A stretch of DNA of 64,000 nucleotides from a virus. How positions within the stretch are numbered: the stretch's first letter is position 1; every line of letters starts with the position of its first letter. Position numbers and translations under genes: made by a program. Shown here piece by piece: positions 1 through 64,000 of this stretch. The notes below the pieces were generated by a model that had not been told where the DNA came from, made no database searches, and saw only the letters and a list, made by a program, of their open reading frames with translations. Location of the stretch: positions 1-64,000 of IMG/VR virus record IMGVR_UViG_3300036827_000091, one strand, 5' to 3'.

Positions 1-170
1 CCGGCCAGGTGGTCCGCAAGATCCTGCGCGAATATCAGCAGCTGGGCGAGCAGCTGGGCCTCGGCGTGGAGCTGGGCACCCCGCTGGACGGTGGCGACGA
101 CGGCGAAACCGAAGCCAGCCAGGAACGCAGCCAGATCGTGGCCGCATACAAGTCGCAGTACCTGGTGTGA
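1..170 (+). CDS. 3' end of an unidentified upstream gene (partial)
   Basis: The reading frame is open from base 3 to a TGA at 168-170, giving the last 55 residues of a protein that begins before the window. The tail is charged and helical (many Gln, Glu and Gly) and ends in YKSQYLV. It lies just ahead of the decoration and capsid genes, where portal, maturation protease or scaffold genes normally sit in actinophages. The fragment alone does not identify which of these it is. Confidence 0.6.
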   Translation, partial: GQVVRKILREYQQLGEQLGLGVELGTPLDGGDDGETEASQERSQIVAAYKSQYLV

Positions 171-176
171 CCTGAC

Positions 177-377
177 ATGGCGCGCATCGTCATCACCAAG
201 ACCACGACAATCGCGGGGTCCGGCTACGCGCAGCCCCCGCGCACCTTGCACGCCGGCGAAATCGTTGAGCTGTCCTCCGCGGAGCAGACAGCCGTCACCG
301 GGGCCGGCGGCACTCTCCGCGCCAGCGTCTACCGCGACCAGCTCGGGCTGGCCGTCGGCGTCACCAACAGCAACTAG
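177..377 (+). CDS. small hypothetical protein, head module
   Basis: A 66-residue protein starting at ATG 177, seven bases after the upstream stop. Its short beta-rich sequence (MARIVITKTTTIAGSG) has no motif I recognise. It sits between the cut upstream gene and the decoration-like protein and is probably cotranscribed with the head genes. A small head accessory role is inference from position only. Confidence 0.65.
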   Translation: MARIVITKTTTIAGSGYAQPPRTLHAGEIVELSSAEQTAVTGAGGTLRASVYRDQLGLAVGVTNSN

Positions 378-389
378 GAGGTCAGCCCG

Positions 390-881
390 ATGACCGCGGT
401 CCTTCCGCACTATCGCCAGGGGCCTGCCAACTTCCAGGTCAGCGCGCTGACATTCGGTGGGCAGCTGGTGGAGAACACCAACCAGACAGCAGGCACCACG
501 GACCTGACGGTCCGTCCCGCCGCTGCCGGGTCCAAGGCCGTGCTCGGCGTGTCCGGCAAGGACGCCAACGTCCTGGCTACCCAGACCGGCACGGTCAACG
601 CTTTCGGCGCGACCGGCATCGACATTTCGGTGCTGGACGATTTCACCTCCGTCTACTTCGGCGGTGTGGACATTTTCGTGTGGTACGCGGGCGCGTGCGC
701 TCCTGGCGTGCTCCTGATCGCAGGTGCAACGGGCACCGTGGTCACCGTCGGCGCGGGCACCTTCGACCAGGTGATCGGGCGCTGCACACAGCCTGGCGGA
801 GTGGCCGCCGGGCAGCTGACTCAGCAGATCGGCGGCCTCGGCGCTTCGTCGTTCTTCCTGGGCCGAGCCCGGATCTTCTAG
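390..881 (+). CDS. head decoration-like protein
   Basis: A 163-residue Gly/Ala/Val-rich beta protein, with AGGAGG seven bases before ATG 390. Its composition, size and position directly before the major capsid gene match the small head-decoration or stabilisation proteins (DUF2190-like) of many siphoviruses, which trimerise on the outside of the capsid. No diagnostic motif is visible, so the call rests on synteny and general appearance. An alternative is a minor head protein of unknown role. Confidence 0.6.
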   Translation: MTAVLPHYRQGPANFQVSALTFGGQLVENTNQTAGTTDLTVRPAAAGSKAVLGVSGKDANVLATQTGTVNAFGATGIDISVLDDFTSVYFGGVDIFVWYAGACAPGVLLIAGATGTVVTVGAGTFDQVIGRCTQPGGVAAGQLTQQIGGLGASSFFLGRARIF

Positions 882-894
882 GGAGGACTGACCG

Positions 895-1806
895 ATGCCG
901 GTTGGTGCACGCGGCTATTCCGATGGCCCGCGGATCACTGTCAACGCGCTGCTGAAGGACCCGCTCACCATCCCAGCGCTCATTCTGGACATGACGCAAA
1001 ACGAGTTCATCGTGGACTCGGTATTGCGCCCCGGCGGCAGCGCTCCTTCGGGCGCGGTGCGTTACTCGGAAAGCACGCCGCTGTACGCGGATGACTTCCC
1101 CGAGGTGCGCCCCGAGTTCGGCGAAGTGCCGGTCGTGCCGACCAGCCTGGGCCTGCCCCGGGTGGTGTTCGCGCACGAGCGCGCCATGGCGATCATGGTG
1201 TCGGACGAGATGCGCCGCCGCCAGACCGTGGACCCGGTGACCAGGCAGCTGATGCAGGTCAAAAACACGATGGTCTACTCCTGGAATGCCGCGTTCTACA
1301 GCGCGGTGGTGGCCAACGCCTCCGTCCAGACCTTGGCCGTCACCAACACCTGGGCTTCGGTTGCGGCCACCATCCGGGCCGACCTGGCACAGGCCATGTT
1401 CCTGCTGGAAAACAGCAACGTGGTCAGCCCGTCCGGGCTCACCCAGTGGTTCGGCTTCGAGGCCGACACCCTGATCATCAACCACGGCACGAAGAACACG
1501 CTGCTGCAAAGCAACACGTTCGCCGCGCCGTACGTCGGCGACATCGCCAGCGAAAACCTGCTGTACACGGGCGTGCTGCCGCAGAAGATCATGAACCTTG
1601 ACGTCATGGTGTCCCGCCAGGTCCCCGCGGGCAACGCGATCGTCATGCAGCGCAAGCGCTGCGGGTTCATCGCCGACGAGCTGCCGTTCATCGCCGGCCC
1701 GCTGTACCGCGACGAGCCGCGGAAGACGTACCGGTCCGACACCCAGCGGGCATCCGCCATCGGCCTGGACCAGCCGCTGGCCATCTGCCTGCTTTCTGGA
1801 GTCTGA
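895..1806 (+). CDS. major capsid protein, HK97 fold
   Basis: A 303-residue protein with the size and layout of actinophage HK97-type capsid proteins that lack a long N-terminal delta domain. An N-terminal arm is followed by a region with FAHERAMAIMVSDEMRRR (about residues 93-110), which fits the spine helix. The C-terminal A-domain strands end near the chain end (LPFIAGPLYRDEPRKTYR). It is preceded by a decoration-like gene and followed by connector genes, the usual order. The stop TGA shares its A with the next ATG. No separate protease is in view; it may lie before base 1. Confidence 0.88.
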   Translation: MPVGARGYSDGPRITVNALLKDPLTIPALILDMTQNEFIVDSVLRPGGSAPSGAVRYSESTPLYADDFPEVRPEFGEVPVVPTSLGLPRVVFAHERAMAIMVSDEMRRRQTVDPVTRQLMQVKNTMVYSWNAAFYSAVVANASVQTLAVTNTWASVAATIRADLAQAMFLLENSNVVSPSGLTQWFGFEADTLIINHGTKNTLLQSNTFAAPYVGDIASENLLYTGVLPQKIMNLDVMVSRQVPAGNAIVMQRKRCGFIADELPFIAGPLYRDEPRKTYRSDTQRASAIGLDQPLAICLLSGV

Positions 1807-2231
1807 TGTCCAAGTACGAGGCGCTGGTCAACCTTTCGGTCCCGCGCAAGAACGACCCGAACAAGGAAACCGACCTGGTCATGGCCGGTGACACGGTCGA
1901 TCTTGACGACGACACGGCGGCTAAGCTCCTGCCCCCGATGCGGCGGCCCGCGCTGGTCCGCAAGGCAGCCGACCGCACCAGCGAGCGCACTGTGCTGCTG
2001 CCCCGGCACCTGTCCGGGGTGGCCATCAACCATCGCACCGGCAAGCGGGTCGGGTACCCCGGCCCGCCTGCCGACGCCCGCCCGGACCCCCCCGGCAGCT
2101 CCCAGGTGCTCGTGCAGGAGCTGCCCGAGGGAAACGAGCCGGTGCCCGAGTCTGAGAACCAGCCGCCTGGCGACGCGGTGGATCTCCCGCCCCGCCACCG
2201 GCAGGGTGCCACGGCGAGATCAGGGAGGTAA
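1806..2231 (+). CDS. hypothetical protein after major capsid gene
   Basis: A 141-residue protein starting at the ATG that overlaps the capsid stop by one base. The first 60 residues look folded (charged, with a VMAGDTVDLDDDTAAKLL stretch); the rest is Pro- and Glu-rich and probably disordered. Many siphoviruses have a small gene here that contributes to head completion, but no family signature is visible. The tight overlap implies translational coupling to the capsid gene. Confidence 0.65.
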   Translation: MSKYEALVNLSVPRKNDPNKETDLVMAGDTVDLDDDTAAKLLPPMRRPALVRKAADRTSERTVLLPRHLSGVAINHRTGKRVGYPGPPADARPDPPGSSQVLVQELPEGNEPVPESENQPPGDAVDLPPRHRQGATARSGR

Positions 2232-2237
2232 CCACCT

Positions 2238-2660
2238 GTGGCTGTAGCCGTGCCGGCAGCGATCCGCCTCACCTGTCCGCGCTGCAGGATTCTGCGTGCG
2301 TTCGCCAACATGGACGGTGGGACGAACTTTCGCTGCTCAGGCTGTGAGCTTCAGTACACGCTGTCAACGGTAGCCCCCACCGGCACCTCGACAGCGACTC
2401 TCGCGGCAGGCGGCACAGCTATCACCGTGGCATCCGGGGGGGCTAGCTTCACCAACGGCATGGTGCTGCTGTACGACACCGGCCAGAACGCTGAGGTGCT
2501 GACCGTCAACGGGGCCGCCACCGGCACCTCGATCCCGGTGACCGCGGCGATCAAAGCGCACAACTCGGGCGCGACGTTCGGCCAGCTGGCCAACACTGTC
2601 TCGTTCACCGGCTACGGGGTGGAGCCCCAGCCGCTGCCGGCCCCGCCGTGGGGGTTCTGA
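2238..2660 (+). CDS. zinc-ribbon plus beta-domain structural protein
   Basis: A 140-residue protein from GTG 2238 with GGGAGG upstream. Residues 12-35 form a zinc ribbon (CPRC, then CSGC about 18 residues on), followed by a Thr/Ala/Gly-rich beta domain (TATLAAGGTAITVASG) of a type seen repeatedly in phage head and tail proteins. A zinc ribbon in a virion gene is uncommon; it could mediate assembly or be a small folding unit. Function is unknown, and position suggests neck or head completion. Confidence 0.7.
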   Translation: MAVAVPAAIRLTCPRCRILRAFANMDGGTNFRCSGCELQYTLSTVAPTGTSTATLAAGGTAITVASGGASFTNGMVLLYDTGQNAEVLTVNGAATGTSIPVTAAIKAHNSGATFGQLANTVSFTGYGVEPQPLPAPPWGF

Positions 2661-2932
2661 TGGCGCTGGCCCGGTTTGTGCTGCAAAACGACGTCACCGT
2701 GGCTGCAGGCGCGGCCACGGCCGGGACCGGGGGGTTCGGCTCAGCCACCACCCCGGGCACTGCCTGGTCCGAGCTGTGGCCGGTGAAGTTCACCAAAGGC
2801 CAGGTCGTCTGGGCCGACTCGGTGGGGGGCAACGGCGCGGCCAGCTTGCTTTACACCGCCATCGGCGCGGGCAACCTGCGCGCTTTCGTGGACGGCCAGG
2901 ATTCCCTGGGCCGGGAAGGGCTGGCGAACTGA
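2660..2932 (+). CDS. hypothetical protein, neck region
   Basis: A 90-residue Gly/Ala-rich protein. The chosen start is ATG 2660, which overlaps the previous stop as TGATG; an in-frame GTG 12 bases upstream is less likely because TGATG coupling recurs in this genome. The predicted beta content and phage-like composition (FVLQNDVTVAAGAAT) suggest a virion component, but no family is recognised. Confidence 0.65.
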   Translation: MALARFVLQNDVTVAAGAATAGTGGFGSATTPGTAWSELWPVKFTKGQVVWADSVGGNGAASLLYTAIGAGNLRAFVDGQDSLGREGLAN

Positions 2933-3132
2933 TGACAGCGCCACAGCACGGATCACGTTACCCGGCGGGGACCTGGGGGCCTGGACACCGGGTGATGATC
3001 ATCGCCGTCGTGTTTTTCACCTTGTCCGCGCTGTCGTTCGCGTTCGCCACGATCCACAGCGACATCGGCAACCCGTACGCCTGGCTGGCCGCCGGCTTCG
3101 CCGCCTGCGCCCTGTCGTGGGCGCTGCCGTAG
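2932..3132 (+). CDS. small membrane protein in head-tail operon
   Basis: A 66-residue protein that starts at the ATG overlapping the preceding TGA. It has two hydrophobic helices, about residues 21-41 (MIIAVVFFTLSALSFAF) and 48-65, with a short polar loop. A two-helix membrane protein inside a morphogenesis operon is unusual. It may act in assembly, lysis timing or superinfection immunity, but nothing in the sequence decides this. Confidence 0.65.
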   Translation: MTAPQHGSRYPAGTWGPGHRVMIIAVVFFTLSALSFAFATIHSDIGNPYAWLAAGFAACALSWALP

Positions 3133-3142
3133 GGAGGCCGTC

Positions 3143-3358
3143 ATGGCACTGAACCCGCGCCGGGTCAACACCGACACCAACGTCACCTGGGACGGTGGGA
3201 CTTTCCGGGTGCTCCGCGGCACAATCATCGACTGCGCTTCCGGCTCAGCACAGGAAACCGCCTACGGCGGCGCGGGCAACCTGACCACCCTGTCCGGCCC
3301 GGACGCCACGGCGGTGAGCAGCGGCGACCTGGCCGTGGGGGCAGGGGGCAGTGGGTAG
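3143..3358 (+). CDS. hypothetical protein, neck region
   Basis: A 71-residue protein with GGGAGG upstream of ATG 3143. It has a short folded-looking N-terminus (TDTNVTWDGGTFRVLRG) and a Gly/Ser-rich tail. It sits directly before the connector gene, and a minor neck role is inferred from location alone. Confidence 0.6.
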   Translation: MALNPRRVNTDTNVTWDGGTFRVLRGTIIDCASGSAQETAYGGAGNLTTLSGPDATAVSSGDLAVGAGGSG

Positions 3359-3361
3359 CGG

Positions 3362-3904
3362 ATGGCGCTGTACAGCGATGTTGACACCTTGCGGCTGGTG
3401 CTTGACAGCACCGACGCGGGCACCGGCACGGCTGCGCAGCTTTCCGACGCCCAGCTGACCCAGGCGCTCACCTACGGCACCGACCGGGTCAGCACCTACG
3501 CGGGCACGGTGTTCGATCCGGCCGCAGCGGCAGGCCAGGCCGGCTACATGCCCGGCATCGTCGCTGACCTGGCTATTGACATCGCTGCCTGGTACGCCAC
3601 CACGATCTACCTGAAGCACAAGGGCCTGGCCGCGGACAGCCCGGTGGCGCTCCGGTACGCCGAGGCCAAGGCCATCCTCGAAGCGGTGCGCAAAGGCGAG
3701 GTCAGCCTGGACGTGGCCACCGAGGCCGCGGCCAGCGCCAAGATCATCAACCGCATCCCCGGCATTTTCACCAACGCCGACACCGACACCGTGTTCGACC
3801 CGTCCACCGGCTACCTGCAAACTGACACCAGCGTGGGCAGCTCCGCCGGCACCCGGCAGCCGGGCGGGCCGTTTGCCGGGCTCCTTGACGCGGAGCTTCC
3901 GTGA
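3362..3904 (+). CDS. head-to-tail connector, DUF1320/gp36-like
   Basis: A 180-residue protein whose layout resembles the DUF1320 (Mu gp36-like) or HK97 gp6-like head-tail joining family. An N-terminal YSDVDTLRLVL segment is followed by a helical body in which an acidic patch and a LAIDIAAWYATTIYL helix are followed by AILEAVRKGEVSL. Such proteins form a ring under the portal. The position, two genes before the tail terminator, agrees. The last 60 residues are low complexity. The stop overlaps the next GTG as GTGA. Confidence 0.7.
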   Translation: MALYSDVDTLRLVLDSTDAGTGTAAQLSDAQLTQALTYGTDRVSTYAGTVFDPAAAAGQAGYMPGIVADLAIDIAAWYATTIYLKHKGLAADSPVALRYAEAKAILEAVRKGEVSLDVATEAAASAKIINRIPGIFTNADTDTVFDPSTGYLQTDTSVGSSAGTRQPGGPFAGLLDAELP

Positions 3905-4416
3905 CCGGCACCGCAGCCCCGCGGCTGCGCGAGCTGGCCCGCCGCACCCACGCGGGCACCGGGCTGCTGTCCGGCTCGGTGGAGATCAACCAGGTGTACG
4001 CCCACTACCAGCATGAGCGGCTGGACCTGCGCCACCCGCGGGGCGGCGGACCCAAATACCTGGAACGCCCGCTGTTCGATCATTTCCCCACCTGGTACGG
4101 CAACATCGCCCGCAGCTTCCTTGACGACGGCGGCGAGCGGGCCATGTGGCACGCCATGGAAGACCTGTCCGATCTGGCCGAGCTGGCCGCGCCGTGGGAG
4201 TTCGGCGACCTGATCCACTCAGGCCACCCGCATGTGGCCCGCGGCACGCGGGACGTGTACGACCGGCCGCCGAAGCGGCACCGGCTCACCGAGGCGGAGC
4301 TGAAAGCCAAGTCCCGGCTTCGCTGGGCCTCGCTGCCGGCGGCGCTCAAAGGCTGGATCTACTGGAACAAGACGGCCCGTGGCCGGGCCGGCCTGCCCCC
4401 GGCCAGGAGGGCATGA
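3901..4416 (+). CDS. neck/minor head protein
   Basis: A 171-residue basic protein starting at GTG 3901, overlapping the previous gene by four bases. It is rich in Arg, Trp and His, with a Pro-rich linker near residue 120. It occupies the slot between connector and tail terminator where HK97 gp10-like neck proteins are found, but the sequence does not clearly match that family. Confidence 0.6.
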   Translation: MTGTAAPRLRELARRTHAGTGLLSGSVEINQVYAHYQHERLDLRHPRGGGPKYLERPLFDHFPTWYGNIARSFLDDGGERAMWHAMEDLSDLAELAAPWEFGDLIHSGHPHVARGTRDVYDRPPKRHRLTEAELKAKSRLRWASLPAALKGWIYWNKTARGRAGLPPARRA

Positions 4417-4826
4417 TGGCAGCGCAGACGCAGGTGATCATGGACTGGATCACCGGGCTCGGCTGGGACACCCGGCAGGAGCTGGGATACCCGGTGCTGC
4501 CGGGGCCGTATGTGCCGCCTTCGCCTGACCGCCTGGTGGTGGTCACCGGGGGCGGCGGCCCCGGCTACCTGACCGAGGAGCCGGCCACCGACGGGTCCAA
4601 TTTCCAGGCGATGCTGCGCGGCGCGGCCGAAGACCCGCTGGGCGCTGAGGCTGCCGCGCAGCTGCTTGATGACCTGATTTTGCGCGCTGGCTTCCCGGTC
4701 ACGGTGGACGGCGCGGTGATCGTGTCGGTGTCCCGGGTCGGCTCCGGGCCGACCCCGCTGCCGTGGGACGAAACCGACCAGCGCGCCTCTTTCACCAGCA
4801 ACTACACGATCATCACGGGAGTCTGA
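4416..4826 (+). CDS. tail terminator / tail completion protein
   Basis: A 136-residue protein. ATG 4416 lies five bases after AGGAGG and is preferred over ATG 4413. The pattern of an N-terminal helix, a PDRLVVVTGGGGPGYLTEEP strand pair, a FQAMLRGAAEDP segment and a late beta strand is typical of the small tail terminator or minor capsid family that caps the tail tube and joins it to the head. Position before the tube protein supports this. Confidence 0.7.
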   Translation: MAAQTQVIMDWITGLGWDTRQELGYPVLPGPYVPPSPDRLVVVTGGGGPGYLTEEPATDGSNFQAMLRGAAEDPLGAEAAAQLLDDLILRAGFPVTVDGAVIVSVSRVGSGPTPLPWDETDQRASFTSNYTIITGV

Positions 4827-4827
4827 C

Positions 4828-5307
4828 ATGGCCGTTGGCGCACGGGTCACCTTGCAGCCCATCCCGCTCAACCTGTCGCCGAACGGCGCGACCTGGCTGG
4901 CTGCGACCAGCCCCGGCTACGACCTGGGCTCGCCGTCGGCGATCACCGCCTGGTCCGGCCAGCTGGGCGTGATGCTCCCCAACCCGGGCGGCAACATCAT
5001 CCTCGCCTACGCCTGCGGCGCTACCGCCGGGGGCGTCACCCAGGTGCTGGTCGGGGATGTGGTGGCCGGAAACCAGGTGCTCCCGGCCACCACCTACCAG
5101 TACACGATCGCCGCCAACAGCTCGGGCTGGCTGGGGCCGTGGTCCCCGGCCACGTTCAACCAGCAAGCGCCCACCAACGTGACCTACGCCGGGGCGATCA
5201 ACACCCAGGCGCTGCTCGCCGCCGCCCAGGGCTGCGTGGTGGTTGACCTGACCACCACCACCACGCTGGCGCTGCGCGCCTATTCCCTGATCCCGATCCA
5301 GCCGTAA
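4828..5307 (+). CDS. hypothetical tail-module protein
   Basis: A 159-residue beta-rich, Ala/Thr/Gly-rich protein with few charges, lying between the tail terminator and a small coiled-coil gene. It looks like a virion structural protein (VLVGDVVAGNQVLPATTYQYT) and could be an additional head-fibre or tail component. No family is recognised. Confidence 0.65.
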   Translation: MAVGARVTLQPIPLNLSPNGATWLAATSPGYDLGSPSAITAWSGQLGVMLPNPGGNIILAYACGATAGGVTQVLVGDVVAGNQVLPATTYQYTIAANSSGWLGPWSPATFNQQAPTNVTYAGAINTQALLAAAQGCVVVDLTTTTTLALRAYSLIPIQP

Positions 5308-5317
5308 AGGAGCTGAC

Positions 5318-5626
5318 GTGCCAGCTACCGATAAGCCAGAGGCTGTGCCGCCGGCGCAGCCTGCGGCCAGCCAGCCGCATGAGCAGCAGGATTCGGCTGC
5401 GCCCAGCCGGGCCGAGCTGGAAACCAGGCTGGCCGAGCTGCAGCAGCAGCTCCGCGGCGAGGACGCCCCCGCCACGGTGACGATGAAGGTGGAAGGCCCG
5501 CACGCCGCCTTCAGCTACGGCGGCGTGACCGTCGGAACCGAACCCACCGAAGTGCCTGCCAGCCACGCCGCCGCCCTCACCGAGGCAGCGGCGGACGCTG
5601 GCGTGACGATCACCCAGGAGAGCTGA
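5318..5626 (+). CDS. hypothetical protein with short coiled coil
   Basis: A 102-residue protein from GTG 5318, with AAAGGAG upstream. It has a Pro/Ala/Gln-rich start, a heptad-like helix at about residues 29-47 (RAELETRLAELQQQLRG) and a folded C-terminal half. It sits between tail genes. Its role is unknown; a scaffold-like or assembly role is only a guess. Confidence 0.6.
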   Translation: MPATDKPEAVPPAQPAASQPHEQQDSAAPSRAELETRLAELQQQLRGEDAPATVTMKVEGPHAAFSYGGVTVGTEPTEVPASHAAALTEAAADAGVTITQES

Positions 5627-5630
5627 AGAC

Positions 5631-6239
5631 ATGGCCGGGCCACCGCTTGTTTACACCCCGCCCAACTACACGACCACCAACGTCTTGTACGGCGTGGGGA
5701 TCTTGTTCACGGCGATCCCCGGCACCGCCGTGCCATCAGACCAGAACCTGGGCGTGGCATCCGCCTGGACCGGGCTCGGCTGGGGATACGTGGGCGCGAC
5801 CGAAGCCGGCGTGACCGTCACGTTCAACCCGAGCACGCAGGATCTGAACATCGAGGAGCAGCCCACCCCGGTGGCTGTGGTGGTGAACACCGCCACGCTG
5901 CAGATCACCTGCTCGCTGTCCGAGGAGACGCTGAGCAACGTCAACCTGTCCTGGGGCAACGGCGGATCGATCTCCACCACGGCTGCAGGCGCTGGCCAGC
6001 CGGGCAAGCAGGTGCTCACCCTGAGCACCAATTTCGCGTCGATGGCGTGCGCGGTGATCGGCAAAAACCAGCTGGGCTTCGCCCGGGTGCTGTCCATTCC
6101 CGCGGTCATGTCCGCTGGCCAGGTGCAAACCGCCTACCGGCGCGCCGCGCAGCAGCGGCTGTACCCGCTCACCCTGAACGCCACCTGCCCGTTCAACCAG
6201 ATCACCTGGACCGACCTGACCGCGATCGCCACCAGCTAG
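5631..6239 (+). CDS. major tail tube protein
   Basis: A 202-residue protein with tail-tube features: an alternating beta pattern, a GWGYVGATEAGVTVTFNP segment followed by an IEEQPTPVAVVV strand, a conserved-looking LSEETLSNV, and a C-terminal strand cluster. It stands immediately before the tail assembly chaperone genes and tape measure, which is the invariant siphovirus order. It should form the hexameric rings of the tail tube. Confidence 0.8.
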   Translation: MAGPPLVYTPPNYTTTNVLYGVGILFTAIPGTAVPSDQNLGVASAWTGLGWGYVGATEAGVTVTFNPSTQDLNIEEQPTPVAVVVNTATLQITCSLSEETLSNVNLSWGNGGSISTTAAGAGQPGKQVLTLSTNFASMACAVIGKNQLGFARVLSIPAVMSAGQVQTAYRRAAQQRLYPLTLNATCPFNQITWTDLTAIATS

Positions 6240-6250
6240 GAGCCCGCTTT

Positions 6251-6685
6251 ATGCCCTCATTCGACGCAGGCGATGTCCTCGAATCCCTCGACTGGGATTT
6301 CACCAGGGCCGGGGTGAAAGCCAAAGGCGTCGTGCCCGAGCCCAGCGACCACGCCATCGGCCAGTTCCTGGATGGGCTGAAGGAGCTGTACACCGAGGCC
6401 AAGGGCATGGACCTTGACCTGCCCGGGGACGCCACGCCCGAGCAGATGATGGACGCGCTCAGCCAGGTGACCGGGGAGAAGTTCGAGAGTTTCATGGCGG
6501 AAACCGCCCGGCTGTTCGCCGAGCTGTGCTCGGGCAAGCCCAGCCAGGAGCAGCTGCTGGCGCTGCCGCTGCGGGTGCGGGTCAAGTTCTACGGATGGGT
6601 GCAGGCCGAGGTGGTGCGCCCGGAAGCCGAAACCGGCGCTGGGAACGTGGTGGCGATGTCTCCGCGGTCCGCAGCCGCCGGGTAA
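6251..6685 (+). CDS. tail assembly chaperone, upstream frame
   Basis: A 144-residue acidic helical protein starting at ATG 6251. Its position between tail tube and tape measure, and the second open frame overlapping its 3' end in the -1 frame, match the lambda G/GT arrangement. Most ribosomes would end at the TAA at 6683-6685. The protein is expected to coat the tape measure during tail assembly. Confidence 0.78.
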   Translation: MPSFDAGDVLESLDWDFTRAGVKAKGVVPEPSDHAIGQFLDGLKELYTEAKGMDLDLPGDATPEQMMDALSQVTGEKFESFMAETARLFAELCSGKPSQEQLLALPLRVRVKFYGWVQAEVVRPEAETGAGNVVAMSPRSAAAG

Positions 6686-6945
6686 TCCTCTACGCCGCCC
6701 GGCGCTATTTCAGCCTCAGCCCGGATGAGTGGGACGCGCTGCCGTGGGGGGTCAGGCGGGCCTACCTGGACGGGCTGGAAGCCGACGGGACAATCAGCTT
6801 CCAGCAAGGCGCTGACGACGAAGACGGGCTGCCGTCCGCTGACCAGGGCGGGCCGGTGCGCCGCGCCGTCAAGGCCAGCAGCGACGTGATTGACATGGCC
6901 GCGATGCGCAAGGAGCTGGAAGCGGCGCGGGGAGGCGCGAAATGA
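6622..6945 (+). CDS. tail assembly chaperone, -1 frame extension (T domain)
   Basis: This frame lies -1 to the upstream chaperone frame and encodes a charged helical domain (RRVILYAARRYFSLSPDEWDAL) of the type found in GT fusion proteins. It has no convincing start of its own; the internal ATG 6595 lacks a ribosome site, so expression by -1 frameshifting is inferred. No canonical slippery heptamer is present. The best slip candidate I see is C-CCG-GAA at 6619-6625. Its TGA overlaps the tape measure ATG. Confidence 0.62.
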   Translation, partial: GSRNRRWERGGDVSAVRSRRVILYAARRYFSLSPDEWDALPWGVRRAYLDGLEADGTISFQQGADDEDGLPSADQGGPVRRAVKASSDVIDMAAMRKELEAARGGAK

Positions 6946-9900
6946 GCTTTGACGCTGGCTCGATCATCGCGCACATGGACCTGGACGACGCCGAGTTCGA
7001 CCGCAAGCTGAAAGCCGACGTCGCCAGGATCGAGGCGTTCGAGCGGCGCACCCACGAGGCGAAGATCAGCGCCGAGCTGGACCCATCGGGGCTGAGCCGC
7101 GCCCGCCAGCAGATGGGACGGTTCGACCAGCAGATCACCCAGGACGCCCAGCAGCGGGCGCGTAATCACGGGTCGGTGCTGGGCGCGCTGATGGGCCTGT
7201 TCGGCGGCGGGCGGGCCGCTGGCGGGCCGGCAGGCGGCAGCGGGGGCAGCGGCCGGTCCCTGCTCGGCGGCTTGCTGGGCGGCGCTGGGCCGGTCCCCAC
7301 CGGGCTGCCGGTGGGTGCCCGGAGCCTGCTGCTGGGCACCGCCGGCGGGGTCGGGCTGGGCGCGCTGCCAGCGCTGCTCGGCGGCATCCTGCCGCTGGGC
7401 GTCGGCGCGATCGGCGCTGGGTTCGCCGGAATCGGCGCGAAGGCGCTGATCGGCACGAAAAACCAGCAGGGGCAAGCGCCCACCCAGGGGCCGCTGTACG
7501 CCGAGGCGCAGGCGGCGATGAAATCGATCAAATCCGCGTTTGACGCGGGCATCCAGCCGCTGATCGGCCCGCTGCGGCAGGCGTTCACCGTGATCCCGCG
7601 CCTGATCCATTCCCTCGGCCCCGACCTGCGGCAGGCGTTCGCCGGGGCGGGCACGCTGATCCTGCCCCTGGTCCGCGGGCTGGGCGACCTGGCGCATGCC
7701 GTGCTGCCGCTGCTCGGGCGGGCGTTCCGGGCCACCGCGCCGCTGATCAGGCCGCTGATCGACGGGTTTGGCAAGCTGCTGGCCGGGCTGCTGCCAGGGG
7801 TGATCGCCCTGCTGCGGGCCGCTTCCCCGGCGGTGCATGCCCTGGCAGGCATACTCGGCGAGCTGGGCTCGGGCATCGGCTTGATGCTGCGCGATTTCGC
7901 GCCGGCCGTCCGGGCCAGCAGCGTCATTTTCAAGGCCCTCGGCGACGTGATCGCCGCCGTTTTCCCGATCATCGGCAAGCTGGCAGCCGTCTTCGCCCGT
8001 TCCCTGGCCCCGGTGTTCGTGATCTTGGCCGGGGTGATCCGCCAGCTGCTGCCTTACCTGACGATCATCGGCAAGGTGTTCGCCTCCCTGGCCGGGGCGG
8101 TGCTGCAGGATCTTGTCGGGGTGTTCGGCTCCCTGGCCAAGCTGCTGGTGCTGATTTCCCCGTCGTTCCGCATCCTGGCCAGCGCCTTGTCGCAGACGTT
8201 CGCCATCCTGGAATCCAGCGGGGTGTTCGGCGTACTGGCCACCGCGCTGGAGAAGATCGTGCCGGTGCTGGCCCGGCTGATCAACCAGGTGGTCCGCGCC
8301 CTGGCCCCGGCGCTGCCGCCGCTGATCGCCTCGGCTGGCCAGCTGGTGCAGGTGCTGGTGCTGATGGCCGCGTCCGGGCTGACCGCGGTGCTGAAAGCGC
8401 TCACCCCCGTGCTGGTCCTTATCGCACAGCTGACCTCTCACCTGGCCACCTGGCTGAACAGCATGCACCTGCTCACGCCGGCGCTAGCGCTGCTGACCGC
8501 TGGGCTGCTGGCAAGCAAGGTGGGCATGATCGCGGGCAAGGCGGCGATTGCGGCATGGTTCGTGGCGTGCAGGATCGCCGCTGTAGCCACCAGGGCGTTC
8601 GCCGCCGCCCAGGCGATCCTGTCCGCAGCCATGGACGCCAACCCGATCATCCTGGTCACCCTGGCGATCATCGCGCTGGGCGTGGCCGCATACGAGCTGT
8701 ACAAGCACTGGAACACGGTGTGGGGGTTCATCAAGCGGATCGCCGAAGACGCCTGGAGCTTCCTCACCCACGGCTGGGGCCAGTTCCTGTTCCCCGGGCT
8801 GACCGCGATCCGGTACGCGGTCGAGTTCGTCCGCGACCACTGGCGGCAGGCGTGGGACGACATCAAAGGCGCGGGCCTGGCCGCCTGGCATTTCATCCAT
8901 GACAACATCGTGTCCCCGCTGGTCAACACCTTCACCCAGACCATCCCGGCTGCTTTCCGTGCTGCAGTCAGGGACATCGGCAACGGATGGGACGCCATCA
9001 AAAACGTGGTCCGGGCACCCGTGGCCTGGGTGGTGGACCACGTGATCGACGGGCTGATCTCCGCGTTCGACTGGATCAGCGGCAAGGTGGGCGGCCCGCA
9101 CATCAACCCGGTGCACCCGTTCGGGCTGGCCACAGGCGGGCGCATCCCCGGGTACGGCGGCGGGGACCGGCACATGGCGCTGCTGGAAGGCGGCGAGGCG
9201 GTTGTCTCGAAAGAAACCACCTCAGCGCATGCGGCCACGCTGGCCAGCTGGGGCGTGCCCGGGTTCCAGCGGGGCGGGGCGGTTGGCCAGGCCGCGCCGA
9301 ACCGCGGCGGCCCGCTGGGGTTCCTTGACCACATCTGGCACGGCATCGCTGACATCGGCAAGATCACCGCCGCGGTGTTCACCGGCAACACCACCGCCTT
9401 GGCCAACGCGATCAAGAGCATGATCCCAGGCGGGCTCGGCGGGGCCACCGCGGACATGGCCGGCCTGCTGGAGTCCACGGTGAAAACCCTGATCGGCGAC
9501 GTGGTGCACGCCCTAGTCGGGTACGGCGGCGGCGCTTCGGCGAACGCGATCGTCAGGGACGCCCTGGGCTGGCTAGGCAAAGTGCCTTATGTGTGGGGAG
9601 GGACTGCTGTTCCTGGTGGCGCGGACTGCAGCGGATTCGTCCAGACGATCTACCGGCGGCACGGGCTGACTGCGCCGCGCACATCGGAAGCGCAGGGCAA
9701 CTGGGTGCGCCGGTCCTCCCCCGCGCCGGGCGGCCTGGCGTTCTACAACTCCCCGGCTGGCGGAGCCCCGCCCGGCCACGTGGCGATCATCCGCACCCCC
9801 ACCCAGGTGATCTCCCAGGGCGGCGGGATGGGGCCGCAGCTGATGGCCTTGCACGGCATGCCGCTGATGTGGACGGGCATCCCGCCCGGCGGGTTCAGGA

Positions 9901-10487
9901 CCGGTGCCCGCGGCCAGTACGGCCTGTCCGGCCTGGAAAGCCTGTGGATGTCCGCCGGCGGGCCTGCGGGGGCCGCGCACGTGGCCGCCGCCATCGCCCT
10001 GGCCGAGTCCGGCGGCAACCCGAGGGCGCACAACCCGTCTGGGGCCTCAGGATTGTGGCAGATTCTCGGGCAAGTGTTCCCCGGCGACATTTTCAGCCCG
10101 TTCATCAACGCCCGCAACGCGGTCCGCAAGTATTACCAGGCAGGCGGATTCTCCCCGTGGGTCACCTACGAAGACGGCCAGTACCGGCGGTTCATGGACC
10201 AGGGCGGGTGGATGCAGCCGGGCGTGGCCTACGCCAACGCCACCGGGCAGCCTGAGGCGGTGCTTACCCCGCGGGAAAGCGAAGCCCACGTGATGCTGGC
10301 CCGCGCCGCCGACCAGATGATGCGCGGCGGCGGCAGCGGCGACCTGCTGGCTGAGCTGAAAGCCATGCGCCGGGAGCTGGCGCAGCTGCTGAAACGGGCA
10401 CCAGCCGCCACCGGGGCAGCGGTCGGCGACGCGATGAACACGGGATCACGGCAGGCCAGCCTGCGCGCCCAGTATTCGGCGAGGTGA
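6942..10487 (+). CDS. tape measure protein with NlpC/P60 and SLT lytic domains
   Basis: A 1181-residue protein that sets tail length. Residues 1-90 are a charged coil, followed by long hydrophobic helical stretches (about 160-570) typical of tape measures. Near residue 865 an NlpC/P60 peptidase domain begins (GWLGKVPYVWGG), with Cys896 in DCSGF and His946 in GHVAII as the likely catalytic pair. A soluble lytic transglycosylase-like domain follows, with Glu1022 in AESGGNP and GASGLWQI. Together they could cut peptide and glycan bonds during DNA entry. The start is the ATGA overlap at 6942. The SLT part closely resembles that of the secreted protein at 57698-58483. Confidence 0.9.
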   Translation: MSFDAGSIIAHMDLDDAEFDRKLKADVARIEAFERRTHEAKISAELDPSGLSRARQQMGRFDQQITQDAQQRARNHGSVLGALMGLFGGGRAAGGPAGGSGGSGRSLLGGLLGGAGPVPTGLPVGARSLLLGTAGGVGLGALPALLGGILPLGVGAIGAGFAGIGAKALIGTKNQQGQAPTQGPLYAEAQAAMKSIKSAFDAGIQPLIGPLRQAFTVIPRLIHSLGPDLRQAFAGAGTLILPLVRGLGDLAHAVLPLLGRAFRATAPLIRPLIDGFGKLLAGLLPGVIALLRAASPAVHALAGILGELGSGIGLMLRDFAPAVRASSVIFKALGDVIAAVFPIIGKLAAVFARSLAPVFVILAGVIRQLLPYLTIIGKVFASLAGAVLQDLVGVFGSLAKLLVLISPSFRILASALSQTFAILESSGVFGVLATALEKIVPVLARLINQVVRALAPALPPLIASAGQLVQVLVLMAASGLTAVLKALTPVLVLIAQLTSHLATWLNSMHLLTPALALLTAGLLASKVGMIAGKAAIAAWFVACRIAAVATRAFAAAQAILSAAMDANPIILVTLAIIALGVAAYELYKHWNTVWGFIKRIAEDAWSFLTHGWGQFLFPGLTAIRYAVEFVRDHWRQAWDDIKGAGLAAWHFIHDNIVSPLVNTFTQTIPAAFRAAVRDIGNGWDAIKNVVRAPVAWVVDHVIDGLISAFDWISGKVGGPHINPVHPFGLATGGRIPGYGGGDRHMALLEGGEAVVSKETTSAHAATLASWGVPGFQRGGAVGQAAPNRGGPLGFLDHIWHGIADIGKITAAVFTGNTTALANAIKSMIPGGLGGATADMAGLLESTVKTLIGDVVHALVGYGGGASANAIVRDALGWLGKVPYVWGGTAVPGGADCSGFVQTIYRRHGLTAPRTSEAQGNWVRRSSPAPGGLAFYNSPAGGAPPGHVAIIRTPTQVISQGGGMGPQLMALHGMPLMWTGIPPGGFRTGARGQYGLSGLESLWMSAGGPAGAAHVAAAIALAESGGNPRAHNPSGASGLWQILGQVFPGDIFSPFINARNAVRKYYQAGGFSPWVTYEDGQYRRFMDQGGWMQPGVAYANATGQPEAVLTPRESEAHVMLARAADQMMRGGGSGDLLAELKAMRRELAQLLKRAPAATGAAVGDAMNTGSRQASLRAQYSAR

Positions 10488-10490
10488 GGA

Positions 10491-13400
10491 GTGGCGCTTG
10501 ACCTGCTGCCGTACCTGGTGGCCTCGGACGCGGCAGGCACCGGGAACACCACCCTGGCGCTGACCGCCGGCGACGGCGGCGGCTGGCCCGCGGTGCCCGG
10601 GGACACGCTGATCGCTTTCGGCGGGTCCGGCACCGCGCAGCCCACCGGCATCACCGACACCGCCGGGAACACGTGGGCCAAAGACGCGGGCACCTCCACC
10701 TCGCCGGCGTCATCGGTGTGGCACACGGTGGCCGGCCAGCAGGCCGACGGGTCCGGGCTGAAAGGCGCTCTCGCCGGCTACACCGCCGACGTCGTCACCA
10801 TCGCCTATTCGAGCACCGGCCAGGCCAAGCAGTGGGTGATCCTCGGCTGCCAGCACCTGGGCGCGCTGGACGTGGCAGCTACGCCAGCCACCGGCACCGG
10901 CACCGCCGTGTCGATCAGCTCCGGGGCGCTGGCGGTGGCCGGGGAGCTGGTGGCGGTGGGCGTGATGCACCAGACCGGCACCACGCTGCCTGCGCCCGCC
11001 GGCTGGCACCCGATCGCCGCCAATGTGACATCCGGGGTCAACGCGGTGGCCGACGTGTTCGTGAAAATAGCCAGCGGCACCGGCTCGGTGACGTTCAGCG
11101 GCACCCTGTCAAGCTCGGTCAGCTGGTCGGCGCAGCTGGTCAGCTATCGCCCGGCCTTGCAAGACCTGCGGGCCAACGTGGGCGCGTCGATCTTCTCCGG
11201 TGCCTATCCGGGGCTGAGCCTGAGCAACCAACAGGCGCACAACCGGTGGAACTCGATCATGGGCGGGCGGCAGTTCAACGCGATCAAACGGTACAGCGCC
11301 GAAGACCGTGGTGCCCCCGCCACCAGCTCGTGGGGCAGCTCGGGAAACGACGTCCAGTCAACGGTGGACTGGACGACCAACCAGGGCTGCACCTGCGTGG
11401 TCAGCATCAAGCCCTACCGTGACCCTGCCCTGGGCAGCAACGCCGCGGCCAGCCTGGCCCGGATGCGGAACGGCCTCACCTACTGGAAAAACAACGGGAT
11501 CACCCCGCTTATCGTCTTGGGCAACGAAGCGAACATCGACGGCAAATCCGGGCCGTTCGGCGACGGGTCCTCCCAGAACTGGGACGGCCCTAAAGGCGGA
11601 CCCAGCCCGTACGGCGCGGTGGGCTCGATCAGCGCTGCCCAGGCCGCTGTCAACTACCTGGCCTGGTACGGGTATTACGCGCCCACCGTGATCAGCGCCG
11701 GCTTGCAAGCCGGGTACAACCCAGCGATCAGCTCGGTGACCCCGTCGAGCACGTTCATGCCAAACCGGCTGGACGCCAGCGGCTGGCCGTTGTGCTGCGG
11801 GATTCACATCGACTACTACTACAGCGGCGATTTCGCGCACAACTCGATCGACATGTCCACCATGATCTCCGCCGCCAACGCGATGTCCCCGCCGTGCCCG
11901 GTGGGCATCGGGGAGATGGGCGCGACCGACGGCAGCGACCGGCCGCTGACAGACACCCCGGCGGGCTCCCGGGCCGGGCTGGTCAGCTGGCTGGACAACC
12001 AGATCACCGCCCCCCTGGTGGCGCAGCTGGCCGCTGGCCATCAGCTGCTGCCGGTGATCTGGTTCGCGGCCGGCACCGGCAACTCGATCGACTTCGGGCA
12101 GCCCGGCGGGGTGATCGCCGCGGTGGAGCGGATGTTCGACGCGCTCAACCCGGGCGGCACCGCCACGATCACCGGGACGGCCACCCTGGCCGCCGGTTTC
12201 GCGGTGTCCGCGGCCCCAAGGGCCACCAAAACCGGGGCGGCGGTGATCAGCCCGTCTTTCCTGGTCAGCACGCCTGCGATACCACCGCCGCCGACATCAA
12301 CCGGGGGCGTGCCTGTCAACGAATGGGGCCTTGCCATGGCTGATTCCCTGGTCCTGGCGGGCCAGATCGAGCTGCTGGGCGGCGGGGTTCCGTCACCCAA
12401 CCCGGACTGCCTGGGGGCGATGTTCCGGCTGCTGCCCGGCTACGACCTGTCCGCCCCGGCGCTGACCGCGGAAATGGCCGCCGGGCTGCTGCTGGACGGG
12501 GAGATGATCACCGGCATGAGGGCGTCCAACAGGACGCCGAAGCTGCCGGTGGCCATCATCGTCCCGCCCACCGGGAACCTGCAAGCCGACCGGGCCACCC
12601 TGGCCGGCGCACGGGAGCTGCTGCTGCGGCTGGCCGCCCAGGAGCACTGGACCCTAACCTGGGCCAGGGAAGGCGGCTACCCGATCACTTTCGACTGCCA
12701 GGGCATGACATCCAGCACGATCACCTACTCAACCAAGCTGGACATGTCGCTGGCTTCCCTGGTGGAAATCGAGTTCAGCGCCTACCCGTACGGCCGGTCC
12801 GAGGACCCCGAGCAGATCCAGATCAACACCCCGTCCCAGATCTGGGACCAGCCGCCAGCCCCGGTGGTGCTGGACAACTTTACCGTGGCCACCAACTACC
12901 TGACCGGCGACGCCGCCGGGTTCGACGCCACCGCAGCCGACTGGACGGGGGCAGGCAACGCCACGGTGGCGTGGACGAACAACCAGTTCCGCACCGGGCC
13001 GGGCGCGCTGGCGGTCACCTCCAGCGCCGCCGGCAACATGCAGGCCGCGTCTGCCCTGGCCGCCGACTACCTGACCAGCATGCTGTCTTGCAAGCACGGC
13101 GACACGATCAGCATCAGCCTGTTCAGCCGGGCTGGCACCGTGGGCCGGTCGGTGAACGTGGCCGCCGAGTATTTCGATTCCCTCGGCAACAACCTGGGCG
13201 TGCCCGCCCGCGGCAGCAACGTCACCAACACCACTTCCGGCTTCACCGCCAACCCGGTGTTCACCGGCACCGCCCCGGCGGGCGCTGCCGCCGTCCGGGT
13301 CAACTTCCAGGTGGTGTCCGCGGGCGGCGCTGGCGAAGTGCATTTCATTGACGACGTCAGCATCAACCGCGGCCCGGTCATGTCCAACGTCAACCCAGAC

Positions 13401-15392
13401 GAGTGGAGCACCAGCACGGTCACCCCGCTGACCGGGCAGCAGTCCGCCTACTGGTCCCGGCAGCCGTCTGAACACCCGATTTACGACCGCACCCTGCCCG
13501 CGCTGGCCGACATCACCGGCCGGGCCAAGTTCAGCTTCTGGGCCGGGTACTCCTCCACCGCCGCCATGTACCACGTCTGGCACAAGGGCACCATCCACTA
13601 CTCGGTCACCCTCACCGACAGCCAGGGTTTCACCCTCAGCTTCGGGGTGAAAATGAAAGGCCAGGCCAGCGCGCTCTCCAATGTCCCGCACTGGCAGCAC
13701 ATCAGCATCCCCATCCCGCAGGTGTCCACCGGGTTCGACTACACCACCATCGCCGCCTACCACATCGAGGCGTGGAACACCTGGGACAACCACAGCCAGG
13801 CCCCGGTGCTGCAGGCGTCCATGTTCCTGGCCGGGGTGCAGGCGCAGGCCACCAGCGCGGGCGCGGCGGCGACCCGGTCGGCGTGGCTGTCCCTGCCCGG
13901 GATCAAAGGAACCGCACGCGCCCCGCTGGCCATGCAGCTGGCCCCGGGCACCAGCTCGTTCAGCTCCACCGCGCTGTTCGGCACGGCCGGCGTCAACACG
14001 TGGGTGGCCCCGGCCGGGCTCACCCAGATTGACAAGGTGGAATGCTGGGGCGGCGGCGGCGGCGGCGCGGCGTCCCGCAGCGACCTCAACAATGGCGGCG
14101 GCGGCGGCGGCGGCGGCGAGTATGCGATGGACCGCAACGTGCCGGTCACCGCGGGCAACACCTATCACCCTGTGGTGGGCGCGGGCGGGCAGAACGGCAC
14201 CATCGCCAGCTCGCCCACCAACGACGCCACCAGCGGCGCAAGCTCCTATTTTGTCGGCGACTCGGGCAATCAGACCACCGCCCACGGCGGGCAGTACGGG
14301 TTCATCAGCGTGATCAACGAAGGAGGCAAAGGCGGGTCTGGGTCCGGCGACTACCTGCACCACCCGGGCGGCCAGGGCTTCCGGGCCAACTTCCGGTGGA
14401 ACGGGACCGGCGGCGGCGGCGGCAGCTCGGGCGGGCCAGGCGCGGACGGCAACGACGCCAGCGCGGAAGCAGGCGCGAGCGCGCCCACCGGGGGCGGCGC
14501 GGGCGGGACCGGCGGGGCGCGGCCCAACAACGACTACAACACCGGGAGGGACGGCGCTAGACCTGGCGGCGGGGCCGGCGGCGGCGGCCTGCGCCTGGAC
14601 GGGACCATCGCCGGCGGCGGCGCGGGCGCGAACGGGCAGATCAAGCTGTCTTACGGCGCGACCGGGATTTTCCCGCTGGGCAGCTTCCTGGTGCACATGC
14701 CGCAGATCGACGCGCCGGCCGCGCTCAACCCGGTGTGCTCGGTGGGCAACGGCGCGGACGCGCCGGACGGGCGCGAATACACATTCCCGGCCGTGTCCAA
14801 CCTGAACGCCCGGTTCGACGGCACGTACACGGTGTTCCTCATCGCCTCGGCGTGGAACACCCCGGCCAGCTCGCGCACGCTCACCGTGCAGCTGCGCCAG
14901 TACCCGTTCTCAGGGGGAACCGGGCTGGCCGCGCCCGCGCTGACCCGCACGGTCACTCCCAACACCGACATCACCAACGGCTACGTGGACATGGGCGCGG
15001 TCACCCTGCCCTTGGCTGACCTGCCGCCGGGCAACACCGACGCCTATTTCACCGTGGGGGTCACCTCGGGCAACGCCGCGGACCGGTTCTACGACATCCT
15101 GCTGGTTGACTCCCAGGGCCAGCTGGTCCTGGTCAACATGCCGGGCACCGCGTTTGTCAACCTGGCCTGGATCGATGAGGCCGACCGGGACCGGGACCTG
15201 GGCCGGGTCAGCGGGTCCGACACCGACCTGAACCGGGCCAGGTCGCTGCTGCAATGGACCGACCGGTTGTCCGGCGGGCCGCTGTCGGTCACCCCCGACC
15301 AGGACAACCGCATCCTCATCTACGCCACCCAGGGCGTGCCCGCGGCCACCGCCTACTACGCACCCCGGTGGTGGACGGAGCGGCTGTCCTGA
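10491..15392 (+). CDS. giant tail protein with glycosidase-like, Dit-like and adhesin-like domains
   Basis: A 1633-residue protein from GTG 10491. Residues 1-220 form a beta-sandwich domain. Residues about 230-560 look like a clan GH-A TIM barrel: Glu346 in GNEAN (Asn-Glu acid/base signature) and Glu475 in GIGEMG about 130 residues on as nucleophile candidate. Residues about 610-770 resemble a distal tail or minor tail core (RTPKLPVAIIVPPTG). A carbohydrate-binding-like sandwich follows (about 790-965), then a Gly-rich adhesin-type segment near 1175-1390 and a final beta domain. This is the likely receptor-binding and surface-glycan-degrading protein of the tail tip. The domain calls are by pattern and need structural confirmation. 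Confidence 0.8.
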   Translation: MALDLLPYLVASDAAGTGNTTLALTAGDGGGWPAVPGDTLIAFGGSGTAQPTGITDTAGNTWAKDAGTSTSPASSVWHTVAGQQADGSGLKGALAGYTADVVTIAYSSTGQAKQWVILGCQHLGALDVAATPATGTGTAVSISSGALAVAGELVAVGVMHQTGTTLPAPAGWHPIAANVTSGVNAVADVFVKIASGTGSVTFSGTLSSSVSWSAQLVSYRPALQDLRANVGASIFSGAYPGLSLSNQQAHNRWNSIMGGRQFNAIKRYSAEDRGAPATSSWGSSGNDVQSTVDWTTNQGCTCVVSIKPYRDPALGSNAAASLARMRNGLTYWKNNGITPLIVLGNEANIDGKSGPFGDGSSQNWDGPKGGPSPYGAVGSISAAQAAVNYLAWYGYYAPTVISAGLQAGYNPAISSVTPSSTFMPNRLDASGWPLCCGIHIDYYYSGDFAHNSIDMSTMISAANAMSPPCPVGIGEMGATDGSDRPLTDTPAGSRAGLVSWLDNQITAPLVAQLAAGHQLLPVIWFAAGTGNSIDFGQPGGVIAAVERMFDALNPGGTATITGTATLAAGFAVSAAPRATKTGAAVISPSFLVSTPAIPPPPTSTGGVPVNEWGLAMADSLVLAGQIELLGGGVPSPNPDCLGAMFRLLPGYDLSAPALTAEMAAGLLLDGEMITGMRASNRTPKLPVAIIVPPTGNLQADRATLAGARELLLRLAAQEHWTLTWAREGGYPITFDCQGMTSSTITYSTKLDMSLASLVEIEFSAYPYGRSEDPEQIQINTPSQIWDQPPAPVVLDNFTVATNYLTGDAAGFDATAADWTGAGNATVAWTNNQFRTGPGALAVTSSAAGNMQAASALAADYLTSMLSCKHGDTISISLFSRAGTVGRSVNVAAEYFDSLGNNLGVPARGSNVTNTTSGFTANPVFTGTAPAGAAAVRVNFQVVSAGGAGEVHFIDDVSINRGPVMSNVNPDEWSTSTVTPLTGQQSAYWSRQPSEHPIYDRTLPALADITGRAKFSFWAGYSSTAAMYHVWHKGTIHYSVTLTDSQGFTLSFGVKMKGQASALSNVPHWQHISIPIPQVSTGFDYTTIAAYHIEAWNTWDNHSQAPVLQASMFLAGVQAQATSAGAAATRSAWLSLPGIKGTARAPLAMQLAPGTSSFSSTALFGTAGVNTWVAPAGLTQIDKVECWGGGGGGAASRSDLNNGGGGGGGGEYAMDRNVPVTAGNTYHPVVGAGGQNGTIASSPTNDATSGASSYFVGDSGNQTTAHGGQYGFISVINEGGKGGSGSGDYLHHPGGQGFRANFRWNGTGGGGGSSGGPGADGNDASAEAGASAPTGGGAGGTGGARPNNDYNTGRDGARPGGGAGGGGLRLDGTIAGGGAGANGQIKLSYGATGIFPLGSFLVHMPQIDAPAALNPVCSVGNGADAPDGREYTFPAVSNLNARFDGTYTVFLIASAWNTPASSRTLTVQLRQYPFSGGTGLAAPALTRTVTPNTDITNGYVDMGAVTLPLADLPPGNTDAYFTVGVTSGNAADRFYDILLVDSQGQLVLVNMPGTAFVNLAWIDEADRDRDLGRVSGSDTDLNRARSLLQWTDRLSGGPLSVTPDQDNRILIYATQGVPAATAYYAPRWWTERLS

Positions 15393-15880
15393 TGGCCAGC
15401 GAAAAAGAATACGACGTCGAGCAGCGGCTGAACAACCACATCGGCACGCACCGGGCCATCCAGACGGCCACCCAGTCCAACAGCCTGGCCACCAGCTTTT
15501 CCGGGGTCGGCTGCGCCATCGACCTGGCCGCGGGGGCCAGCTACCAGTTCCGGGGCCTGTTGCTGTGCACGTTCACCGCGTCCGGCGGCACGATGACCTA
15601 CCGGTTGCACCCCACCAACGGGCTGGCGGCGTCCAGCTTCCGGGCCATCCTGGTCGAGTTTGTCAATGCGCAAGGCCCGGTGACCGACAAAAACAGCGCC
15701 CTGGACGGCACCCTCACCGGCAGCGTCGTGGGAACCGGGCTGTCCGACCGGTACGCCATGCTGGAAGGTTTCATCACCGTCAGCACCGCGGGCACAATGG
15801 CGACGCAGGGGGCGCTGTCCTCAGGGTCCGGCACGATGATCCAGTCCGGCAGCTACCTGGAAGTCACCCAGGTCACGTAA
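15392..15880 (+). CDS. minor tail protein
   Basis: A 162-residue protein whose ATG overlaps the previous stop as TGATG. It has a short charged N-terminus with a helix (KEYDVEQRLNNHIGTHR) and then a beta-rich body with many Gly, Ser and Thr, as in small tail-tip or fibre proteins. Its placement between the giant tail protein and the hub-like protein supports a tail role. Confidence 0.62.
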   Translation: MASEKEYDVEQRLNNHIGTHRAIQTATQSNSLATSFSGVGCAIDLAAGASYQFRGLLLCTFTASGGTMTYRLHPTNGLAASSFRAILVEFVNAQGPVTDKNSALDGTLTGSVVGTGLSDRYAMLEGFITVSTAGTMATQGALSSGSGTMIQSGSYLEVTQVT

Positions 15881-15891
15881 AGGAGCCACCC

Positions 15892-16185
15892 ATGACCGCA
15901 GGCCAGTCGCCGACCCTGGCGCTGTTCAACAACCAGCTCACCAGCTTCGCCATCCAGCTCCGCCACCTGTGCGATCAGATATCTGACATCAACCTGCAGA
16001 TAGCCAAGCAGGGCACGGCCGGGCTGCAGGCGATGGGCGCAAGCCCCGCCGACGCCGCCGACATCATGAACAGGTGGGGGCAGATCAACACGATCGCCTC
16101 GCTGTACTTCGGCACCGCCACCCAGGCATCCGTGTTCAACTTTGACGACGCCCTGTCCAACGTGCGGGGCGGGGCCACCAGCTGA
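15892..16185 (+). CDS. small helical minor tail-module protein
   Basis: A 97-residue mostly helical protein starting at ATG 15892 behind AAAGGAG. It carries amphipathic helices (FNNQLTSFAIQLRHLCDQI) and no recognised domain. It may be an adaptor or chaperone between tail-tip proteins, inferred from its location only. Confidence 0.6.
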   Translation: MTAGQSPTLALFNNQLTSFAIQLRHLCDQISDINLQIAKQGTAGLQAMGASPADAADIMNRWGQINTIASLYFGTATQASVFNFDDALSNVRGGATS

Positions 16186-16186
16186 C

Positions 16187-17335
16187 ATGCGCCCCGGGCT
16201 GACCGCGATCGTCACCTACCGCCCGGACGGGAGCCAGCCGAAGCACCTGTCCGAGCTGGCGCATGTCAGCCCGCCTGTTTACAGCTTCACCACGCCCGGC
16301 GGCTGCCAGGACCTGACCGCCACCGTGTACCGGATGCCCTCCTGGCGCACCGACGCGCTCAGCCCAGGCCGGATCGTCAAGGCGTTCCGCGGCGGGATGC
16401 TCGCCTGGTCCGGCATCCTGGACGAGCCGGTGCCCACCGCTGCCGGGTGGACGCTGAGCGCGCACGGGACAGGCGTGCTCGGCCAGGACTACCGGGCCGT
16501 GTGGACCGGCACCTGGGGCACGTCCACCCCGGACCAGGTGATCAGCAACGCGATCAGCGCCGGGCTGCCGTGGATCAACCCGGGCATCGGCTCCCCGGCG
16601 GGCATGTGGATGGGCCAGCAGACGGACTCGGCCAGCCAGAGCGTCACCGACCTGCTCACCCTGATCTGCAACAAAGGCGGTCTCACCTGGGAGGTGACCA
16701 CCGCCTCCTACGGGAACGTGCTGTCGGTGTTCCCGCTGCCGTCCGCGCCGAACCGGCTGCTGGTGGCCACCGGCCCGGTGCCGCGCAGCGTGGCCGCCGG
16801 GGCGACGATGATCCGCATCCGCTACCAGAACGCCGGGGACAGCGGCAAAAAGCCCGCCACCTACGCCTTGACCAGCGTCACCGACGCTGACCGGGAAACC
16901 GAGCAGGGCCACACCGAGGACTACATGGACTTGTCCTCAGCTGGCGTGCAAACCAGCGGGCAGGCGCAGGCGGTCGGCTCCCAGGTGCTTAAACGGTTCA
17001 CCCGGGCCGCGTTCACCGAGCAGTTCCCCGCTGTCTACGGCCACCTGCTCAACACGGGCGGGGTGCCGGTGGACCCGGGCTGCTTCTACGCCGACGGGAT
17101 CGGCGCGATGGTGTGCCGCCTGCTGCTGGCCGACCTGGGCTACGCGGGCGACATCGCCCGGGGGCCGGTGCAGTTCCTGGTCGGCGAATACGAGTGGAAC
17201 GACGCCACCTGCGTGGCCACGATCACCCCGTTTGAGAGCCTGCGGCACAACTGGTCCAGCCTGCTGTCCGTGGCCGCTCAAACCGCCCCCGTGCACCGGC
17301 ACCGCGCCACGCACAAGCACAAGAAAGGCCGCTAG
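16187..17335 (+). CDS. minor tail protein, baseplate hub-like
   Basis: A 382-residue protein; ATG 16187 lies one base after the previous stop. Beta-rich domains with WTLSAHGTGVLGQDYRAVW, and a middle region on ligand-like VTDLLTLICNKGG, resemble the tail-hub (gp27-like) or tail-associated proteins found after Dit in siphoviruses. The C-terminus is a basic His/Lys tail (HRHRATHKHKKGR). It ends the tail cluster; a non-coding gap and the lysin follow. Confidence 0.65.
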   Translation: MRPGLTAIVTYRPDGSQPKHLSELAHVSPPVYSFTTPGGCQDLTATVYRMPSWRTDALSPGRIVKAFRGGMLAWSGILDEPVPTAAGWTLSAHGTGVLGQDYRAVWTGTWGTSTPDQVISNAISAGLPWINPGIGSPAGMWMGQQTDSASQSVTDLLTLICNKGGLTWEVTTASYGNVLSVFPLPSAPNRLLVATGPVPRSVAAGATMIRIRYQNAGDSGKKPATYALTSVTDADRETEQGHTEDYMDLSSAGVQTSGQAQAVGSQVLKRFTRAAFTEQFPAVYGHLLNTGGVPVDPGCFYADGIGAMVCRLLLADLGYAGDIARGPVQFLVGEYEWNDATCVATITPFESLRHNWSSLLSVAAQTAPVHRHRATHKHKKGR

Positions 17336-17532
17336 GGGCTGTACGTACAGAATGCCCGCGTCCCGCGGCCAGGCAGGCCGCTGCGGGCTTTCTGGCACGG
17401 GAACGGGCACGGGGGCACGCGGCGCTCCCAGGCGCTCCCAGAGCGTTCTGGGGGCTCGGCCAGGCGACGTGTACGCTGAGCCTGACACCCCCGCTCTGAG
17501 CTGTCCCACGCCGCCGACCAAAGCGGGGCTCC
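17336..17532 (+). promoter_or_regulatory. tail-lysis boundary: palindrome, tandem repeat, hairpin
   Basis: This 197-bp gap has no gene. At 17339-17350 lies a perfect 12-bp palindrome, CTGTACGTACAG, matching operator-like sites found elsewhere in the window. At 17421-17440 the decamer GGCGCTCCCA is repeated twice, overlapping a stem-loop (17434-17442 with 17447-17455, loop GCGT). A possible -10, TACGCT, lies at 17472-17477. I read it as the control region for the lysis genes; whether the hairpin terminates transcription is unclear. Confidence 0.5.
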
Positions 17533-18504
17533 ATGTCTGTTTCCCCACCCGGCCCGCCTGACGCGGGCAGCCTGCTGTCCAGGTCCAGGGCCGGCAGCGC
17601 CGCGTTCGCCGCGCACCACGCCGCGCTGCCCTGGACTGGGCGCAGGGGCGTGCCAGGCATCGACTACGCCTGGTCGAAGCCATCGATCCCCGCGCTGAAA
17701 GCCGCGGGCGAGGTGTTCGTCGCCCAGTATTTCTCCCCCGACGAGTCCAAAGACCTGACCCCGGCGCGGGCGCATGATCTGCAGGCCGCCGGCATCAGGA
17801 TCGTCGTCGTGTACGAATACGGCGCGCAAGACGCCCGGCGGGGCCGGGACGGCGGCCGGCGGGACGCGACCGCCGCCGAGGCGCAGGCCAAGGCGTGCCA
17901 CGTAGACGGCATCCCCATCTACTGGGCGATCGACTACGACGCGCCGCCCGGCGACCAGAGCCTGCTCGGCGATTACGCCCGCGGGTGGACCGACGTGCTG
18001 GGCATGGACCGGGGCGGCAACGCCTACGGCGGGTTCTGGCCGTTGTCCCGGCTGAAAGCCGCCGGCCTGGTCAAACGGCTGTGGGGCACCCCGGCATGGT
18101 CGGGGTCCAACTGGGCCACGTCCGGGCTGGTGCCGGACATCATGCAAGGCTCGATGATCACCATCGGCGGGGTGCAGTGCGACCTGGACGCGGGCTTGAC
18201 CGCCGACCCCGGGTGGTGGCCGAGGCCGAAGCCGGCCGCCACCGGGGCCACCTGGCAGTGGCTCGCCACCGACGGGAACCTGTCCCTGGCCGGGGTGGTC
18301 CGCGAGCTGAACCGGAGCCTGCCCGCGGGCAGCCAAATCCGCCCGGCGCAGGTGCTGCGCATGACCGTCGGCAAAAACGGCGGCCAATGGGACGCGCCGG
18401 GCACCAGCATCCTGGGCGACTGGGTGAACAAGGTGCTCGGCGACCCGGGCACCGACCCGCACACGGCCATCCCCAAAGGGGCCAAGCTGTGGGTGCTTCG
18501 GTAA
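17533..18504 (+). CDS. endolysin with DUF1906 glycoside hydrolase-like domain
   Basis: A 323-residue protein. Residues about 40-235 match the DUF1906 (Rv2525c-like) barrel: GIDYAWSKPSIPALKAAG, then FVAQYFSPDESKDLTP, IRIVVVYEYG, and PIYWAIDYDA with acidic residues at strand ends. Residues about 240-323 form a second, LysM-like wall-binding candidate. DUF1906 proteins are common lysins in actinophages and are thought to attack peptidoglycan glycans. No signal peptide is present, consistent with holin-dependent release. Small membrane-protein genes follow. Confidence 0.8.
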   Translation: MSVSPPGPPDAGSLLSRSRAGSAAFAAHHAALPWTGRRGVPGIDYAWSKPSIPALKAAGEVFVAQYFSPDESKDLTPARAHDLQAAGIRIVVVYEYGAQDARRGRDGGRRDATAAEAQAKACHVDGIPIYWAIDYDAPPGDQSLLGDYARGWTDVLGMDRGGNAYGGFWPLSRLKAAGLVKRLWGTPAWSGSNWATSGLVPDIMQGSMITIGGVQCDLDAGLTADPGWWPRPKPAATGATWQWLATDGNLSLAGVVRELNRSLPAGSQIRPAQVLRMTVGKNGGQWDAPGTSILGDWVNKVLGDPGTDPHTAIPKGAKLWVLR

Positions 18505-18767
18505 GCCTGCTGCGGCTGCTGCGGCAGCGGCGCGAAGGCCCGCACAGCTGCCCGGCGCAGCGGCGGGCCGCGGAGCTGGCCGCCGAGCTGTCCGGCATGG
18601 CCCGCAGCGGCCGGGTGTACGTGCGGGTCGGGCACGTGCTGGAAACCCTCGACCCGGAGCGCAAGCTGGCCCCGCCAGCGCCCCCGGCGCTGCCCCCCGA
18701 CGCCGATCCGCTCACCGGCTGCCTGCCGGTGGCCGCTGACCCGCCGGGCGCTGAGCGTGCCACATGA
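18489..18767 (+). CDS. hypothetical protein overlapping lysin end
   Basis: A 92-residue Arg/Ala/Pro-rich protein from GTG 18489, seven bases after an AAAGGGG site inside the lysin gene, so its first 16 bases overlap it. It ends in ATGA with the next gene. The N-terminal 55 residues look helical; the rest is Pro-rich. The coupling on both sides argues that it is translated, but its function is unknown. Confidence 0.5.
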   Translation: MGASVSLLRLLRQRREGPHSCPAQRRAAELAAELSGMARSGRVYVRVGHVLETLDPERKLAPPAPPALPPDADPLTGCLPVAADPPGAERAT

Positions 18768-19015
18768 CCACCTCGTCTGTGCTGCCGTGGCTGACCGGCC
18801 CGGCGGCGGCCCTGGTGGTTCTCATCTGGGTTGTGGTCATGGCCCGGCAAGACATCAGGGACCTGCGGCGGGCGCTGGAAGCCGAGCGCCGCAGGGCCGA
18901 CTCGGCGGAGGAAGCAGCCCGCGCCTCGCTGGCCGTGATCAGCGCGCTCACCGGGCAGCCGATCCCAGCGCCCCCGCGGGCTTATGCGGTTCAGGGACCG
19001 GTGGATGACACATGA
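18764..19015 (+). CDS. holin candidate: one membrane helix plus coiled coil
   Basis: An 83-residue protein with one strong membrane segment (about residues 11-27, AAALVVLIWVVVMA) followed by a charged heptad helix (RQDIRDLRRALEAERRRADS). This one-helix design next to a lysin is common for class III-like holins or lysis accessory proteins in actinophages. It overlaps neighbours on both sides by ATGA. Confidence 0.6.
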   Translation: MTTSSVLPWLTGPAAALVVLIWVVVMARQDIRDLRRALEAERRRADSAEEAARASLAVISALTGQPIPAPPRAYAVQGPVDDT

Positions 19016-19236
19016 AATGGCCTTGGAAGCGGAAAGCGCGAGCCGAGGCGGAGCAGTCTCAGGAGGCAGCCGTGCGAGTGCGCGCCGAGGTGATCATGCC
19101 GCTCCGACAGCTGGCGGCGGAAATAGACGACATGCGGATGGTGGACGCGCTGCCAGACGCGGTGCGGCAGATGATGGCGCGGCAATACAAGGAGGGGCCT
19201 GGTGACCCAGGCGGAAGCAACCCAAATCGGGATTGA
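19012..19236 (+). CDS. small charged protein, DUF7620-like
   Basis: A 74-residue protein starting MKWPWKRKARAEAEQ, a Trp/Lys-Arg-rich start seen in small actinophage proteins placed just after lysis genes. The rest is a helix ending in a low-complexity tail. It starts in the ATGA overlap with the holin candidate and overlaps the next gene by 35 bases. Membrane-surface association is inferred from the amphipathic Trp/Lys start. Confidence 0.6.
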   Translation: MKWPWKRKARAEAEQSQEAAVRVRAEVIMPLRQLAAEIDDMRMVDALPDAVRQMMARQYKEGPGDPGGSNPNRD

Positions 19237-19528
19237 GCTGATCTTCTACACCTCGCTGGCTTTTTGCATCGCCGTGTCCTCGTTCTGGGCGTGGTGGAAA
19301 TCGCAGCTGGGCTGGACGATCATCGCCAAAAGCCTGTGCCTGGCAATCGCCACGCTGCCTGCCATGGTGTTTTTCTGGCTCGGGCACCGGGCACCCACCT
19401 GGCTGGAAGACGTGTCCATCGCCGGCTTGTGGTCGGTGCCGGTGGTGCTCGCCTGGCGGGCGATCGTGCTGTGGCGGGTGCAGCGTGGCTACATGAAAAC
19501 GAAGCCGCCCGACGCTGGCATGGTGTGA
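19202..19528 (+). CDS. three-helix membrane protein, second holin candidate
   Basis: A 108-residue protein from GTG 19202 (AAGGAGGGG upstream). Three hydrophobic helices are visible, roughly residues 10-32, 41-60 and 70-90, with a basic C-terminus. A multi-helix membrane protein at the end of the lysis cluster is a reasonable holin or antiholin. It is the last gene of the rightward morphogenesis block; genes beyond it run leftward. Confidence 0.62.
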   Translation: MTQAEATQIGIELIFYTSLAFCIAVSSFWAWWKSQLGWTIIAKSLCLAIATLPAMVFFWLGHRAPTWLEDVSIAGLWSVPVVLAWRAIVLWRVQRGYMKTKPPDAGMV

Positions 19529-19535
19529 CCGGGCG

Positions 19536-19640
19536 TCACCAACGCTCCGGGCCGCCCAGCGCTATCCAGTCTTCCCAGCTGGCCAGCCCCGAGTGGGATA
19601 TCGCGTCGCAGATGCCCCGCCATTCGGTGTCTATATCCAC
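19536..19640 (-). CDS. 34-residue small protein downstream of HNH gene
   Basis: A short frame from GTG 19640 to 19536, with a strong purine-rich ribosome site (GAGGGGGG) about seven bases before it. The translation begins VDIDTEWRGICDAISHSG and looks protein-like (acidic, Trp-rich). It starts 26 bases after the HNH stop, so it could be the last gene of the transfer operon. Nothing is known of its role. Confidence 0.45.
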   Translation of the reverse strand: MDIDTEWRGICDAISHSGLASWEDWIALGGPERW

Positions 19641-19666
19641 TGCCTTGCCCCCCTCGCCCCGCGCTG

Positions 19667-20179
19667 TTACCAGCCGATCCCGTATGCCCGCAGCCAGCGC
19701 CGCGCCGACCGGCGGGCCGCCAGCTCGGCGGCCAGGATCTGCGCGGCTTCCGGTGGCGGTTTCCGCCTGCCCCGGTAGTACACTTTGCCGCTGGGCGCGA
19801 CCCAGTAGCAGTTTTTCACGCTGTTGCACCGCTTGCACAGCAGCGCCGAGTTCCACAGGCAGGTCAGCCCGCCCATGATCCACGGCGTCATGTGGTCCAC
19901 CGGGAACCGTTCTGCGCCTTTCGCCTGCCGGGCATGGCAGTGGACGCACTGCCCCCGGTCGGCGCGCTCCACCATCCGGCGCAGGTGCGGGGTGATCTTC
20001 GAGGACCGCTGCCTGGACCGCTGCCGTGGCCGGAACCGGCGGTGCGCCAGCCGGTGCCGGTGCTCGTGCCGGGCGCGGCGGGTGACGCACAGCGCCAGCA
20101 GGCCGCCCGGGTTGCTGAACGCGGACCCGAGGAAGCCGGCTGCTGGCAGCAGCGGGGCCAGCAGCAGGCCCGCGTTCAC
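19667..20179 (-). CDS. HNH endonuclease with hydrophobic N-terminus
   Basis: A 170-residue protein. The HNH nuclease core lies at about residues 75-125: CVHCH, VDHMTPWIMGG, then N with LLCKRCN, giving the His-Asn-His metal site and two zinc-binding Cys pairs. The first 30 residues are unusually hydrophobic (NAGLLLAPLLPAAGFLGSAF) and may anchor it to the membrane. It starts at GTG 20179 in a GTGA overlap with the FtsK-like gene, so the two are coupled. A free-standing homing HNH is the alternative. Confidence 0.8.
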   Translation of the reverse strand: MNAGLLLAPLLPAAGFLGSAFSNPGGLLALCVTRRARHEHRHRLAHRRFRPRQRSRQRSSKITPHLRRMVERADRGQCVHCHARQAKGAERFPVDHMTPWIMGGLTCLWNSALLCKRCNSVKNCYWVAPSGKVYYRGRRKPPPEAAQILAAELAARRSARRWLRAYGIGW

Positions 20180-22140
20180 CCCGCCACCGCCTCGACCTTG
20201 TCGTCCCCGGCGTCCCGCACCTTTCCAGTGTCAAACAGAATGTCGATCGCCGAGGCCACCTCGGACACTTTGAACGTGGTGGCGCTGATGATCTGCCCGG
20301 GGGTCATCGCCCCCTGGACCCGCAGCACGCCCAGGATTTCCAGCTGCACCCGGGCCTGGCTGTCGGCTGCCGCCGCGATGCCCGCCAGGATGTCGCCTGC
20401 GGCTTCCACAGACGCGGCCAGCCTGGCCGCCACGCCCTGGTCCGGCGGGCAGCCAGGCAGCTGATTCGCGGCCTCATACGGGTCTTCCAGCCAGTCGGAC
20501 CGCATGGCCACCGACGGGCGCGGGGTCACGTCTCCGGTGGCGGCGAACCCGAGGCCCTCGGTGCGGGTGCCGTTGGGGAACTTTTTGGGCAGCTCGTTCG
20601 GGTTGGCCGGGATGTTGGCCATGCCGTGGCTGACCCGGTCCCCGGTGCGGAAGCAGATGACGTTTCCGCCAACCAGCATGCTGCGCAGCTCGCCCAGGCC
20701 CAGCTCTTTGATCGACGGCACCTGGCAGGCCAGCCGGACCCGGAAACCAACTTTCCGCCCCAGTTTCAGGATGTCCAGCAGCAGCGCGGGCGCGCCTTTG
20801 CACGCCAGCAGGATCGGGGCCTCGTCAATGGTGATTTCGGTGATGGGCAGCGCGAACTCGCGCAGCTGGTCCCCGGCCAGGCGCGCCGCCGCGGCGATGC
20901 CCAGCTGCTTCTCAGCGCGGGCCTTGGCCACCATCCAGTAGTCGTAGAAGCCGAAACCGCGCACCCGGCGGCCGGTCCGCGGGTGCGCCCATTCCAGGCC
21001 GGCCAGCTCCTGCGACCGGTCGAACATGGCGGCGTTCAGGCCGCGCAAGTATGTCATGCACTCGTCGGTGCCGACGGCGTACGGCACCTTGTCCCGCCAT
21101 GCGGGCAGCGCCTGCCCCATCTGCGGGTCCAGGATCACCGGGGCGACGATGCCGGATTGCAGGCTGATGGCCAGGCCCATGTCGATCAGGCCGGTTTTCC
21201 CGCTGCCCGGCGCGCCCGCGATGATCGTGTGCACCGTGCCGCCGCCCAGGCCAGGCCCGAACCACGCCTCGCGGACCGGCTCCCCGTCCGGGTAGCGGCC
21301 GATCACCGCCAGCCCGGTGGCCAGGTCCAGGCCGGCTCCGTCCCAGCGGCGCGGGGTGTCCAGCACGCCGCGGGGCAAGATGGTCAGCAGGCCGCGGGAC
21401 TCGTCGTCAGCGCCGGGGTCCGGCTCGGTGTAGCAGGTGATCACCGACTTGTGGAACGCGGCGGCCACCTCGCGCCGTTTGACGGCGATCTGCCCCATGT
21501 GGGTTTCGATGCCGTCGCACCTGATCGGCCACTGCTGCCCCGCTCCTGCCGGGCGGGCCGCGCCCAGCTCGGCATGCCATTTCTGCTTGGCGCACAGCGC
21601 CGCCCAGATGTCTTCCACCGTGGTGTCCGGCTTCTCGGGCTCGGCTGCCGGGCCGCGCCAGCGGTGCCGGTGCAGCCAGCTGCCGGACGGCACCGCCCAC
21701 CCGGTGACGCCCAGCGCCGACCACGGGCCGTACCGGAACAGGAACAGGGCCAGCGCCCACGCCGCCGCCCACCCGGCCATCGACTGGTTGTACTTGCGGA
21801 CCGCAGCCGGGCGGTGCCGGGTGCCTGCCACCGTGGCCAGCACGGTGACCGCGGCGGCGATGGCCACGGCCAGCAGGTGCACGTGGGAGGCGCGGGCGGC
21901 CAGCCCGGCCATGGCCGCCGCCGCCCAGCACAGCGGCACCAGCTGGAACCGGAACCGGAACGGGCGGCGCGCCGCCGGCGGCCGGCCGGTGGCCTCGCGC
22001 CATTGCGCGTCCACCATCTGCTTGATCTTGCGCTGCGTCTTGGCGTCCAGGTCCGGGGGCAGCGCCACCGAGGGACGCTGCGTTTTGCGCAGCGACCCCC
22101 GGTCAGCCGGACGCCGTCCCATGTGGCTTAGTGCTCCCAT
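20176..22140 (-). CDS. FtsK/TraSA-like DNA translocase
   Basis: A 654-residue protein with two to three membrane helices between residues 65 and 140, then an FtsK/SpoIIIE ATPase: Walker A GAPGSGKTG near residue 310 and Walker B ITIDEA near 433. Its C-terminus carries a winged-helix-like gamma-type segment (GAMTPGQIISATTFKVSEVASAIDIL). In Streptomyces plasmids and AICEs one such protein moves double-stranded DNA between hyphae. The neighbouring Spd-like membrane genes and HutC regulator fit that. Two in-frame ATGs (22140, 22122) arise from an 18-bp tandem duplication. Confidence 0.85.
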   Translation of the reverse strand: MGALSHMGRRPADRGSLRKTQRPSVALPPDLDAKTQRKIKQMVDAQWREATGRPPAARRPFRFRFQLVPLCWAAAAMAGLAARASHVHLLAVAIAAAVTVLATVAGTRHRPAAVRKYNQSMAGWAAAWALALFLFRYGPWSALGVTGWAVPSGSWLHRHRWRGPAAEPEKPDTTVEDIWAALCAKQKWHAELGAARPAGAGQQWPIRCDGIETHMGQIAVKRREVAAAFHKSVITCYTEPDPGADDESRGLLTILPRGVLDTPRRWDGAGLDLATGLAVIGRYPDGEPVREAWFGPGLGGGTVHTIIAGAPGSGKTGLIDMGLAISLQSGIVAPVILDPQMGQALPAWRDKVPYAVGTDECMTYLRGLNAAMFDRSQELAGLEWAHPRTGRRVRGFGFYDYWMVAKARAEKQLGIAAAARLAGDQLREFALPITEITIDEAPILLACKGAPALLLDILKLGRKVGFRVRLACQVPSIKELGLGELRSMLVGGNVICFRTGDRVSHGMANIPANPNELPKKFPNGTRTEGLGFAATGDVTPRPSVAMRSDWLEDPYEAANQLPGCPPDQGVAARLAASVEAAGDILAGIAAAADSQARVQLEILGVLRVQGAMTPGQIISATTFKVSEVASAIDILFDTGKVRDAGDDKVEAVAG

Positions 22141-22155
22141 GTGGCCTAGTGCTCC
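22120..22155. repeat. 18-bp tandem duplication at FtsK-like start
   Basis: Two adjacent 18-bp units (22120-22137 and 22138-22155) differ at one base. Each carries an ATG on the minus strand, so the duplication adds six in-frame residues (MGALSH) ahead of the original start MGRRP and also covers the stop of the upstream gene. Confidence 0.8.
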
Positions 22156-23075
22156 ACGAAGTCGGCTTCGGCGATGCCCTCAGCCGCGTCCTGGGTCTCC
22201 TGCACCGGCCCGTAGTTGGACACGACGTGCTCTTTCAGCCCGGTCAGGGCGTCCATCGCCTGATCCCGCTCTTTTTGCATGGCGGCCAGGTGGGATGCCG
22301 CGTCCACCGCCTTGCCGGCCGCGGTCGAATCATTGCGGATCACCTGGCCCAGCTCGTCGGCCATCGTCGTGATCTTGTTCACCACCTCGCCTGTGTCCAG
22401 GCCCTGCTCGCAGGCGCTGATCGCCTCGTCGCACTGCTCGACGGTGGTGTCGTAGTTCAGGTCTGACACTGCTCCTCCTGTGGTTGACGGGCTGCGCCCG
22501 TTGCTGCTGGCCTGGCCGTTGCTGGCCTTGTGGCCGTTGCTGGCCGGGCCGTTGCCCGGGGTCTGGCCGTCGGCCAGCGGCGGGTCGCTTGCGTGACAGC
22601 TGCAATCCGGGTCGGTGCAGCCTGCTCCTCGTGCCATGTCGTGTTCCCCGTTCCCGGCAGCGATCCGCCGTTTCTCCGCGTCCAGCTGGTCGGTCATGGT
22701 GGGCTCGGCCGCCTGCTTCCGGGCCACTTCCAGCCGGTGCTTGTGGGCGGCCATCTCCGCCCGGACCCGGGCGATCTGGCTTTGGTGGTCAGCGACCGCC
22801 CCGGCGTGGTCCCGCTCTGCTTCCGCCCGGGACAGCTTGTGCTCGTTCCAGCCTTTCGCCCACCCGTGGCGGGCGTGCGGCAGGCCGCGGAAAACCTCGC
22901 CCGCCCAGAACCCGCCCACTGCGGCGCGGGCGGCGCGGGCTTTCGCCCGCTGGGCGGGCGAAGTGCCCTGGCGGGCTTTCTGGTATTTCGCCCACCGGGC
23001 GCTGGCTGGCTTGCGCAGCGCCTCCACTCCCCGGGAGCACGCCCAGGCGAGGCCGATCAGGAACAGCAGCTCCAT
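22146..23075 (-). CDS. membrane-anchored coiled-coil protein of transfer module
   Basis: A 309-residue protein with an N-terminal hydrophobic segment (MELLFLIGLAWACSRG), a basic region, a long coiled coil at about residues 85-125, a Cys/His cluster (CTDPDCSCHA), a low-complexity Asn/Ser linker and an acidic helical C-terminal part. The gene lies upstream of the translocase with only five bases between. Such anchored coiled-coil proteins accompany TraB/TraSA in actinomycete transfer loci, but no specific family is recognised. Confidence 0.65.
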   Translation of the reverse strand: MELLFLIGLAWACSRGVEALRKPASARWAKYQKARQGTSPAQRAKARAARAAVGGFWAGEVFRGLPHARHGWAKGWNEHKLSRAEAERDHAGAVADHQSQIARVRAEMAAHKHRLEVARKQAAEPTMTDQLDAEKRRIAAGNGEHDMARGAGCTDPDCSCHASDPPLADGQTPGNGPASNGHKASNGQASSNGRSPSTTGGAVSDLNYDTTVEQCDEAISACEQGLDTGEVVNKITTMADELGQVIRNDSTAAGKAVDAASHLAAMQKERDQAMDALTGLKEHVVSNYGPVQETQDAAEGIAEADFVEH

Positions 23076-23078
23076 GGC

Positions 23079-23501
23079 CTACCCCTGTGTCTGGCTGATG
23101 CCATGCTGTACGTCGCCAGGCAGTCCGTTGACCGCGGCGAACGGGGTGGCCCCGGCGACAGCCATTATGGCCAGGGCGGCGGCGATCCAGTAGGTGGACT
23201 TTTTCGCTGACCCTTTCGGGTGCACGCCGTGCAGCAGCTCGGCGAACATGAGGATGACGATGATGGCGGTCAGCGTGGCCGCGCTGATGCCCAGCCACTT
23301 GCCGCTGGCCAGCCCGAGCAGGCCGGCGACGAAAGCCAGCGCCCGAGCGATCCAGTGCAGCACCGGCCCGGTGAACCCGAACAGCAAGATGCCGATGAAC
23401 ACCGCCCAGACGCGGGCCTTGGCAAACCGGTTGCGGAAGTACGCCCAGACGGACAGCGCGACCATGATCGCGCCGATGCTGCCTTGTGCCAGTCCTGACA
23501 T
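23079..23501 (-). CDS. multi-pass membrane protein, Spd-like
   Basis: A 140-residue protein with four predicted membrane helices (about residues 5-22, 30-50, 52-80 and 105-125). Its size and location beside an FtsK-like transfer gene recall the Spd (spread) proteins of Streptomyces plasmids, which help intramycelial spread. The match is by layout, not by motif. Confidence 0.6.
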   Translation of the reverse strand: MSGLAQGSIGAIMVALSVWAYFRNRFAKARVWAVFIGILLFGFTGPVLHWIARALAFVAGLLGLASGKWLGISAATLTAIIVILMFAELLHGVHPKGSAKKSTYWIAAALAIMAVAGATPFAAVNGLPGDVQHGISQTQG

Positions 23502-23510
23502 CGCCTGCTC

Positions 23511-23924
23511 CTAGATCACGTGAGTCAGCCACAGCACCAGGGCCACCGTGGCGTAGAAGGCGGCCCGCTTGGGCAGCGAGTCCCCGGCCAGCACAAGCAG
23601 GTACAGGACTGGTGCCTCGATGAAAGCGTGGAACACGCCATAGGCCAGCCGCGGGTATTTCAGCCCGCGGGGCAGGTAGTCCGCTGCGGCCTTGTGCAGC
23701 GCCCAGTAGTCCATGCACGACGGGGGGTTCCCGTGCACCCAGCTGGCCCCGGCGAAAATGGCCCCCACCGCGGCAGCCGATGGCACCCGCCACGACCGCC
23801 GCGGCGCGGGCGCTTCTTCACGCGGGCGCGCAGGCGCGTACTGCGCCTTGGGCTCCTGGCCGGCCCCGGGCTTTTCCGCCTCCGACGGCCGGACCGGGAG
23901 GGCCACCACGTTGCCCGCTGTCAT
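23511..23924 (-). CDS. membrane protein of transfer module
   Basis: A 137-residue protein with a Pro/Glu-rich cytoplasmic start of about 45 residues and then three hydrophobic segments ending at the very C-terminus (AAFYATVALVLWLTHVI). It overlaps the next upstream gene by four bases. It belongs to the same set of small membrane proteins as its neighbours; function is inferred only from context. Confidence 0.6.
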   Translation of the reverse strand: MTAGNVVALPVRPSEAEKPGAGQEPKAQYAPARPREEAPAPRRSWRVPSAAAVGAIFAGASWVHGNPPSCMDYWALHKAAADYLPRGLKYPRLAYGVFHAFIEAPVLYLLVLAGDSLPKRAAFYATVALVLWLTHVI

Positions 23925-24148
23925 GCCGCTGCTCCGTCTAGCTCCAGGGCTCGCTGGTACAAGGCGCTGGCCTCGGCGTGCAGCACCGAGCCACGCTGGG
24001 GGTGCCGGTAGGCCACAGACCGCAGCATGTCGAACGCGGCGGCCAGCTGGGCCTCCCCGGTCGGCGCGCCTTGCACGCGGCTCTTGTGCCGCGCCATGCG
24101 CGCACGAGCCCGGGTCGGCTTGCCGGTGCCCTGCCGCCTGCCAGCCAT
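23921..24148 (-). CDS. small basic protein
   Basis: A 75-residue protein beginning MAGRRQGTGKPTRARARMARHK, strongly basic for the first 25 residues, then a helical domain. It could bind DNA or membrane lipids. The start at 24148 overlaps the upstream stop as TGATG, showing coupling inside the transfer operon. Confidence 0.6.
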   Translation of the reverse strand: MAGRRQGTGKPTRARARMARHKSRVQGAPTGEAQLAAAFDMLRSVAYRHPQRGSVLHAEASALYQRALELDGAAA

Positions 24149-24336
24149 CAGCGGATCACCGCCCACAGCCGCGGGGCGAAATTGGCCAAGGCCACCGGCA
24201 GCGCCATCAGCGCCCACAGCGCCAGCAAGGTGTAAAACGGGGCGACTGCCAGCGCCATGCACATGACAGCGACGGCCCAGGCGCACCAGTAAAGCTTCGG
24301 GTGCGTGCAGTGCCAGCAGCGAGGGTGGTATGTCAT
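24148..24336 (-). CDS. small two-helix membrane protein
   Basis: A 62-residue protein, MTYHPRCWHCTHPKLYW at its start, with a CxxC plus His that could bind metal, then two hydrophobic helices. TGATG overlaps join it to both neighbours. It is another member of the Spd-like membrane group. Confidence 0.6.
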   Translation of the reverse strand: MTYHPRCWHCTHPKLYWCAWAVAVMCMALAVAPFYTLLALWALMALPVALANFAPRLWAVIR

Positions 24337-24530
24337 CAGTAGCGCACCTCCTGCCGGCCGAGGCGGATCGAAAACTCGGCCCACCGGCCCTGGTCCCAGC
24401 GGTTGGCTTCCAGCCACGACTTCAGCAGCTCGCGGGCCTCGCCTTCGTCGTCCCGCAGGTCAGTGATGTTCGCGGTGATCCGGTCCTCGAAGTTGCCTTT
24501 CCGGTGGACCTCCAGCTCGGTGCTGGCCAT
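24336..24530 (-). CDS. first gene of the leftward transfer operon
   Basis: A 64-residue acidic protein with AAGGAGG just before ATG 24530. It is the promoter-proximal gene of the block that runs to the HNH gene, divergent from the HutC regulator. The short beta-then-helix sequence (ANITDLRDDEGEARELLKSW) has no recognised family. Its leader crosses the two GTATA operators, so it should be controlled by the regulator. Confidence 0.6.
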   Translation of the reverse strand: MASTELEVHRKGNFEDRITANITDLRDDEGEARELLKSWLEANRWDQGRWAEFSIRLGRQEVRY

Positions 24531-24569
24531 GGCTGCCTCCTTCCGCCGTGAGCGCGTATGCCTACGAAT

Positions 24570-24587
24570 GTATATACCGGTATAGAC
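24570..24587. promoter_or_regulatory. paired HutC/GntR-type operators GTATATAC and GTATAGAC
   Basis: Two octamers, GTATATAC (24570-24577) and GTATAGAC (24580-24587), both fit GT-N-TA-N-AC, the half-site pattern known for HutC-type GntR regulators. They are spaced 10 bp, one helical turn, and lie between the divergent regulator gene and transfer operon. Binding there would control both directions. Confidence 0.68.
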
Positions 24588-24606
24588 CGTTGTCCACTCC
24601 CCCGGA

Positions 24607-24612
24607 TACCCT
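24607..24612 (+). promoter_or_regulatory. -10 TACCCT of leaderless HutC gene promoter
   Basis: TACCCT ends six bases before ATG 24619 and there is no ribosome site, the layout of leaderless actinobacterial messages in which transcription starts at the A of the ATG. Confidence 0.55.
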
Positions 24613-24618
24613 GAGCGC

Positions 24619-25356
24619 ATGATCACATCCGTGAAGTGGCGGCAGATCGCCCGCGACCTGCGTAACCGGATCGCCCGGGGTGAGCTTCGCCCAGGTGACC
24701 CGCTGCCGTCCGAGCGGGAGCTGGAGGCCCGTCACGGAGTCGCCCGCGGCACCGCCCGGGTGGCGCTGCAGCACCTGGTGCAAACCGGCGCGGCGGTGGA
24801 CGGCAGCCCGCGCCGGGTGGCACACGCCGAGCTGCTGACCGTGCATATCACCCGCACCGCGGACCGCACCTCGCCCGGCGAATCGCCTACCCTGGGCGCG
24901 GACTCCTGGCTGGGCGACATGCGGGCGGCCGGGCGAGAGCCCGCCCACGAGCTGGACGTGATCACCCGGCAGGCCAGCCGCGAGCTGGCCCAGCGGCTGG
25001 AAGTAGGCGAAGGCTCAGCGGTGGTGGCCCGGCGGCAGCTGCGGCGCGCCGGCGAGCGCCCGCACAATGAGATCACCTACTGGTACCCGGCGGGCGTGGC
25101 CCGCGGGACTCCGCTGGCTAGCCCGGCCAGCATCATCGAAGGGGCGCTGGCATGGCTGGAAACCAACCGGGGGCAGCTGCTGCACGAGGTGGAGATCACC
25201 GCGAGGATGCCCGGCGAAGACGAGGCGGGCCGGCTGCAGATCCCCGGCGGGGTGCCGGTGGCTGTGGTGTGGCGGACGTCGCGGACCCTGGCCGGGGTGC
25301 CGATGGTGACGTCGATGGCCGTGTACCCTGCGGACCGGACCAGGCTGGCCCTCTGA
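24619..25356 (+). CDS. GntR family regulator, HutC subfamily (KorSA/TraR-like)
   Basis: A 245-residue repressor. The N-terminal winged helix (about residues 5-70) has the GntR signature: RIARGELRPGDPLPSERELEARHGVARGTARVALQ, read in parts. Residues 85-240 form a UTRA ligand domain (an LLHEVEIT-type strand and a VWRTSRT strand). HutC members such as KorSA and TraR repress transfer genes and themselves in Streptomyces plasmids and AICEs. The operators just upstream and the divergent membrane-protein operon fit the same job here. It appears to be translated from a leaderless message. Confidence 0.88.
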   Translation: MITSVKWRQIARDLRNRIARGELRPGDPLPSERELEARHGVARGTARVALQHLVQTGAAVDGSPRRVAHAELLTVHITRTADRTSPGESPTLGADSWLGDMRAAGREPAHELDVITRQASRELAQRLEVGEGSAVVARRQLRRAGERPHNEITYWYPAGVARGTPLASPASIIEGALAWLETNRGQLLHEVEITARMPGEDEAGRLQIPGGVPVAVVWRTSRTLAGVPMVTSMAVYPADRTRLAL

Positions 25357-25453
25357 TCCACGGCGACGCCTCGATGGGGGAGGTGCCGCTGGCCGCGCAT
25401 CACGGCGCTGGCAGCTGGCCGCCGATGGCCCCGGCCGGGGAAGGCTGCGATCG

Positions 25454-25726
25454 CTAGGGCGTGTTTTGCCCCGGAACCGAGGAGCCGGGCGACCTCGCGG
25501 GGGGTGAGCGGCTCCACCGGGTACCGCCGCTTAGGCTTACCCTTCGGTCACGGGGATAGTAACCCTCTAGCTGTGGCTGCCTGCTGTCGTCATCCTCCAG
25601 CAGCGCAGCGGCCCTGTAAGCGGTTTCGCAGTCGGCGGCCTCGCCCACCACCCGGGCAAGCTCACCATCCTGCGGGTCACGGACGACCAGCCAAGGACCC
25701 TCGACCGCGCTGTACCGGCCGCTCAC
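25454..25726 (-). CDS. hypothetical protein
   Basis: A 90-residue protein from GTG 25726, overlapping the previous stop as GTGA. The first 60 residues look folded (VSGRYSAVEGPWLVVRDPQDG, with acidic helix); the last 30 are Ser/Arg/Pro-rich. It converges on the HutC gene across a 97-bp gap that holds only the GC-rich palindrome CCCCGGCCGGGG. Confidence 0.5.
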   Translation of the reverse strand: MSGRYSAVEGPWLVVRDPQDGELARVVGEAADCETAYRAAALLEDDDSRQPQLEGYYPRDRRVSLSGGTRWSRSPPARSPGSSVPGQNTP

Positions 25727-25920
25727 CGGCTGTCCCCGGTATCGGATTGCCCCGGAACCGATACCCACCGCTTGGCGGCAGCCATCTGGGTTTCGTGCTT
25801 CTCGCGGGCCGTCCGGTAATACTCGGCGGCAGGAACGAGGTCGGCCTCCCCGCAGGAGCACACGTACTCATCACACCCGCAGTTGCGGCACACGCCGTCA
25901 TAGTCAGGTGGTCCCGGCAC
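25723..25920 (-). CDS. small zinc-ribbon protein
   Basis: A 65-residue protein. GTG 25920 is six bases after a perfect AGGAGG and is preferred over an ATG farther upstream. CRNCGCDEYVCSCG near the N-terminus provides a four-Cys metal site, followed by an amphipathic helix. It overlaps both neighbours. Related CxxCGC motifs recur in other accessory proteins of this window. Confidence 0.6.
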   Translation of the reverse strand: MPGPPDYDGVCRNCGCDEYVCSCGEADLVPAAEYYRTAREKHETQMAAAKRWVSVPGQSDTGDSR

Positions 25921-26347
25921 TGTCAGCCTCCTGGGTTGTGTTTTTCTCTCCAACCGATACTGACGGGGACGGCTCAGCGGAGTAGATGATCTCCAGCAGG
26001 CAGTAACGCCCCTTCTGCGACCGCAGTTCCCCTAGCAGGTCATGGCCGCCGACGTTGATGTCCTCGTCAGTCCACAGGTAGCCGGTGATCTCCGTATAGG
26101 CGTGCCGGAATGTGGCGTCGCCCGCGCCGAGCAGTTCCCGGAGCGCACCGTCGATCATGTCCTCATCGCTGCGGGGCTCAGCCGCAGTCCAATACCGCAC
26201 CGTCAGATACCGGCCGAACCGGTCCAGATCCCCGCTGATCATTTCAGCCAGTGGCTCATCGCCGGGGTCAAGGAACAAGATGTCCATCCCCTCGCCGCGG
26301 TCATGCTCGGCGAGGGTGCCTCTGTAGCGCCGTGCCTCGTCTGTCAC
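25904..26347 (-). CDS. hypothetical acidic protein
   Basis: A 147-residue acidic protein starting at GTG 26347 (GTGA overlap with the DUF2637 gene). It has alternating helices and strands (MDILFLDPGDEPLAEMISGD; VRYWTAAEPRSDEDMIDG) and looks like a single compact domain. Many such proteins sit beside SpdA-like genes, but I recognise no family. Confidence 0.6.
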   Translation of the reverse strand: MTDEARRYRGTLAEHDRGEGMDILFLDPGDEPLAEMISGDLDRFGRYLTVRYWTAAEPRSDEDMIDGALRELLGAGDATFRHAYTEITGYLWTDEDINVGGHDLLGELRSQKGRYCLLEIIYSAEPSPSVSVGEKNTTQEADSAGTT

Positions 26348-27018
26348 TTGCCGCCCCCGTTCTGCTGGCTGGCCAGGAACACCCGGGCCTGGTGCTGGCT
26401 GATGCCGTGCCGGGCGGCGAACGACCGGCGTCCCATCGGCTTGCGCTTCTGCTCGTCTTGCGCGGCCAGCGCGGCCAGCTGCGCGTACGACGGAACGTCG
26501 TTCGCAGGCTGCCTGCGCGCCTTGCTCTTGCCCGGCTGCCGGGCTGGGCTCGTGCTGAGGCCATCTTCCGTCCCGGGCTCCCGCCCGTCCGTCTTCCCGG
26601 CGTTCAGCTTTGCGATGCCCAGCCCGGTGCCCAGGCTCGCGGCAGCCGCCAGCGGGGCAGCAGCTGCAGCGAGTTTCGCAGCCCATGGCGCGGCAGGGCC
26701 GACGTGGGCTATGTTCCCAGCTAGCGAGGCAAACAGTCCGGCTGCGGTCAGCGCCCACGCCCACACTTTCACGTAAACCTGTTCGTGACGCCTGACCGCG
26801 CTGTACAGGCGAAGCTCGCCCACCACCAGGAACGAGTCGAGCAGCAGGGGGAAGCCAACGGCCACCCAGCCGGGCATCTGCGCCCGCTGGGTGGCGAAGT
26901 CATACAGGCCCCGGTAAGACATGGCCAGCGCGGCGGCCGAGGCTGCCCAGGTGACGATCGCCACCCCGCGGTCCGCCAGCCAGATAGAGTCCCGCTGTTC
27001 TGCCTGCTTGGCTGCCAT
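26344..27018 (-). CDS. DUF2637 membrane protein (SpdA-like)
   Basis: A 224-residue protein. Residues 15-135 hold four hydrophobic helices in the DUF2637 pattern (SYRGLYDFATQ, then GFPLLLDSFLVVGELRLY). DUF2637 is found in actinomycete plasmid and AICE transfer regions. The C-terminal 60 residues are soluble, with a helix-turn-helix-like end (MGRRSFAARHGISQHQARVFL). It supports the reading of this block as a conjugative transfer module. Its leader carries the TGTACTTACA site shared with the divergent gene. Confidence 0.75.
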   Translation of the reverse strand: MAAKQAEQRDSIWLADRGVAIVTWAASAAALAMSYRGLYDFATQRAQMPGWVAVGFPLLLDSFLVVGELRLYSAVRRHEQVYVKVWAWALTAAGLFASLAGNIAHVGPAAPWAAKLAAAAAPLAAAASLGTGLGIAKLNAGKTDGREPGTEDGLSTSPARQPGKSKARRQPANDVPSYAQLAALAAQDEQKRKPMGRRSFAARHGISQHQARVFLASQQNGGGK

Positions 27019-27034
27019 CTGCCTCGCCTCCTGG

Positions 27035-27044
27035 TGTACTTACA
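27035..27044. promoter_or_regulatory. TGTACTTACA operator-like dyad in divergent promoter
   Basis: The decamer TGTACTTACA lies in the 61-bp gap between divergent genes starting at 27018 (-) and 27080 (+). It is one of at least six near-palindromic copies in intergenic DNA of this window and is well placed to control both genes. Confidence 0.55.
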
Positions 27045-27079
27045 TTGGTGAGTGTACGACCACGGAAGGACAGCCCGCC

Positions 27080-27295
27080 ATGACCCAGCCGGACCGGCCC
27101 GTCACCCCCAACCGCAGCGCCGGCCGGATCGAGGACGCCCTGTGGCAGCCGTTCCTGGCCAAAGCCCGCGCCGAGGGCCTGACCAACACCGATGCGTTCC
27201 GGCTGCTGATCCGCGAGTGGACCAGCTCGCCGGATGGCCCTGCCCGCAGGGGGCAGGGCCGCCGGTCACGCTTGCGTGGTGCCCGTCCTGGTTAG
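27080..27295 (+). CDS. small ribbon-helix-helix-like DNA-binding protein
   Basis: A 71-residue protein with a core at residues 12-48 (RIEDALWQPFLAKARAEG, then TNTDAFRLLIREW) that resembles the strand-helix-helix of CopG/RHH proteins, and a basic C-terminal tail. It is the only rightward gene between the HutC gene and 47.7 kb. Its divergent position and the dyad in its promoter suggest an autoregulated repressor. It ends in a four-base convergent overlap with the next gene. Confidence 0.6.
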   Translation: MTQPDRPVTPNRSAGRIEDALWQPFLAKARAEGLTNTDAFRLLIREWTSSPDGPARRGQGRRSRLRGARPG

Positions 27296-27750
27296 CGCGA
27301 TGACGCTCGCCCTGCCTTCAAGGCCGGGTACGGGCAGTAAGTCGAAATCCCAAAGCCCGGCCCCTTCCGCCACTGCTCGCACCCCTGCACCAGAACATAG
27401 GGGCTATAGCATGTGGACCTTGATCGGTCCTTGTACGCCGTTTTGAAATTGCCGTAATTGTAGTGAGCACTGCCGCTAGCCCGGTCCACGCAGCGCGCCC
27501 GCGCTCGTAGCTGCCAGCCGTTTGCATTGATCGTCCACCAGTCCTGGAAGGTTGCGCTTGTCGTTGTCGGGTCGGCCTTCGTCCAGCTGATGCACTCCGT
27601 GGTGGAGCTACACGACTTGCGATTAGGGGCGTGGTTCCGGGCGATCATCGCCCCGTGCCCGGACGCGGTAGCCGGGGCGGCGAACGCCACGGCGGCGACT
27701 AGCAGCACGGCAGCGCCAAGGACGCTGGCCATCCATTTTCTTGCGATCAT
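27292..27750 (-). CDS. secreted Cys-containing protein
   Basis: A 152-residue protein. ATG 27750 begins a clear signal peptide (MIARKWMASVLGAAVLLVAAVAFA, read in parts, cleavage near APATA). The mature part is basic and aromatic with six Cys (KSCSSTTECISW; RCVDR; STCYSPYVLVQGCEQW) that could form disulfides. It lies next to the Ltp-type lipoprotein gene and may act with it at the host surface, perhaps in superinfection exclusion. That link is inference. Confidence 0.72.
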   Translation of the reverse strand: MIARKWMASVLGAAVLLVAAVAFAAPATASGHGAMIARNHAPNRKSCSSTTECISWTKADPTTTSATFQDWWTINANGWQLRARARCVDRASGSAHYNYGNFKTAYKDRSRSTCYSPYVLVQGCEQWRKGPGFGISTYCPYPALKAGRASSR

Positions 27751-27812
27751 GTGCGATCCTTCCTGTAAGCCCGGCTCAGCTGATCGGGCCGGGCGGTCTG
27801 ATGATCCCAGCT

Positions 27813-27842
27813 GGCGGGCGCTCACGGGAACGAGCGCCCGTC
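27813..27842 (-). terminator. stem-loop after lipoprotein gene
   Basis: A perfect 9-bp inverted repeat, CGGGCGCTC (27815-27823) with GAGCGCCCG (27832-27840), extendable with a wobble pair, sits 10-40 bases past the stop of the gene ending at 27852. There is no U-run, as is usual in actinobacterial intrinsic terminators. Confidence 0.5.
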
Positions 27843-27851
27843 AGCCGGGCG

Positions 27852-28355
27852 TCACATTCCCCGCATCGCCGCCCTGGCCCCGTAGCGGGCCTGCGCCGGG
27901 GTGAACTGATTGCCATACGGCGATTCCAGCTGCTGCACCAGGCCGCTGTAGGAGAACCCCTGCCCGTCGCGCAGGTACCCTTTGGCGCTGATCACGGCCT
28001 GCTTGTTCCAGTTGACCCTGATATGCGCCAGCGCCCACGTGGCCAGCCGACGAGAAAACCCTTCCCCGTAGGACGATGTCAGCTGGTCCAGCAGCCCGCG
28101 CCGGGAAAACCCCTGCCCGTCGGACAAGTACGACTTGGCTGAGTCGAGCGCCTGCTGCTGTGCGGTGGTCAGCTTCGGGGCAGCCGGTGCTGTCGTGGCC
28201 GGGGCTGACGTGCACGGCCAGCATTTCGCGGCCGGGGTGACAGCCCTCCCCGAGGCGGCAGGATGGGCGGGCGGCGTGCTGCCCCCGCAGGCTGCCGCGC
28301 CGGCGAGCAAGCCGGTGACGATGGCCGCTGCCGCGGCTTTACGGATGATTCGCAT
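27852..28355 (-). CDS. Ltp-type superinfection exclusion lipoprotein
   Basis: A 167-residue lipoprotein: basic start, hydrophobic run and lipobox Cys23 (GLLAGAAAC), then a Pro/Ala linker. Two tandem Ltp repeats follow (about residues 65-110 and 113-155), each with the AKSYL...GFS..GL..QL.S.YG..F pattern of PF07553. In Streptococcus phage TP-J34 such a prophage lipoprotein blocks DNA injection by related phages, apparently by acting on the tape measure. Expected role: host-surface exclusion of competing phages during lysogeny. Confidence 0.85.
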   Translation of the reverse strand: MRIIRKAAAAAIVTGLLAGAAACGGSTPPAHPAASGRAVTPAAKCWPCTSAPATTAPAAPKLTTAQQQALDSAKSYLSDGQGFSRRGLLDQLTSSYGEGFSRRLATWALAHIRVNWNKQAVISAKGYLRDGQGFSYSGLVQQLESPYGNQFTPAQARYGARAAMRGM

Positions 28356-28391
28356 ATCTGGTCCTTTCCTCTGTCTTGTGTCTTTTGCCTG

Positions 28392-29294
28392 TTAGCTGTA
28401 GTTGCACACGTCGCAGATGTCGTCATGATCACCGGGGGAGCGCGGGTCTTCCCGAGTGCCTGCAGCGCCCGCGTGCTCGGCGGGGGAGTCGGCACCGTAC
28501 GCGGTGTTGATGATCGCGCCGCAGCGCCTGCAGTCGGTCAGCTCGCCGGCCTGCTCCGGGCACCCGCAGCTGCTGCAGGTGCCCGCGCCGCTGCGCGCCA
28601 GCCGCTCGGCCTCGTGCCAGAATGCAGCCGACACCTCGCTGTTGTACTGGGCAGCCAGGTCGTCGCGCAGGTCTGTGCCGTCATGCGGCACCCACCCGGC
28701 GTCAGCCATCAGCTGGTCTTCGGAGTAGTCGCCTGCGAACTCACCGGACAGATCCGGCTCGCGGTAGGCGTCCATGACCTCGGGGTCGCCGTCCTCGATG
28801 CCCTTCAGCACTCGGGCGTACTCCGCCTGCGTCGTGTTGCCGTCGAAAATCCAGCTGGCGGCGGCCTTGCCGTTCTCCTGCGCCTTGGCCCACACCCGGT
28901 GCTCCGGGGTGAATTGGGCGTACGGGTTGCCGTCGGCGTTGTCCTCAGGCATGCGCCCGCCCTGCGGGGCAGATCCTGTGATTTCCCAGCCCTCGTGCTT
29001 GACCGCCCAGTCCACGCTCTGGCTCTGGTGCCCCAGCAGCCAGGCGAAGGCGTCGTTGCTGTTCTTGACCGGATCGTCGCTGTCGAATGTCGCCTGCACA
29101 GCCCCGTCACGCTTGACCTGCACGGCCCCGGCAGTCTCCTGCCTGGTGACCTTCCGCTGCAGCCAGTCGAGGCTGACTGCGCGAGGGAACCTTCCATCCG
29201 GCCGGCGAATCCAGGCTTGCCCGTTGTGGATCTTCTTGACGACGACTTGTGCCCCAGTTGTCAGGGTAAGTGTCTCGCCTTCTCGGATTTCCAT
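28392..29294 (-). CDS. hypothetical protein with C-terminal zinc fingers
   Basis: A 300-residue acidic protein. Residues 1-70 contain a small beta barrel-like segment; the middle is helical with WAKAQENGKAAASWIFDG. The C-terminal 70 residues carry CSSCGCPEQ, CRRCG and a final ICDVCNYS, enough for two zinc sites. It is the first gene behind promoter P1 and is followed 36 bases on by the Ltp gene, which probably shares its message. Function unknown. Confidence 0.65.
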   Translation of the reverse strand: MEIREGETLTLTTGAQVVVKKIHNGQAWIRRPDGRFPRAVSLDWLQRKVTRQETAGAVQVKRDGAVQATFDSDDPVKNSNDAFAWLLGHQSQSVDWAVKHEGWEITGSAPQGGRMPEDNADGNPYAQFTPEHRVWAKAQENGKAAASWIFDGNTTQAEYARVLKGIEDGDPEVMDAYREPDLSGEFAGDYSEDQLMADAGWVPHDGTDLRDDLAAQYNSEVSAAFWHEAERLARSGAGTCSSCGCPEQAGELTDCRRCGAIINTAYGADSPAEHAGAAGTREDPRSPGDHDDICDVCNYS

Positions 29295-29316
29295 GTCCCG
29301 CTCCCTTGCCTGTGCC

Positions 29317-29370
29317 TGTGCTTACAGCTTACCGGCTGGCCTGCATTCTGTCAACAGTGCAGGCCAGCCG
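29317..29370 (-). promoter_or_regulatory. promoter P1 with operator dyad and 13-bp inverted repeat
   Basis: On the minus strand: TTGACA (29354-29349), 17 bp, TAAGCT (29331-29326), overlapping TGTAAGCACA (29326-29317) at the expected start point. A perfect 13-bp inverted repeat (29333-29345 with 29358-29370) flanks the -35. It drives the gene starting at 29294. Confidence 0.82.
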
Positions 29371-29376
29371 CTTAAA

Positions 29377-29616
29377 TCAGGTCGTCACCCACATCAGGTC
29401 GTCTAGGGCACGCCAGTCGCTGCCCAGCTCTAGCAGCTGGCGCGCGGTCAGGCCCTTCTTCTGCGCGCCCTCGAACACCAGCCTCGGCGCGAGGCCGGGG
29501 TGAAGGTGCTGCAGCGCCTGCGCCGCGGCGGCCAGCGCCGACGTCTCGTCGGCGTGCTTCCAGCCCTTGCCGCCCTTGGCGGTCGGCGCGGCCAGCGCTT
29601 CCTCGTAGGTCGTCAT
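29377..29616 (-). CDS. hypothetical helical protein
   Basis: A 79-residue helical protein (MTTYEEALAAPTAKGGKGW) ending seven bases before the P1 inverted repeat. Its ATG 29616 overlaps the upstream stop. It is the third gene of the unit driven by P2. No family recognised. Confidence 0.6.
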   Translation of the reverse strand: MTTYEEALAAPTAKGGKGWKHADETSALAAAAQALQHLHPGLAPRLVFEGAQKKGLTARQLLELGSDWRALDDLMWVTT

Positions 29617-29852
29617 CAGCCCTCAGTCCCTTCAGCCAGCTGGAATACGCCCCCGTCGCCGAAGGTGACAAACCCCTCGGCTCCGGTGTCTTCGCGCCGT
29701 GCCCACACTGCGTTGAGCACCCGGCCGAACAGGTCGGGCGGGGGGAGCGCCCCGGTCCGCAGCACGGTGGTGCGGACGTCGCGGCGGCCCTGGTCACCCA
29801 TCAGGATGACGTCGCCGTTCTTCAGGTCCAGCCCCTTCACGATCTTGCTCAT
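29616..29852 (-). CDS. hypothetical protein
   Basis: A 78-residue protein. ATG 29852 is chosen because it forms an ATGA overlap with the upstream stop; an in-frame ATG at 29867 would extend it by five residues. The sequence (MSKIVKGLDLKNGDVILMGD) looks like a compact beta fold. No family recognised. Confidence 0.6.
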   Translation of the reverse strand: MSKIVKGLDLKNGDVILMGDQGRRDVRTTVLRTGALPPPDLFGRVLNAVWARREDTGAEGFVTFGDGGVFQLAEGTEG

Positions 29853-30199
29853 GACTGCACCGTCCACTCGGACTCGTCGTAGCTGCGGAAACAGCTTGCG
29901 TAGTAGGCGGCCTGGCCCACTTCTTCGCAGTACACGTTGGCGCGCTCGCCTTTGATCCAGGCTTTCATCCCGCGGAACATGATTCGCCGCACCGTGTAGG
30001 TGTCGTTGCCGGCCAGGTCCACGGTCACCTTGTAGCCGGACGACACGGGCAGGATCACCCCGTGGCCGCTGTCGATCACCCGGCCGCCCGAGATGGCCAT
30101 GACGTTCATCCGCCCGATCTGCGCGACCAGCGTGGCTGCGTCACATTCGGCGAACTGCTCGCGGTCTGCCTGCGCCTGGGCTTCGTCGTAAACCTGCAT
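29849..30199 (-). CDS. hypothetical protein, first gene behind P2
   Basis: A 116-residue protein with an N-terminal helix (YDEAQAQADREQFAECD) and a beta-rich body (GVILPVSSGYKVTVDLAGND). GGGAG precedes ATG 30199. It heads a three-gene unit. Function unknown. Confidence 0.62.
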   Translation of the reverse strand: MQVYDEAQAQADREQFAECDAATLVAQIGRMNVMAISGGRVIDSGHGVILPVSSGYKVTVDLAGNDTYTVRRIMFRGMKAWIKGERANVYCEEVGQAAYYASCFRSYDESEWTVQS

Positions 30200-30222
30200 G
30201 TCCCTGTCTCCCTGCCTGTGTC

Positions 30223-30273
30223 TGTGCCTACAGTCTAGTGACTGGCCTGGAATCTGTCAACACCTCAGGCCAG
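30223..30273 (-). promoter_or_regulatory. promoter P2 with operator dyad
   Basis: Minus strand: TTGACA (30260-30255), 17 bp, TAGACT (30237-30232), overlapping TGTAGGCACA (30232-30223). A 7-bp inverted repeat, CTGGCCT with AGGCCAG (30242-30248, 30267-30273), flanks the -35. Confidence 0.8.
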
Positions 30274-30299
30274 CCCCGCTCCGTCAGGTCGTTAGGTCA

Positions 30300-30650
30300 T
30301 TACTGTCCTCGCATTTCAGCCGCCTCGGCGGCACTGGGGACTCGCTGCCCGTACCGGATGCTGGCCGGGTAGAACTCCCAGGTTTCCGGGTCGATCCCGG
30401 TCGCGTGGGACCGGCGCTCCCAAAGGAAGTAGACATCAACCCACCGGTTCCGGTCCTTCTGTACGGCCCTCGCGTCATCGGTGAAATCTGTCCCGGTGGC
30501 CAGCAGCGCGGCCCTGGCCTCAACGGCAAACCGCTTCTGCCGCAGGCCGGTCACTGCGGCCAGGCCGCTGGTGGTATGCCAGACGCCCCAGCCGTGGCAG
30601 TCCTTGCCTATCCGCAGCCCGCCCTCAGTCTCGGGCGCACGGGCGGTCAT
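30300..30650 (-). CDS. hypothetical protein
   Basis: A 116-residue protein starting in an ATGA overlap at 30650. It is aromatic and charged (GWGVWHTTSGLAAVTGLRQK; RWVDVYFLWERRSHA) and looks globular. It is the second gene behind P3. No family recognised. Confidence 0.6.
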   Translation of the reverse strand: MTARAPETEGGLRIGKDCHGWGVWHTTSGLAAVTGLRQKRFAVEARAALLATGTDFTDDARAVQKDRNRWVDVYFLWERRSHATGIDPETWEFYPASIRYGQRVPSAAEAAEMRGQ

Positions 30651-31138
30651 GACTGGCACCCGCAATTCTCGCAGCTCCGGGTCAGGGCATCCCATTCGGC
30701 CTCGATCTGCTCGCGGGTCTTGCCGCACCACTGGCATTTCCTGCCGGGCGTGTAGTGCGGGCCGTCCAGCGGGTAGCTGACGCAGTTCCACCGGGGCGCG
30801 GTGCGGGCAAACAGCTCCGGGTCGGCTGGCCGCAGGTCGGCCCGCTTGATGCCGGTGTAGCCGCCCCAGTACCAGTCGCCGGCGGTGTCCAGGGTGCCGT
30901 AGCGGTGGCCCCGGTGAATCCGGCCGTAGCCTTTGATGCCGAAAATCTCACCGGTCTCGTTGACCACCATGTACTTGCCGGACATGTTGCCTTTGGGGCC
31001 GATGTCCACCTTGGTGTACTTCGGGCCGGGCACCACCTGCACCTGCTCCCACTCCCACTGCGGGCTGGTCGGGTAGCTGGCCTTCAGCCGGGCCTGCGTC
31101 TGCTCCAGCACCGCCTGCGCGAACTCGTTGACGTCCAT
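30647..31138 (-). CDS. hypothetical protein with C-terminal CxxC pairs
   Basis: A 163-residue protein, first behind P3. The N-terminal helix is followed by a Gly/Tyr-rich beta segment (GKYMVVNETGEIFGIKGYGR). The C-terminal 50 residues hold CQWC and a terminal SCENCGCQS, probably a zinc ribbon. The CxxCGC ending is shared with the proteins at 31224-31748 and 34186-34608. Confidence 0.65.
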   Translation of the reverse strand: MDVNEFAQAVLEQTQARLKASYPTSPQWEWEQVQVVPGPKYTKVDIGPKGNMSGKYMVVNETGEIFGIKGYGRIHRGHRYGTLDTAGDWYWGGYTGIKRADLRPADPELFARTAPRWNCVSYPLDGPHYTPGRKCQWCGKTREQIEAEWDALTRSCENCGCQS

Positions 31139-31162
31139 TCCTGTCTCCCTGCCTCGCTGCCT

Positions 31163-31215
31163 TGTGACTACAGTCTACCGGCTGGCCCGCATTCTGTCAA
31201 CACCCCAGGCCAGCC
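31163..31215 (-). promoter_or_regulatory. promoter P3 with operator dyad and inverted repeat
   Basis: Minus strand: TTGACA (31200-31195), 17 bp, TAGACT (31177-31172), overlapping TGTAGTCACA (31172-31163). GGCTGGCC (31180-31187) and GGCCAGCC (31208-31215) flank the -35. Confidence 0.8.
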
Positions 31216-31223
31216 CTGGTCTG

Positions 31224-31748
31224 TTACTGCGGGCACCCACAGTCGCCGCAGTCGGAGGGCACGATCTCCACGTCCCGGGAGAACCCGCCATCGGCGCGCA
31301 GCACCGCCACGTAGGCGCTCGCCGCGCCTGACAGGCCCGTGCCGGACCCGGCGATGACCGCCTTGGCCGGGGCGCGCACCCGGCCGACCTGGTATCCCTT
31401 GGCCGCGTCGGCAGCCTTGCGCCGCTGCGGGTTCTCAGCCTTGGACGGGCTGAACCAACCGGTGAACCGGCCGCTCGGGTTGTCATCGGGCAGCAGGCCC
31501 CACGCCATCCCGTACCGAGTCTCGACCAGCTTGGCGGCCACCAGGTTCCCGGCAGTGTCGAACAGGGCGGGGAATTCGGCCCGCCCGTCGGCGTCAGCCA
31601 GGTCAGCCTTGGCGCGGCACAGCCTGGCGGTGATCCCCGAGGCCCACTGCGACAGGAATCCGTCCGTGTCGCTGCGCTCGAACGAATCGGCGGCGGCCCG
31701 GTCGGCGTCGATTGCTTTAGCCCTGAGCTGGGCTGCGGTTTCGGTCAT
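31224..31748 (-). CDS. hypothetical protein with CxxCGC tail
   Basis: A 174-residue protein. An N-terminal helical half (AAQLRAKAIDADRAAADSFERS) is followed by a mixed fold with FDTAGNLVAAKLVETRYG and GRFTGWFSPSKA. It ends DCGDCGCPQ, the recurring CxxCGC tail. It is a single-gene unit behind P4. Function unknown. Confidence 0.65.
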   Translation of the reverse strand: MTETAAQLRAKAIDADRAAADSFERSDTDGFLSQWASGITARLCRAKADLADADGRAEFPALFDTAGNLVAAKLVETRYGMAWGLLPDDNPSGRFTGWFSPSKAENPQRRKAADAAKGYQVGRVRAPAKAVIAGSGTGLSGAASAYVAVLRADGGFSRDVEIVPSDCGDCGCPQ

Positions 31749-31773
31749 CTGCCTGCTCCCTGCTTGCCTGTTG

Positions 31774-31825
31774 TCTGCTGACAGCTTACAGCCCTGCAGC
31801 GCATTCTGTCAACACTGCAGGGCTG
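31774..31825 (-). promoter_or_regulatory. promoter P4 with 10-bp inverted repeat
   Basis: Minus strand: TTGACA (31812-31807), 18 bp, TAAGCT (31788-31783). The dyad at the start point is degenerate (TGTCAGCAGA). A perfect inverted repeat, CAGCCCTGCA with TGCAGGGCTG (31789-31798, 31816-31825), flanks the -35. Confidence 0.75.
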
Positions 31826-31829
31826 CAGC

Positions 31830-32147
31830 TCACCGCGTGCTACGGTCACCCAGGTGGGATGTACCGCCCTGGGCGGTGTCGATGTACTGCTGCAGCTGAG
31901 CCAGGCTGGCCCGGACCACGGCCAGTTCGAGCGTGACGTGATGCCAGTCCGGGTGATCACCTATCACGTGAGTGCGCAACTCAGCCAGTGTTTGCCCGGC
32001 GTACAAGCAGACGTGCCGGACTTCCGCCGTGGCCGAGCGAGTCATGCTCTTGTCCGCTTGCGCGCCCCACAGGTCGCCAAGCGCGATCAGCAGCTCATGC
32101 TCGGTGGCTTCGCCGACCGGCTTGGACCGGTCTATGTCCCGGCTCAC
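31830..32147 (-). CDS. hypothetical helical protein
   Basis: A 105-residue protein from GTG 32147 (GTGA overlap). Mostly helical with a His-rich middle (THVIGDHPDWHHVTLELAVV) and a basic end. It closes the operon that starts at 33275. No family recognised. Confidence 0.6.
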   Translation of the reverse strand: MSRDIDRSKPVGEATEHELLIALGDLWGAQADKSMTRSATAEVRHVCLYAGQTLAELRTHVIGDHPDWHHVTLELAVVRASLAQLQQYIDTAQGGTSHLGDRSTR

Positions 32148-32533
32148 ACCAGCTCACCCTTCCAGTTGACCGGGCCGCCCAGGGCGGAAGCCAGCTGGGC
32201 TTGCGCAACTGCGCCCGCGGCAGCCTTGGCGGCCAGCTGGAACGCCTTGCTGTCAATGCTGACCATGCCCATGTCGTGGGCGGCGTCGTGCACCAGCCAG
32301 GCGTAGCCGAGCGCGGTCAGCCACCACCGGGTCGGTGCCCGGCCGGGGGCGGCGTTGGTGGTGACTTCGCCGCGCATCACCAGGGTGCGCAGCACGCCCT
32401 CGGTGTTGCGGTCGGCAGCCCCCGCGCCCCAGCCGCAGCCGGGTGACCATACGCCGTGGCTGCCCAGCCCGCGGAGCATGCTCCGCTGCCGCTTGCCCGC
32501 CTGCCTGCGGTCCCGGCCGCTGCGGTCAGTCAT
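32144..32533 (-). CDS. small winged-helix-like protein
   Basis: A 129-residue protein. ATG 32533 (seven bases after AAAGGGG, TGATG overlap) is preferred over the adjacent GTG. A basic N-terminus is followed by NTEGVLRTLVMRGEV and APTRWWLTALGYAWL, which recall a winged-helix recognition pattern, then an Ala-rich helix. DNA binding is plausible but unproven. Confidence 0.58.
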   Translation of the reverse strand: MTDRSGRDRRQAGKRQRSMLRGLGSHGVWSPGCGWGAGAADRNTEGVLRTLVMRGEVTTNAAPGRAPTRWWLTALGYAWLVHDAAHDMGMVSIDSKAFQLAAKAAAGAVAQAQLASALGGPVNWKGELV

Positions 32534-33036
32534 CACGCATCCCCTTTCCGGCGGTCGGTGACCGCTGCCGCGCCCACATACTTGCCCGGGGGCAGCGGCT
32601 GGCTGCCGAGCACTAGCACCTCGGCGCGGCCGGCGCGCACCCGCACCACCAGCCGCCGGGGCTCGGTGGCCTGCGCCTGCTGGCCTGCGGCCGGCGCAGC
32701 GTCATCGCCTGGCACGCCGGGCGCGTCGTGGATGGTGAACCGGCAGTTAGGGTGCCGGGTGCGGAACCGGCGCAGCTGGACATACGCGGCTTTCAGCCGC
32801 TTCGCAGCGTCCTGGGGGGCTGGCTCCCTGCCTTCCCTGGCCAGCTGCTGGGCGTCGGTGAGCAGCTGCTGCAGCGGCGCTGAGGCCCGCCTGGGGGCCG
32901 ACCAGTACGGCCAGCCGTCGCTGCATGCGTTCACCCCGCGCACCAGGCTGTCCAGCGTGTAAGCGGCCGATCCCAGGACGCTGTGCTGGCCGAGCTGGGC
33001 CAGCGCCTGCTCCACGTCGTGCTCGTTCATCCACAC
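32533..33036 (-). CDS. hypothetical protein
   Basis: A 167-residue protein with a helical N-terminal half and a beta C-terminal part (RRLVVRVRAGRAEVLVLGS) joined by an Ala/Gln linker. Starts GTG 33042, GTG 33036 and ATG 33030 are all in frame; GTG 33036 has the best spacing (eight bases) from GGGAGG. Function unknown. Confidence 0.58.
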   Translation of the reverse strand: MWMNEHDVEQALAQLGQHSVLGSAAYTLDSLVRGVNACSDGWPYWSAPRRASAPLQQLLTDAQQLAREGREPAPQDAAKRLKAAYVQLRRFRTRHPNCRFTIHDAPGVPGDDAAPAAGQQAQATEPRRLVVRVRAGRAEVLVLGSQPLPPGKYVGAAAVTDRRKGDA

Positions 33037-33038
33037 GG

Positions 33039-33275
33039 TCACCGCCTCCCGCCGAACTTTGCGCCCGGGGAGGCGATCCGCTGCTCCAGCTCCGCCGGGG
33101 CCAGCGTCAGGCTCTCGTTGCTCACCACCGGGCACAGCCGCTCCACGTTGGCCACGCTGGCCAATGCGGCGGCAGCCATCCGCACCGGGTCGCCCGGGTA
33201 CATAGCCTGCGCGGCTGCCACGATCATGTCTGCGGCGTGCTCGGCGAACGCCTCCTGCTCGGGCGTGATGTCCAT
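33039..33275 (-). CDS. small hypothetical protein
   Basis: A 78-residue protein starting MDITPEQEAFAEHAADMI, helical, with GGGAG upstream of ATG 33275. Its leader has the common AGGCACAGGCAGAG composition, but I see no clear TTGACA; TATCCT near 33310 may be a weak -10. It heads a four-gene operon. Confidence 0.6.
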   Translation of the reverse strand: MDITPEQEAFAEHAADMIVAAAQAMYPGDPVRMAAAALASVANVERLCPVVSNESLTLAPAELEQRIASPGAKFGGRR

Positions 33276-33336
33276 GTCCTTCTCCCTGTCTCTGCCTGTG
33301 CCTGTTGCCAGGATAGCGCCCTGCTCTGACAGCCAT

Positions 33337-33813
33337 CTATCTCTTGCAAGCGTCGTGCTCGGGGCCGTCCATCGAATGCTCGGCGCAACGTCCCGTCGGC
33401 GGCGTGCCAACTAGCCGGTACCGGGGGCCGGCGAACTCCACTTCGCCATCGTCCCGCATCCGGGCCAGCTCGGCGATCAGCACGCGCCGCTCTGTGTCCA
33501 GGTGGAAGATTTCCAGCTCGGCCAGGGTGGCCATGCGGCCGGGGCGGCGGGCCAGCTCGGCGCGCAGCGCCTTGCGCAGCGGGCTAGGAAAGCCCTTGCC
33601 CGCCCAGTCCGGGGTGTTCCAGTCTTCCTGCCCGGGGGCTTCCAGCTCGCCGTGGTAGTCGCCGTCGTCCGGCGCGCCTGGCCCGCCGTGGTCGCATGTG
33701 ACGTGCACGCCATCCTCGTGGTGCTGGAAGTATGTGTGGTCCCGGTCGCCGCCGGGGTGGTCATGAGTGAGCACCTGCCCGCTGGTCCGGTGAGTGTGCC
33801 TGGTGGTGGTCAT
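33337..33813 (-). CDS. hypothetical His-rich protein
   Basis: A 158-residue protein. The first 65 residues are rich in His and Asp (HTHRTSGQVLTHDHPGGD), as if for metal binding. The C-terminal part is a helical domain with LAELEIFHLDTERRVLIAELA that resembles a winged-helix fold. It ends GRCAEHSMDGPEHDACKR with further Cys and His. Driven by P5. Confidence 0.62.
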   Translation of the reverse strand: MTTTRHTHRTSGQVLTHDHPGGDRDHTYFQHHEDGVHVTCDHGGPGAPDDGDYHGELEAPGQEDWNTPDWAGKGFPSPLRKALRAELARRPGRMATLAELEIFHLDTERRVLIAELARMRDDGEVEFAGPRYRLVGTPPTGRCAEHSMDGPEHDACKR

Positions 33814-33837
33814 GCCTGCTCCCTCTGCCTGTTGTCT

Positions 33838-33876
33838 TGTGATCACAAGCTTAACCGGCGTCCGGCATTCTGTCAA
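33838..33876 (-). promoter_or_regulatory. promoter P5 with palindromic operator
   Basis: Minus strand: TTGACA (33876-33871), 17 bp, TAAGCT (33853-33848), followed directly by the perfect palindrome TGTGATCACA (33847-33838). The first three bases of the -10 are also the TAA stop of the upstream gene. Confidence 0.8.
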
Positions 33877-34189
33877 CACCCCTGGTGATCCGCTTGTTCT
33901 GTTCCACAGACTGGTACGCCTCATACAGCGAGGTGGTCAGCCCGCTGTGCAGCACCCGGCCGGTGCCGTAGTCGCGGGTCCGCCAGGCGAAGCCGGTGCG
34001 CTCGATCTCCACCGAGCCGGCCCAGGTGCCGAAGTTCCAGAACACCCACTGCCAGTGGCCGGGCGCGCCGTGCAGCTGCCAGCGCAACGGCGCGTCCCGC
34101 CCGGCGTGCACCCGGGCCATCGACTCGGCCCAGGCCGCCGCGGCGGCTGAGCGGTCCCAGTTCTCCCCGGTTAGCGGGTCATATGTCAT
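33851..34189 (-). CDS. hypothetical protein whose end overlaps promoter P5
   Basis: A 112-residue aromatic protein (APGHWQWVFWNFGTWAGSVE). Its last 10 residues, including GVDRM, are encoded by the -35 region of P5, and its TAA is part of the P5 -10. It is the last gene of a four-gene run (35136 to 33851). Function unknown. Confidence 0.62.
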   Translation of the reverse strand: MTYDPLTGENWDRSAAAAAWAESMARVHAGRDAPLRWQLHGAPGHWQWVFWNFGTWAGSVEIERTGFAWRTRDYGTGRVLHSGLTTSLYEAYQSVEQNKRITRGVDRMPDAG

Positions 34190-34608
34190 GACTTGCTCCC
34201 TTCGCAGCCACAGTCATGGCAGCGTGCCAGCGCAGCCCGGACATCGGCAGCCGCCTGCCGGTCTTCCTCGGTTTCCGGGCGCTGGCGGGTGGCAACCCGG
34301 CCGATGCGCCCGTTCTTGTCGTGGGGGTAGTGGCTGTGGTCCCAGTCCGGCCGGGCCAGCTTGTCGGGGGTCATGTAGCGCTCGGGCAGCGCCCGGTACC
34401 ACCGGTCAGCTGTGGCGTTGTCCCACGGCAGCATGGCCTCGTGCGTGGCGCACACTGACGGGGACCACCCAAGGCTGAGGATCAGCGACTCCTCGTCCAG
34501 CCGGTGTGACAGAGCCTGACGGTCAGCAAGGTAGCGGTCCAGGTCACCTGCCGATCCGTCCCAGGAGCGGATGTCTTTGGCCCGGGGGTCCGGTCCCGCG
34601 CCGCTCAC
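34186..34608 (-). CDS. hypothetical protein with CxxCGC tail
   Basis: A 140-residue protein from GTG 34608 (GTGA overlap). A charged helical start and a Trp/His/Tyr-rich middle (WDHSHYPHDKNGRIGR) lead to an ending of CHDCGCEGSKS. It shares the C-terminal CxxCGC motif with two other accessory proteins. No family recognised. Confidence 0.62.
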   Translation of the reverse strand: MSGAGPDPRAKDIRSWDGSAGDLDRYLADRQALSHRLDEESLILSLGWSPSVCATHEAMLPWDNATADRWYRALPERYMTPDKLARPDWDHSHYPHDKNGRIGRVATRQRPETEEDRQAAADVRAALARCHDCGCEGSKS

Positions 34609-34964
34609 GGCTTCACCTGCCGCCAGCTGGGCGCGCCGTGGCCTTTGGGTGACACGTCTTCGATCACATGCTGCGCCCGGAGGCTGGCCACGATGTCGCG
34701 CACCGCGGTGCGGCTGACGCCGGACGCGGCGGCGAGCTGGCTGTTGTTGCAGGACCGGCCGGCCAGCGCGCCGATCGCCTGGTACACGGACACGGTCTTC
34801 CAGTCGGCCAGCCACACCTTCACGTAGCTGCCCATGTCCCGGGCGAACGCGGCCATCTCATCGGCGTGCGGCTTAGCCGAGTACACGCCCACCGCCTCCA
34901 CCTTGCCGCCGTCCGCGGGGGCCTTGTCCATGATTTTCACGAACCACCCGTTGCCGATCTTCAT
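34605..34964 (-). CDS. winged-helix DNA-binding protein
   Basis: A 119-residue protein. The N-terminal half is a mixed alpha/beta segment (VKIMDKAPADGGKVEAVGVY). Residues about 70-110 form a helix-turn-helix (CNNSQLAAASGVSRTAVRDIVASL) with a wing (HVIEDV). It is a plausible regulator of this accessory region and could be a reader of the repeated operators, though nothing links it to them directly. Confidence 0.65.
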   Translation of the reverse strand: MKIGNGWFVKIMDKAPADGGKVEAVGVYSAKPHADEMAAFARDMGSYVKVWLADWKTVSVYQAIGALAGRSCNNSQLAAASGVSRTAVRDIVASLRAQHVIEDVSPKGHGAPSWRQVKP

Positions 34965-34971
34965 GACTAAA

Positions 34972-35136
34972 TCAGTCCCTGTCCACGTATCCAGTGGGCA
35001 CGATGTAGGCGATCACGGTTCCCTCGCGGGTGACCGGGGTGGTCACGTATGCGCCGTCGGTGGCTGCCTCAGCGGCCTCGGCAAACCGCTCACCAAGCCC
35101 GGCCAGGTCCATGTCAGTGATCTCGATCGGGTCCAT
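34972..35136 (-). CDS. small acidic protein, first gene after structured leader
   Basis: A 54-residue protein beginning MDPIEITDMDLAGLGERF, with a beta-helix-beta look reminiscent of small Phd-like antitoxins, but no toxin partner is evident. It follows the long non-coding leader 35137-35509 and is the first coding sequence downstream of P6. GAGGAAGG precedes the ATG. Confidence 0.55.
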   Translation of the reverse strand: MDPIEITDMDLAGLGERFAEAAEAATDGAYVTTPVTREGTVIAYIVPTGYVDRD

Positions 35137-35509
35137 GTCCTGCCTTCCTCTGCCTAGTGTCTTGCTTGTGTGGTGCTGCACTCCCACAGGCTCCGGTAGT
35201 CCGGGGCGGTGTCGTCGGGGTTTGGCTGTCCCGCTGAGCCGCTCACCCGCTTGCCGGGGCTGTGGTAAGACGTGCTTTCCAGGTCCCGGCGTGGGGTTGA
35301 CGGGGCACCCGACCAGCCCACCCGGGACCTGCTGGCCGTCCAGACTCGCGCAGGGGCTTCCTGCGCACCTCATAATCACTCACCGGATCGCCATCTGTGC
35401 TCACCGGCTACTCGGCGCGGAGCCCGGGTCCGGGGGGTTCCTACGGCGACAGATCGCCGCGGCTGGTCCCTGGCCCGGGTTGTCCCGGGCTCCGCTGTCT
35501 TGCTGTTGT
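35137..35509 (-). ncRNA. structured non-coding leader or small RNA
   Basis: This 373-nt stretch has no credible gene but lies just downstream of strong promoter P6. It contains several exact inverted repeats: 12 bp (35417-35428 with 35484-35495), 6 bp (35444-35449 with 35454-35459), 7 bp (35348-35354 with 35360-35366), and a 14-bp helix with one bulge (35281-35295 with 35317-35330). A local hairpin, CCCGGG 35474-35479 with 35484-35489, competes with the 12-bp helix, so two folds are possible. It could be an independent RNA or a regulatory 5' leader of the 54-residue gene. I recognise no known riboswitch or tRNA. Confidence 0.5.
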
Positions 35510-35544
35510 ACTTACAGCTTAGCGCCTAGTGTCTATTCTGTCAA
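35507..35544 (-). promoter_or_regulatory. promoter P6 with TGTAAGTACA operator
   Basis: Minus strand: TTGACA (35544-35539), 17 bp, TAAGCT (35521-35516), overlapping TGTAAGTACA (35516-35507). The TAA of the -10 is also the stop of the upstream membrane-protein gene. A hairpin CCCCTG/CAGGGG (35547-35552, 35560-35565) sits just upstream. Confidence 0.82.
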
Positions 35545-35749
35545 CACCCCTGGCCTGCTCAGGGGTTGCGGCCCACAGCCAGATGGCCCGTGCCATCGCG
35601 CCCATGCCGGTCACGACGAAAATCAGCAGAACAGCCAGCCAGGCGTAGGCGCGGGCATTCCATGCGTGGCCGATGAAGATCACCGGCACCAGGCACAGTG
35701 TCATGGCCGCCCAGGACGCTGCCATCCAGCGGACCACGTTGTCAGGCAT
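35519..35749 (-). CDS. two-helix membrane protein overlapping promoter P6
   Basis: A 76-residue protein with membrane helices at about residues 10-28 and 36-58. Its C-terminus (ARGVDRIDTRR) is encoded by the P6 -35 and spacer, and its TAA lies in the -10. The same GVDR sequence ends the protein at 33851-34189 because both read through a TGTTGACAG box. Possibly an exclusion or membrane-stress protein; no family. Confidence 0.62.
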   Translation of the reverse strand: MPDNVVRWMAASWAAMTLCLVPVIFIGHAWNARAYAWLAVLLIFVVTGMGAMARAIWLWAATPEQARGVDRIDTRR

Positions 35750-35954
35750 GCGGGATCACCAGCCCCGGGTCAGTCGGCCCGGTCAGCTCCCGCATGCCCT
35801 CCATGATCTCGTCCCGCAGGCGCATGGCCTCGTCGTAGTGGTCCTGGTCGCGGTAGCGGACGTGGCTGCCTGCCCGGCCGTCGCGCACGTGCCCGGCGAT
35901 CTCCGCCGTGGCCCCGTCGATCCGGTGGTTGCCGGTGACCCTGATGCCGGCCAT
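35742..35954 (-). CDS. small hypothetical protein
   Basis: A 70-residue charged protein (AGIRVTGNHRIDGATAEIAG; DHYDEAMRLRDEIMEGM), starting at ATG 35954 in a TGATG overlap. It is helical at the C-terminus. Second gene behind P7. Confidence 0.58.
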   Translation of the reverse strand: MAGIRVTGNHRIDGATAEIAGHVRDGRAGSHVRYRDQDHYDEAMRLRDEIMEGMRELTGPTDPGLVIPHA

Positions 35955-36265
35955 CACGCGGCCCGCCGTACCGCGGGCAGCACCCAGTCGTGGCCGCCCA
36001 GGCCGGGCACGCCGGACAGCGCCCAGCCCATCCAGGCGCGGGTGTCCCACACCTGGCGCGGCGTGGTGCGCTTCGGCTCGCTAATGTCTTTCACCGGGTC
36101 CGGCGGGGGCTCGCCCGCCATGTTCAGGGTGGCCCGCCTTGCCCAGATGTCCACCTGCTGCCGGGTGACCTGCCGGCCGTCCGGCCAGGACAGCCGCTGG
36201 TTCAGCACCGTGGCCACCACCGCGTATCCGCCGAGTGGCGCTGCTTTCCTTGGCCTGCCGCTCAT
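35954..36265 (-). CDS. small helix-turn-helix protein, AlpA/MerR-like
   Basis: A 103-residue protein. Residues 10-50 (GGYAVVATVLNQRL; GRQVTRQQVDIWARRAT) resemble the short helix-turn-helix of phage AlpA or excisionase-type proteins, followed by a Pro-rich linker and an aromatic C-terminus. First gene behind P7. It may regulate or assist recombination; DNA binding is inferred. Confidence 0.6.
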   Translation of the reverse strand: MSGRPRKAAPLGGYAVVATVLNQRLSWPDGRQVTRQQVDIWARRATLNMAGEPPPDPVKDISEPKRTTPRQVWDTRAWMGWALSGVPGLGGHDWVLPAVRRAA

Positions 36266-36309
36266 CGTCCTGCCTCCTGCCTGTTGCCTTCTGCTCGCCT
36301 GTCTACGCC

Positions 36310-36347
36310 AGTATCAGCGGCGATTCGTATTCTGTCAACATCGCCGG
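36310..36347 (-). promoter_or_regulatory. promoter P7
   Basis: Minus strand: TTGACA (36338-36333), 17 bp, GATACT (36315-36310). CGGCGAT and ATCGCCG form a 7-bp inverted repeat around the -35. The start-point dyad is poorly conserved here. It follows directly after the terminator of the ArdC gene. Confidence 0.72.
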
Positions 36348-36348
36348 T

Positions 36349-36381
36349 AGGCCCGGCCCCCCCGTGAGGGGAGCCGGGCCT
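36349..36381 (-). terminator. terminator of the ArdC-like gene
   Basis: AGGCCCGGC (36349-36357) pairs perfectly with GCCGGGCCT (36373-36381), with further C:G pairs inside, seven bases after the ArdC stop. No U-run follows. Promoter P7 begins within a few bases, making a terminator-promoter boundary. Confidence 0.7.
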
Positions 36382-36387
36382 CAGCGG

Positions 36388-37257
36388 TCAGGCGGCTACG
36401 GCTGCCAGCTCCCGCTCGCTGCCGTCCGCGGCAGCGGCCTTGCCCAGCTCGCCCAGGATGGCGGTGACCGCCTTCTGGATGCGGCCCGCGCTGGCCCGGA
36501 TGCCGTCCTTGGCCTTCTCCGCGTCCTCGGCCCAGCCGGCCACGTAGCCGAAGCTGTAGTCACCGGAGTCGAAACCCAGCGAGCCCATCACCGCGTAGGC
36601 CACCGACTCGGCTTCCAGCTCGCACAGCCCGCGCCCGGACTTGTTGCCATCGGCCAGATGGCCGAGCTGCCAGTGCGCGATCTCGTGCGCCAGGGTCTTG
36701 GCCCGGTGCAGCGGGCTGCGGTCCGGGTGGATCTCGATCCGCCCGTCCTTGTGGGTGACGCCGTTGGCCTGGCCCAGGTCGGCGTCGGCCACCGAGGCGA
36801 CGCCCAGCGCCAGCGCTGCGTCAGCCAGCTGGCCGAACAGCCCGTCCGGGTCCTGGCCGTCCAGGCAGCGGGTCACCTCGGGCAGCGGCGCGCCCTCGGT
36901 CTGGGACACGTCGAACACCGGCACCGTCTTCCAGCCGAACACGACCTGGCTTTTGGCACCCGTGTCCTCGTCTGTCTCGGACCGGGTCATCGGGGCCAGA
37001 ATCCAGATGGCGTGCTCGCCTTTTTTGACGCTGCGGCCCAGCGACTTCCACCCGCTGGTGCCCGCCTTGTTGCCGAAGCCCATCACCTGGGTGGCGTCCG
37101 GGTTCTGGAACAGGATCAGCATGACGTTGCCGAAGCTGTACCGGTGAAACTTGGCCATGGTGGCCAGGTAGCGCTGCCACTCGCCTGAGTCGGCCAGCTT
37201 GCTGATGCCGTCTTCCAGGCTGGCCAGCATTTCCTTGGTCCGGTCGTTCATCGCCAC
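36388..37257 (-). CDS. ArdC-like antirestriction protein with metalloprotease motif
   Basis: A 289-residue protein. GTG 37257, six bases after GGGAGG, is preferred to ATG 37251. Residues about 10-125 match the ArdC N-terminal ssDNA-binding domain (WQRYLATMAKFHRYSFGN; ILFQNPDATQVMGF; WKSLGRSVKKGEHAIWILAP). The C-terminal part has a zinc metallopeptidase motif, HEIAHWQLGH (His191, Glu192, His195). ArdC proteins from conjugative plasmids shield incoming DNA from restriction. Here it would protect phage or plasmid DNA on entry. It stands alone behind P8 with its own terminator. Confidence 0.85.
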   Translation of the reverse strand: MAMNDRTKEMLASLEDGISKLADSGEWQRYLATMAKFHRYSFGNVMLILFQNPDATQVMGFGNKAGTSGWKSLGRSVKKGEHAIWILAPMTRSETDEDTGAKSQVVFGWKTVPVFDVSQTEGAPLPEVTRCLDGQDPDGLFGQLADAALALGVASVADADLGQANGVTHKDGRIEIHPDRSPLHRAKTLAHEIAHWQLGHLADGNKSGRGLCELEAESVAYAVMGSLGFDSGDYSFGYVAGWAEDAEKAKDGIRASAGRIQKAVTAILGELGKAAAADGSERELAAVAA

Positions 37258-37281
37258 GGTGGGCCTCCCTTGCCTCTGCCT

Positions 37282-37320
37282 TGTGTAACAGAGCCTACCG
37301 ACATTTTCCCATTCTGTCAA
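37282..37320 (-). promoter_or_regulatory. promoter P8
   Basis: Minus strand: TTGACA (37320-37315), 17 bp, TAGGCT (37297-37292), with a loose dyad CTGTTACACA at the start point. Only half of the flanking inverted repeat (TGCAGGC) is kept. Drives the ArdC-like gene. Confidence 0.78.
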
Positions 37321-37342
37321 CACTGCAGGCGGAGAGCAGCAA

Positions 37343-37383
37343 AGAGCCCCGGCCTGGCGCAATCCCGTGCAGGCCGGGGCTCT
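37343..37383. terminator. 14-bp perfect stem-loop between recombination operon and P8
   Basis: AGAGCCCCGGCCTG (37343-37356) and CAGGCCGGGGCTCT (37370-37383) are perfectly complementary with a 13-nt loop. It lies 49 bases after the stop of the gene ending at 37432; leftward RNA continues with a short TTTG. It should end the recombination operon before promoter P8. Confidence 0.82.
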
Positions 37384-37431
37384 CGCTCCCTTGGCGGTCT
37401 GGCCTGTGGAGCTAAGCCATGCCGCCGGGCC

Positions 37432-38451
37432 TCACCGCGCCCAGGGCGGGGCGTCGGGGGCTCCGCCCATCCCCGGCTGCGGCTGGCCCTGGGGCGGTCC
37501 CTGCGGGGGCGGGCCTGCAGGGGCCTGGCCCTGGGCGGGCGCGCCGTTCTGACCCCACGGGGACTGTCCCGGGGCTCCCTGCGGGGCGAACTCGCCGCCC
37601 CCGCCCGGGTGGCCCTGGGGAGCGGCCTGAGCCTGCTGGGCAGCCTGCCACGGCTGCGGCGGGGTGGGGCCTACGGCCCCTGCAGGTCCCATCTGCTGTC
37701 CTGAAACTCCTCCGCCCCCAGGCTGGGGATAACCCTGTGGACCGCCGCCCGGCTGGTTGTACGGGCCGTAGGCAGGGCCGGGCTTATCGTAGGCGGGCTG
37801 CTGCTGAGCCTGCGCGGGGACGCCGCCGTGGCCGGGGCGGACCGGGCGCAGGTTTTTGATTTTCGCGCCGTAGTCGTCGTTGTACTGCTCGGCGCTGAAC
37901 GGCTTGCCCACCATGGTCTGCGCGGCGGCGTGGCCGCCGCCCTGCTGGGCGAAAAACGGCACGGTGCCCGGCGGGTCGCCGTACTTCTCGCCCACCGGCA
38001 CGCCGAGGATGGCCAGCTCGCGGAACAGGATGCCCATGCCCACGGTGTTCGGCGTCTGGTCGTTCTTGTACTCGCTGATCGCCATGTTGTGGCTGACCGT
38101 CTTGCCGGCGTGCGGGCCGTCGGTGAACTGGGCTTTCAGCTTCCAGCCCCACTTGGTGCCGTCGCTGAAATGCGCCCCGTACTCCGATTCGGTGACCACC
38201 ATCGGGAACCGGCCTGCCGGCTCCAGCGGCATGCCGCCGCTGCGCACCTCGCCCTGCTCGTACATCTGCCCCCAGTTCGGCTCCCCGCCCATCTGGCCGT
38301 AGCCCTGCTGCGGGGACGGCCCGTAGCCTTGCGGGCCGTAACCGGGGGGCGCGCCGTACTGCCCGCCCTGTGGCTGCTGGGGCTGGCCGTAACCCTGCTG
38401 CGGTTGCTGGGGCTGGCCCCACGGGGACTGCTGCTGTCCGGGGTATCCCAT
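37432..38451 (-). CDS. DUF669-like ssDNA-binding protein with Gln/Pro/Gly tails
   Basis: A 339-residue protein. A central folded domain (about residues 75-205) has the DUF669 look: GRFPMVVTESEYGAHFSDG, WKLKAQFTDGPHAGKTVSHN, then GMGILFRELAILGVP. It is flanked by long low-complexity Gln/Gly/Pro segments that recall the flexible tails of SSB proteins. DUF669 genes travel with phage recombinases, and the next genes are a Sak4-like ATPase and an exonuclease, so a role in strand annealing or SSB function is likely. Confidence 0.7.
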   Translation of the reverse strand: MGYPGQQQSPWGQPQQPQQGYGQPQQPQGGQYGAPPGYGPQGYGPSPQQGYGQMGGEPNWGQMYEQGEVRSGGMPLEPAGRFPMVVTESEYGAHFSDGTKWGWKLKAQFTDGPHAGKTVSHNMAISEYKNDQTPNTVGMGILFRELAILGVPVGEKYGDPPGTVPFFAQQGGGHAAAQTMVGKPFSAEQYNDDYGAKIKNLRPVRPGHGGVPAQAQQQPAYDKPGPAYGPYNQPGGGPQGYPQPGGGGVSGQQMGPAGAVGPTPPQPWQAAQQAQAAPQGHPGGGGEFAPQGAPGQSPWGQNGAPAQGQAPAGPPPQGPPQGQPQPGMGGAPDAPPWAR

Positions 38452-38466
38452 GACGATTTCCTTTCC

Positions 38467-39258
38467 CTATCCCTGCTGTGTTGAGATCACGTGCCGGACG
38501 GCCATGTCGAGCGTCCAGCCTTCCACCATCCCCGGGTAGCCGAGCTGCATATCCCAGGGCAGCCTGCCCCACAGCCGGTTCCCGGTCTCGAACTGCTTGC
38601 TGGGGCCGGTCCACATGTGGTGGGTGCCGTCTTCGGCGATCCACAGCCAGCCCTCGTAGTCCGGCGCGTACGGCACCAGATCCTGTGACTGCCCGGCAAG
38701 CCAGGGCCGCCATTTGCCTGTCTTGTAATCCAGGTGGGTGCCGCACACGAACGTCACCGCGCCCACCGGGCGGGTCGGATGGGTGAGCAGCCCCTTGTAG
38801 TCGCTGACCAGCTTGGTGACGTGGCGGAGCAGCATGCCCCACTGGTCCCGCTCCATTTTCCGCAGGCCGGCCATGGACAGCATCACCTGGTTGACCACCG
38901 AGCCCACCGAGTCCACGCTGACCGAGTTGAACGGGTGCTGCCCGCTGGCCAGGATCTGGTGCGTGCGGTGCAGCGTGTCCACGTCGTGCACCACCACGAT
39001 GCAGGTGTCCCAGCTGCCGTCGGCGGCCGGCACGGTTTCCCGGGCCGGATTCCAGTAGATTTTTCTCGACGGCGTCCAGAACGCGGCCTGCTCCACGTCC
39101 AGCACCAGCACCGGCCTCGGCCCTGAGTCGGCCCAGCTGGATTTCCCGTGCTTCTGCGGCGCGTGCACCAGCCCGCACAGCCCCTGCGCCAGGTGGCGCT
39201 GGCCCTGCTGGTAGTGCCCGTTCGGCGTTGCGCCGTACACGGTGGCGACTTGTGTCAC
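38467..39258 (-). CDS. Sak4-like RecA-family ATPase
   Basis: A 263-residue protein with a P-loop at residues 33-41 (APQKHGKSS, an atypical first residue) and a Walker B-like SVSVDSVGS strand near residue 115. Size and position next to the DUF669-like protein and PD-(D/E)XK nuclease fit the Sak4 single-strand annealing ATPases of phages. It probably drives homologous recombination with those partners. It is preceded by the TGTACGTACA site at 39277. Confidence 0.75.
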   Translation of the reverse strand: MTQVATVYGATPNGHYQQGQRHLAQGLCGLVHAPQKHGKSSWADSGPRPVLVLDVEQAAFWTPSRKIYWNPARETVPAADGSWDTCIVVVHDVDTLHRTHQILASGQHPFNSVSVDSVGSVVNQVMLSMAGLRKMERDQWGMLLRHVTKLVSDYKGLLTHPTRPVGAVTFVCGTHLDYKTGKWRPWLAGQSQDLVPYAPDYEGWLWIAEDGTHHMWTGPSKQFETGNRLWGRLPWDMQLGYPGMVEGWTLDMAVRHVISTQQG

Positions 39259-39276
39259 TGCCTCTCCCCTGTGCCT

Positions 39277-39289
39277 TGTACGTACACTA
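39277..39289 (-). promoter_or_regulatory. operator TGTACGTACA with nested -10 TAGTGT
   Basis: The 10-bp palindrome TGTACGTACA (39277-39286) overlaps a -10-like TAGTGT (39289-39284 on the minus strand), whose TAG is the stop of the upstream nuclease gene. No good -35 is visible. It would give the Sak4 and DUF669 genes their own regulated promoter. Confidence 0.55.
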
Positions 39290-40300
39290 CCCGACGGGGG
39301 CCAGCTGCGCAGCTATCTCGCGTGCCCCCGGCCGGTCATAGTAGGAGTACGGGTCAGCCTGAACATATCGCCCGGTGCCGACAAGAGCGTCCATCCAGGC
39401 GGTGCCCGAGTCCATCAGCTGGCACAGCCCCTTGGAAAACGGGCAGGACCAGTCGCAGTCGCGCAGCATCTTGTTCGGCCGCAGCGCGGTCAGCTGGACG
39501 CGCTGCAGCGCCCGGGGGTCACCGCCAGCCTGGTCCAGGCGCTGCCGGGCGGCCAGGATCTCGGCCACCGTCGCCTGGGTGGTGGCCAGGTGGCTGGCCA
39601 TCTGCTCCTGGTCGAACCGGAACTCGGCCTGGTCGTAGAACGGCGGCCTGGCGTTGGCGGTTCGTTTCACCCGGCGGGCGGTGCGGACAATCCCCCCGTT
39701 GACCAGCGGCACGTCGTCGCGCAGCTCCTGAGGGAAACCGATCTCGGGCACTGGCTGCCCGCTGGCCAGCCACTGGATCAGGCTGTACCGCAGCATCTGC
39801 TGGTCCATGGCCAGCAGGTCGTGCCGCTTGAAATCGCCGGTCTTGTGGTCCAGGAACGACAGCAGGCCGGTCTCGGTGTTGCGGACTACCATGTCCATTT
39901 TGGCGCGCAAATCCACGATGCCCTCGAAGCCGGGCAGCGGCACCCGCACCTCTTGCTCCACCGTGACCACTTCCAGGTTGGCGTCTTTGCCTTCGGCGGC
40001 CACCCATTCCGGGTAGCCGTCGGCCATGATCCTGGCCATGTCCCAGTCTTTGCGCAGCTCAGGCTCGTAGTCGGGGTAGGCGGCGATGTCAGCGGCGTAC
40101 AGGTGGTCAAGCACCCTGTTCAAGTCCAGGCCCAGCCCGTAGAAGCATTCCATGGCGGTGTGCCAGCGGATGCCGAAATTAGCGGTGCCCGTGGGGCTGG
40201 GGTCGGCGGGCTGGATGCCCAGGTAATACTTCAGGTACCCCTGCCGGTGGCAGCGCTCGAACACGCTGGTCTCAGTGGAGCTGATGCCTGTCGGTGCCAT
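39287..40300 (-). CDS. PD-(D/E)XK exonuclease with Fe-S-type Cys cluster
   Basis: A 337-residue RecB/Cas4-like nuclease. His47 (RWHTAME), Asp136 (AKMDMVV) and Asp151-x-Lys153 (LDHKTG) supply the PD-(D/E)XK active site. Cys17 (ERCHRQGYL) and a C-terminal CDWSCPFSKGLC give the four-Cys pattern that holds an iron-sulfur cluster in AddB- and Cas4-type nucleases. It likely resects DNA ends for the Sak4/DUF669 system. Its 5' end overlaps the helicase gene by 29 bases. Confidence 0.85.
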   Translation of the reverse strand: MAPTGISSTETSVFERCHRQGYLKYYLGIQPADPSPTGTANFGIRWHTAMECFYGLGLDLNRVLDHLYAADIAAYPDYEPELRKDWDMARIMADGYPEWVAAEGKDANLEVVTVEQEVRVPLPGFEGIVDLRAKMDMVVRNTETGLLSFLDHKTGDFKRHDLLAMDQQMLRYSLIQWLASGQPVPEIGFPQELRDDVPLVNGGIVRTARRVKRTANARPPFYDQAEFRFDQEQMASHLATTQATVAEILAARQRLDQAGGDPRALQRVQLTALRPNKMLRDCDWSCPFSKGLCQLMDSGTAWMDALVGTGRYVQADPYSYYDRPGAREIAAQLAPVG

Positions 40301-42161
40301 CGCCTGTGCCTTCTTCCATGATCTGGCCGGGCTCGATGCCCATGATCTGCCTCAGCAGCCCGGCGTCCCGCACGATCTGCTGGTGCTGTTCTTCCTTGCT
40401 GGTGCCCAGCTCGTACAGCCCGATGTCCACGGTGCCCGGGGACAAGCACCACACCTGGCGGAACTCCCTGGCCTGCCCCCACCGGTCCCCGCGGCCGGTC
40501 ATCTGCTCCCGGTAGGCGAACGACGGGCTGGGCTGCAACCAGAACACCCCGGCCGCCGCCTGCAGGTCGATCGCCTCGTTGCCGGCGCTGTTGACGAAAA
40601 TGATCCGGTGCTCGCCCCGCTGGAACGCCTGCTGGGCGGCGTCTTTGGCAGCGTACGACATGCCGCCGACAATCGCCGTCCAGCTGATTTTGGCCGCTTT
40701 CAGCCGCGCCGACGCCAGGTCCAGCATGGCCGGGCTGTTCACCGCGATGATCCACTGGTCCGGCTCGGTGTCAAGGAAGTCGAGCAGGTCGCTGATCTTG
40801 TTGCTGGGCAGGACCAGCTTGGTGCTCCACGAGGTGAAGCCCGCGGTGTTTTCCCCTTCGGACACGTCCACCATGGCGCTGGCCAGCTGGCACAGCCGGG
40901 CGAACTGCACCGCGGAATTGTCCGGCACCATGTCCGGCTTGCCCTCATCGAACTCCAGCAGCCCCTGTTTGCGCACCGCCCGGTAGGCCCGGTCTTGCGC
41001 GGGGGTGAGCGGCGGGAACCGGAACTCGGGCTCGGCCAGGCCCGGCTGCCCGGCGCGGGCGATCGCCTTGGGGATGCGGCGGAACATCGGGTCCACGATG
41101 ACGTGGAAAGCGTCGGCGGTGTCCGGGCGCAGCCCGAGGATGACGCTGCCTTTGCCGGCGAACGCATAGTCCTGCTGGGCCATCAGGTCGTTCCACCGGC
41201 CCCGGCCGGGGAACCCCCGCGGGCTGAGCCCGTGCTTCACCGGCCACAGCGTGCCCACGTCCTGGGTGGACAGGGTGCCGGTGAGCGCGAACACGTTTTC
41301 GGCCCGGTGCATCAGGTGCCAGACAGCGCGGGTCTGCTTGGACTTGGGGTCGGCCATCCGGTGGCATTCGTCGGCGATCACCAGGCCCAGCCTGATGTCG
41401 TTCAAGTCTTTCGGGTGCACCTCGCACCGGCCGGGAGTGATTTTGTCGTCCTGGCCGCCATGGCTGGCGCACCGCACGAATGCCTGCCCCGGGTAAGCGG
41501 CCAGCCTGGTGTGGTACCGGACGTTCTGCCAGCAGATGATCCCGGCGTCGGCTTCGCCGCCGGCCAGCTGCCCGATCGCCTTGGCCCGCGCCCCGGCGGC
41601 CCCGCCGATGATCACCGTGCGCAGCTCCGGTGCCCATCGGCGCAGCTTCCGCGCCCATTCGACCGGCGCGCTGTCCGGGCAGACGATCAGCGCGGGCAGC
41701 ACGTCGCCGCCGATCAGCTGCATGGCCCGGATCGCCGGGGGGGTTTTGCCGGACCCGCGGTCGCTGCCCAGGATCACCCGCCGCCAGCGGGCCAGCCATT
41801 CGGCGTCGGCGCGCTGCGGCCCGGACAGGAACCCGTCAGCTTGCCCTTCCTCGATCTCGTCAAGCAGCATGCCAGCCTCCGGGCTGGCGTCCAGCGCCTG
41901 GCGCATGCGCAGCCGCTCCTGGATTTCCTTCCACTGCCCCGCGGCCCAGTTCTCCAGCTCCGGGTAGACGGCAAGCGGCTGAGACTGCCAGACGGTCATC
42001 ATGCAGGCGTACGTGGGCCAGGTCAGCGGCAGCCGCCACAGCTGGTCTTTGCCGATGTTGCACCCGGGGATCTGCCGGGCCAGCACGTGCTCGGCCTTGC
42101 TGCACCCGATGGCGATCACCGGGGGGTCGATGCCTGGCTCGATCTCTGCCCATGCGGTCAT
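40272..42161 (-). CDS. SNF2-type DEAD/H helicase
   Basis: A 629-residue SF2 protein; ATG 42161 forms an ATGA overlap with the RuvC-like gene. Motif I is GSDRGSGKT (residues 132-140), motif II is ADECHRM, motif III LTGTLS, and motif VI MTGRGDRWGQ near the C-terminus. These fit SNF2/HARP-like dsDNA translocases often carried by actinophages. It may remodel replication forks or assist recombination together with the nuclease and resolvase encoded on each side. Confidence 0.85.
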   Translation of the reverse strand: MTAWAEIEPGIDPPVIAIGCSKAEHVLARQIPGCNIGKDQLWRLPLTWPTYACMMTVWQSQPLAVYPELENWAAGQWKEIQERLRMRQALDASPEAGMLLDEIEEGQADGFLSGPQRADAEWLARWRRVILGSDRGSGKTPPAIRAMQLIGGDVLPALIVCPDSAPVEWARKLRRWAPELRTVIIGGAAGARAKAIGQLAGGEADAGIICWQNVRYHTRLAAYPGQAFVRCASHGGQDDKITPGRCEVHPKDLNDIRLGLVIADECHRMADPKSKQTRAVWHLMHRAENVFALTGTLSTQDVGTLWPVKHGLSPRGFPGRGRWNDLMAQQDYAFAGKGSVILGLRPDTADAFHVIVDPMFRRIPKAIARAGQPGLAEPEFRFPPLTPAQDRAYRAVRKQGLLEFDEGKPDMVPDNSAVQFARLCQLASAMVDVSEGENTAGFTSWSTKLVLPSNKISDLLDFLDTEPDQWIIAVNSPAMLDLASARLKAAKISWTAIVGGMSYAAKDAAQQAFQRGEHRIIFVNSAGNEAIDLQAAAGVFWLQPSPSFAYREQMTGRGDRWGQAREFRQVWCLSPGTVDIGLYELGTSKEEQHQQIVRDAGLLRQIMGIEPGQIMEEGTGDGTDRHQLH

Positions 42162-42643
42162 GTCTTCTGCCTCCTGCCTGCTGCCAATGTAGCCACCGCC
42201 TCGGACACTCTGCCCGTCACCCCGGGCGGCATCTGCCCGGACCGCAGCAGCCACCGGTACATGTGGCAGGCGGCGGACTGGGCGTCATCCTTGCCTCTCA
42301 CCCACCAGCCGGCCGCCTGCAGCCATTCCCGCTCGTGCGGCTTCGGGGTGTGCCGTGGGGCCTCAGGAAGCACCAGGCAGCCATGCTTGCCCGCCAGGTA
42401 CCGGGCAGCTCCGATCGGCTCGATCGCGTCCCGTGCGTTGGTCTGCGGCTCGCGGCGGGTCACCTGGTAGGTTTCCCAGCCGATAGCCAGCGTGTTCTGG
42501 TACCGGTGGCAGGTGTCTTCGATCCGGGCGCACGCGGTCTGGAAGTCGTGCTCGTCACACCAGAACGCCCGGCCGGTGTCATACAACCAGGCCAGGCCGG
42601 TCATCCCGCCCGGGTCGATCCACAGCACGCATGGCGGCAGCAT
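42158..42643 (-). CDS. RuvC-like Holliday junction resolvase
   Basis: A 161-residue protein with the RNase H-type acidic tetrad: Asp10 in LWIDPGG, Glu57 in IGWETY, and Asp119-Asp120 in KDDAQSA. Length and motif order match phage RuvC-like resolvases. It would process recombination junctions or branched DNA before packaging. Overlaps link it to the ParB-like gene upstream and helicase downstream. Confidence 0.82.
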   Translation of the reverse strand: MLPPCVLWIDPGGMTGLAWLYDTGRAFWCDEHDFQTACARIEDTCHRYQNTLAIGWETYQVTRREPQTNARDAIEPIGAARYLAGKHGCLVLPEAPRHTPKPHEREWLQAAGWWVRGKDDAQSAACHMYRWLLRSGQMPPGVTGRVSEAVATLAAGRRQKT

Positions 42644-43398
42644 CAGACGAACAGGTCTAGTCGGTTTGCCCTCTTATTCCTGTTGTACCGGGCGATCATC
42701 GCGTTGGCGTACTTGTTCCGCCTCGACTGCTTGATAGCCTGCGCCTCGGCCTCCCGGCGAAGGGTTTCCGGGTCTATCTCACGCAGGACTTTGATCAGCC
42801 GTTGGTAATCAAGATCCCTCTTGCGGAGAAGCAGGCCCAGCCCGGCTACGATGCGCGCATGAGCGCCCTGTGGGTTGGTTCCCCAGGCGTGGGTGATCGT
42901 CTCGATCACCTGCTTTGCCACGTCCAGGCCATTTTCTCCCTGCATGGCAACGATCCGAAGCGTGGCGACCGCGGCGAATGTGTTCTGCCCCCCGGACTTG
43001 GCGATCCGCCAGCCGTGGTGCTCTAGGGCCTGAGCCAGCGCCAGGTGCGGCTGCCGTTCCGCCTTGACGCACTGAAGGAACAAGGTGATGGGCTGCTTCG
43101 CCTTGTGGGTGTTGAGAGCGACGAACAAGTCGGATTCTTCTGCGAAGGTAAGCCCGGTGTGGACATCCGCCCAGACGCCGTCCTCGCCACAAGCGCGCCG
43201 CACGGCTATCTGGTGCTGGCCGTCCACGATGTGATACAGGTCGGTGCCACGCACAGACAGGTGCGGAACCTGCGCCTTGTCTTCGTCCCAGATTTTGAGC
43301 AGTGTTTTGACCCAGTTCTCATCCAGCGGGCACTGGTGCTCTATGTCAACGAAAGTCTGGTCGAGCCGCACCCACCTGTGTTCCTTCTTCTTCTCCAT
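42643..43398 (-). CDS. ParB-like domain protein (DUF6551-like)
   Basis: A 251-residue protein. Residues about 20-100 follow the ParB/sulfiredoxin fold: VDIEHQCPLDENWV, then YHIVDGQHQIAVRRACG, where the DGQHQ replaces the usual GxxR box, and a LFVALNTHKAKQP helix. The C-terminal part is helical and basic. Such proteins in actinophages may bind DNA or act as CTP-dependent clamps; a plasmid partition role is possible in a phage-plasmid, but no ParA is seen. ATG 43398 (TGATG) is used; GTG 43401 is an alternative. Confidence 0.72.
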   Translation of the reverse strand: MEKKKEHRWVRLDQTFVDIEHQCPLDENWVKTLLKIWDEDKAQVPHLSVRGTDLYHIVDGQHQIAVRRACGEDGVWADVHTGLTFAEESDLFVALNTHKAKQPITLFLQCVKAERQPHLALAQALEHHGWRIAKSGGQNTFAAVATLRIVAMQGENGLDVAKQVIETITHAWGTNPQGAHARIVAGLGLLLRKRDLDYQRLIKVLREIDPETLRREAEAQAIKQSRRNKYANAMIARYNRNKRANRLDLFV

Positions 43399-44123
43399 CA
43401 CTCGTTCATCTCCCTTGCCGTGATGAATCTGCTGATCATGGTTCTTGCTTGCTTCATGTCTTTCAGGACCGCAGCCCGCTCCTCCGCTGGCATGTCGGCG
43501 GGGAAACTGCCTGCCTGCTCCAGCTGGGCCGCGTTGACCCGCACAGCGGCCACCATGTTGAGCATGCTGCTGCGCTCACGGGACGGCCGGGCGGCTGGCT
43601 GTCGGAACACCGGGGCGCTGACCGCCTCGGGCGGAGCTGCGCTTGCGGCAGGCTGGCTAGGCGGGGCCTGCTGGGAGCGCAGCCACTCCTGGGCTGCTTT
43701 CACCGCCGTGCCCTGGGTGACCGGCTTGCCCTGCTCCCGCGCCGCTGCCTTGATCTTCTCGTACCGGTCTTCAGGCAGCCGGGCGATGAGCTGCCAGCGT
43801 TCCGCAATTCCTGGTGTGCTGCTGTCTTTTCGCTGGTTGAATCCTGCTTCACTGAGTGCGGTTTGCAACGGAGTACTTCGTCCCTCTGTGGTCCGAACTC
43901 CGCGTTGCGGAAGCAGTGAAAGCAGGTACTTCCCCGCCGCTCGCTCAGCGTCCAGCTTGACATCAGCCCACTCGATCAGCTCCTCCACTGGCATCCGTAG
44001 TCGTTTAATCGCCTCCAGGCCGACCGCTGAGCCATCGATCACCTGCTTGATCTCGGGCAGAGTCTGCGCACGGGCCAGGGCGGCCCTGGCGACAGATGGC
44101 ACTGCCAGATCGGTGCTAGTCAT
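43398..44123 (-). CDS. phage DNA-binding regulatory protein
   Basis: A 241-residue protein of a type common near phage ParB-like genes. A helical N-terminus (ARAQTLPEIKQVIDGSAVGLEAI) is followed by DVKLDAERAAGKYLL, a helix-turn-helix-like middle (TALSEAGFNQRKDSSTPGIAERWQLIARLPED, read in parts), a Pro/Ala linker and a helical C-terminus. It probably binds DNA and works with the ParB-like protein. Exact function unknown. Confidence 0.62.
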   Translation of the reverse strand: MTSTDLAVPSVARAALARAQTLPEIKQVIDGSAVGLEAIKRLRMPVEELIEWADVKLDAERAAGKYLLSLLPQRGVRTTEGRSTPLQTALSEAGFNQRKDSSTPGIAERWQLIARLPEDRYEKIKAAAREQGKPVTQGTAVKAAQEWLRSQQAPPSQPAASAAPPEAVSAPVFRQPAARPSRERSSMLNMVAAVRVNAAQLEQAGSFPADMPAEERAAVLKDMKQARTMISRFITAREMNE

Positions 44124-44172
44124 TGATCATTTCCTCTCGTTTACCAAACCACCGTCAACTCGTCGTGGGAGA

Positions 44173-45966
44173 TCACGTTTTCACCCACCGCTCAGGAAGG
44201 ATCTCGCCGCTCCAGGTCAAAGGCACCGGGAAGTTGTCGCGGTCGGTGAGGATCTGGGTCCAGTGCCGCTTGATGTCCTCAGCGTGCTCCCGGGGCACCT
44301 CGCCCAGCAGCTCGTCGTGGATGGTCAGGCGCAGCATGTCTTCGTAGCCGGCGGCGGCCACCGCCACCGCGCCGTGTTTCAAGATTTCCGCGGCGCTGCC
44401 CTGAATCCTGTAGTCGATGGCGCTGTAGGCGCGGTGCCGGTCCACCACCAGCTCGCGTCCGGTGATCGTTTTCACCCGCGGCTGGCCTTTCATCCGCTTC
44501 ATCCGCTCCACCAGGCGGCGCGAGTCTTTGGCCAGCACCGGGTACATGGTTTTGAAGCCCTGGTAGATGGGCTCCAGCTGGTCCACGGACACCCCGGCGG
44601 TGACCGCGGCGGTGTCCATCCCGCTGCCGTAGATGGTGGCGTACACCGTGTTTTTGGTCATGGTGTAACGCGGGTCTTTCTTAGCGATCTTCTCACCGTA
44701 GATCCGGCCGGCCATGTTGAGGAAAAACGACTGGCCGGTGCGGTCGCACTCGTTGAAATCGGCGATCATCTTCGGGTCGCCGCTGGTGATCGCGCACAGC
44801 CGGGCCTCGATCTGGTCGGCGTCGATGGTGATGAACACCATGCCGTCCCGTGGCCGGAAGCTGCCGCGCACGATCGGGATGTCCCGGTCAAACGTCTGCA
44901 TCGGCGGGTCGGTGACGCTGTTGCGACCGGTGCGCTGCGCCCCGGTGCTATGAATCGAATAGTGCACGATTCCGTCAACAGCCATGGCCAGGAACTTGGC
45001 CAGGTACCGGTTCTGGATGCCGTCAGCTTTTTTGACAAACCTGAGCGCGTCCAGCAGCGGTTTCGCCTCCGGGTGCCGGGCGGCGTACCAGTCCATGGCC
45101 GCCTTGTCCACCTGCGGCATCCCGGTTCCGGTGCGCGGGCCGATTTCGATGCCCGCCTTTTCCAGGGCAGCGCCCACCGAGCCGTTGCCCATGTTGGCAA
45201 CCCCCCACTGGTCCCGCAGCCAGCGCTGCGCGCCCGCCTCCCATTCGGCGATCAGCGACTGCCAGCGCTTGATGTACGGGATGTCGATCATCATCCCGGC
45301 GGACATCATTTTCGCGCACAGCCGGGCATAGGACATCTCCAGGTCGTAGGAGCGCGGCCAGCGCGACCGCGCTGCCGGCAGGTGCTTGCCCAGTAGGTGG
45401 CTGGTGAGCACCGGGTCCAGCGCCGCGTAAATCCAGTATTCGGGCAGGGTGCCGGGCACCGTGGCCCAGGTCCAGTGGCCGGCGCGCATCGCCTCGGACA
45501 GCGCCTTCTCCCCGGCCATGGCCGCCGGGTCGATGTCCCTGGCGCAGCGCGGCTTCAGCTTGCCCACTGCGGCGGAGTCGGCCAGGTGACACACCAGCTG
45601 GGCGTCGTCGGCCTGAGCCCAGTTCAGCCTCACCCCGGACTGGTGCTCAAACACCCGCATGTCGTACGGGCTGTTGAACATGCCCACCCGCCCGCGGTAA
45701 CCAGCCAGCAGCTCATGCGCCGCGCCCATCCACTCCGGGGGGAACGCCCATCCCCGGCTGCCGTCGCCCAGCTGGGTCATGCGGTGAGCGTCCCGGTGGC
45801 AGTTCAGCCCCGCCGACTCGGTGTCGGCGCACAGCTGGCCGTTCAGCTGGCCGCTCAGCCAGCGCCGGCAGTCATCCAGCGCGGCCAGGCTGGTCACATG
45901 GCGCAGCACTGCCCCGTCCAGCGCGCCGCCACGGGCCGGCATCACATAGGTGTCAGACGACGTCAT
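44173..45966 (-). CDS. family A DNA polymerase
   Basis: A 597-residue polymerase I-like enzyme lacking a 5'-nuclease. The 3'-5' exonuclease domain starts with Asp48 and Glu50 (CADTESAGL) and includes FNSPYDMRVF. In the polymerase domain, motif A reads TIDADQIEARL, motif B has the K-to-YG pattern (TKNTVYATIYGSG), and motif C is IHDELL. Motif A has Ala-Asp where most have Tyr-Ser. It should replicate the phage genome with the Prim-Pol and helicases encoded at 48-53 kb. Confidence 0.92.
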   Translation of the reverse strand: MTSSDTYVMPARGGALDGAVLRHVTSLAALDDCRRWLSGQLNGQLCADTESAGLNCHRDAHRMTQLGDGSRGWAFPPEWMGAAHELLAGYRGRVGMFNSPYDMRVFEHQSGVRLNWAQADDAQLVCHLADSAAVGKLKPRCARDIDPAAMAGEKALSEAMRAGHWTWATVPGTLPEYWIYAALDPVLTSHLLGKHLPAARSRWPRSYDLEMSYARLCAKMMSAGMMIDIPYIKRWQSLIAEWEAGAQRWLRDQWGVANMGNGSVGAALEKAGIEIGPRTGTGMPQVDKAAMDWYAARHPEAKPLLDALRFVKKADGIQNRYLAKFLAMAVDGIVHYSIHSTGAQRTGRNSVTDPPMQTFDRDIPIVRGSFRPRDGMVFITIDADQIEARLCAITSGDPKMIADFNECDRTGQSFFLNMAGRIYGEKIAKKDPRYTMTKNTVYATIYGSGMDTAAVTAGVSVDQLEPIYQGFKTMYPVLAKDSRRLVERMKRMKGQPRVKTITGRELVVDRHRAYSAIDYRIQGSAAEILKHGAVAVAAAGYEDMLRLTIHDELLGEVPREHAEDIKRHWTQILTDRDNFPVPLTWSGEILPERWVKT

Positions 45967-46183
45967 GGCCGCAGGCCCCCATTCTGCAGTCGGCCACCAT
46001 GGCCGCGTTCTGCTCGTGCCAGGCCAGGATCGCTTCCACGTCGGACAGCTCAGGCTCGCGCTCGGGCCGCATGCGCCGGGCGCGGTGCACTCGCTCGATG
46101 GCCCCGGTGATCGGCTCCCGGTAGTCGGCCACCACCTCGCGCCCGCGCAGATGCACGCGCAGATGCCAGCGCCCCGTGCTCAC
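45953..46183 (-). CDS. small hypothetical protein upstream of polymerase
   Basis: A 76-residue protein from GTG 46183 (GTGA overlap). Beta-rich start (WHLRVHLRGREVVADYRE), then a helix, ending in CRMGACGHDVV with a possible metal site. Its 3' end overlaps the polymerase start by 14 bases. No family recognised. Confidence 0.58.
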   Translation of the reverse strand: MSTGRWHLRVHLRGREVVADYREPITGAIERVHRARRMRPEREPELSDVEAILAWHEQNAAMVADCRMGACGHDVV

Positions 46184-46410
46184 TGCGCCATCGCCTCGTT
46201 CAGCAGCTGCTGCGCGTAGCCGGGGTCTTTCACCAGGCATCCGTTGAGTGTGGCTGACTGGCCGTTGCACACCTCGGCCACCGGCTCGAACCATTCGTCG
46301 GCAAGCACCTGGTAGTAGAAGGCAAACAGCACGTGCCCGTCGGCAACGTCAGCCTCGGCGACCGATACCGACCCGCCGGTGATGGGCCTGCGGTCCCATT
46401 GGAGTGTCAT
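46180..46410 (-). CDS. small hypothetical protein
   Basis: A 76-residue acidic protein (TLQWDRRPITGGSVSVAEAD) starting in an ATGA overlap at 46410. It looks like a small beta domain with a C-terminal helix. Part of the polymerase operon. Confidence 0.58.
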   Translation of the reverse strand: MTLQWDRRPITGGSVSVAEADVADGHVLFAFYYQVLADEWFEPVAEVCNGQSATLNGCLVKDPGYAQQLLNEAMAQ

Positions 46411-46613
46411 TCTGGCAGCACTCCCCCCTGGCTGCCTTGCTTGTCCGTCGGGGGCCACCAGCTCCAGGTCCAGTGATAGGACCCGTCGGCGAGCAGCCTG
46501 GCCCTGACGGTGTACTCCCCGGGACGGCTGCCGCCCAGTTCCCGCACTGCCCGCAGCAGCTCCTGAGCGGCAGTCTCCGCCACTTTCATCTGGTCAATCC
46601 TGATGTCACCCAT
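46407..46613 (-). CDS. small hypothetical protein
   Basis: A 68-residue protein (MGDIRIDQMKVAETAAQELL) with an N-terminal helix and a Trp-rich strand pair (SYHWTWSWWPP). Overlaps join it to both neighbours. Function unknown. Confidence 0.58.
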   Translation of the reverse strand: MGDIRIDQMKVAETAAQELLRAVRELGGSRPGEYTVRARLLADGSYHWTWSWWPPTDKQGSQGGVLPE

Positions 46614-47011
46614 CAGCCATCACGTTCCTCGCTTGCCATGAAAGCCACCACCAGCACCATCAGCCGCCAGCGGCGCTTGCGGTCCCGGGGCAGGGTTTCC
46701 CAGTCGTGCCCGGGGTCCGGGCGCAGCGCGTACAGCTGGGGCAGGTCTTTGCCCTGCCGGATCTGCTCCACCAGCATGATCATCAGGGCTTTCCGGCTGG
46801 GATGGCATATCTGCCATGACGGCGCAGGCTGGCTGCCCTCGGCGATGTCCAGCCCGGTCAGGGCCTGGTGCGCCACGCAGGCGATCTGCGGATCAGTGAA
46901 ATAACGGTTCCCGCCTGGAGCGCTCAAAGTCCCCATCCATGGTGGCTGTCCTGCGCGGGGAACCGGGGCAGCCTGCTTCTGCCCCATGGTCGCTGGTTTC
47001 ATGTCGCTCAT
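46613..47011 (-). CDS. hypothetical protein
   Basis: A 132-residue basic protein with an unstructured N-terminal 30 residues and a helical rest (RKALMIMLVEQIRQGKDLPQ; RRWRLMVLVVAFMASE). Its leader has the AGGCATAGGCAGG composition typical of this strand. No family recognised. Confidence 0.6.
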   Translation of the reverse strand: MSDMKPATMGQKQAAPVPRAGQPPWMGTLSAPGGNRYFTDPQIACVAHQALTGLDIAEGSQPAPSWQICHPSRKALMIMLVEQIRQGKDLPQLYALRPDPGHDWETLPRDRKRRWRLMVLVVAFMASEERDG

Positions 47012-47044
47012 GCCTGCCTGCCTATGCCTGTGCTGGGTGTGACG

Positions 47045-47581
47045 TTACCCGATTTTCACCACCCGGTTGCATGCTTCCCAGAAGTCGTCGTCGTTTGCCT
47101 GCAGCTGCTCGATCAGGCTGCGCACCGGGGCCGACACGCTGCCGTCGGCCCGCTTCATGCCCCGCAGGTGGCTCAACAGGTCCACAGCGGTTCGCAGCTG
47201 AAACACCTCCGACCATGGGAACTCGAACCTGATCTCCTCGTCATCGTCCAGGTCTCCAGGAGGGGGAGGGTCGCACTGCAGGCACGGGAAAGCGTCGTCG
47301 GGCAGGTCTTCCCTGTCCGCGGGGCTGCCCATTTGCACGCCACGGGAGGTACGGCAGTGACTGCCCGCGGAGTGGTACACGACGCTCAGCGACTCAACGA
47401 TCAGCACGTACCTGCCGTTGCGCAGCTTCACCACCCGGTTGCGGCCCCAGCGCTCCCGTTCCGGCCCGCGGCCGGACGCGCCGCGGCGGGTGGACACATC
47501 GCCGATCAGGTACCCAACCACTTCCACAGTGCCGTTGGCCTGGTCCTGCGTGGTCACTGTCTGCAGCGTGTCGCTGTCCAT
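47045..47581 (-). CDS. hypothetical acidic protein, first leftward gene
   Basis: A 178-residue protein. The N-terminal half is beta-rich with a basic Arg patch (STRRGASGRGPERERWGRNR) and YVLIVESLSVVYHS; a CLQCDPPPP segment precedes an acidic helical C-terminus. It is divergent from the methyltransferase gene, so the long leftward replication block starts here. Function unknown. Confidence 0.62.
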   Translation of the reverse strand: MDSDTLQTVTTQDQANGTVEVVGYLIGDVSTRRGASGRGPERERWGRNRVVKLRNGRYVLIVESLSVVYHSAGSHCRTSRGVQMGSPADREDLPDDAFPCLQCDPPPPGDLDDDEEIRFEFPWSEVFQLRTAVDLLSHLRGMKRADGSVSAPVRSLIEQLQANDDDFWEACNRVVKIG

Positions 47582-47705
47582 GCCTGTTTTCCTCCGTCTG
47601 CCTTCTGCTTAGCGTAACTGCCCAGCCGCCTTGTTCCTTCCCCGCTGTCTCACGCTCAGGGTACGATGCGATCAGGCAAAGGCATAGGACCGAAGGGCGG
47701 CAGCC

Positions 47706-47759
47706 ATGGACATCAGCAAGATCGCTGAACAGCACGAGCGGCACGTGCTCGCGCCATGA
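47706..47759 (+). CDS. 17-residue upstream reading frame coupled to methyltransferase
   Basis: ATG 47706 opens a short frame, MDISKIAEQHERHVLAP, whose TGA overlaps the methyltransferase ATG as ATGA. GAAGGGCGG lies before it, and the methyltransferase has no separate ribosome site, so it may be translated by coupling. It could be a regulatory leader peptide. Confidence 0.5.
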   Translation: MDISKIAEQHERHVLAP

Positions 47760-48439
47760 TCGGGCTGGACGGGTGCTGCGGCGCGGGCGGCGCGACCCGC
47801 GGCTACGCAGACGCCGGGCACGTGATGATCGGGATAGACAACGTCCCGCAGCCCCATTACCTGAAATCCGGCGCGGTCGAGTTCAGGCAGCTGGACATCC
47901 TGGACTACCTGTCTTCTCTCACCTACCGCCGGGAGGTGCTGCGTGACTACGACTTCATCCACGTGTCGCCGCCATGCCAGCGGGGCTCGAAAATGACCAA
48001 CTGCCGCCCCGGGCTGGCTGCCAGCTACCCGGACATGGTGGGGAAGGTGCGCGAGCTGCTGGAACGCACCGGGCTGCCGTACATCATCGAGCAGCCCGAG
48101 CACGGCACCCCGCTGCGCAATCCGGTCACCTTGTGCGGCTGGATGTTCGGCTACGAGACCTACCGGCACCGCTGCTTCGAGGCCGGTGGTGGGTTCGCCC
48201 TGGCCGCGCCGCCAGCGCCCCGGGGGGACATGCCGGGGCGGCGCAGGTCATGTGGCTGGCCGCACCCGGTGCCCGCGGCCAAGGCGGGCCACTGGGTGCC
48301 GGGCAAGTTCGTGTCCGTCGCCGGGCATGAGCGGGTCGGGCTGACGCGCAAGGTGATGGCCATCGACTGGACCAACCGCGAGGAGCTGGCCGAAGCCATC
48401 CCGCCGTACATGACCCGGTGGATCGGGGAACAGCTGTGA
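47756..48439 (+). CDS. C5 cytosine DNA methyltransferase
   Basis: A 227-residue protein. Motif I is LDGCCGAGGATRGY with VMIGIDN after it. The catalytic Pro-Cys motif is HVSPPCQ (Cys74), followed by an ENV-like IIEQPEHG and a C-terminal SVAGHERVG segment. It is small but has the usual C5-methylase order. Phages use such enzymes to hide from restriction; no cognate endonuclease gene is visible. It heads the rightward replication block. Confidence 0.85.
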   Translation: MIGLDGCCGAGGATRGYADAGHVMIGIDNVPQPHYLKSGAVEFRQLDILDYLSSLTYRREVLRDYDFIHVSPPCQRGSKMTNCRPGLAASYPDMVGKVRELLERTGLPYIIEQPEHGTPLRNPVTLCGWMFGYETYRHRCFEAGGGFALAAPPAPRGDMPGRRRSCGWPHPVPAAKAGHWVPGKFVSVAGHERVGLTRKVMAIDWTNREELAEAIPPYMTRWIGEQL

Positions 48440-48455
48440 ACAGAAGGCCGCACCC

Positions 48456-49397
48456 ATGACCGACTGCCTTACCAGCGGATACAGCCAAGCTGACCTGAAC
48501 CGCCTGGGCTTGGGTGCTGCAGCCCTGAAATGGCAGCGCCTCGGGTTTAGCGTGCTCGCGCTCGCGCCGGGCACCAAGCGCCCGCACCGGCTGTTCGCCA
48601 GCAACGGCACTGAAACTCTCGCCGGGGTGCACTGGGCTACCACTGACCCGCGGATGGTTGAGCACGTATGGAGCCGGGACAAGCTGGCGGGCGTCGGCAT
48701 CAGGACTAACAGGCTGGTAGTCGTTGACCTGGACACCCATCACGGCAACCATGGTGAAGCTGAGCTGGCATCGTTCACTGACGCATGGTCGCTGCCGTTG
48801 CCGCCCACTTTTTGCCAGTTCACGCCCAGCGGTGGCAAGCATCTGTGGTACAGGCTGCCAGCGGGGGTGCAGTTGCCCAGCCGCACCTCGATCCTGCCCG
48901 GAGTGGACATCAAAGCCGGCGGCGGGTACGTGGCAGCCGCCCCCACCATGATCTGGCAGGAGTCGATGGACGGCGGCCGGGTCCTGGTCCCGTACCGGAT
49001 GCACGGCTGCCCGTGCGCGCTGGCATGGCTGCCAGGCTGGATGGCCGACTGGGTGCTGCACGCGGCAGGCGAGCCCCAGGGCGCGGGCGGGCCAGGCGGC
49101 GGCGATCAGGATGAGCTGCCCGACCTTTCCCAGTTCCAGGCACACGGCCTGCCCCGCGGCGAGCGGAACGTCACCGCGCACCGGCTGGCCTGCCGGTTGT
49201 TCCGCCGGTTCGGCGTCACGCCATCAGGGGTGGCCGCGGTGCGCGGCCAGCTGCAGCACGTGTTCGACGCCACCGACATGCGCGGTTTCAGCGAGCACGA
49301 GGTGGCCACCATGCTGGAATCGGCGCGCCGGTACATCGCCAGGCAGATGGACAAGGAGGCGGAAGCATGGCAGGACTACCAGCAGACAGCGAAATGA
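48456..49397 (+). CDS. Prim-Pol (bifunctional DNA primase/polymerase)
   Basis: A 313-residue protein of the archaeo-eukaryotic primase class. The Prim-Pol N-terminal domain shows ALKWQRLGFSVLALAPGTKRP, the metal-binding Asp91-x-Asp93 (VVVDLDTHHG), His129 in TPSGGKHLWYR, and DIKAGGGYVAAAP. The C-terminal third is a helical region. With the separate D5-like helicase gene it should make primers at the fork; in many phages these two are fused. Confidence 0.85.
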   Translation: MTDCLTSGYSQADLNRLGLGAAALKWQRLGFSVLALAPGTKRPHRLFASNGTETLAGVHWATTDPRMVEHVWSRDKLAGVGIRTNRLVVVDLDTHHGNHGEAELASFTDAWSLPLPPTFCQFTPSGGKHLWYRLPAGVQLPSRTSILPGVDIKAGGGYVAAAPTMIWQESMDGGRVLVPYRMHGCPCALAWLPGWMADWVLHAAGEPQGAGGPGGGDQDELPDLSQFQAHGLPRGERNVTAHRLACRLFRRFGVTPSGVAAVRGQLQHVFDATDMRGFSEHEVATMLESARRYIARQMDKEAEAWQDYQQTAK

Positions 49398-49441
49398 TCA
49401 TCGAGCACGGGGTCCTCATGAAGACTGGGAGGAGGTCCGCG

Positions 49442-49549
49442 ATGGCTGAGCGCCAGTGTCCTGTGTGCGGCAAGGCCATCCCCCGGTCGCTGGGATTTTT
49501 CGCTGTGTACTGCTCGCGGCGGTGCGCGAAAAAAGACGGGGCTGTGTGA
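49442..49549 (+). CDS. small zinc-finger protein
   Basis: A 35-residue protein; ATG 49442 is seven bases after GGGAGGAGG. CPVCGKAI and YCSRRCA form a four-Cys zinc site of the FCS/MYM look. ATG 49394, overlapping the Prim-Pol stop, would give a 51-residue version in the same frame. Confidence 0.6.
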   Translation: MAERQCPVCGKAIPRSLGFFAVYCSRRCAKKDGAV

Positions 49550-49737
49550 TGGCTGAAACTGAGGAACACCGCGTGTTCATCCTCGGCACCTGGCAGGGCA
49601 AGCCATGGCGCGAGTACCTGGACTGCGTGTGCCGGTGCCCGATCGGCCGCGACCATGAGCATGGCGAAGGACAGCCGCGCTGCCCGGTGTGCGGCACGCC
49701 GCAGCCGGTGGTCACGGTGGCGCGGCGCGATGGCTGA
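49549..49737 (+). CDS. small zinc-binding protein
   Basis: A 62-residue protein beginning in a TGATG overlap. DCVCRCPIGRDHEHGEG and CPVCG supply several Cys and His for metal binding. One of four consecutive small Cys-rich proteins between the primase and helicase genes. Confidence 0.62.
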   Translation: MAETEEHRVFILGTWQGKPWREYLDCVCRCPIGRDHEHGEGQPRCPVCGTPQPVVTVARRDG

Positions 49738-50014
49738 GGAGGGGGCGTACTGCCATCGCCATCAGCTGCCCGCGGCGGTGTGCGGGTGCCCGGCCAGCCG
49801 GGGGCAGCTGCGCGCCGCCGAGCTGGCCATCGCCGACTGGGAGCGGCTGGAACAGCTAGCCGACCAGGCGGCGAACAGCGACAGCGCGCCGTTCGCGGCG
49901 CAGTGGGACGGGACCTGCCAAGGGTGCGGGCAAAGATGGACGGCCGGGGATATGGTGGCCTGGTCGGCTGATGACGGCAAGGTGATGCACGCAGCCTGCG
50001 TGCACGGATTCTGA
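49730..50014 (+). CDS. zinc-binding protein with central helix
   Basis: A 94-residue protein: CHRH and CGCP at the N-terminus, a helical middle (RAAELAIADWERLEQLADQA), and CQGCGQRW with a final HAACVHGF. It overlaps the previous gene by eight bases. Function unknown; nucleic acid binding is plausible. Confidence 0.6.
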   Translation: MAEEGAYCHRHQLPAAVCGCPASRGQLRAAELAIADWERLEQLADQAANSDSAPFAAQWDGTCQGCGQRWTAGDMVAWSADDGKVMHAACVHGF

Positions 50015-50040
50015 CCAGGCATAAGGCAAGGGGAGCGACC

Positions 50041-50193
50041 ATGAAACAGCGGTTCAGGATTTCGGCGGGCGAATGGGTGTGCGGCAGCTGCGGCGTGCCC
50101 ATGACCGAGGCTGGCGACGGCGAAGGGGGCGTGATCATGGCACACAAGGATGGCTGCGCCGCGGTGGCTGCGCTCCGCGGGGCCAGCGGCTAG
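50041..50193 (+). CDS. 50-residue zinc-binding protein
   Basis: ATG 50041, six bases after GGGGAG, opens a 50-residue frame with WVCGSCGVPM and later MAHKDGC, enough for a Cys2-His-Cys zinc site. It is the fourth small Cys-rich protein in the run. No known family. Confidence 0.55.
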   Translation: MKQRFRISAGEWVCGSCGVPMTEAGDGEGGVIMAHKDGCAAVAALRGASG

Positions 50194-50336
50194 GGTCAGT
50201 CCTGCCGCTGCCCCCGCTGGCGGCTTTCCCGGGGCACCCCGCGCTGCTGATGGTGGCGACCGTTTCAGGCGCTGGGCGCTCCCCTGCTAGCGGGAGGCGC
50301 TACCGATGGCGATGCTAACAGACACAGGCAGAAGGC

Positions 50337-51875
50337 ATGACGATGACTGAACCACAGCGCGGCCAGCCCGGCACCTGGCGCTACCTGGCATTCTGGCGCG
50401 GCGATGGCGACATGGACCTGAAAGCCACCTTGGCCGGGCTGCCGTGCAACGACATGCACGCCGCGCACTTGGTCGCCGGGGAAATCTGGCCAGGCGAGCT
50501 GCACCACGCCACCGACCTGGGCCGCTGGCACGTGTGGGACGGGCGCTGCCACCGGCCGGACGACTGTGCGCTGATCGACCGGAAAATCAACCAGCTCACC
50601 TGGTGGTGTGAGGCGGTGATCGGCCAGGCCCGGCAGCAGGTGGCTGCGCAAGTCACCGCCGCCAACCCGGGAGCGGACACCAAAACGGTCGGCCAGGCGA
50701 TCAAAACAGCATGGGCACCGTGGGGGGAAGCAGAAAAATACGCGGCCGGGCTGCGGCGCACCGCCGGGCTCACCGCGCTGCGCACCCGGCTGGCCGGGGT
50801 GTGCGGGGTGAACGAGGCATGGCTCGAAGACGGCCTGCCCGACTACCTGAACGTGGCCAACGGCATCCTGCACCTGCCCACACTGACCTTGCACCCGCAC
50901 GACCCGCGGGCCAGGATCACCTACTGCGTGCCCGTGGCCTGGAACCCGCAAGCCAGCTGCCCATGGTTCAATGCGATGGCGCTGCGCGCCTGCGACGGCA
51001 GCCAGGTGGTGGCCGACTACCTGATCCGGGTGCTTGGGTACTGCCTGATCGGCGACAACCGGGAGCAGAAGATCTTTTTCCTGTCCGGCGACACCGGGTC
51101 CGGCAAATCCCAGGTGCTGGGCGCAATCGCCGAGGTGCTGGGCACGCTGCACCACAGCTCCCAGAACTCGCTGATCAGCGTGGAACGCAACGGGCGCAAC
51201 GCCCGGGTCGAATGGTCCTGCGCGGGCGCACGGATCGTGACCATCACCGAGACGTCCGGGCACAACACCACCGACGAGGCCCAGGTGAAACGGCTTACCG
51301 GGGAGGCATACATCAGCGTGGACCGGCACTATTCCAAGACGGAGGTGAAAGTGAAAGTGACGTTCACCATCATCCAGTCCACCAACGAGATGCAGACCCT
51401 CACCAATTTCGACAGCGCCATGGGCCGCCGGGTCGAAGTGCTGCCCATGTCAAAAATCGAAATCCCGTCCGAGCAGCAGGTGAAAGGTCTGGGCAAGCTG
51501 GTGGCTGACCGCGAGGCCGAAGGCATCCTGGCGCTGCTGGCGTCGGCAGCGCAGGCATATTACGCCGAGGGGCTGCACCCGCCAGCCGAAGTGCTGGCTG
51601 AGACAGCGCGGTACCGCGCCCAGCAGAACACGCTGGAAGATTTCATGGCTGAATGCGTCACCATCGTCCCCTCCCTGAACGGGAGCCGCCCGGCGTGGGC
51701 CGGCCAGTCGGCGGTGTGGCGCGCCTACCTGGACCATTCGGCGGGCGGGCCACGGCTGCGCAAAAGCCAGTTTCTCGGCCAGCTCCGCGACCACCCGGCG
51801 GTCACCTACAACGAGGGCTCCCGCCGGTTCGAGGGCATCTCGCTGATCGAAGGGATCGAAGCCCATGAACGATGA
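50337..51875 (+). CDS. D5-like SF3 helicase
   Basis: A 512-residue protein with the D5 N-terminal region (NVANGILHLPTLTLHPHDP is the hallmark segment, residues about 178-196) and an SF3 ATPase: Walker A GDTGSGKSQ near residue 250, ITETSG as the B motif area, and IIQSTNEMQT as motif C. It is the replicative helicase, working with the separate Prim-Pol. A 143-bp gap upstream holds an imperfect hairpin (GCGCTCCC/GGGAGGCGC near 50277-50301). Confidence 0.88.
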   Translation: MTMTEPQRGQPGTWRYLAFWRGDGDMDLKATLAGLPCNDMHAAHLVAGEIWPGELHHATDLGRWHVWDGRCHRPDDCALIDRKINQLTWWCEAVIGQARQQVAAQVTAANPGADTKTVGQAIKTAWAPWGEAEKYAAGLRRTAGLTALRTRLAGVCGVNEAWLEDGLPDYLNVANGILHLPTLTLHPHDPRARITYCVPVAWNPQASCPWFNAMALRACDGSQVVADYLIRVLGYCLIGDNREQKIFFLSGDTGSGKSQVLGAIAEVLGTLHHSSQNSLISVERNGRNARVEWSCAGARIVTITETSGHNTTDEAQVKRLTGEAYISVDRHYSKTEVKVKVTFTIIQSTNEMQTLTNFDSAMGRRVEVLPMSKIEIPSEQQVKGLGKLVADREAEGILALLASAAQAYYAEGLHPPAEVLAETARYRAQQNTLEDFMAECVTIVPSLNGSRPAWAGQSAVWRAYLDHSAGGPRLRKSQFLGQLRDHPAVTYNEGSRRFEGISLIEGIEAHER

Positions 51876-53103
51876 CATTCTCACGCCCGAGCAGGAAGCC
51901 GTCCTGCATGCTGCTGTCAGCTGGTTTGGCCACGCCGGGCCGGGCAGCCTGCTCACCGTCGGCGGGTTCGCGGGCACCGGCAAGACGTTCACCATCGCGC
52001 ACCTGCCTGAACGGCTGCCTGGAGTGGTCATCCAGTTCTGCGCGCCCACCGGCAAAGCGGCCGAGCAGCTGCGGCGCAAACTGCCCGCTGGCGCTGCTGT
52101 GCGGACCATCCACTCCCTTCTGTACCACCGGGTGGAATGCGAAAGATGCGGCTGCGGCAGCTGTGGCGAGCTGCCATGGTCGCTGGTGCCCCCGGGGACC
52201 TGCAAAAGGCCGGTTCTCAACGCTCGCGGCGTGCCGGCCGAGGAAGCCACCTGGCTCTACGACCCGGCATGGGAGCGTGCTGGGGCAGGCGAAGACGGCG
52301 ATCCGCGAGCGCCAGCGCCTGGCCTGCTGGTCGCGGACGAGGCATCCATGATCAACGAGATCATGTTTGCTGACCTGCAGCGCACCGGCATCCCCCTGAT
52401 CGCCGTTGGCGACCATGGCCAGCTGAAACCGGTCAAATCCGGCTTCTCCCTGATGGCCAGCCCGGACCTGCGGCTGGAAACCATCGTCCGCCAGCGGGCC
52501 GGCGACCCGATCATCCAGATGTCGGCGCAGGCCCGCGCGACCGGGGACATCAGCTACGGCCGGCAGGGGCCGCAAGCCGTGAAAATCTACCGCAGCCAGT
52601 GGTCCTGGTCCATGTGGGCACCGGGCACCATGATGGTGGTGGCCAGGCGCAAAACCCGGCGGGCCAACAACCTGGCCATCCGGGCCTGGCAGCTCGGCCC
52701 GGCCGGGGCCGGGGAGGTGATCACAGCCGGGGAGCCGGTGATCTGCCTGAAAAACAGCCGGCAAGCCGGGGTGTTCAACGGGGAGACGTTCGTCGCCGAC
52801 GAAGTAGGCCAGGTGGGCGAGCTGTCAGTGATGCTGCGGTGCGGGGACCGCTGGCTCAACGCCGCCATCGCCCAGTTCGGCTGCGAAGACACCCTCACCT
52901 CGCGGGAAACGCCGCCAGGCACGGTGCTGCTCGACTACGCCTACGCCATCACCTGCCACAAGGCGCAAGGCTCCGAGGCGGAACGGGTGATCGTGGTCGA
53001 AGAAAACTGGCCGCCGCGGGGCAGGGGCGATGAAAGGCAGCGATGGCTGTACACGGCGGTCACCCGGGCCAGGACTGAGCTGATCGTGGTGGGCACCAGT
53101 TGA
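51865..53103 (+). CDS. RecD/Dda-like SF1 helicase
   Basis: A 412-residue SF1B helicase. Walker A is GFAGTGKT at about residue 34; motif Ia FCAPTGKAAEQL; Walker B VADEASMI; motif III GDHGQLKPV; and the C-terminal motifs YAITCHKAQGSE and YTAVTRART. A CERCGCGSCG insert near residue 95 could bind zinc. Likely a replication or recombination helicase with 5'-3' polarity. It overlaps the D5-like gene by 11 bases and is followed by the AT-rich segment. Confidence 0.88.
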   Translation: MNDDILTPEQEAVLHAAVSWFGHAGPGSLLTVGGFAGTGKTFTIAHLPERLPGVVIQFCAPTGKAAEQLRRKLPAGAAVRTIHSLLYHRVECERCGCGSCGELPWSLVPPGTCKRPVLNARGVPAEEATWLYDPAWERAGAGEDGDPRAPAPGLLVADEASMINEIMFADLQRTGIPLIAVGDHGQLKPVKSGFSLMASPDLRLETIVRQRAGDPIIQMSAQARATGDISYGRQGPQAVKIYRSQWSWSMWAPGTMMVVARRKTRRANNLAIRAWQLGPAGAGEVITAGEPVICLKNSRQAGVFNGETFVADEVGQVGELSVMLRCGDRWLNAAIAQFGCEDTLTSRETPPGTVLLDYAYAITCHKAQGSEAERVIVVEENWPPRGRGDERQRWLYTAVTRARTELIVVGTS

Positions 53104-53400
53104 GAATCGCACCTCAAAAACGGGATGATCATGAAACGAGGTAGTCATGGTGAGACTACAGGGTTCAAAGGATTTGGGAGGATTCTGGAAGATTCTAGGG
53201 GATTCTAGGATCAGTGAGAGCATGTTGCGACCAAAGTGCGAAAACGGGATGATCATGGTTAAAAAGTGCGAAGCTCTGACCTGCGGTTATGCCCCTATTT
53301 CACACTTTTACACTTTTAACATCCTCTCCGCGTAAGAGAGAGAGAGAGAGAGTATAGGAGTAAGGGGTAGGGGAAACTGCGAAAACGTGAAATGAGGGCA
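53104..53400. other. candidate replication origin: AT-rich DNA with iterons
   Basis: This gene-free stretch has much lower GC than its surroundings and a dense set of repeats. There are three perfect-frame 10-bp units starting GATTCT (53181-53210) plus a degenerate fourth at 53171-53180. AAAACGGGATGATCATG occurs at 53117-53133 and 53241-53257, AAAGTGCGAA at 53233 and 53263, ACACTTTT twice in tandem at 53302-53317, and (AG)9 at 53335-53352. Iterons in helical phase beside AT-rich DNA, directly after the replication genes, is the usual appearance of an origin. Confidence 0.6.
53335..53352 (+). repeat. (AG)9 dinucleotide repeat
   Basis: Eighteen bases of alternating A and G at the edge of the AT-rich segment; all-purine on one strand, so it may form unusual DNA structure or be slippage-prone. 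Confidence 0.9.
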
Positions 53401-53438
53401 TGAGCTGAGGATGGATAAGGAATGATGGTAGGCTGCTG

Positions 53439-53450
53439 GTGTACGTACAC
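53439..53450. promoter_or_regulatory. GTGTACGTACAC palindrome
   Basis: A perfect 12-bp palindrome, one of the TGTACGTACA family, 136 bases before the gene at 53587. A -10-like TAGGCT lies just upstream (53429-53434). The rest of 53401-53586 shows no gene I can support, only two AGGCAGGAGGCAG stretches near the next start. Confidence 0.55.
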
Positions 53451-53586
53451 GAGCAGGATCGCAGGCAAACCATGGCGATGACCATGGCTGGCAAGGGGGA
53501 ACTCGGCGCGCCGTGCCGAGGCCCATCAGGCAGGAGGCAGGGCTGTGACAACTTTCGGGTCCAGGTTCTGAGGCAGGAGGCAGCAG

Positions 53587-54537
53587 ATGGCTACGTTCGG
53601 ACAGTGGTTTCTCGCCCAGTCAGGGCGCGGTGACCAGGTAGGATACGCCGCCAAGGCATGGCGCGACGCGAAGCGCAAGCCGCGGGCCAGCGCGCCCCAG
53701 ACGATCACCAATTTCCTGCTGGCCGACCCGGATCAGGTCCCTGAGCTGGGAAAAGACGAGATCGAGGCGGCCATGGCCGCCGCGGTCGGCCAGTACCATG
53801 AGGGCAACCACCATGTCGGTCCCGCCGTTCCCCGCCCCCCGCTGGCGTCCGTGCCGGACTCGCCTGTTTCCGCAGGTGAGAAGCCTGCAGAGGCCGCTGA
53901 TGGCGGCCAGGTGATGGCGGCCATGGACGAGCGTTTGGCAGGCATCCAGGAGCTGGTCGCTGAGCGTCACGACGTATTGCATGAGGCTATCGGCCGGGTG
54001 GAAAAGCGGGTGGCCGACCTGCACGAGCTGTATTTCGCGTTTCTGCAGGCCAGCCAGCCGCTGCTGCAGCTGGCCGCGGAGCTGCAGGAAGGCGGCGAGA
54101 AGATCGGCTCGATGCGGGCCGAAGCCACTGATGGTGACGCTCCGCAGTCGTTGAGCGATCAACTAGGCTTTGCCGACGCGGACCTGGCTGACAGCCGCCC
54201 GCCCATGGCCACCCCTGCTCAGCTCGCCGCCCAGCAGGTGGCGCAGCGTAACGGCTGGCTGCCCGGTGACGGGGAACTGGTCGGCCCGGACACCCCTGCA
54301 GGACAGGTTTTGGCTGCCCAGCAGTTCGAGGCCCCCGGACGCAAGCCGCCCAACTGGGCGGGCGGGCTGTGCGAGATCCACTGCCGGGAGGACCGCTGCG
54401 CATACGGCTGCGACTGCCCAGGCCACAAGCCTGATGGCACGCATGTCACGCAGTCCCGGCCGGGCCTGTACGGCGCGCACGCAGCGCCCGAGCCCACTCA
54501 GGCGCAGTGGCGCGCCTGGCACGAGGCAGGCGAATGA
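53587..54537 (+). CDS. YozE-like N-terminal domain protein with zinc-binding C-terminus
   Basis: A 316-residue protein. Residues 3-55 (FGQWFLAQSGRGDQVGYAAKAWRDA) match the small YozE SAM-like helical domain. The middle is a coiled coil (about residues 115-180). The C-terminal part has CEIHCREDRCAYGCDCPGH, a dense Cys/His metal site. The combination suggests a DNA-associated or regulatory protein. AGGAGG lies six bases before ATG 53587. Confidence 0.68.
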   Translation: MATFGQWFLAQSGRGDQVGYAAKAWRDAKRKPRASAPQTITNFLLADPDQVPELGKDEIEAAMAAAVGQYHEGNHHVGPAVPRPPLASVPDSPVSAGEKPAEAADGGQVMAAMDERLAGIQELVAERHDVLHEAIGRVEKRVADLHELYFAFLQASQPLLQLAAELQEGGEKIGSMRAEATDGDAPQSLSDQLGFADADLADSRPPMATPAQLAAQQVAQRNGWLPGDGELVGPDTPAGQVLAAQQFEAPGRKPPNWAGGLCEIHCREDRCAYGCDCPGHKPDGTHVTQSRPGLYGAHAAPEPTQAQWRAWHEAGE

Positions 54538-54737
54538 TCATGGCTGAGCACGGCGCTGCCCAGCGCCTGCTGGCTGAGCTTGGCCGCTCAGGCGGCACCA
54601 GCAGGCAGCTGGCTAAGCGGGCAGGGGTCAGCCCCGGCTACGCCCGGGAGCTGCTGTACGGGCTGATGGCGGCTGGCCGCGCCCGGCGCTGGAAGCAGCC
54701 GGGCACCAGGGCGTTCATCTGGGAGGCGCGCCAGTGA
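54534..54737 (+). CDS. small winged-helix protein
   Basis: A 67-residue protein starting in an ATGA overlap. SGGTSRQLAKRAGVSPGYARELLYGLMAAGRARRW, read in parts, is a helix-turn-helix with wing. Likely a small DNA-binding regulator. Confidence 0.62.
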   Translation: MIMAEHGAAQRLLAELGRSGGTSRQLAKRAGVSPGYARELLYGLMAAGRARRWKQPGTRAFIWEARQ

Positions 54738-54868
54738 GGCTGTCGCGGCGCTGCCGCTGCGGGCATCCCCGGGCCTTCCACCGGCACTACCGGGACGGCA
54801 CCGACTGCAGCTCGTGCTACTGCTGGCGTTTCCGCTGGCTGTGGTGGCGCTGGAAGCTGGTCTCATGA
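54734..54868 (+). CDS. 44-residue Cys/Trp/Arg-rich protein
   Basis: GTG 54734 overlaps the previous stop as GTGA. The product has CRCGH, CSSCYCWRF and a Trp/Arg-rich end, suggesting a small zinc site beside a membrane- or nucleic-acid-binding helix. Coupled on both sides by four-base overlaps. Confidence 0.5.
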   Translation: MRLSRRCRCGHPRAFHRHYRDGTDCSSCYCWRFRWLWWRWKLVS

Positions 54869-54978
54869 GCTGGCAGGCGGTCGCGCTGATCGCGGCAGGC
54901 AGCGCCCTGCTGGGCGGCTGCGCTGGCTATGCGATCGCCGCGATCCAGGTCAGCTCGTTCTTCCGGCGGTCGCTGTGA
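54865..54978 (+). CDS. 37-residue single-helix membrane protein
   Basis: ATG 54865 (ATGA overlap) opens a frame whose residues 5-28 form one membrane helix (VALIAAGSALLGGCAGYAIA), with a basic C-terminus. A phage membrane microprotein of unknown role. Confidence 0.5.
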   Translation: MSWQAVALIAAGSALLGGCAGYAIAAIQVSSFFRRSL

Positions 54979-54988
54979 TGCCTGGCGC

Positions 54989-54994
54989 TAGGCT
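54989..54994 (+). promoter_or_regulatory. -10 TAGGCT of leaderless promoter
   Basis: TAGGCT ends six bases before ATG 55001 and no ribosome site is present, the leaderless spacing. No clear -35 is visible. Confidence 0.45.
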
Positions 54995-55000
54995 GGCCTG

Positions 55001-55270
55001 ATGCGCCTGCCCCGGCAGATCGCCCGCCTGGCCCGCCGGCTGCCCTGGCAGCTTGCCCCGTGGCAGGCGTGCCGGGCCAGCCAGGCTCGTGTCCGCTACC
55101 TGGAGCAGCTGGCTGCCCAGTACCGGACGGCGAACGGCCAGCTGCTGCGCCGCAACGAGGAGCTGGACCGGCGGGTCACAGCGCTGCGCGGCCCGCTGGA
55201 GCGCGATGTGACCGGCATGCAGGCCGAGCGCCCTGGACAGCGCCCTGCCGCGGAGTTACCCTCCCGGTGA
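55001..55270 (+). CDS. basic coiled-coil protein
   Basis: An 89-residue protein with a very basic, Trp-containing N-terminus (RLPRQIARLARRLPWQL) that could lie on membrane, then a heptad helix (YLEQLAAQYRTANGQLLRRN). Possibly translated from a leaderless message. Function unknown. Confidence 0.58.
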   Translation: MRLPRQIARLARRLPWQLAPWQACRASQARVRYLEQLAAQYRTANGQLLRRNEELDRRVTALRGPLERDVTGMQAERPGQRPAAELPSR

Positions 55271-55302
55271 AAGCGCGTGCTTACGCGAAAGGAGTGGTGC
55301 TT

Positions 55303-55455
55303 ATGCGCGCCACGGTCCTGCCCAGCCCCCGCCTGCTGACCCTGGCGCTGCTCGCAGCCCTCGCCGCCCTGGCCACAGCCTTGCTGATGGCCCGCGGCCA
55401 CCCCGTTCACCTGCTGCTGATGCACTACCACGGCAGGATGCGCTACCACGGCTGA
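55303..55455 (+). CDS. 50-residue membrane protein with His-rich tail
   Basis: AAAGGAG lies nine bases before ATG 55303. One long hydrophobic segment (LLTLALLAALAALATALLMA) is followed by a His-rich end (HPVHLLLMHYHGRMRYHG). Unknown role. Confidence 0.52.
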   Translation: MRATVLPSPRLLTLALLAALAALATALLMARGHPVHLLLMHYHGRMRYHG

Positions 55456-55549
55456 GAAGGTGATCGCCCCCTAACCCAGGTCAAGCACAAGCCCCGCGTG
55501 ACCGTGCCTGCTGGTAGCCTGCCGGCAGGCACAGTCATCAGGAGGCAGC

Positions 55550-55972
55550 ATGGAAGCGCCCAGCCCGCACGAAGGCTCCAAGCCCCGCAGCATCCACCTG
55601 ACCGACACCGCCCAGGACCGCCCTGGCCAGATCGCCCGCGCCCAGGCGTGGTCAGAATCGGCCGGCAAGCCCGTGCCCCCGCGGATGCGCTTCCGCCGCC
55701 CGCTGGACCCGGCCGCCCCGCTCAGCTCCCGCCAGCGGCTGGCCGCCTACCGGAACCGGCCCGGCGCGGGGACAGTGGCCCCGGAGGGCCGCCTCACCCC
55801 GGCCCAGGCCCGGCGGCTGCGGCACAAGCACGGGCGGCCCGAGGCCAGGATGCTCGGCCTGCCCCCGCCGCCTGCCCCCGGCCCGCGGGCTCCCCGGACT
55901 CCAGCTCAGCGAGCCCGTTTCCGTAAGAACGCAGCCCAGCAGGACCGTTGCCAGAATAGGCTGCCCCGGTGA
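55550..55972 (+). CDS. basic Pro/Arg-rich protein
   Basis: A 140-residue protein rich in Arg, Pro and Ala with few hydrophobic residues, mostly disordered. AGGAGG precedes ATG 55550. The 94-bp gap before it contains an inverted repeat GTGCCTGC/GCAGGCAC around a -10-like TAGCCT. Function unknown. Confidence 0.55.
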   Translation: MEAPSPHEGSKPRSIHLTDTAQDRPGQIARAQAWSESAGKPVPPRMRFRRPLDPAAPLSSRQRLAAYRNRPGAGTVAPEGRLTPAQARRLRHKHGRPEARMLGLPPPPAPGPRAPRTPAQRARFRKNAAQQDRCQNRLPR

Positions 55973-56535
55973 CCGCCCCGGCCGCGCACCAGTTCAGCAT
56001 CGGCCGGGGCGACGTGATCGTCGTCCAGGGCGCTTCGGCCACCAGCAAGCTGATCGAGGCGGGCGAAGTGGCCGCCGGGCTGCCCCCGTACAGCCACGTG
56101 GCCGGGTTTGATCACTGGGATGCCAACGGCACCCCGTGGGGGCTGGAAGGACGGCCGGGCGGGGTCGGCTGGGCGGATGTGTCCCGGTACCTGGCGGACC
56201 CGCGCACCCTGACCAACGCGGCCCAGGCGAAAACGGCGGATCAGCGCTCCGTGCTGTGCAAGCTGAACCAGGCCATGATCGGCACCGCCTACGCCTGGGT
56301 GACCGGCATCCTGGCCGACGCCTACCGGGACCTGGGCGGCGGCCAGCTGTGGAAGCCGGACCCGGTGGCCAAAGTTGTCCCCGGCCACGTGGTGTGCAGC
56401 AGCTACTACGCCTACACCTACGCCCGGATCGGGCTGGCCTCGCCGCGCCCGCAGGACTGGGCCACCACCGAGCCGGGCGACTGGGCGCTGTTCATCGAGT
56501 CGAAAGGCTGGGAGCATGGCAGCGCCCCCGCTTAG
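55969..56535 (+). CDS. permuted NlpC/P60 (YiiX/LRAT-like) protein
   Basis: A 188-residue protein from GTG 55969 (GTGA overlap). It reads GRGDVIVVQGAS, YSHVAGFDHW, then VVCSSYYAYTYARIG: a His-before-Cys order as in permuted papain-like YiiX/LRAT enzymes. Such enzymes cut or transfer on amide or ester bonds; in phages they may act on the cell wall or lipids. No signal peptide. A structural call, not a function. Confidence 0.65.
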   Translation: MTAPAAHQFSIGRGDVIVVQGASATSKLIEAGEVAAGLPPYSHVAGFDHWDANGTPWGLEGRPGGVGWADVSRYLADPRTLTNAAQAKTADQRSVLCKLNQAMIGTAYAWVTGILADAYRDLGGGQLWKPDPVAKVVPGHVVCSSYYAYTYARIGLASPRPQDWATTEPGDWALFIESKGWEHGSAPA

Positions 56536-56731
56536 CCAGCGCCTGCTGTCCCAGCTGCGGTCCATGCCCGCCGGGGCCAGGCGCACCGCGGCGCAGCTGC
56601 GCGCCGGGCTGTCCGTCCCTGAGCCCCAGTCTGCGGTGGAAGACGCGCTGGCCCATCTGGCCGCCGGGCAGCAGGTGGCCCGGCACCAGCCCGGCAAAAA
56701 GCGCGAGCACGCTGCCTGGAGCCTGCGGTGA
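56516..56731 (+). CDS. small winged-helix-like protein
   Basis: A 71-residue protein: QRLLSQLRSMPAGARRTAAQLRAGL and SVEDALAHLA-type helices with a basic wing (HQPGKKREHAAW). Resembles the 67-residue protein at 54534-54737 in layout. Overlaps the previous gene by 20 bases. Confidence 0.55.
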   Translation: MAAPPLSQRLLSQLRSMPAGARRTAAQLRAGLSVPEPQSAVEDALAHLAAGQQVARHQPGKKREHAAWSLR

Positions 56732-56862
56732 GCGCGGGCAGGCCGCTGGCTGCGGTGGGCATGGCGGGCATTGTGCTGTGCTGGAACACCTGGCCGGTGG
56801 TTGTCGCCTCGGCGCTGGTGGCCGCGGGGATTTTCCTGACCGCCCGCGGCGTCCGGCTGTAG
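56728..56862 (+). CDS. 44-residue two-helix membrane protein
   Basis: GTG 56728 (GTGA overlap) opens a frame with two hydrophobic stretches (LAAVGMAGIVLCW and VVVASALVAAGIFLT). Its TAG stop forms the first three bases of the next gene's -10 TAGCCT. Confidence 0.5.
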   Translation: MSAGRPLAAVGMAGIVLCWNTWPVVVASALVAAGIFLTARGVRL

Positions 56863-56865
56863 CCT
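56860..56865 (+). promoter_or_regulatory. -10 TAGCCT of leaderless promoter
   Basis: TAGCCT includes the stop codon of the membrane protein and ends seven bases before ATG 56873, which has no ribosome site. This is the leaderless arrangement. Confidence 0.5.
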
Positions 56866-56872
56866 GGCCGTC

Positions 56873-57211
56873 ATGGGCGAAGTGATCTTGACAGGGCCGC
56901 TGCCTGCCGGCCCGCTGGGGTTTTGCATGGTGTGCGCCGGGGCGGCCAAGCACGAGGCGATCATGGGCGTGGCGGATGATATCCGCCGGCACGAGGCCAG
57001 CGGCCAAGGGCTCAGGCGGTACCCGGTGCGCGGGCAGCCGCAGCCCGCGGTGGCCTGGGGCCAGGTGCCGGGCACGGCGATGCTGGCCCCGCTGTGCTGG
57101 ACGCACATGACCCCTATCGAGGTGACCACCTCGGGCCTGCTGCGCGCATCCGGGCCGCTGCCGCCGCCGCCCCGGCAAGGCCCGGTGCTGCTGGACGGCA
57201 GCCGTGGCTGA
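56873..57211 (+). CDS. hypothetical protein with Cys/His
   Basis: A 112-residue protein: LGFCMVCAGAAKHEA near the start and LCWTHMTPIE later could form one metal site. Pro-rich C-terminus. It overlaps the next GTG by eight bases. No family recognised. Confidence 0.58.
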   Translation: MGEVILTGPLPAGPLGFCMVCAGAAKHEAIMGVADDIRRHEASGQGLRRYPVRGQPQPAVAWGQVPGTAMLAPLCWTHMTPIEVTTSGLLRASGPLPPPPRQGPVLLDGSRG

Positions 57212-57530
57212 CCTTCAGGCGCAGTGGCGGGAGTTCACCGACGCCCGCCTGGCTGACCTGCTGGCCGATTCGCTGGCGTACGCGGTGGCGCGGGCGGCCA
57301 CCCAGGCGCTGACCGCGCAGCAGTCCGAGATCGCCCGGCTGCGCGCCCAGCTGGACCGCTACCAGGGCCGGACCGTGTTCCACGCCACCGACGCCAACCT
57401 GGACGCCGTCGCACGCGGGCTCCCAGATGACCGCCCGGACGCCCGGCTGGGGGACATCTTGCGGGCCACTGACACCGGCCGGGAGCTGGAATACCGCGGG
57501 CCGGACGCCGGCTGGCAGCCCCGGGCATAA
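57204..57530 (+). CDS. hypothetical helical protein
   Basis: A 108-residue protein from GTG 57204. An Ala-rich helix and a coiled coil (QQSEIARLRAQLDRYQGR) are followed by a charged C-terminal region. It ends one codon before the terminator at 57531. Unknown function. Confidence 0.58.
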   Translation: MADLQAQWREFTDARLADLLADSLAYAVARAATQALTAQQSEIARLRAQLDRYQGRTVFHATDANLDAVARGLPDDRPDARLGDILRATDTGRELEYRGPDAGWQPRA

Positions 57531-57581
57531 AGCAGGACCAGGGGCACCGCGCTCACGATAGGCCCCTGGCCTGCTTGTTTT
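57531..57581 (+). terminator. intrinsic terminator with U-run
   Basis: AGCAGG-A-CCAGGGGC (57531-57545) pairs with GCCCCTGG-CCTGCT (57562-57575), with one bulged A, followed by TGTTTT. It is the clearest intrinsic terminator in the window and ends the small-gene operon. Confidence 0.88.
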
Positions 57582-57615
57582 CCGCAAACTGGTGACTGAC
57601 CGGTGAGCAGCCTGT

Positions 57616-57621
57616 TAGGTT
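57616..57621 (+). promoter_or_regulatory. -10 TAGGTT upstream of secreted LysM gene
   Basis: TAGGTT with a weak GTGACT-like -35 18 bp upstream (57592-57597). Transcription would start near 57629, giving a ~69-nt leader. An in-frame TTG at 57629 could be a leaderless alternative start. Confidence 0.4.
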
Positions 57622-57697
57622 CGCGGGGTTGAGTGCGAAGGCCCCACCGTTTGCCGCGCCGGGGCTCGCGCACGTTCGCCAAGCAAAGGATAACCGC

Positions 57698-58483
<786 letters not shown>

Positions 58484-58561
58484 CTGCCGTCTGGGCTTGT
58501 CCTGCGGTAGCATCCGCCTAGCAGCATCCCCCGCAGCTGCGCGCTGAAGGGGAGCCGCTGT

Positions 58562-59074
58562 ATGGCCTTGCTCGCTTACCAGGTGCACTGCCCCAACTCG
58601 GGGCAGACTGTCCTGGCCGGATGCGCCTGCGAAGACGCGGGCCACGACGCGGCTGCCGCCGGCCGCCATCACGACCGCTGCCAGATGGCCAGCCTGACCG
58701 CCAACCTGGCGTGCGCCGGGTCGGCTGAATGCTGCGGCAGCGTCGGTGAGGACCACGACTGCGAAGCGATCTCCAACGCCTGCCCAGGCGGGCACGGGGA
58801 CTGCCCGGTGCCAGATGACTGCGCGCTGCACGAGTCGGTGAAAGCGCACTACAAGCAGATGGCCGCCGGGCTGGGCCAGCACAAGGCCAATGTGGCCGCC
58901 GGGCTGGCTGAGGACGTGCCCCATTTCGCCGAGGCAGCGCAGGAGCCACCGGAACAATGCCCCGGCGGGCATTGCCACAAGCTGATCGAAGACTGCGCGG
59001 TGCACCACCCGGTGACCATCATCGCGGGCCAGGGCACCGCGTACCTGCGGCCGGTTGCGCAGGCCGCGTCATGA
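58562..59074 (+). CDS. Cys/His-rich protein
   Basis: A 170-residue protein with about 16 Cys and many His in clusters (GCACEDAGHD; CQMASLTANLACAGSAECCG; CPGGHGDCPV; CPGGHCHKL). It probably binds several zinc ions. TAGCAT (58508-58513) may be its -10. It precedes the tail-fibre-like genes. Function unknown. Confidence 0.6.
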   Translation: MALLAYQVHCPNSGQTVLAGCACEDAGHDAAAAGRHHDRCQMASLTANLACAGSAECCGSVGEDHDCEAISNACPGGHGDCPVPDDCALHESVKAHYKQMAAGLGQHKANVAAGLAEDVPHFAEAAQEPPEQCPGGHCHKLIEDCAVHHPVTIIAGQGTAYLRPVAQAAS

Positions 59075-59574
59075 GGCGGGCGGCCAGGCAGCTGATCGCT
59101 TCGGTGACGCTGGGCACGTTCGGGCTGGCCTTGTGGATGTGGGTGCTGCTCGGCGCGGCCCTGGACCAGGCGATGGCGCAGAAGATCATGAACTCGATCA
59201 CCAGCGCCACCGCGTTCGCCACGCTGACCACCGGGTTCCGCATCCGGCTGGACTCGGGCACCTCGACGGCAGCGGCGGCGGGCACGGAGATCACCGGCAG
59301 CGGCTACACCGCGGGCGGGCAGACCAGCTCCGCGCCGTTCGCCACCACCGCCACCCTGGCCAGCCCCAGCGTGGTCACCATCCCGCACACCGCGGTGCTC
59401 ACCTGGACCAACGGGTCCGGCTCGGGCTGGTCCATCCAGTCCCTGGACTTGAACGACGGCGCGGGCACCCCGGTGCGCACCATGTTCGGCAACTGGAACG
59501 GCGCGCCCATCGCGGTGGCCAACGGCAACACCTTCCAGGTGGCGCTGGACGCGATCAGCGCCCAGGGGTCCTGA
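59071..59574 (+). CDS. membrane-anchored or virion beta protein
   Basis: A 167-residue protein starting in an ATGA overlap. One hydrophobic segment near residues 9-30 (IASVTLGTFGLALWMWVLL) is followed by a phage-virion-like beta domain (GSGYTAGGQTSSAPFATTAT; IPVANGNTFQ-type ending). A similar beta domain occurs in phage tail accessory proteins. The N-terminal helix is odd for a virion protein. Confidence 0.6.
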   Translation: MRRAARQLIASVTLGTFGLALWMWVLLGAALDQAMAQKIMNSITSATAFATLTTGFRIRLDSGTSTAAAAGTEITGSGYTAGGQTSSAPFATTATLASPSVVTIPHTAVLTWTNGSGSGWSIQSLDLNDGAGTPVRTMFGNWNGAPIAVANGNTFQVALDAISAQGS

Positions 59575-59577
59575 CCG

Positions 59578-59655
59578 GTGTCCGGCTACACCCCGGCCAA
59601 GGTTGATGTCCGGCAAGGCGGCGGGCATCCAAGTTTCCCTGACCTGAGGGGCTGA
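59578..59655 (+). CDS. possible 25-residue protein
   Basis: GTG 59578 opens a short frame (VSGYTPAKVDVRQGGGHPSF) ending at a TGA that overlaps the CTG proposed as start of the next gene. It may be a real microprotein or only a translational bridge. Confidence 0.35.
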   Translation: MSGYTPAKVDVRQGGGHPSFPDLRG

Positions 59656-60251
59656 GTCCGATCTCGTTTTACACGGGCACCCAGACGGAGGTGCTGTCGG
59701 CGTCGATCGCCGCTGGCACCCAGCTGGCCACGTTCACCACCGAAGCCAGCCTCATGGGCGGCATCGTCCTGCCGAAGATCCCCGCCGGGTATTTCCTAAA
59801 CAACCAGTCAACGGGCCGCACGCTGCGGTTCAAGGCGTACGGCAAAATGGGCTCCACCACCACCGGCCCGAACTTCACCATCACCCCCCGGCTGTTCACG
59901 CACGGCACGGCGTTCTCCGCCGGCGGCGGCGTCCTGCTGGGCACGTTCGCCGTGGTGCAGATGGCCGCGTCGCAAACCCTGGCCATGTGGGACATGGAGC
60001 TGGACATGTGGATGGACAACCCGAACGAGGGCGCGACCACCAACATGTCCGTGTTCGGGAGGATTCATTCGCCCAAGGGGTTCGTGTCGCCGTTCGCGGC
60101 GACGCTGCCCGACAACAACGTCACCACCAACCTGGTCACCACCTTCGACGCGTGGGCGACGTATGACCTGCACATCGGCGTGGCGTGCAACACTTCCAAC
60201 GCCGCGAACCTGATCAACCTGCAGCGGTACAAATTGTACGGCGAGAATTAA
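59652..60251 (+). CDS. tail-fibre-like structural protein, start uncertain
   Basis: A beta-rich protein (IHSPKGFVSPFAATLPDNN; VTTFDAWATYDLHIGV) typical of phage head or tail fibres. Coding appearance continues upstream of the first standard start (GTG 59691) to a CTG at 59652 that overlaps the previous stop as CTGA, in the same way ATGA and GTGA are used elsewhere. The extra residues, SPISFYTGTQTE, look genuine. From 59652 it is 199 residues, from 59691 186. Confidence 0.65.
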   Translation: MSPISFYTGTQTEVLSASIAAGTQLATFTTEASLMGGIVLPKIPAGYFLNNQSTGRTLRFKAYGKMGSTTTGPNFTITPRLFTHGTAFSAGGGVLLGTFAVVQMAASQTLAMWDMELDMWMDNPNEGATTNMSVFGRIHSPKGFVSPFAATLPDNNVTTNLVTTFDAWATYDLHIGVACNTSNAANLINLQRYKLYGEN

Positions 60252-60649
60252 TGGCAGGCACGCTTACCATCCCGCTGACCCGGCTTAGTGTTGGGACTAC
60301 GCATTTCCCTGCCACTGGCGGCCAGCCGGTCGCGGACACAGATACGCTGATCGTCCTGACCATCGACCGGACCGTGTCGCAGGGGCAGACCCAGGGGTTC
60401 AACGGGCAGCCCGCCACCACCACCGCGAACATTCTCGCCGAGCAGTCCAATGACGGCGGCGTGACGTGGCAGCCGCTGGCATCAGCCGGGTTTTCCGGCG
60501 GAATCACCGTCATCCCCCGGACCGGGCAGACGGTGACTTCCAACGATGTTGGCGTCTGGCTGCTGCCCGGGACTGGGCGGCTGGCTCGGGCCACGGTGAC
60601 CATCGCCGGCGCTACCGTCGCTGTGCAAGGAACCCTGGTCATCTCATAA
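60251..60649 (+). CDS. small structural (tail accessory) protein
   Basis: A 132-residue beta protein whose ATG overlaps the previous TAA. Repeating Thr/Gly-rich strands (TLIVLTIDRTVSQGQTQGF; SNDGGVTWQPLASAGFSGG) suggest a virion fold such as a jelly roll. Its position among fibre-like genes supports that. Confidence 0.62.
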   Translation: MAGTLTIPLTRLSVGTTHFPATGGQPVADTDTLIVLTIDRTVSQGQTQGFNGQPATTTANILAEQSNDGGVTWQPLASAGFSGGITVIPRTGQTVTSNDVGVWLLPGTGRLARATVTIAGATVAVQGTLVIS

Positions 60650-60665
60650 CCGGGAGGTGACCGTC

Positions 60666-60695
60666 ATGGCCGCAGCGGTCACCGCAGGCGGCTGA
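60666..60695 (+). CDS. 9-residue leader frame before repeat protein
   Basis: ATG 60666 has GGGAGGTGACC just upstream and encodes MAAAVTAGG, ending one base before ATG 60697. The large gene that follows has no ribosome site of its own, so it may be translated by re-initiation. Confidence 0.35.
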   Translation: MAAAVTAGG

Positions 60696-60696
60696 C

Positions 60697-62751
60697 ATGG
60701 CTGTAGCGTTCGATGCGGTCGGCCCAGCTGGCGGCGGCGGCGCGCTGACCACTGGCGCGGGGCCGCTCACCTGGGCGCACATCAACTCCGCGGCCGGGAA
60801 CGCGATCCTGGTCGGGGTCAACTACCGGGACCACACTACTCCCGAGGCGACCGCCGTCACCTACGGCGCGGTGTCGCTGTCGCGGATCGGCACTGTCCCG
60901 GCCAATAACGTCGGCACCGGCGGCATCGACCTGTGGGGCGTCATCGGCGGCCTGCCGACCGGCTCGAACACGGTGTCGGTCACATTCACTGGCGGCGCGG
61001 GGTTCAACACCACTGGCGGGTCGGTCAGCCTGACCGGCGCGGCCACGTTCGGGTCCGCAGTCACGGCGTTCGCCAGCAGCACATCGATCAGCGTCAACGT
61101 CACCGGCACCACCAGCGGCAACATGATCTTCGTTGTCGGTGGCTTCGGCAGCAACCAGGGCACATTCTCCACCACGTCGCCGGGGACGCAGCGGTGGGCG
61201 GTCCTCGGCGACGGCAACAGCGGCGCTGACAACACGGTCGGCGGCACGTGGGCGTCGCCGGGCGGCACGCAGGCTGTCGGTTTCTCCAACACGGTGTCGG
61301 ACTTCTGGAGCCTGGTCGCCGTTGAAGTCCAGGCGGGCGGCGGGGCGGCAGCGCCCGCCGCTGTCGCGGTGGCGGAGCCGGGGAACACGTGGCTGCGCCG
61401 GTTCCACCGCCGGCAGATTCTGCCGCCGCCGCCGGCCGCCGCCGCGGTCACCGCCACCGCGAACCTGGCCGCTGCCGCCTCGGTCACCGCCCCGGTTTCC
61501 GCGCAGCTGGCCCCCGCTGTCCTCCAGGCCGCTGCTGTGCTAGCCAGCCCGGCCGCCGTCCAGCTCGCGCCTGTCACGCTGGCCGTGGCCACCGTGGCCG
61601 CCGGGCCGGTCAGCACGCAGCTTGCCCCCGTCGCGCTGTCCGCCGCCTGGTCGGCTGCCGCGCCGTCGGCGCTGGTCGAAAACGTGGCTGCCACGCTGGC
61701 CGCCAGCTGGGCGCTGGCTTCTCCTGCGGTCCAGCTGGCCCCGGCCGTGCTGCAGGCGAGCTTCGCTGTCTCCCCGCCGCTTGCCCTGCAGATGGCCCCG
61801 GCCGCGCTGGCTGCCGGGTTCGTGGTCAGCAGCCCATCTGCCATGCTGCTTGCCCCGGCTGCTATGGCCGCCAACTGGTCACTGGCCGCCCCGTCGGTCC
61901 AGCTGGCCCCGGCTGTCCTGCAGTCTGCCTTCGCAGTCACATCGCCCCCGGCCCTGCAGCTTGCCCCGGCTGCCCTGGCTGCCGGGCTCACGATCAGCAG
62001 CCCGGCCGCTGCGCTGATCGCCCCGGCTGCTATGTCCGCTGCCTGGTCGATGACGGCTGTCGCAGTCCAGCTGGCCCCGGCCAGCCTGGCCGCCGCGTTT
62101 GCCGTGGTTTCGCCAGATGCCAGGCTGGCCGCGCCCGCGCCGATGATCATCACCGGGTCGCTGTCCGGCAGCGCTGGACAGGGCGCGTCCCTGGCTGCCG
62201 GGTTCAGCCTGGCCAGCCCCGCCGTGCAGCTGGCCGGGGCCAGCCTGGCGGCTGCCCTGGCGATCAGCGGCAGCGCGATCCAGGGTGCCCCCGCGATCCT
62301 GGCAGCCGGCCTGGCGGTGGCAGCTCCGGGCGTGAGCTTGCGCGCACCCGCCACTCTTGCCGCCGCCACCAGCCTGGCCGGCCCGGGGGCCATCCTCGCA
62401 CCCGCAGCTCTGTCCGCGCAGTCGGTTCTGGCAGCTGCCGCCGGGCAGCTGGCCCCCGTATCGCTGGCTGCCCAGGTTTCTGTCAACAGCCCCGTCACAG
62501 CGCAGCTGGCGGCGGCTGTGCTGGCCGCGGCAGCCGTGCTCGGCACCGCCGCCCCGCCGGCCGCGGGCGCAGCCGTCTTGCCAGCGCAGTGGGCGCTGGC
62601 CGCTTCCGGCATCATGATCCCCGCCCAGATCATCTCGGGCCTGCGCGCCGGGGAGCCGCACCTTGCCTGGGCCGCTGCCGAGCCGCACGGCACCGGCTAC
62701 GCTGCTGGTAACCCGCACAGCGCGTGGGCCGCTGGCGAGCCGCACAGCTAG
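60697..62751 (+). CDS. tail-fibre-like protein with ~19 copies of a 19-residue repeat
   Basis: A 684-residue protein. Residues 1-215 form a beta-sandwich (DFWSLVAVEVQAG at its end) related in style to the N-terminal domain of the giant tail protein at 10491. After a Pro linker, residues about 250-630 consist of roughly nineteen 19-residue units of the form LAPAxLxAxFxVxSPxxxQ, a regular amphipathic repeat likely to make a long solenoid or fibre shaft. The end has four EPH/NPH motifs (AGEPHLAWAAAEPH). A fibre or spike is the best guess. Confidence 0.72.
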   Translation: MAVAFDAVGPAGGGGALTTGAGPLTWAHINSAAGNAILVGVNYRDHTTPEATAVTYGAVSLSRIGTVPANNVGTGGIDLWGVIGGLPTGSNTVSVTFTGGAGFNTTGGSVSLTGAATFGSAVTAFASSTSISVNVTGTTSGNMIFVVGGFGSNQGTFSTTSPGTQRWAVLGDGNSGADNTVGGTWASPGGTQAVGFSNTVSDFWSLVAVEVQAGGGAAAPAAVAVAEPGNTWLRRFHRRQILPPPPAAAAVTATANLAAAASVTAPVSAQLAPAVLQAAAVLASPAAVQLAPVTLAVATVAAGPVSTQLAPVALSAAWSAAAPSALVENVAATLAASWALASPAVQLAPAVLQASFAVSPPLALQMAPAALAAGFVVSSPSAMLLAPAAMAANWSLAAPSVQLAPAVLQSAFAVTSPPALQLAPAALAAGLTISSPAAALIAPAAMSAAWSMTAVAVQLAPASLAAAFAVVSPDARLAAPAPMIITGSLSGSAGQGASLAAGFSLASPAVQLAGASLAAALAISGSAIQGAPAILAAGLAVAAPGVSLRAPATLAAATSLAGPGAILAPAALSAQSVLAAAAGQLAPVSLAAQVSVNSPVTAQLAAAVLAAAAVLGTAAPPAAGAAVLPAQWALAASGIMIPAQIISGLRAGEPHLAWAAAEPHGTGYAAGNPHSAWAAGEPHS
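61450..62590 (+). repeat. 57-bp coding repeat array
   Basis: The DNA for the 19-residue units of the fibre-like protein; units are diverged and a few are one or two codons shorter or longer, so the array is old rather than a recent slippage product. Confidence 0.75.
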
Positions 62752-62760
62752 GAGGGGCCG

Positions 62761-63060
62761 GTGCAGATCCTGTCCGGCGGCACCCCGTACATTTTCGTGT
62801 CGCTCACCGGCCCGCTGGCGGACCTGACCGGATTTCCGGTGAAAATGGCGCTGGTGCCCCGGGGCAGCTACCCGGCCAGCGGCGACTGGAAGGCCGCTGC
62901 GTGGCTGGCCCCGTTCCCGGGGGCGGCCAAGGAGATCGCCGTGCAGCGTGACCCGGCTGTCTGGCCGGACGGCGACTACTCCTGCTACGTGCAGGTCACC
63001 GCCTCCCCCGAGCTGGTGCCGCTGCGCGCCGGCCGGGTCACCATCGGGCAGGAGCTGTGA
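62761..63060 (+). CDS. small structural protein
   Basis: A 99-residue protein from GTG 62761 with AGGAGGGG upstream. A single beta domain (SGGTPYIFVSLTGPLADLTG; PDGDYSCYVQVTASPEL) like the Ig-like or tail-spike accessory folds of phages. GTGA overlap with the next gene. Confidence 0.6.
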   Translation: MQILSGGTPYIFVSLTGPLADLTGFPVKMALVPRGSYPASGDWKAAAWLAPFPGAAKEIAVQRDPAVWPDGDYSCYVQVTASPELVPLRAGRVTIGQEL

Positions 63061-63254
63061 TCATCGCCGCGCTGGCTGCCTTGCCCGGCTTGTTCGCCGT
63101 GTACCTGGCCGCGGGCATCCTGCTGGACAAGGCAGGCGAGGCGCAGTGGGCTGCGATCCAGCGGGCCTGGGACGCCACGGGCGTCACCGTGACTGGTGCC
63201 TACCGCGCTGTGGAGCTTAAAGAAGTGCTCGACCGGTCACAGCACCTGCTGTAG
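63057..63254 (+). CDS. small single-helix membrane protein
   Basis: A 65-residue protein from GTG 63057 (GTGA overlap): one N-terminal membrane helix (IIAALAALPGLFAVYLAAGILL) and a soluble helical tail. Could be a holin-like or virion-associated membrane protein. Confidence 0.6.
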   Translation: MIIAALAALPGLFAVYLAAGILLDKAGEAQWAAIQRAWDATGVTVTGAYRAVELKEVLDRSQHLL

Positions 63255-63463
63255 CGTGATGGCAGGGGGCTGATGGACACACACCCGGGTGCCTGGCCCC
63301 TTGCCCCGGCGGCAGGGGGCTGCTACCCCCCCCGGCGGCTCCCTGCCCCGCTGGGAGCCCCGCTGCCAAAACAAGTCACTGTAAGTACACTGTGTCACAC
63401 GCGATCCTGCGGCCACCTCGTGTACCTTTGACGCCATCACGTTGTTCTAAGCCAGCGGGGTGA
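63255..63463. promoter_or_regulatory. intergenic region with hairpin and TGTAAGTACA site
   Basis: No gene is seen in these 209 bases. They contain GGCAGGGGGCTG twice (63264, 63311), a run of nine C, a 7-bp hairpin GGCTCCC/GGGAGCC (63337-63343, 63353-63359), and TGTAAGTACA (63380-63389), the same dyad as in the accessory promoters. Likely a transcription boundary before the last genes. Confidence 0.5.
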
Positions 63464-63769
63464 ATGCACGTGGCTGAGCGCAAGCGCGCCAGCGCCGAAC
63501 CGGTGACCGACCCCCATCCTGCGCAGCCGTACCCGGCTGAGCCCCCGCCCGGCCAGGTGCAGAGCAGGGGCGCGGCCAACCAGACCGGCCAGCTCCCGCA
63601 CAGCGCCGCCGCCGGGTGCGCCCGCGCCAGCGCCTACTTCGAGCAGATCGCTGCCGACAGCAGCGACCCTGCCGAGGTGCGGCGGCTGGCTCAGGCCGCG
63701 CTGGAGGACGTGGGCCGGTTCGTGCCAGACCCGATGCGCCAGGCCGCCCGCGACGAGGTGGCCCGCTAG
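63464..63769 (+). CDS. hypothetical protein, possibly packaging-adjacent
   Basis: A 101-residue protein with a disordered Pro/Ala/Gln-rich first half and a helical second half (ASAYFEQIAADSSDPAEVRR). ATG 63464 is used; a GTG two codons on is also possible. It is the first gene after the regulatory gap and may belong to the packaging operon lying beyond the window. Confidence 0.58.
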   Translation: MHVAERKRASAEPVTDPHPAQPYPAEPPPGQVQSRGAANQTGQLPHSAAAGCARASAYFEQIAADSSDPAEVRRLAQAALEDVGRFVPDPMRQAARDEVAR

Positions 63770-63844
63770 ACCGGGGCGGCGTCCCGGGAGCTGGGCAAAG
63801 CGGGGACTCAGCACCGGGGCGCTGTCCCACATACGAGGTGCCGC

Positions 63845-64000
63845 ATGCCTGTCAACCTGATCCTCCCCGGCAGTGGCCACGGCCAGTGCCCGCACATCGC
63901 CAGCGGAACAGGCAAGCAGTGCAGCAAGCCGGACATCGACGGGCTCGAATACTGCCTGTGGCACATGCCCGCCGACCTGCTGGCGGAAGCTGAGCAGATC
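63845..64000 (+). CDS. zinc-binding protein, 3' end outside window (partial)
   Basis: ATG 63845 opens a frame that runs off the window. CPHIASGTGKQCSKPDIDG followed by YCLWHMP gives a Cys-Cys-Cys-His metal site. Small proteins with this pattern occur near HNH and terminase genes of actinophages. Its length and role cannot be judged. Confidence 0.6.
   Translation, partial: MPVNLILPGSGHGQCPHIASGTGKQCSKPDIDGLEYCLWHMPADLLAEAEQI

What the first reader, a model, noticed from the sequence alone, without database searches (positions are those of the whole stretch)
29317..37320. Family of eight near-identical promoters with a shared start-point operator
Leftward promoters at about 29.34, 30.25, 31.19, 31.80, 33.86, 35.53, 36.32 and 37.31 kb all read TTGACA, then 17 bp (18 in one), then TAAGCT, TAGACT, TAGGCT or GATACT. 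In P1, P2, P3, P5 and P6 the -10 runs straight into a dyad: TGTAAGCACA, TGTAGGCACA, TGTAGTCACA, TGTGATCACA, TGTAAGTACA. Such strong consensus -35 boxes are rare in high-GC phages. Each unit also has a similar purine-rich AGGCA-type leader. This looks like a phage regulon of independently transcribed accessory genes under one repressor, similar in logic to mycobacteriophage stoperators or start-associated sequences but with a different sequence.
Basis: partly seen in the sequence, partly recalled or inferred. Interest (0 to 1): 0.85.

Follow-up and report, generated by a model that had tools for sequence, protein, structure and literature searches.

The report
Repeated phage promoters with shared core
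An uncultured soil phage, probably of actinobacteria, carries eight near-identical strong promoters in front of separate early genes, and related phages use the same core sequence inside a different, stress-type promoter, which suggests these phages change which host sigma factor turns the genes on.

Summary
The eight leftward sites are real: TGTTGACAGAAT (exact in 7 of 8), a 17-18 bp spacer, then TANNCT or GATACT. In leave-one-out scoring every site beats the best of 40 shuffles. A second motif, the dyad TGTANNTACA, is also real: 6 exact copies against 0.05 expected, all outside called genes. It lies between -10 and start at P6; looser forms (TGTN4ACA) lie there at P1, P2, P3 and P5.

The phage belongs to an uncultured soil group. 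One syntenic relative (G001) has nine copies of the core. In most other relatives carrying the core it lies 18-19 bp after GGAAT/C, matching the sigma-R/sigma-H (ECF) consensus GGAAT-N18-GTT. In the window and nearly all G001 sites GGAAT is absent and the core serves as a sigma-A -35. No sigma gene was found in these phages.

Best reading: a multi-copy, insulated promoter cassette for early/accessory genes whose core is probably also an operator. It works like the ESAS promoters of cluster K mycobacteriophages but is not a member. Candidate regulators, none shown: a 103-aa winged-helix protein (35954-36265) for the core; an Arc-like protein (27080-27295) for the dyad, which precedes its gene in three phages. 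P6 also heads a structured non-coding leader.

The parts
29326..29356 (-). P1: core TGTTGACAGAAT (29345-29356), -35 TTGACA, 17 bp, -10 TAAGCT (29326-29331); reads into 28392-29294
29317..29326 (.). Dyad TGTAAGCACA (- strand) just after the P1 -10
29333..29370 (.). 13-bp perfect inverted repeat around the P1 core (12 nt between the arms)
30232..30262 (-). P2: core TGTTGACAGATT, -10 TAGACT; dyad TGTAGGCACA at 30223-30232; inverted repeat 30242-30273
31172..31202 (-). P3: core TGTTGACAGAAT, -10 TAGACT; dyad TGTAGTCACA at 31163-31172; inverted repeat 31180-31215
31783..31814 (-). P4: core TGTTGACAGAAT, 18-bp spacer, -10 TAAGCT; inverted repeat 31789-31825; no TGTN4ACA dyad
33848..33878 (-). P5: core TGTTGACAGAAT, -10 TAAGCT; palindrome TTGTGATCACAA centred in dyad 33838-33847
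35516..35546 (-). P6: core TGTTGACAGAAT, -10 TAAGCT; dyad TGTAAGTACA at 35507-35516; orthologous promoter at G001 60575
35137..35512 (-). Structured non-coding leader or RNA behind P6
   Evidence: fold z -3.15; ends conserved in G001
36310..36340 (-). P7: core TGTTGACAGAAT, -10 GATACT; reads into the 103-aa winged-helix gene; inverted repeat 36318-36346 and separate hairpin 36350-36380
37292..37322 (-). P8: core TGTTGACAGAAT, -10 TAGGCT; reads into an ArdC-like anti-restriction gene (36388-37284)
35954..36265 (-). 103-aa winged-helix-like protein; candidate binder of the core
   Evidence: conserved in phages with the core; model pLDDT 89.6; VIA-align
27080..27295 (+). Arc-like RHH protein; candidate binder of the dyad
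   Evidence: PHROG 6506, 1.1e-05; conserved in G001 and G031
27035..27044 (.). Dyad TGTACTTACA upstream of the Arc-like gene; same placement in G001 (50532) and G031 (9108)
39277..39286 (.). Dyad TGTACGTACA upstream of the Sak4-like gene 38467-39258
17340..17349 (.). Intergenic dyad TGTACGTACA
53440..53449 (.). Intergenic dyad TGTACGTACA
63380..63389 (.). Intergenic dyad TGTAAGTACA
24619..25356 (+). GntR/HutC regulator with its own GTATATAC/GTATAGAC pair upstream (24570-24587)

Best explanation
The eight sites are a multi-copy promoter cassette that lets separate early/accessory units be transcribed independently by host RNA polymerase with the housekeeping sigma factor (TTGACA, 17 bp, TANNCT). 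The -35 lies inside a 12-bp core, TGTTGACAGAAT, which is an operator for a phage DNA-binding protein that switches the set together; the most likely binder is the 103-aa winged-helix protein made from P7, or an equivalent. A second layer, the TGTANNTACA-type dyad between the -10 and the start at five promoters, is bound by the Arc-like RHH protein, which also represses its own gene. Hairpins help insulate the units. In the wider phage group the same core is the -10 and start segment of GGAAT-N18-GTT promoters of the sigma-R/sigma-H type, so the sigma class used differs between lineages while the core is kept. Shown: the sequences, their statistics, conservation and co-occurrence. Inferred: transcription, the binders, repression, insulation, and the direction of the sigma change.
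For: Promoter sites far beyond chance. Unbiased 10-mer counts make the core the top repeated word in the window, G001 and G031, and its variant TGTTGATAGAA a top word in G044 and G047. The core is conserved outside the -35 hexamer (TG before, GAA after) and occurs at three promoter positions: -35 (window, G001), the -10/start of GGAAY-N18-GTT (G031, G044, G047, L233, G045), and just after a -10 in G001 60989 and 56912; a plain sigma-A -35 would not predict that. Among contigs chosen without the motif, GGAAY-Nk-GTTKA has 23 cases at k=18 and at most 6 at any other k from 10 to 27. Sigma-H consensus GGAAt-N18-19-GTT: PMC10012870. The winged-helix gene lies among the core sites in all seven phages mapped; its model is confident, and most of the nine VIA-align rows are HTH/winged-helix DNA-binding domains at Z 5.3-3.6. 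The dyad precedes the Arc-like gene in three phages; RHH, GntR and the strict dyad are absent together from G034, G047 and G052.
Against: No transcript or binding data. P1-P3 may be recent duplicates of one intergenic cassette, so the copies are not fully independent. Nothing but neighbourhood links the winged-helix protein to the core; its PDB rows have low Z and include packaging proteins of the gpNu1 type, so it could be a terminase subunit. The Arc-like model is only moderate (pLDDT 70), and P1, P2, P3 and P5 carry looser dyads than TGTANNTACA.
Confidence: 0.6

Rival explanations
1. The eight sites are simply strong host sigma-A promoters spread by duplication of one intergenic cassette; no phage protein reads the core, and the conserved flanks reflect recent copying.
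For: P1-P3 share extended similarity including the flanking arms and part of the spacer.
Against: The core is kept in G001 and G031 although their proteins are mostly 40-60% identical to the window's, with unrelated spacers and downstream genes; GAA is kept outside the -35; the core also occurs where it is not a -35.
Confidence: 0.2
2. The core is a stoperator-type asymmetric operator bound by a monomeric immunity repressor of the L5 kind, acting in lysogeny.
For: Asymmetric, one orientation, multi-copy, variant between related phages, overlaps the -35; CTGTCAA is shared with the L5 consensus as recalled from memory.
Against: The L5 consensus is not clearly enriched; no core site lies away from a promoter apart from one imperfect chance match in coding sequence at 62486; no such repressor among the proteins scanned.
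Confidence: 0.1
3. The core is mainly a leftover of an ancestral ECF -10; in the window it is kept only because TTGACA is a good -35, with no operator role.
For: The majority of relatives have GGAAY-N18-GTT; G031 has both signals at one site.
Against: Conservation of AGAA(G/T) after the ECF GTT and after the sigma-A -35 is not explained; the start-position copies in G001 are not explained.
Confidence: 0.1

Closest known systems
ESAS promoters of cluster K mycobacteriophages (Adephagia, TM4; PMC3203893, PMC11373665)
   Same: About seven intergenic copies of a SigA-like promoter (17-18 bp spacing) before separate non-structural genes; TGTTGACA at the -35; palindromic element over the promoter; conserved element before the start codon.
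   Different: ESAS is a 17-bp inverted repeat TGTTGACATGCATACAG / CTGTATGCATGTCAACA spanning both boxes, followed by SAS GGGATAGGAGCCC. The window core is TGTTGACAGAAT with a separate TGTANNTACA-type dyad and no SAS.
Cluster A operators/stoperators (L5, TipsytheTRex; PMC9283540, PMC6550527)
   Same: Multi-copy asymmetric site in one orientation; overlaps an early promoter; the motif differs between related phages.
   Different: The known consensus is not clearly enriched, no non-promoter sites were found, and no such repressor was identified.
Sigma-R/sigma-H (ECF) promoters of actinobacteria (PMC10012870)
   Same: Relatives G031, G034, G041, G043, G044, G047, L233 and G045 have GGAAT/C-N18-GTT before early genes.
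   Different: The window sites have none; no sigma gene in these phages and no known link to thiol stress.
phiC31 conserved inverted repeats (from memory, not tested)
   Same: Many repressor sites in the early region, some over sigma-A-like promoters.
   Different: Sequence and repressor were not compared here.

Membership tests
Housekeeping sigma-A promoter | TTGACA-like and TANNNT-like hexamers 16-19 bp apart | tested here: met
   7 of 8 sites strictly, P7 with GATACT
Housekeeping sigma-A promoter | mapped transcription start | not testable with these tools
   needs RNA data
Sigma-R/sigma-H ECF promoter (window sites) | GGAAT/C 18-19 bp before GTT | tested here: not met
   0 of 8 window sites
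Sigma-R/sigma-H ECF promoter (relatives) | GGAAT/C 18-19 bp before GTT | tested here: met
Cluster K ESAS/SAS | multi-copy SigA-like promoter before non-structural genes | tested here: met
Cluster K ESAS/SAS | 17-bp inverted repeat spanning the promoter, and SAS GGGATAGGAGCCC before the start codon | tested here: not met
   SAS matches at chance level; the window core has no inverted partner, though G001 63967 and 59466 do
Cluster A stoperator | consensus GGTGGMTGTCAAG (consensus from memory) in 20-30 copies across the genome | tested here: not met
   7 against 3.7 expected at up to 2 mismatches, none at the eight sites
Cluster A stoperator | L5-type two-domain monomeric repressor | tested here: inconclusive
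   none among the proteins scanned; not every ORF was scanned
Arc-like RHH repressor (27080-27295) | family profile match | tested here: met
   PHROG 6506, 1.1e-05; no Pfam hit
Arc-like RHH repressor (27080-27295) | beta-strand plus two helices, dimer | tested here: inconclusive
   two helices modelled at pLDDT 70, no strand; monomer model only
MerR/BldC/gpNu1-type winged helix (35954-36265) | winged-helix fold | tested here: inconclusive
   VIA-align Z 5.3-3.6, mostly HTH/winged-helix domains; no significant Foldseek hit; no Pfam or PHROG match for the window protein

The most novel reading that the evidence does not exclude
A phage clade keeps one multi-copy regulatory core while swapping the host sigma factor that reads it. 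In most relatives the early/accessory genes are tied to the host's sigma-R/sigma-H (thiol and oxidative stress) polymerase through GGAAT-N18-GTTGAYAGAAG. In the window and G001 lineages the same core became the -35 of housekeeping promoters, with G031 as a form that has both signals at one site.
Probability: 0.4. Interest if true: 0.8.

Novelty: new variant of a known kind. Interest (0 to 1): 0.6.

Why it matters
Repeated promoter cassettes in actinophages (ESAS, stoperators) are known but poorly explained. Here one cis element can be followed through three promoter positions and two sigma classes within one clade, so operator function can be separated from promoter function by comparison. If the stress-sigma reading holds, it predicts that early or accessory genes of a widespread soil phage group respond to host thiol stress, which can be tested with reporters in Streptomyces strains lacking sigR.

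Tried and rejected
Close relatives among 50,697 sequenced phages: none by megablast of 28-38 kb, none for the cassette (one unrelated Pseudomonas match), none for the 103-aa protein. Helicase as query in viral contigs: no relatives. Capsid in GTDB genomes: none, so the host is unknown. Phage-encoded sigma factor: none above cut-off by PF08281 in 19 phages or PF04542 in 14. HutC/GntR as dyad owner: its upstream GTMTAKAC pair is not kept upstream of the gene in the two relatives that have it. Winged-helix 34605-34964: no homolog in relatives. Most single hits of the first pattern scan are in lower-GC contigs and were set aside as chance or unrelated. TANNCTGTAMKTACAACAGC hits other than G001 are AT-rich and unrelated. 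U-tract terminators: none found. Rfam: no hit above cut-off for the P6 leader. Foldseek: no significant PDB match for the 103-aa model. Literature searches for phage use of ECF promoters gave nothing on point. A first tblastx comparison timed out.
Full report
OBSERVATION. The window is almost the whole of a 64,576-bp IMG/VR record with GC about 0.69. The eight sites were read directly and are as described: TTGACA, 17 bp (18 at 31.8 kb), TAAGCT/TAGACT/TAGGCT/GATACT, all on the - strand between 29.3 and 37.3 kb. TTGACAGAAT within one mismatch occurs 11 times against 0.66 expected; eight are these sites, the other three are imperfect matches elsewhere. Full promoters occur 7 times against 0 in shuffles. 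A two-block matrix scored leave-one-out gives 26.3-37.8 for the sites; the best score in 40 shuffles is 21.2, with no further window hit. The conserved core is longer than the -35: TGTTGACAGAAT.

SECOND MOTIF. TGTN4ACA dyads sit at P1, P2, P3, P5 and P6. The strict form TGTANNTACA occurs six times against 0.05 expected, all outside called genes: at P6, upstream of the Arc-like gene (27035), upstream of the Sak4-like gene (39277), and at 17340, 53440 and 63380. G001 has five and G031 two. None was listed in G032, G034, G036, G047 or G052. The dyad stands upstream of the Arc-like gene in all three phages where that gene was found (window 27035; G001 50532; G031 9108), although the gene is inverted in G001. 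Self-regulation by this protein is the simplest reading; it is not shown.

RELATIVES. A pattern scan found one relative with several copies, IMGVR_UViG_3300010366_000012 (G001, 75 kb), syntenic over the structural and replication genes. A polymerase search added the fragment G031, and a capsid search at least 80 metagenome contigs at 83-90% identity. The closest capsid in a sequenced phage is 42% identical (a Microcystis phage record); the rest are actinophages at about 36%. No host could be assigned.

THE CORE ELSEWHERE. Unbiased 10-mer counts put the core at the top in the window, G001 and G031, TGTTGATAGAA among the top words in G044 and G047, and GGTGTTTACA at the top in G034. Reading these sites showed GGAAT or GGAAC 18 bp before GTT. 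Among contigs chosen without reference to the motif, N18 has 23 cases and no other spacing from 10 to 27 has more than 6. This is the sigma-R/sigma-H consensus (GGAAt-N18-19-GTT, -10 t/cGTTgaa; PMC10012870). A wider scan found more such phages (L209, L220, L233, L235/G045, L241); these were chosen by the pattern, so they count as examples, not statistics. Counting core words with a GGAAY box at N18-19 and with a strict TANNNT at N16-19: window 0 and 7; G001 1 and 6 of 9; G031 3 and 1 of 3; G044 5 and 0 of 5; G047 4 and 0 of 5; L233 5 and 0 of 5. The window count holds nine words because one chance match at 62486 lies in coding sequence. In G001, two core copies (60989, 56912) lie just after a -10 (TAGACT, TACACT) with their own -35 (TTGCCT, TTGAGA) 17 bp upstream. 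One short sequence therefore occupies three promoter positions, which fits an operator better than a promoter hexamer. No sigma factor gene was found in these phages.

CANDIDATE BINDERS. A 103-aa protein (35954-36265, first gene of the P7 unit) has orthologs in G001, G031, G034, G036, G044, G047, L233 and L235. Core sites flank it at similar offsets in G044, G047, L233 and G045. Its model is confident; a second look lists mainly HTH/winged-helix DNA-binding domains such as BldC, MerR-type regulators and gpNu1 at Z 5.3-3.6, with a viral packaging-motor protein at the top and one unrelated enzyme last. Foldseek alone gave nothing significant. This is a lead, not an identification.

INSULATION AND LEADER. 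Inverted repeats enclose the core at P1 (13 bp, perfect), P2, P3, P4 and P7. P7 also follows a separate strong hairpin. No hairpin with a T run was found, so whether these terminate transcription is inference. P6 heads about 375 nt without a called gene that folds better than all shuffles (z -3.15). The G001 counterpart runs about 800 nt (z -3.76) and shares both ends: TAAGCTGTAAGTACAACAGCA at the 5' side and CTCAGCGGGAYAGCCAAMCCCCGACGAC near the 3' side. Rfam has no match above its cut-off.

COMPARISON. Adephagia ESAS promoters were read directly: TGTTGACATGCATACAG, a short spacer, CTGTATGCATGTCAACA, then SAS GGGATAGGAGCCC. They share the logic (several SigA-like promoters with TGTTGACA inside a repeated element, before separate genes) but not the sequence. 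SAS in the window is at chance level, and the L5 stoperator consensus is not clearly enriched. The set is filed as a new variant of the kind 'repeated actinophage promoter/operator cassette', not as a member of either family.

LIMITS. Everything rests on sequence. The promoters, the operators and the sigma change need RNA and binding data. Copies within one genome may be partly duplicates. The direction of the change is inferred from the majority state among relatives.

Noticed in passing
window 35137-35512 (-); L007 1213-2008 (-): Long structured non-coding leader or RNA from P6, conserved at both ends between two phages, variable in length (about 375 and 800 nt), no Rfam family above cut-off.
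   Followed up: partly
window 20176-27018: GntR/HutC (24619-25356), DUF2637 membrane protein (26344-27018) and a weak FtsK-like protein (20176-22140), kept in G001 and G031: resembles a transfer module of actinomycete conjugative elements inside a phage.
   Followed up: partly
G001 (IMGVR_UViG_3300010366_000012) 59466 and 63967: Core followed by an inverted copy of itself (TTGACAGAAT-GG-ATTCTGCCAA; TTGACAGAA-CGGA-TTCTGTCAA), an ESAS-like arrangement.
   Followed up: no
G034 (IMGVR_UViG_3300024331_000061): Related phage with a third core, GGTGTTTACA(C), 7 copies, several of them with GGAAY-N18-GTT.
   Followed up: partly
IMGVR_UViG_3300009506_000002 (G014) and IMGVR_UViG_3300047510_001118 (G010): Other large viral contigs with their own promoter families: over 20 TTGACA-N17-TAGACT-like promoters in G014; about 17 TTGACA-N17/18-TANNCT promoters in G010, several with ACCGGT near the -10.
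   Followed up: no
G044 and G047, before start codons: AGGGAGAAGAT in about ten copies, many directly before start codons, comparable in position to cluster K SAS.
   Followed up: no
window 42643-43401 (-): ParB-like/DUF6551 protein next to the DNA polymerase genes; no integrase was seen among the proteins scanned, so a plasmid-like prophage state is possible.
   Followed up: no

Follow-up and report, generated by a model that had tools for sequence, protein, structure and literature searches.

Non-coding RNAs and repeated leaders in comparable phage systems

In L5, D29, and StarStuff, the early promoter Pleft gives rise to an abundant, stable non-coding RNA of ~500 nt, which lies at the genome end, is similar in the three phages, and was seen by RNA-seq and Northern blot (PMC5712189). 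About 90% of the Pleft transcript terminates ahead of the early genes; it is ORF-free and toxic when cloned (PMC5712189). In cluster K mycobacteriophages, start-associated and extended start-associated sequences are found at gene starts (PMC3203893). GC-rich hairpins lacking a U-tract (I-shaped) have been described as the common form of terminator in mycobacteria (PMC12288462).

The locus considered here belongs to an uncultured phage with a GC content of ~69%; the window analyzed comprises bases 1-64000 of its 64,576-bp IMG/VR virus record. The phage encodes a family A DNA polymerase as well as helicase- and exonuclease-like genes, and the codon model delineates a block of small minus-strand genes at ~25.7-47.6 kb. 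With the polymerase as a bait, IMG/VR yielded ten relatives, the closest found, all of them contigs of uncultured viruses with 45-56% polymerase identity. The host is probably actinobacterial, given the composition and the phages that have the nearest polymerases; a scan of bacterial genomes retrieved neither host nor prophage relatives.

The stretch behind promoter P6 resembles the Pleft RNA in being ORF-free and in its place, right after a promoter and before the genes served; the two are also similar in length (370 vs ~500 nt). However, the Pleft RNA is supported by RNA-seq and Northern blot, whereas the P6 stretch is a sequence prediction for which no relative was found: blastn against 50,697 phage records gave no match to the Pleft loci and, with 72,556 plasmid records included, no DNA relative of any kind. 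Cluster K phages share with this genome a short repeated leader at gene starts and inverted repeats upstream of some genes, a likeness by resemblance only, as the sequence is different, a promoter of the sigma70-like type is part of the repeated unit here, and the arms of the inverted repeats vary in sequence among copies. With the I-shaped terminators, the locus has in common a GC-rich hairpin without a U-tract; those of mycobacteria are found no more than 50 bp past a stop codon, whereas the 12-bp helix found here follows a promoter and its inner arm is interrupted.

A leader split behind promoter P6

The preliminary description placed the stretch directly downstream of P6, a strong-looking promoter, which proved correct (GTTGACA-N17-TAAGCT, 35545-35516). 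P6 is one of eight minus-strand sister promoters, which have in common GTTGACAGAAT (GTTGACAGATT at 30261) followed by a spacer; a -10 box of the TARRCT type is present in seven of the eight. Seven promoters are directly followed by an undivided, purine-rich leader of ~35 nt (e.g., TGTGATCACAAGACAACAGGCAGAGGGAGCAGGC-ATG at 33877), and in six of these seven sisters an ATG start is reached within about 33-47 nt. The remaining one (37321) has a plausible start, GTG or ATG, at a similar distance, its exact position being uncertain. Behind P6, the leader begins as GTAAGTACAACAGCAAGACA but is then interrupted; the sequence CACAAGCAAGACACTAGGCAGAGGAAGGCAGGAC-ATG, its second half, follows only after ~340 nt, in front of the 54-residue gene. 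The stretch thus runs from the P6 start region to the ribosome-binding site of that gene (Table 1). This split of the leader is a new observation, absent from the preliminary description.

Table 1. Features in and around the P6 stretch, in window coordinates
Feature	Position	Strand	Details
54-residue gene	34972..35136	-	would be served by the leader; orphan; codon model positive
Leader end with ribosome-binding region	35137..35171	-	CACAAGCAAGACACTAGGCAGAGGAAGGCAGGAC; resembles second half of sister leaders
Weak coding-like stretch	35172..35285	-	possible gene remnant; frame of ORF 35154-35321
Long bulged helix	35270..35341	-	predicted fold; 10+5 bp, CGGG-loop-CCCG cap
7-bp hairpin	35348..35366	-	predicted fold; GCGCAGG-AAGCC-CCTGCGC
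5' domain	35412..35500	-	best-folding part; 12-bp perfect helix closes an internal arm; pair probabilities 0.93-1.0
Leader start	35496..35515	-	GTAAGTACAACAGCAAGACA; resembles first half of sister leaders
Promoter P6	35516..35545	-	sigma70-like; GTTGACA-N17-TAAGCT, also GTTGACAGAAT-N13-TAAGCT; pattern at eight minus-strand sites
7-bp hairpin	35547..35567	-	ACCCCTG-AGCAGGC-CAGGGGT; just upstream of the -35 box
Promoter inverted repeats	29333-29370, 30242-30273, 31180-31215, 31789-31825, 36318-36346	-	perfect, 7-13 bp

Both leader halves contain the direct repeat AGCAAGACA, matching over 14 nt at 86% with a spacing of 338. The P6 spacer is also connected with the leader end by AGACACTAGGC, a further repeat of 11 nt, which has little weight because repeats of this length appear in 27 of 500 shuffles. 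In view of the leader halves at P6 and before the 54-residue gene, the simplest description is that ~340 nt of extra sequence, flanked by AGCAAGACA, would be located inside the standard leader, or between two copies of it. A transposon was considered and rejected: 9-bp direct repeats are present, but terminal inverted repeats were not seen by eye. An exact-pattern scan for the promoter matched one locus, in a chance-like manner, and no second promoter-like element was found within the stretch.

Some of the promoters have an additional peculiarity. Perfect inverted repeats of 7-13 bp bracket the -35 box with their arms in five of the eight, on the minus strand (post hoc binomial 3e-4 at a 6 bp threshold), and the arm sequence varies between promoters; such repeats are likewise present in one of the relatives, L005, at 13707 and 16864 (6 and 7 bp). 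They could represent a terminator hairpin that belongs to the gene upstream and sits inside the promoter that follows. The hairpin adjoining P6 (35547..35567) is a possible end signal of its upstream gene, weakly supported given P=0.048 against random positions. Another strong hairpin, AGGCCCGGC...GCCGGGCCT (36266-36387, minus strand; z -4.8 at 36281), is situated just upstream of the promoter at 36339.

Coding potential and predicted fold

A codon model trained on the genes of this phage called no gene in 35137-35518 (382 nt, minus strand), which falls between the 54-residue gene and a 76-residue gene (35519-35749) of the same strand. Codon scores are around zero or negative in nearly all frames, compared with +0.5 to +1.1 for the neighbors, the exception being one weakly positive stretch (35285-35172). 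The claim that this is the longest gene-free stretch holds within the minus-strand block; in the whole window, 53104-53586 is longer (483 nt). The latter region appears less GC-rich by eye, carries a palindrome (53433-53456) and direct repeats (AAAACGGGATGATCATG in two copies; AAAGTGCGAA in three, one of them at 90%), and is a candidate replication origin or operator region.

As IMG/VR baits, the 54-residue and 119-residue neighbors retrieved no relatives, both downstream genes being orphans, and neither did the Sak4-like gene nor ArdC. By eye, the 54-residue protein looks like a Phd-type antitoxin (a helix, then strands), for which databases gave no support. The predicted structures of the two neighbor proteins (pLDDT 60 and 44) are too uncertain for use, so the Phd-like identity stays a guess.

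Rfam returned no match at the gathering threshold and a tRNA/tmRNA search was negative, in agreement with the earlier statement that the region corresponds to no tRNA or riboswitch; at relaxed thresholds (E up to 5), Rfam gave chance matches to vertebrate families only. In the ten IMG/VR relatives, the stretch is absent by DNA search and covariance model, also at the syntenic place where readable, and in those that keep the gene 35954-36265, different small genes come next with no similar stretch. When covariance models were built from the single sequence for the two main helices, only the window itself scored above chance, and an exact-pattern scan for the 5' hairpin had no matches. As no relative carries the segment, a working RNA is plausible rather than established.

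The helices reported initially were all recovered: a perfect 12-bp helix (arms 35417-35428/35484-35495), a bulged helix (10-bp arms 35280-35289/35322-35331, a bulge, then five more pairs and the cap), and a 7-bp hairpin. Calculated over the full transcript, the partition function assigns pair probabilities of ~0.9-1 to both long helices and to the hairpin. Only one of 300 shuffles contained a perfect helix of at least 12 bp (gap up to 60), but 10 of the 333 equally sized windows of the genome did. Against shuffled sequence, folding of the complete region scores z -3.0 for the minus strand and -1.9 for the plus strand. Among minus-strand windows of the same size it ranks just 8th of 158 (7 of the 157 others fold equally well or better), since windows of this size in the genome already average z -0.8 (sd 1.2). 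Locally notable folding is confined to the first 90 nt: 35401-35500, containing the 5' domain, has z -4.5 (minus) and -2.2 (plus) and is about 10th of 3,196 hundred-base windows. These scores and rankings indicate that the fold is real as a prediction, though a moderate statistical outlier concentrated in those 90 nt. No canonical intrinsic terminator (GC-rich hairpin plus T-run) was found in 34900-35620. Within the window, local folding is strongest at 27761-27860, for each of the two strands (z -6.4 and -5.4); this segment spans the intergenic gap between the minus-strand genes 27852-28355 and 27292-27750 and is probably a terminator hairpin.

Instead of the three CCCGGG copies initially counted, four are present (35321, 35423, 35474, 35484), out of 82 in the genome. 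The two exclusive pairings proposed for them do exist as alternatives but are unbalanced (-54.0 vs -45.1 kcal/mol): the fold with the 12-bp helix is better by 8.9 kcal/mol than the alternative hairpin, whose pairing has an equilibrium probability of ~0. As a local structure that would fold first, this hairpin could form only transiently, during transcription. Predicted accessibility of the ribosome-binding region is about equal with and without the 5' domain.

Possible functions of the P6 stretch

We tentatively favor the interpretation that the stretch is a structured untranslated leader, which would reduce or time the expression of the 54-residue gene and may also accumulate as a short RNA. 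That P6 is followed by a non-coding 5' leader with a stable fold is supported by codon statistics, by position, and by the folding of the single sequence; of the earlier proposal of a leader for the 54-residue gene, these attributes were retained and the switch function was not. The stretch is non-coding in character, has leader halves at both ends, and possesses a strand-specific folding potential. The leader interpretation is preferred because of the negative codon scores, the position from P6 to the ribosome-binding site, the stronger folding of the transcribed strand, the short distance at which sister promoters reach their starts, and the precedents of the Pleft RNA and of U-tract-less terminators in mycobacteria. 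It is weakened by the failure to find a homologous sequence or any sign of conservation, by the 7 of 157 same-strand windows that fold at least equally well, by the lack of a canonical terminator, and by the ten related phages that, within the reach of their records, do without this sequence.

Such a leader would have arisen when ~340 nt of extra sequence came to sit within the ~35-nt leader typical of the sister promoters, and host RNA polymerase would transcribe it from P6 as an untranslated 5' leader. As the polymerase leaves P6, the GC-rich 12-bp 5' domain and later the bulged helix would fold, the most likely effect being lower read-through and/or protection of the 5' end. The outcome would be a short stable leader RNA, with the 54-residue gene and those following it expressed less. 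That the stretch is transcribed, that the RNA terminates or is stable, and that it regulates anything are inferences; by analogy, the element is possibly an attenuator or a stable leader RNA like the Pleft transcript of L5/D29. A lineage-specific, new phage leader RNA acting in cis or trans during early infection, outside the described families, is an unlikely variant.

The main rival, possible but less favored, is a decayed gene or a neutral insert: P6 may formerly have driven another small gene, or foreign DNA may have entered the leader, the remnant being non-functional and its folding merely reflecting 69% GC. The leader-like sequence at both ends with the AGCAAGACA repeat, the absence of the stretch in relatives, fold z-scores that are merely in the top 5% of genome windows, and the weak coding-like stretch, which stops in frame shortly before the next ribosome-binding site, are all compatible with this explanation. 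It is opposed by the strand specificity of the 5' domain, which is among the ten best-folding windows, and by the tight packing of phages of this kind, from which 340 useless bases should vanish unless recent; besides, neither terminal inverted repeats nor any relative of the supposed lost gene came to light.

An unrecognized small protein (ORF 35154-35321 or 35243-35404, or a frameshifted combination) is improbable. Although the codon score of 35285-35172 was equalled in only 21 of 1000 shuffles, it amounts to 18.5 vs 43 for the 54-residue gene, and no ribosome-binding site was seen by eye near the possible starts. No protein family or relative was found for it; with a weak codon signal and protein database matches at chance level only, the protein reading was rejected. 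Still less probable is a DNA-level element (operator, recombination or replication site), in which the 12-bp and 10-bp perfect inverted repeats would act as double-stranded DNA: there are no iterons, an AT-rich core was not seen (GC 0.686), one strand folds better than the other, and 53104-53586 is the better origin candidate by composition and repeats.

A ligand- or protein-sensing switch or a trans-acting anti-defence RNA, both suggested by the preliminary description, is very improbable despite the alternative CCCGGG pairings: a switch would have exclusive structures of comparable stability, one of them affecting expression, whereas the pairings differ by ~9 kcal/mol, the ribosome-binding region is about equally accessible either way, no terminator-like element, Rfam match (as for a riboswitch), or conserved core was found, and nothing supports an anti-defence role, the nearest anti-restriction-like gene (ArdC) being several genes upstream. 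The original observation was a fair one, overstated as a switch or anti-defence RNA.

If transcribed, the untranslated leader would extend the experimentally known, unexplained habit of some actinobacterial phages of producing long stable non-coding RNAs right behind early promoters, and the sister promoters without the insert constitute built-in controls.

Follow-up and report, generated by a model that had tools for sequence, protein, structure and literature searches.

Few replication origins have been located in uncultivated phages. The origin of Streptococcus phage Sfi21 was reportedly described by Foley in 1998. In the GenBank record of that phage, an "origin of replication, 302 bp non-coding region" overlaps the end of the D5-type primase gene and contains 18-bp arms that lie 71 bp apart, and the record of Lactobacillus phage A2 places a rep_origin at the end of the primase gene. 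PMC7581432, which cites Ubeda 2007, places the SaPI origins immediately downstream of rep. It also reports on the D5_N-type helicase Cch2: downstream of the gene for this protein lies a 23-bp direct-repeat region, containing three AAGTG iterons, to which the C-terminal domain binds. The pRN1 origin has been placed 3' of orf904, and the same has been proposed in some phages (PMC4234260). The D5-type origin is a known kind.

The window analyzed here comprises 64,000 nucleotides, bases 1 to 64,000 of a linear virus record (G000; 64,576 bases). It contains a 483-bp gap, with a RecD/Dda-like helicase gene before it and one with a YozE-like start after it; both genes lie on the plus strand (Table 1). 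The lowest 300-bp G+C content of the window falls in this gap (0.46; next lowest, 0.56), where the open reading frame-like stretches are without coding-like GC3. A tRNA search found none, and Rfam at a permissive threshold returned only two subthreshold matches to unrelated families. A preliminary description had delimited positions 53104-53400 as an origin candidate; that span is AT-rich and repeat-bearing as claimed, but the true unit is the whole gap, 53104-53586. This gap is very probably a replication origin of the kind found 3' of D5-type (SF3) primase-helicase genes and recognized by the D5-like helicase. We infer binding and origin activity from four lines of support for the origin reading: the position of the gap 3' of the D5-like helicase gene in five relatives, the half-site layout, the annotated origins of Sfi21 and A2, and iteron binding by Cch2. 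Comparison alone would then have located the origin of a GC-rich uncultivated phage and supplied both a named candidate initiator and a precise set of candidate sites.

Table 1. Features of the candidate origin and neighboring genes, in coordinates of the window
Feature	Coordinates	Strand	Basis
Prim-Pol primase	48456..49397	+	PF09250 5.4e-28
D5-like SF3 helicase, proposed initiator	50337..51875	+	PF08706 1.7e-12; AF2 pLDDT 90.9; 7om0 Z 29.8
RecD/Dda-like helicase, between D5-like gene and gap	51865..53103	+	phrog_325 4.7e-67
AT-rich gene-free gap, candidate replication origin	53104..53586		52% GC vs 69% in 2-kb flanks
17-mer copy 1 (AAAACGGGATGATCATG)	53117..53133	+	Repeat search
Helically phased 10-bp array, three GATTCT	53169..53210	+	Lag 10: 16/20 matches, 0/500 shuffles
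Block A: half-sites AAAGTGCGAA at 53233, 53263	53233..53272	+	Sites of relatives-derived motif
17-mer copy 2	53241..53257	+	AAAACGGG of copy 8 bp after AAAGTGCG
Principal imperfect dyad, left arm	53280..53316		Relaxed inverted-repeat search
Block B: inverted tandem half-sites at 53299, 53307, 8 bp apart	53299..53316	-	Lag-8 array, 0/500 shuffles
Candidate unwinding core: purine tract separating blocks B and C	53334..53376	+	Same-strand purine tract in 6/6 regions
Block C: tandem half-sites AAACTGCGAA, AAAACGTGAA at 53374, 53382	53374..53391	+	Motif sites
Principal imperfect dyad, right arm	53374..53410		Relaxed inverted-repeat search
Gene adjoining the gap on its 3' side, YozE-like N-terminus	53587..54537	+	Alignment; fold match YozE/UPF0346

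The window resembles Sfi21 and A2 in that a Prim-Pol/D5-type primase gene is followed by an AT-rich region with repeats, and it resembles Sfi21 in its inverted arms and in a core that also ends in a GA tract. It differs from both in that a RecD/Dda-like gene intervenes, that the half-site sequence is another one, and that the arms are imperfect. The separation of the D5-like gene from the gap by a helicase gene counts against the origin reading. Family matches confirmed the Prim-Pol, D5-like, and RecD-like genes that the preliminary description had recognized ahead of the gap. Its YozE-like label agrees with the predicted fold of the N-terminal domain (53587-53826), for which UPF0346/YozE structures form the top two rows (2o6k, Z 7.5; 2fj6, Z 6.5), but Pfam finds nothing there. 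PolA is encoded on the minus strand (44173-45966), together with a DNA helicase, an exonuclease, a Sak4-like protein, and a ParB-like/DUF6551 protein (42643-43401; phrog_1033 3.8e-13; PF20188). A regulator of the GntR-UTRA family is encoded at 24619-25356, and neither an integrase nor a ParA was found among the window proteins scanned. The proposed check by GC skew was no help in locating the origin, because the cumulative minimum up to the gap, near 48 kb, coincides with the gene-strand flip.

The D5-like protein, encoded one gene upstream, is by homology the expected initiator of the candidate origin, and the earlier statement that no initiator is evident nearby does not hold. Its fold is predicted with confidence (AF2; mean pLDDT 90.9), and the closest solved structure (VIA-align) is the SaPI5 primase-helicase, with 406 residues aligned (7om0; Z 29.8). 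Residues 432 to 503 are predicted to form, in order, a helix, two strands, two helices, and three strands, and the C-terminus of the family profile weakly matches the winged-helix protein RFX5 (E 0.017). Judged by this order of secondary structure and the weak RFX matches, the C-terminus of this D5-family helicase looks like a winged helix, which is its predicted DNA-binding domain. As described in PMC7581432, SaPI rep and SCCmec Cch2 share with the window a D5-family helicase and short iterons 3' of its gene, although C-terminal DNA binding is described for Cch2 and only predicted in the window. The AAGTG iteron of Cch2 recalls the AAAGTG of the window. Unlike these staphylococcal islands, the window combines three blocks with a purine core, and its binding is putative.

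All repeats named in the preliminary description were located where it had placed them within positions 53104-53400. The GATTCT units, given as three to four, are present in three copies (53181, 53191, and 53201), with no fourth. The 17-bp motif occurs twice and the AAAGTGCGAA sites are paired (Table 1), ACACTTTT stands in tandem at 53302 and 53310, and GTTAAAAAGTG at 53258 forms an imperfect inverted repeat with CACTTTTAAC at 53311, with one bulged base; the AG tract spans 53334-53352. The number and layout of the repeats are nonrandom: an exact 6-mer in three copies at equal 8- to 12-bp spacing arose in 0 of 1,000 dinucleotide shuffles of the gap, as did a direct repeat of at least 17 bases. 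The strongest symmetric element, absent from the preliminary description, is the imperfect dyad around a 57-bp purine-rich core, with a relaxed inverted-repeat score of 15 that was reached in 0 of 200 shuffles. The strict score of the window does not stand out (17 of 100 shuffles attain it), so that only the relaxed dyad is significant; strict scores are likewise ordinary in two of the relatives described below, G007 (45 of 100 shuffles) and L138 (63 of 100).

Inverted arms around a loop also fit a stem-loop origin of the pRN1 type, a subcase of the origin reading in which the hairpin rather than the half-sites is the signal. PMC4234260 proposes such origins for proteins with an AEP primase, an SF3 helicase, and a winged helix, in some phages too. 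Like pRN1 as described there, the window has these three elements (the winged helix predicted) and an inverted element immediately after the gene. In that source, the pRN1 element is described as a 100-nt stem-loop without iterons, whereas the window dyad is without excess folding: as a 131-nt hairpin, its folding does not surpass that of shuffles (z -0.85; 43 of 200 were as good or better), and a stable stem-loop of the pRN1 type was not found in the window. This result favors binding sites over a stem-loop; moreover, the arms are made of tandem units, and we regard a hairpin signal as unlikely. DnaA boxes of the kind found in iteron plasmids, searched at no more than 1 mismatch from the consensus, were not found in 53104-53586; this absence counts against the origin reading, and the boxes in the gap of the relative L138 count for it.

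Relatives were searched with the protein encoded at 895-1806, which is capsid-like by position alone and has 47 related viral loci, up to 90% identical (L005-L051); most of these records are fragments. A D5-like gene is present in 4 of 17 searched records (G007, G027, and G012, which are close, and G026, which is distant), a significant match to the YozE-like protein in 1 of 17, and a RecD-like gene in 1 of 30. Most searched records with the shared protein are without the replication genes of the window. It looks as if replication modules are swapped among these relatives. Neither the RecD-like nor the D5-like protein alone recovered close relatives in viral contigs, and in genome contigs a D5 alignment and the 895-1806 protein both gave no match. 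L135 and L138 came from a second scan that used a D5 fragment. The D5-like protein is 38 to 45% identical across the five close relatives and 39 to 45% identical in G007, G027, and G012.

All five of these uncultivated, D5-carrying relatives have an AT-rich gap at the equivalent place, 286 to 475 bp long and 46 to 51% G+C versus 67 to 68% in the flanks. The gap directly follows the D5-like gene in G007, G027, and L135, and it lies one small open reading frame past it in G012 and several small genes past it in L138; an origin candidate is found 3' of the D5-type gene in 5 of 5 close relatives, and in the window it lies one RecD/Dda-like gene further on. After the candidate origin comes a gene with a YozE-like start in the window, G007, G027, L135, and G012, five of the six phages; none was seen after the gap in L138. 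In the distant G026, which has both D5- and RecD-like genes, no strong repeat was found 3' of either. The gap sequences of the window and the five relatives do not align, and the first four compared were without a common 11-mer. DNA matches to the gap at an E of ≤10 occurred in 9 of 30 records related by the 895-1806 protein and were unconvincing (best, 0.008). The single match to the 17-mer in viral contigs (L004) lies within a long open reading frame and was judged to be chance. Absence from close relatives, which the preliminary description had named as evidence against an origin, applies to the sequence of the segment only; its place and layout are conserved.

Motif discovery on the six gaps recovered AAACTGYG-like (AAActGTG-type) half-sites in every gap. 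Their order is the same in all six (for L138, taken from the six-gap motif discovery): one or more plus-strand half-sites (block A), one or more minus-strand half-sites (block B), a plus-strand purine tract, and one or more plus-strand half-sites (block C). The spacing of half-sites inside a block is 8 bp in the window (53299/53307 and 53374/53382) and 9 bp in L135 (980/989) and L138 (6576/6585), and the window and L135 both carry a phased 10-bp array (0 of 500 shuffles in each case). When the motif was learned from the five relatives only, the top five sites of the rank-1 10-bp motif in the 64-kb window were all inside the gap, and 0 of 2,000 gap shuffles scored as well. In the other 10-bp leave-one-out folds, the shuffles as good numbered, out of 2,000, 3 for G007, 1 for G027, 33 for G012, and 18 for L135; for L138 the best motif was a different one, of the GATC type (50 of 2,000). 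When the motif was 11 bp wide and palindromes were passed over, the count was 0 of 2,000 in five folds and 1 of 2,000 in the L135 fold, the motif taken being the first nonpalindromic one, which was rank 12 in the window fold. The gap contains short repeated units that resemble binding sites, and this result depends on motif width: 4 of 10 settings, at widths 10 and 11, place the top sites in the gap, and widths 9, 12, and 13 place 0 or 1 of the top five window sites there. Two other motifs were rejected, a purine-tract motif that dominated the first runs and GATC palindromes that dominated 3 of 6 folds and are not restricted to it (0 of the top 20 sites of the window fall in the gap). A search of open-license papers found no description of the half-site layout, and the layout common to the six phages may be undescribed.

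Under the origin reading, the D5-like protein would bind the AAACTGYG-type half-sites of blocks A, B, and C via its putative C-terminal winged helix. Once loaded at blocks B and C, which are mutually inverted, its assemblies would point toward one another over the 57-bp purine-rich core and could melt it, after which Prim-Pol would prime and PolA and the phage helicases would continue.

A wider survey found 59 D5-like loci, 3 of which are the close relatives, and 45 of the other 56 were examined. Eleven were set aside by eye as near-duplicates, as having little downstream DNA, or as weak (L092, L103, L104, L108, L114, L117, L121, L124, L130, L132, and L133). L079 is without downstream DNA, which leaves 44 loci counted, and 34 remain after loci with common 12-mers are dropped. 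The first 200 bp 3' of the D5-like gene are GC-poorer at the 44 distant loci than at 155 control gene ends (P = 1.6e-11). A significant 3' inverted repeat, one scoring above all of 30 shuffles, is present at 26 of the 34 nonredundant distant loci and at 7 of 107 control ends (P = 2.9e-15, Fisher test). At these 26 loci, the arms lie a median of 63.5 bp apart, and their self-match peaks at lag 9 (0.401 versus 0.276 in shuffles); in 21 loci the arms consist of tandem units of 8 or 9 bp (lag 9 in 14, lag 8 in 7, and another lag in 5). Among named phages, shuffles were as good in 0 of 100 cases for Sfi21, 0 of 100 for Peas, 2 of 100 for A2, and 16 of 100 for Fionnbharth. With the helicase core allowed for, half-site similarity weakly tracks the identity of the D5 C-terminus (partial rank correlation, 0.156; 22 of 2,000 permutations).

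It is conceivable, at odds slightly short of even, that D5-type origins across tailed phages follow one grammar: two head-to-tail half-sites 8 to 9 bp apart on each side of an AT- or purine-rich core of about 40 to 80 bp, the two sides mutually inverted, with letters free to covary with the helicase C-terminus. If so, pRN1-like "stem-loops" would be inverted iteron pairs and not hairpins, and origins would be predictable in very many uncultivated phages. Most of the distant D5-like genes examined are followed 3' by a comparable layout, from which a simple origin-finding rule would come.

The same layout bears on whether the gap is instead a regulatory region, with its repeats serving as operators for a phage regulator of the YozE-like gene and those that follow. 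The gap does lie between two same-direction genes, repeated inverted sites would also suit a repressor, and the phage encodes the GntR-family regulator; however, the gap holds a single, weak promoter-like site (9/12), comparable layouts occur 3' of D5-like genes in distant phages, and known phage origins occupy the equivalent place, all of which make operators improbable. A centromere-like partition site for the encoded ParB-like protein is highly improbable, since that gene lies 10 kb off on the opposite strand, the proteins scanned include no ParA, and the position of the gap tracks the D5-like gene.

Two further observations concern short sequences in these gaps. GATC-centered palindromes at 53124-53133 and 53248-53257 recur in several of the six gaps and are common elsewhere in the window too. 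The candidate origin of L138 contains two perfect DnaA-box sequences 12 bp apart (L138:6389-6409).
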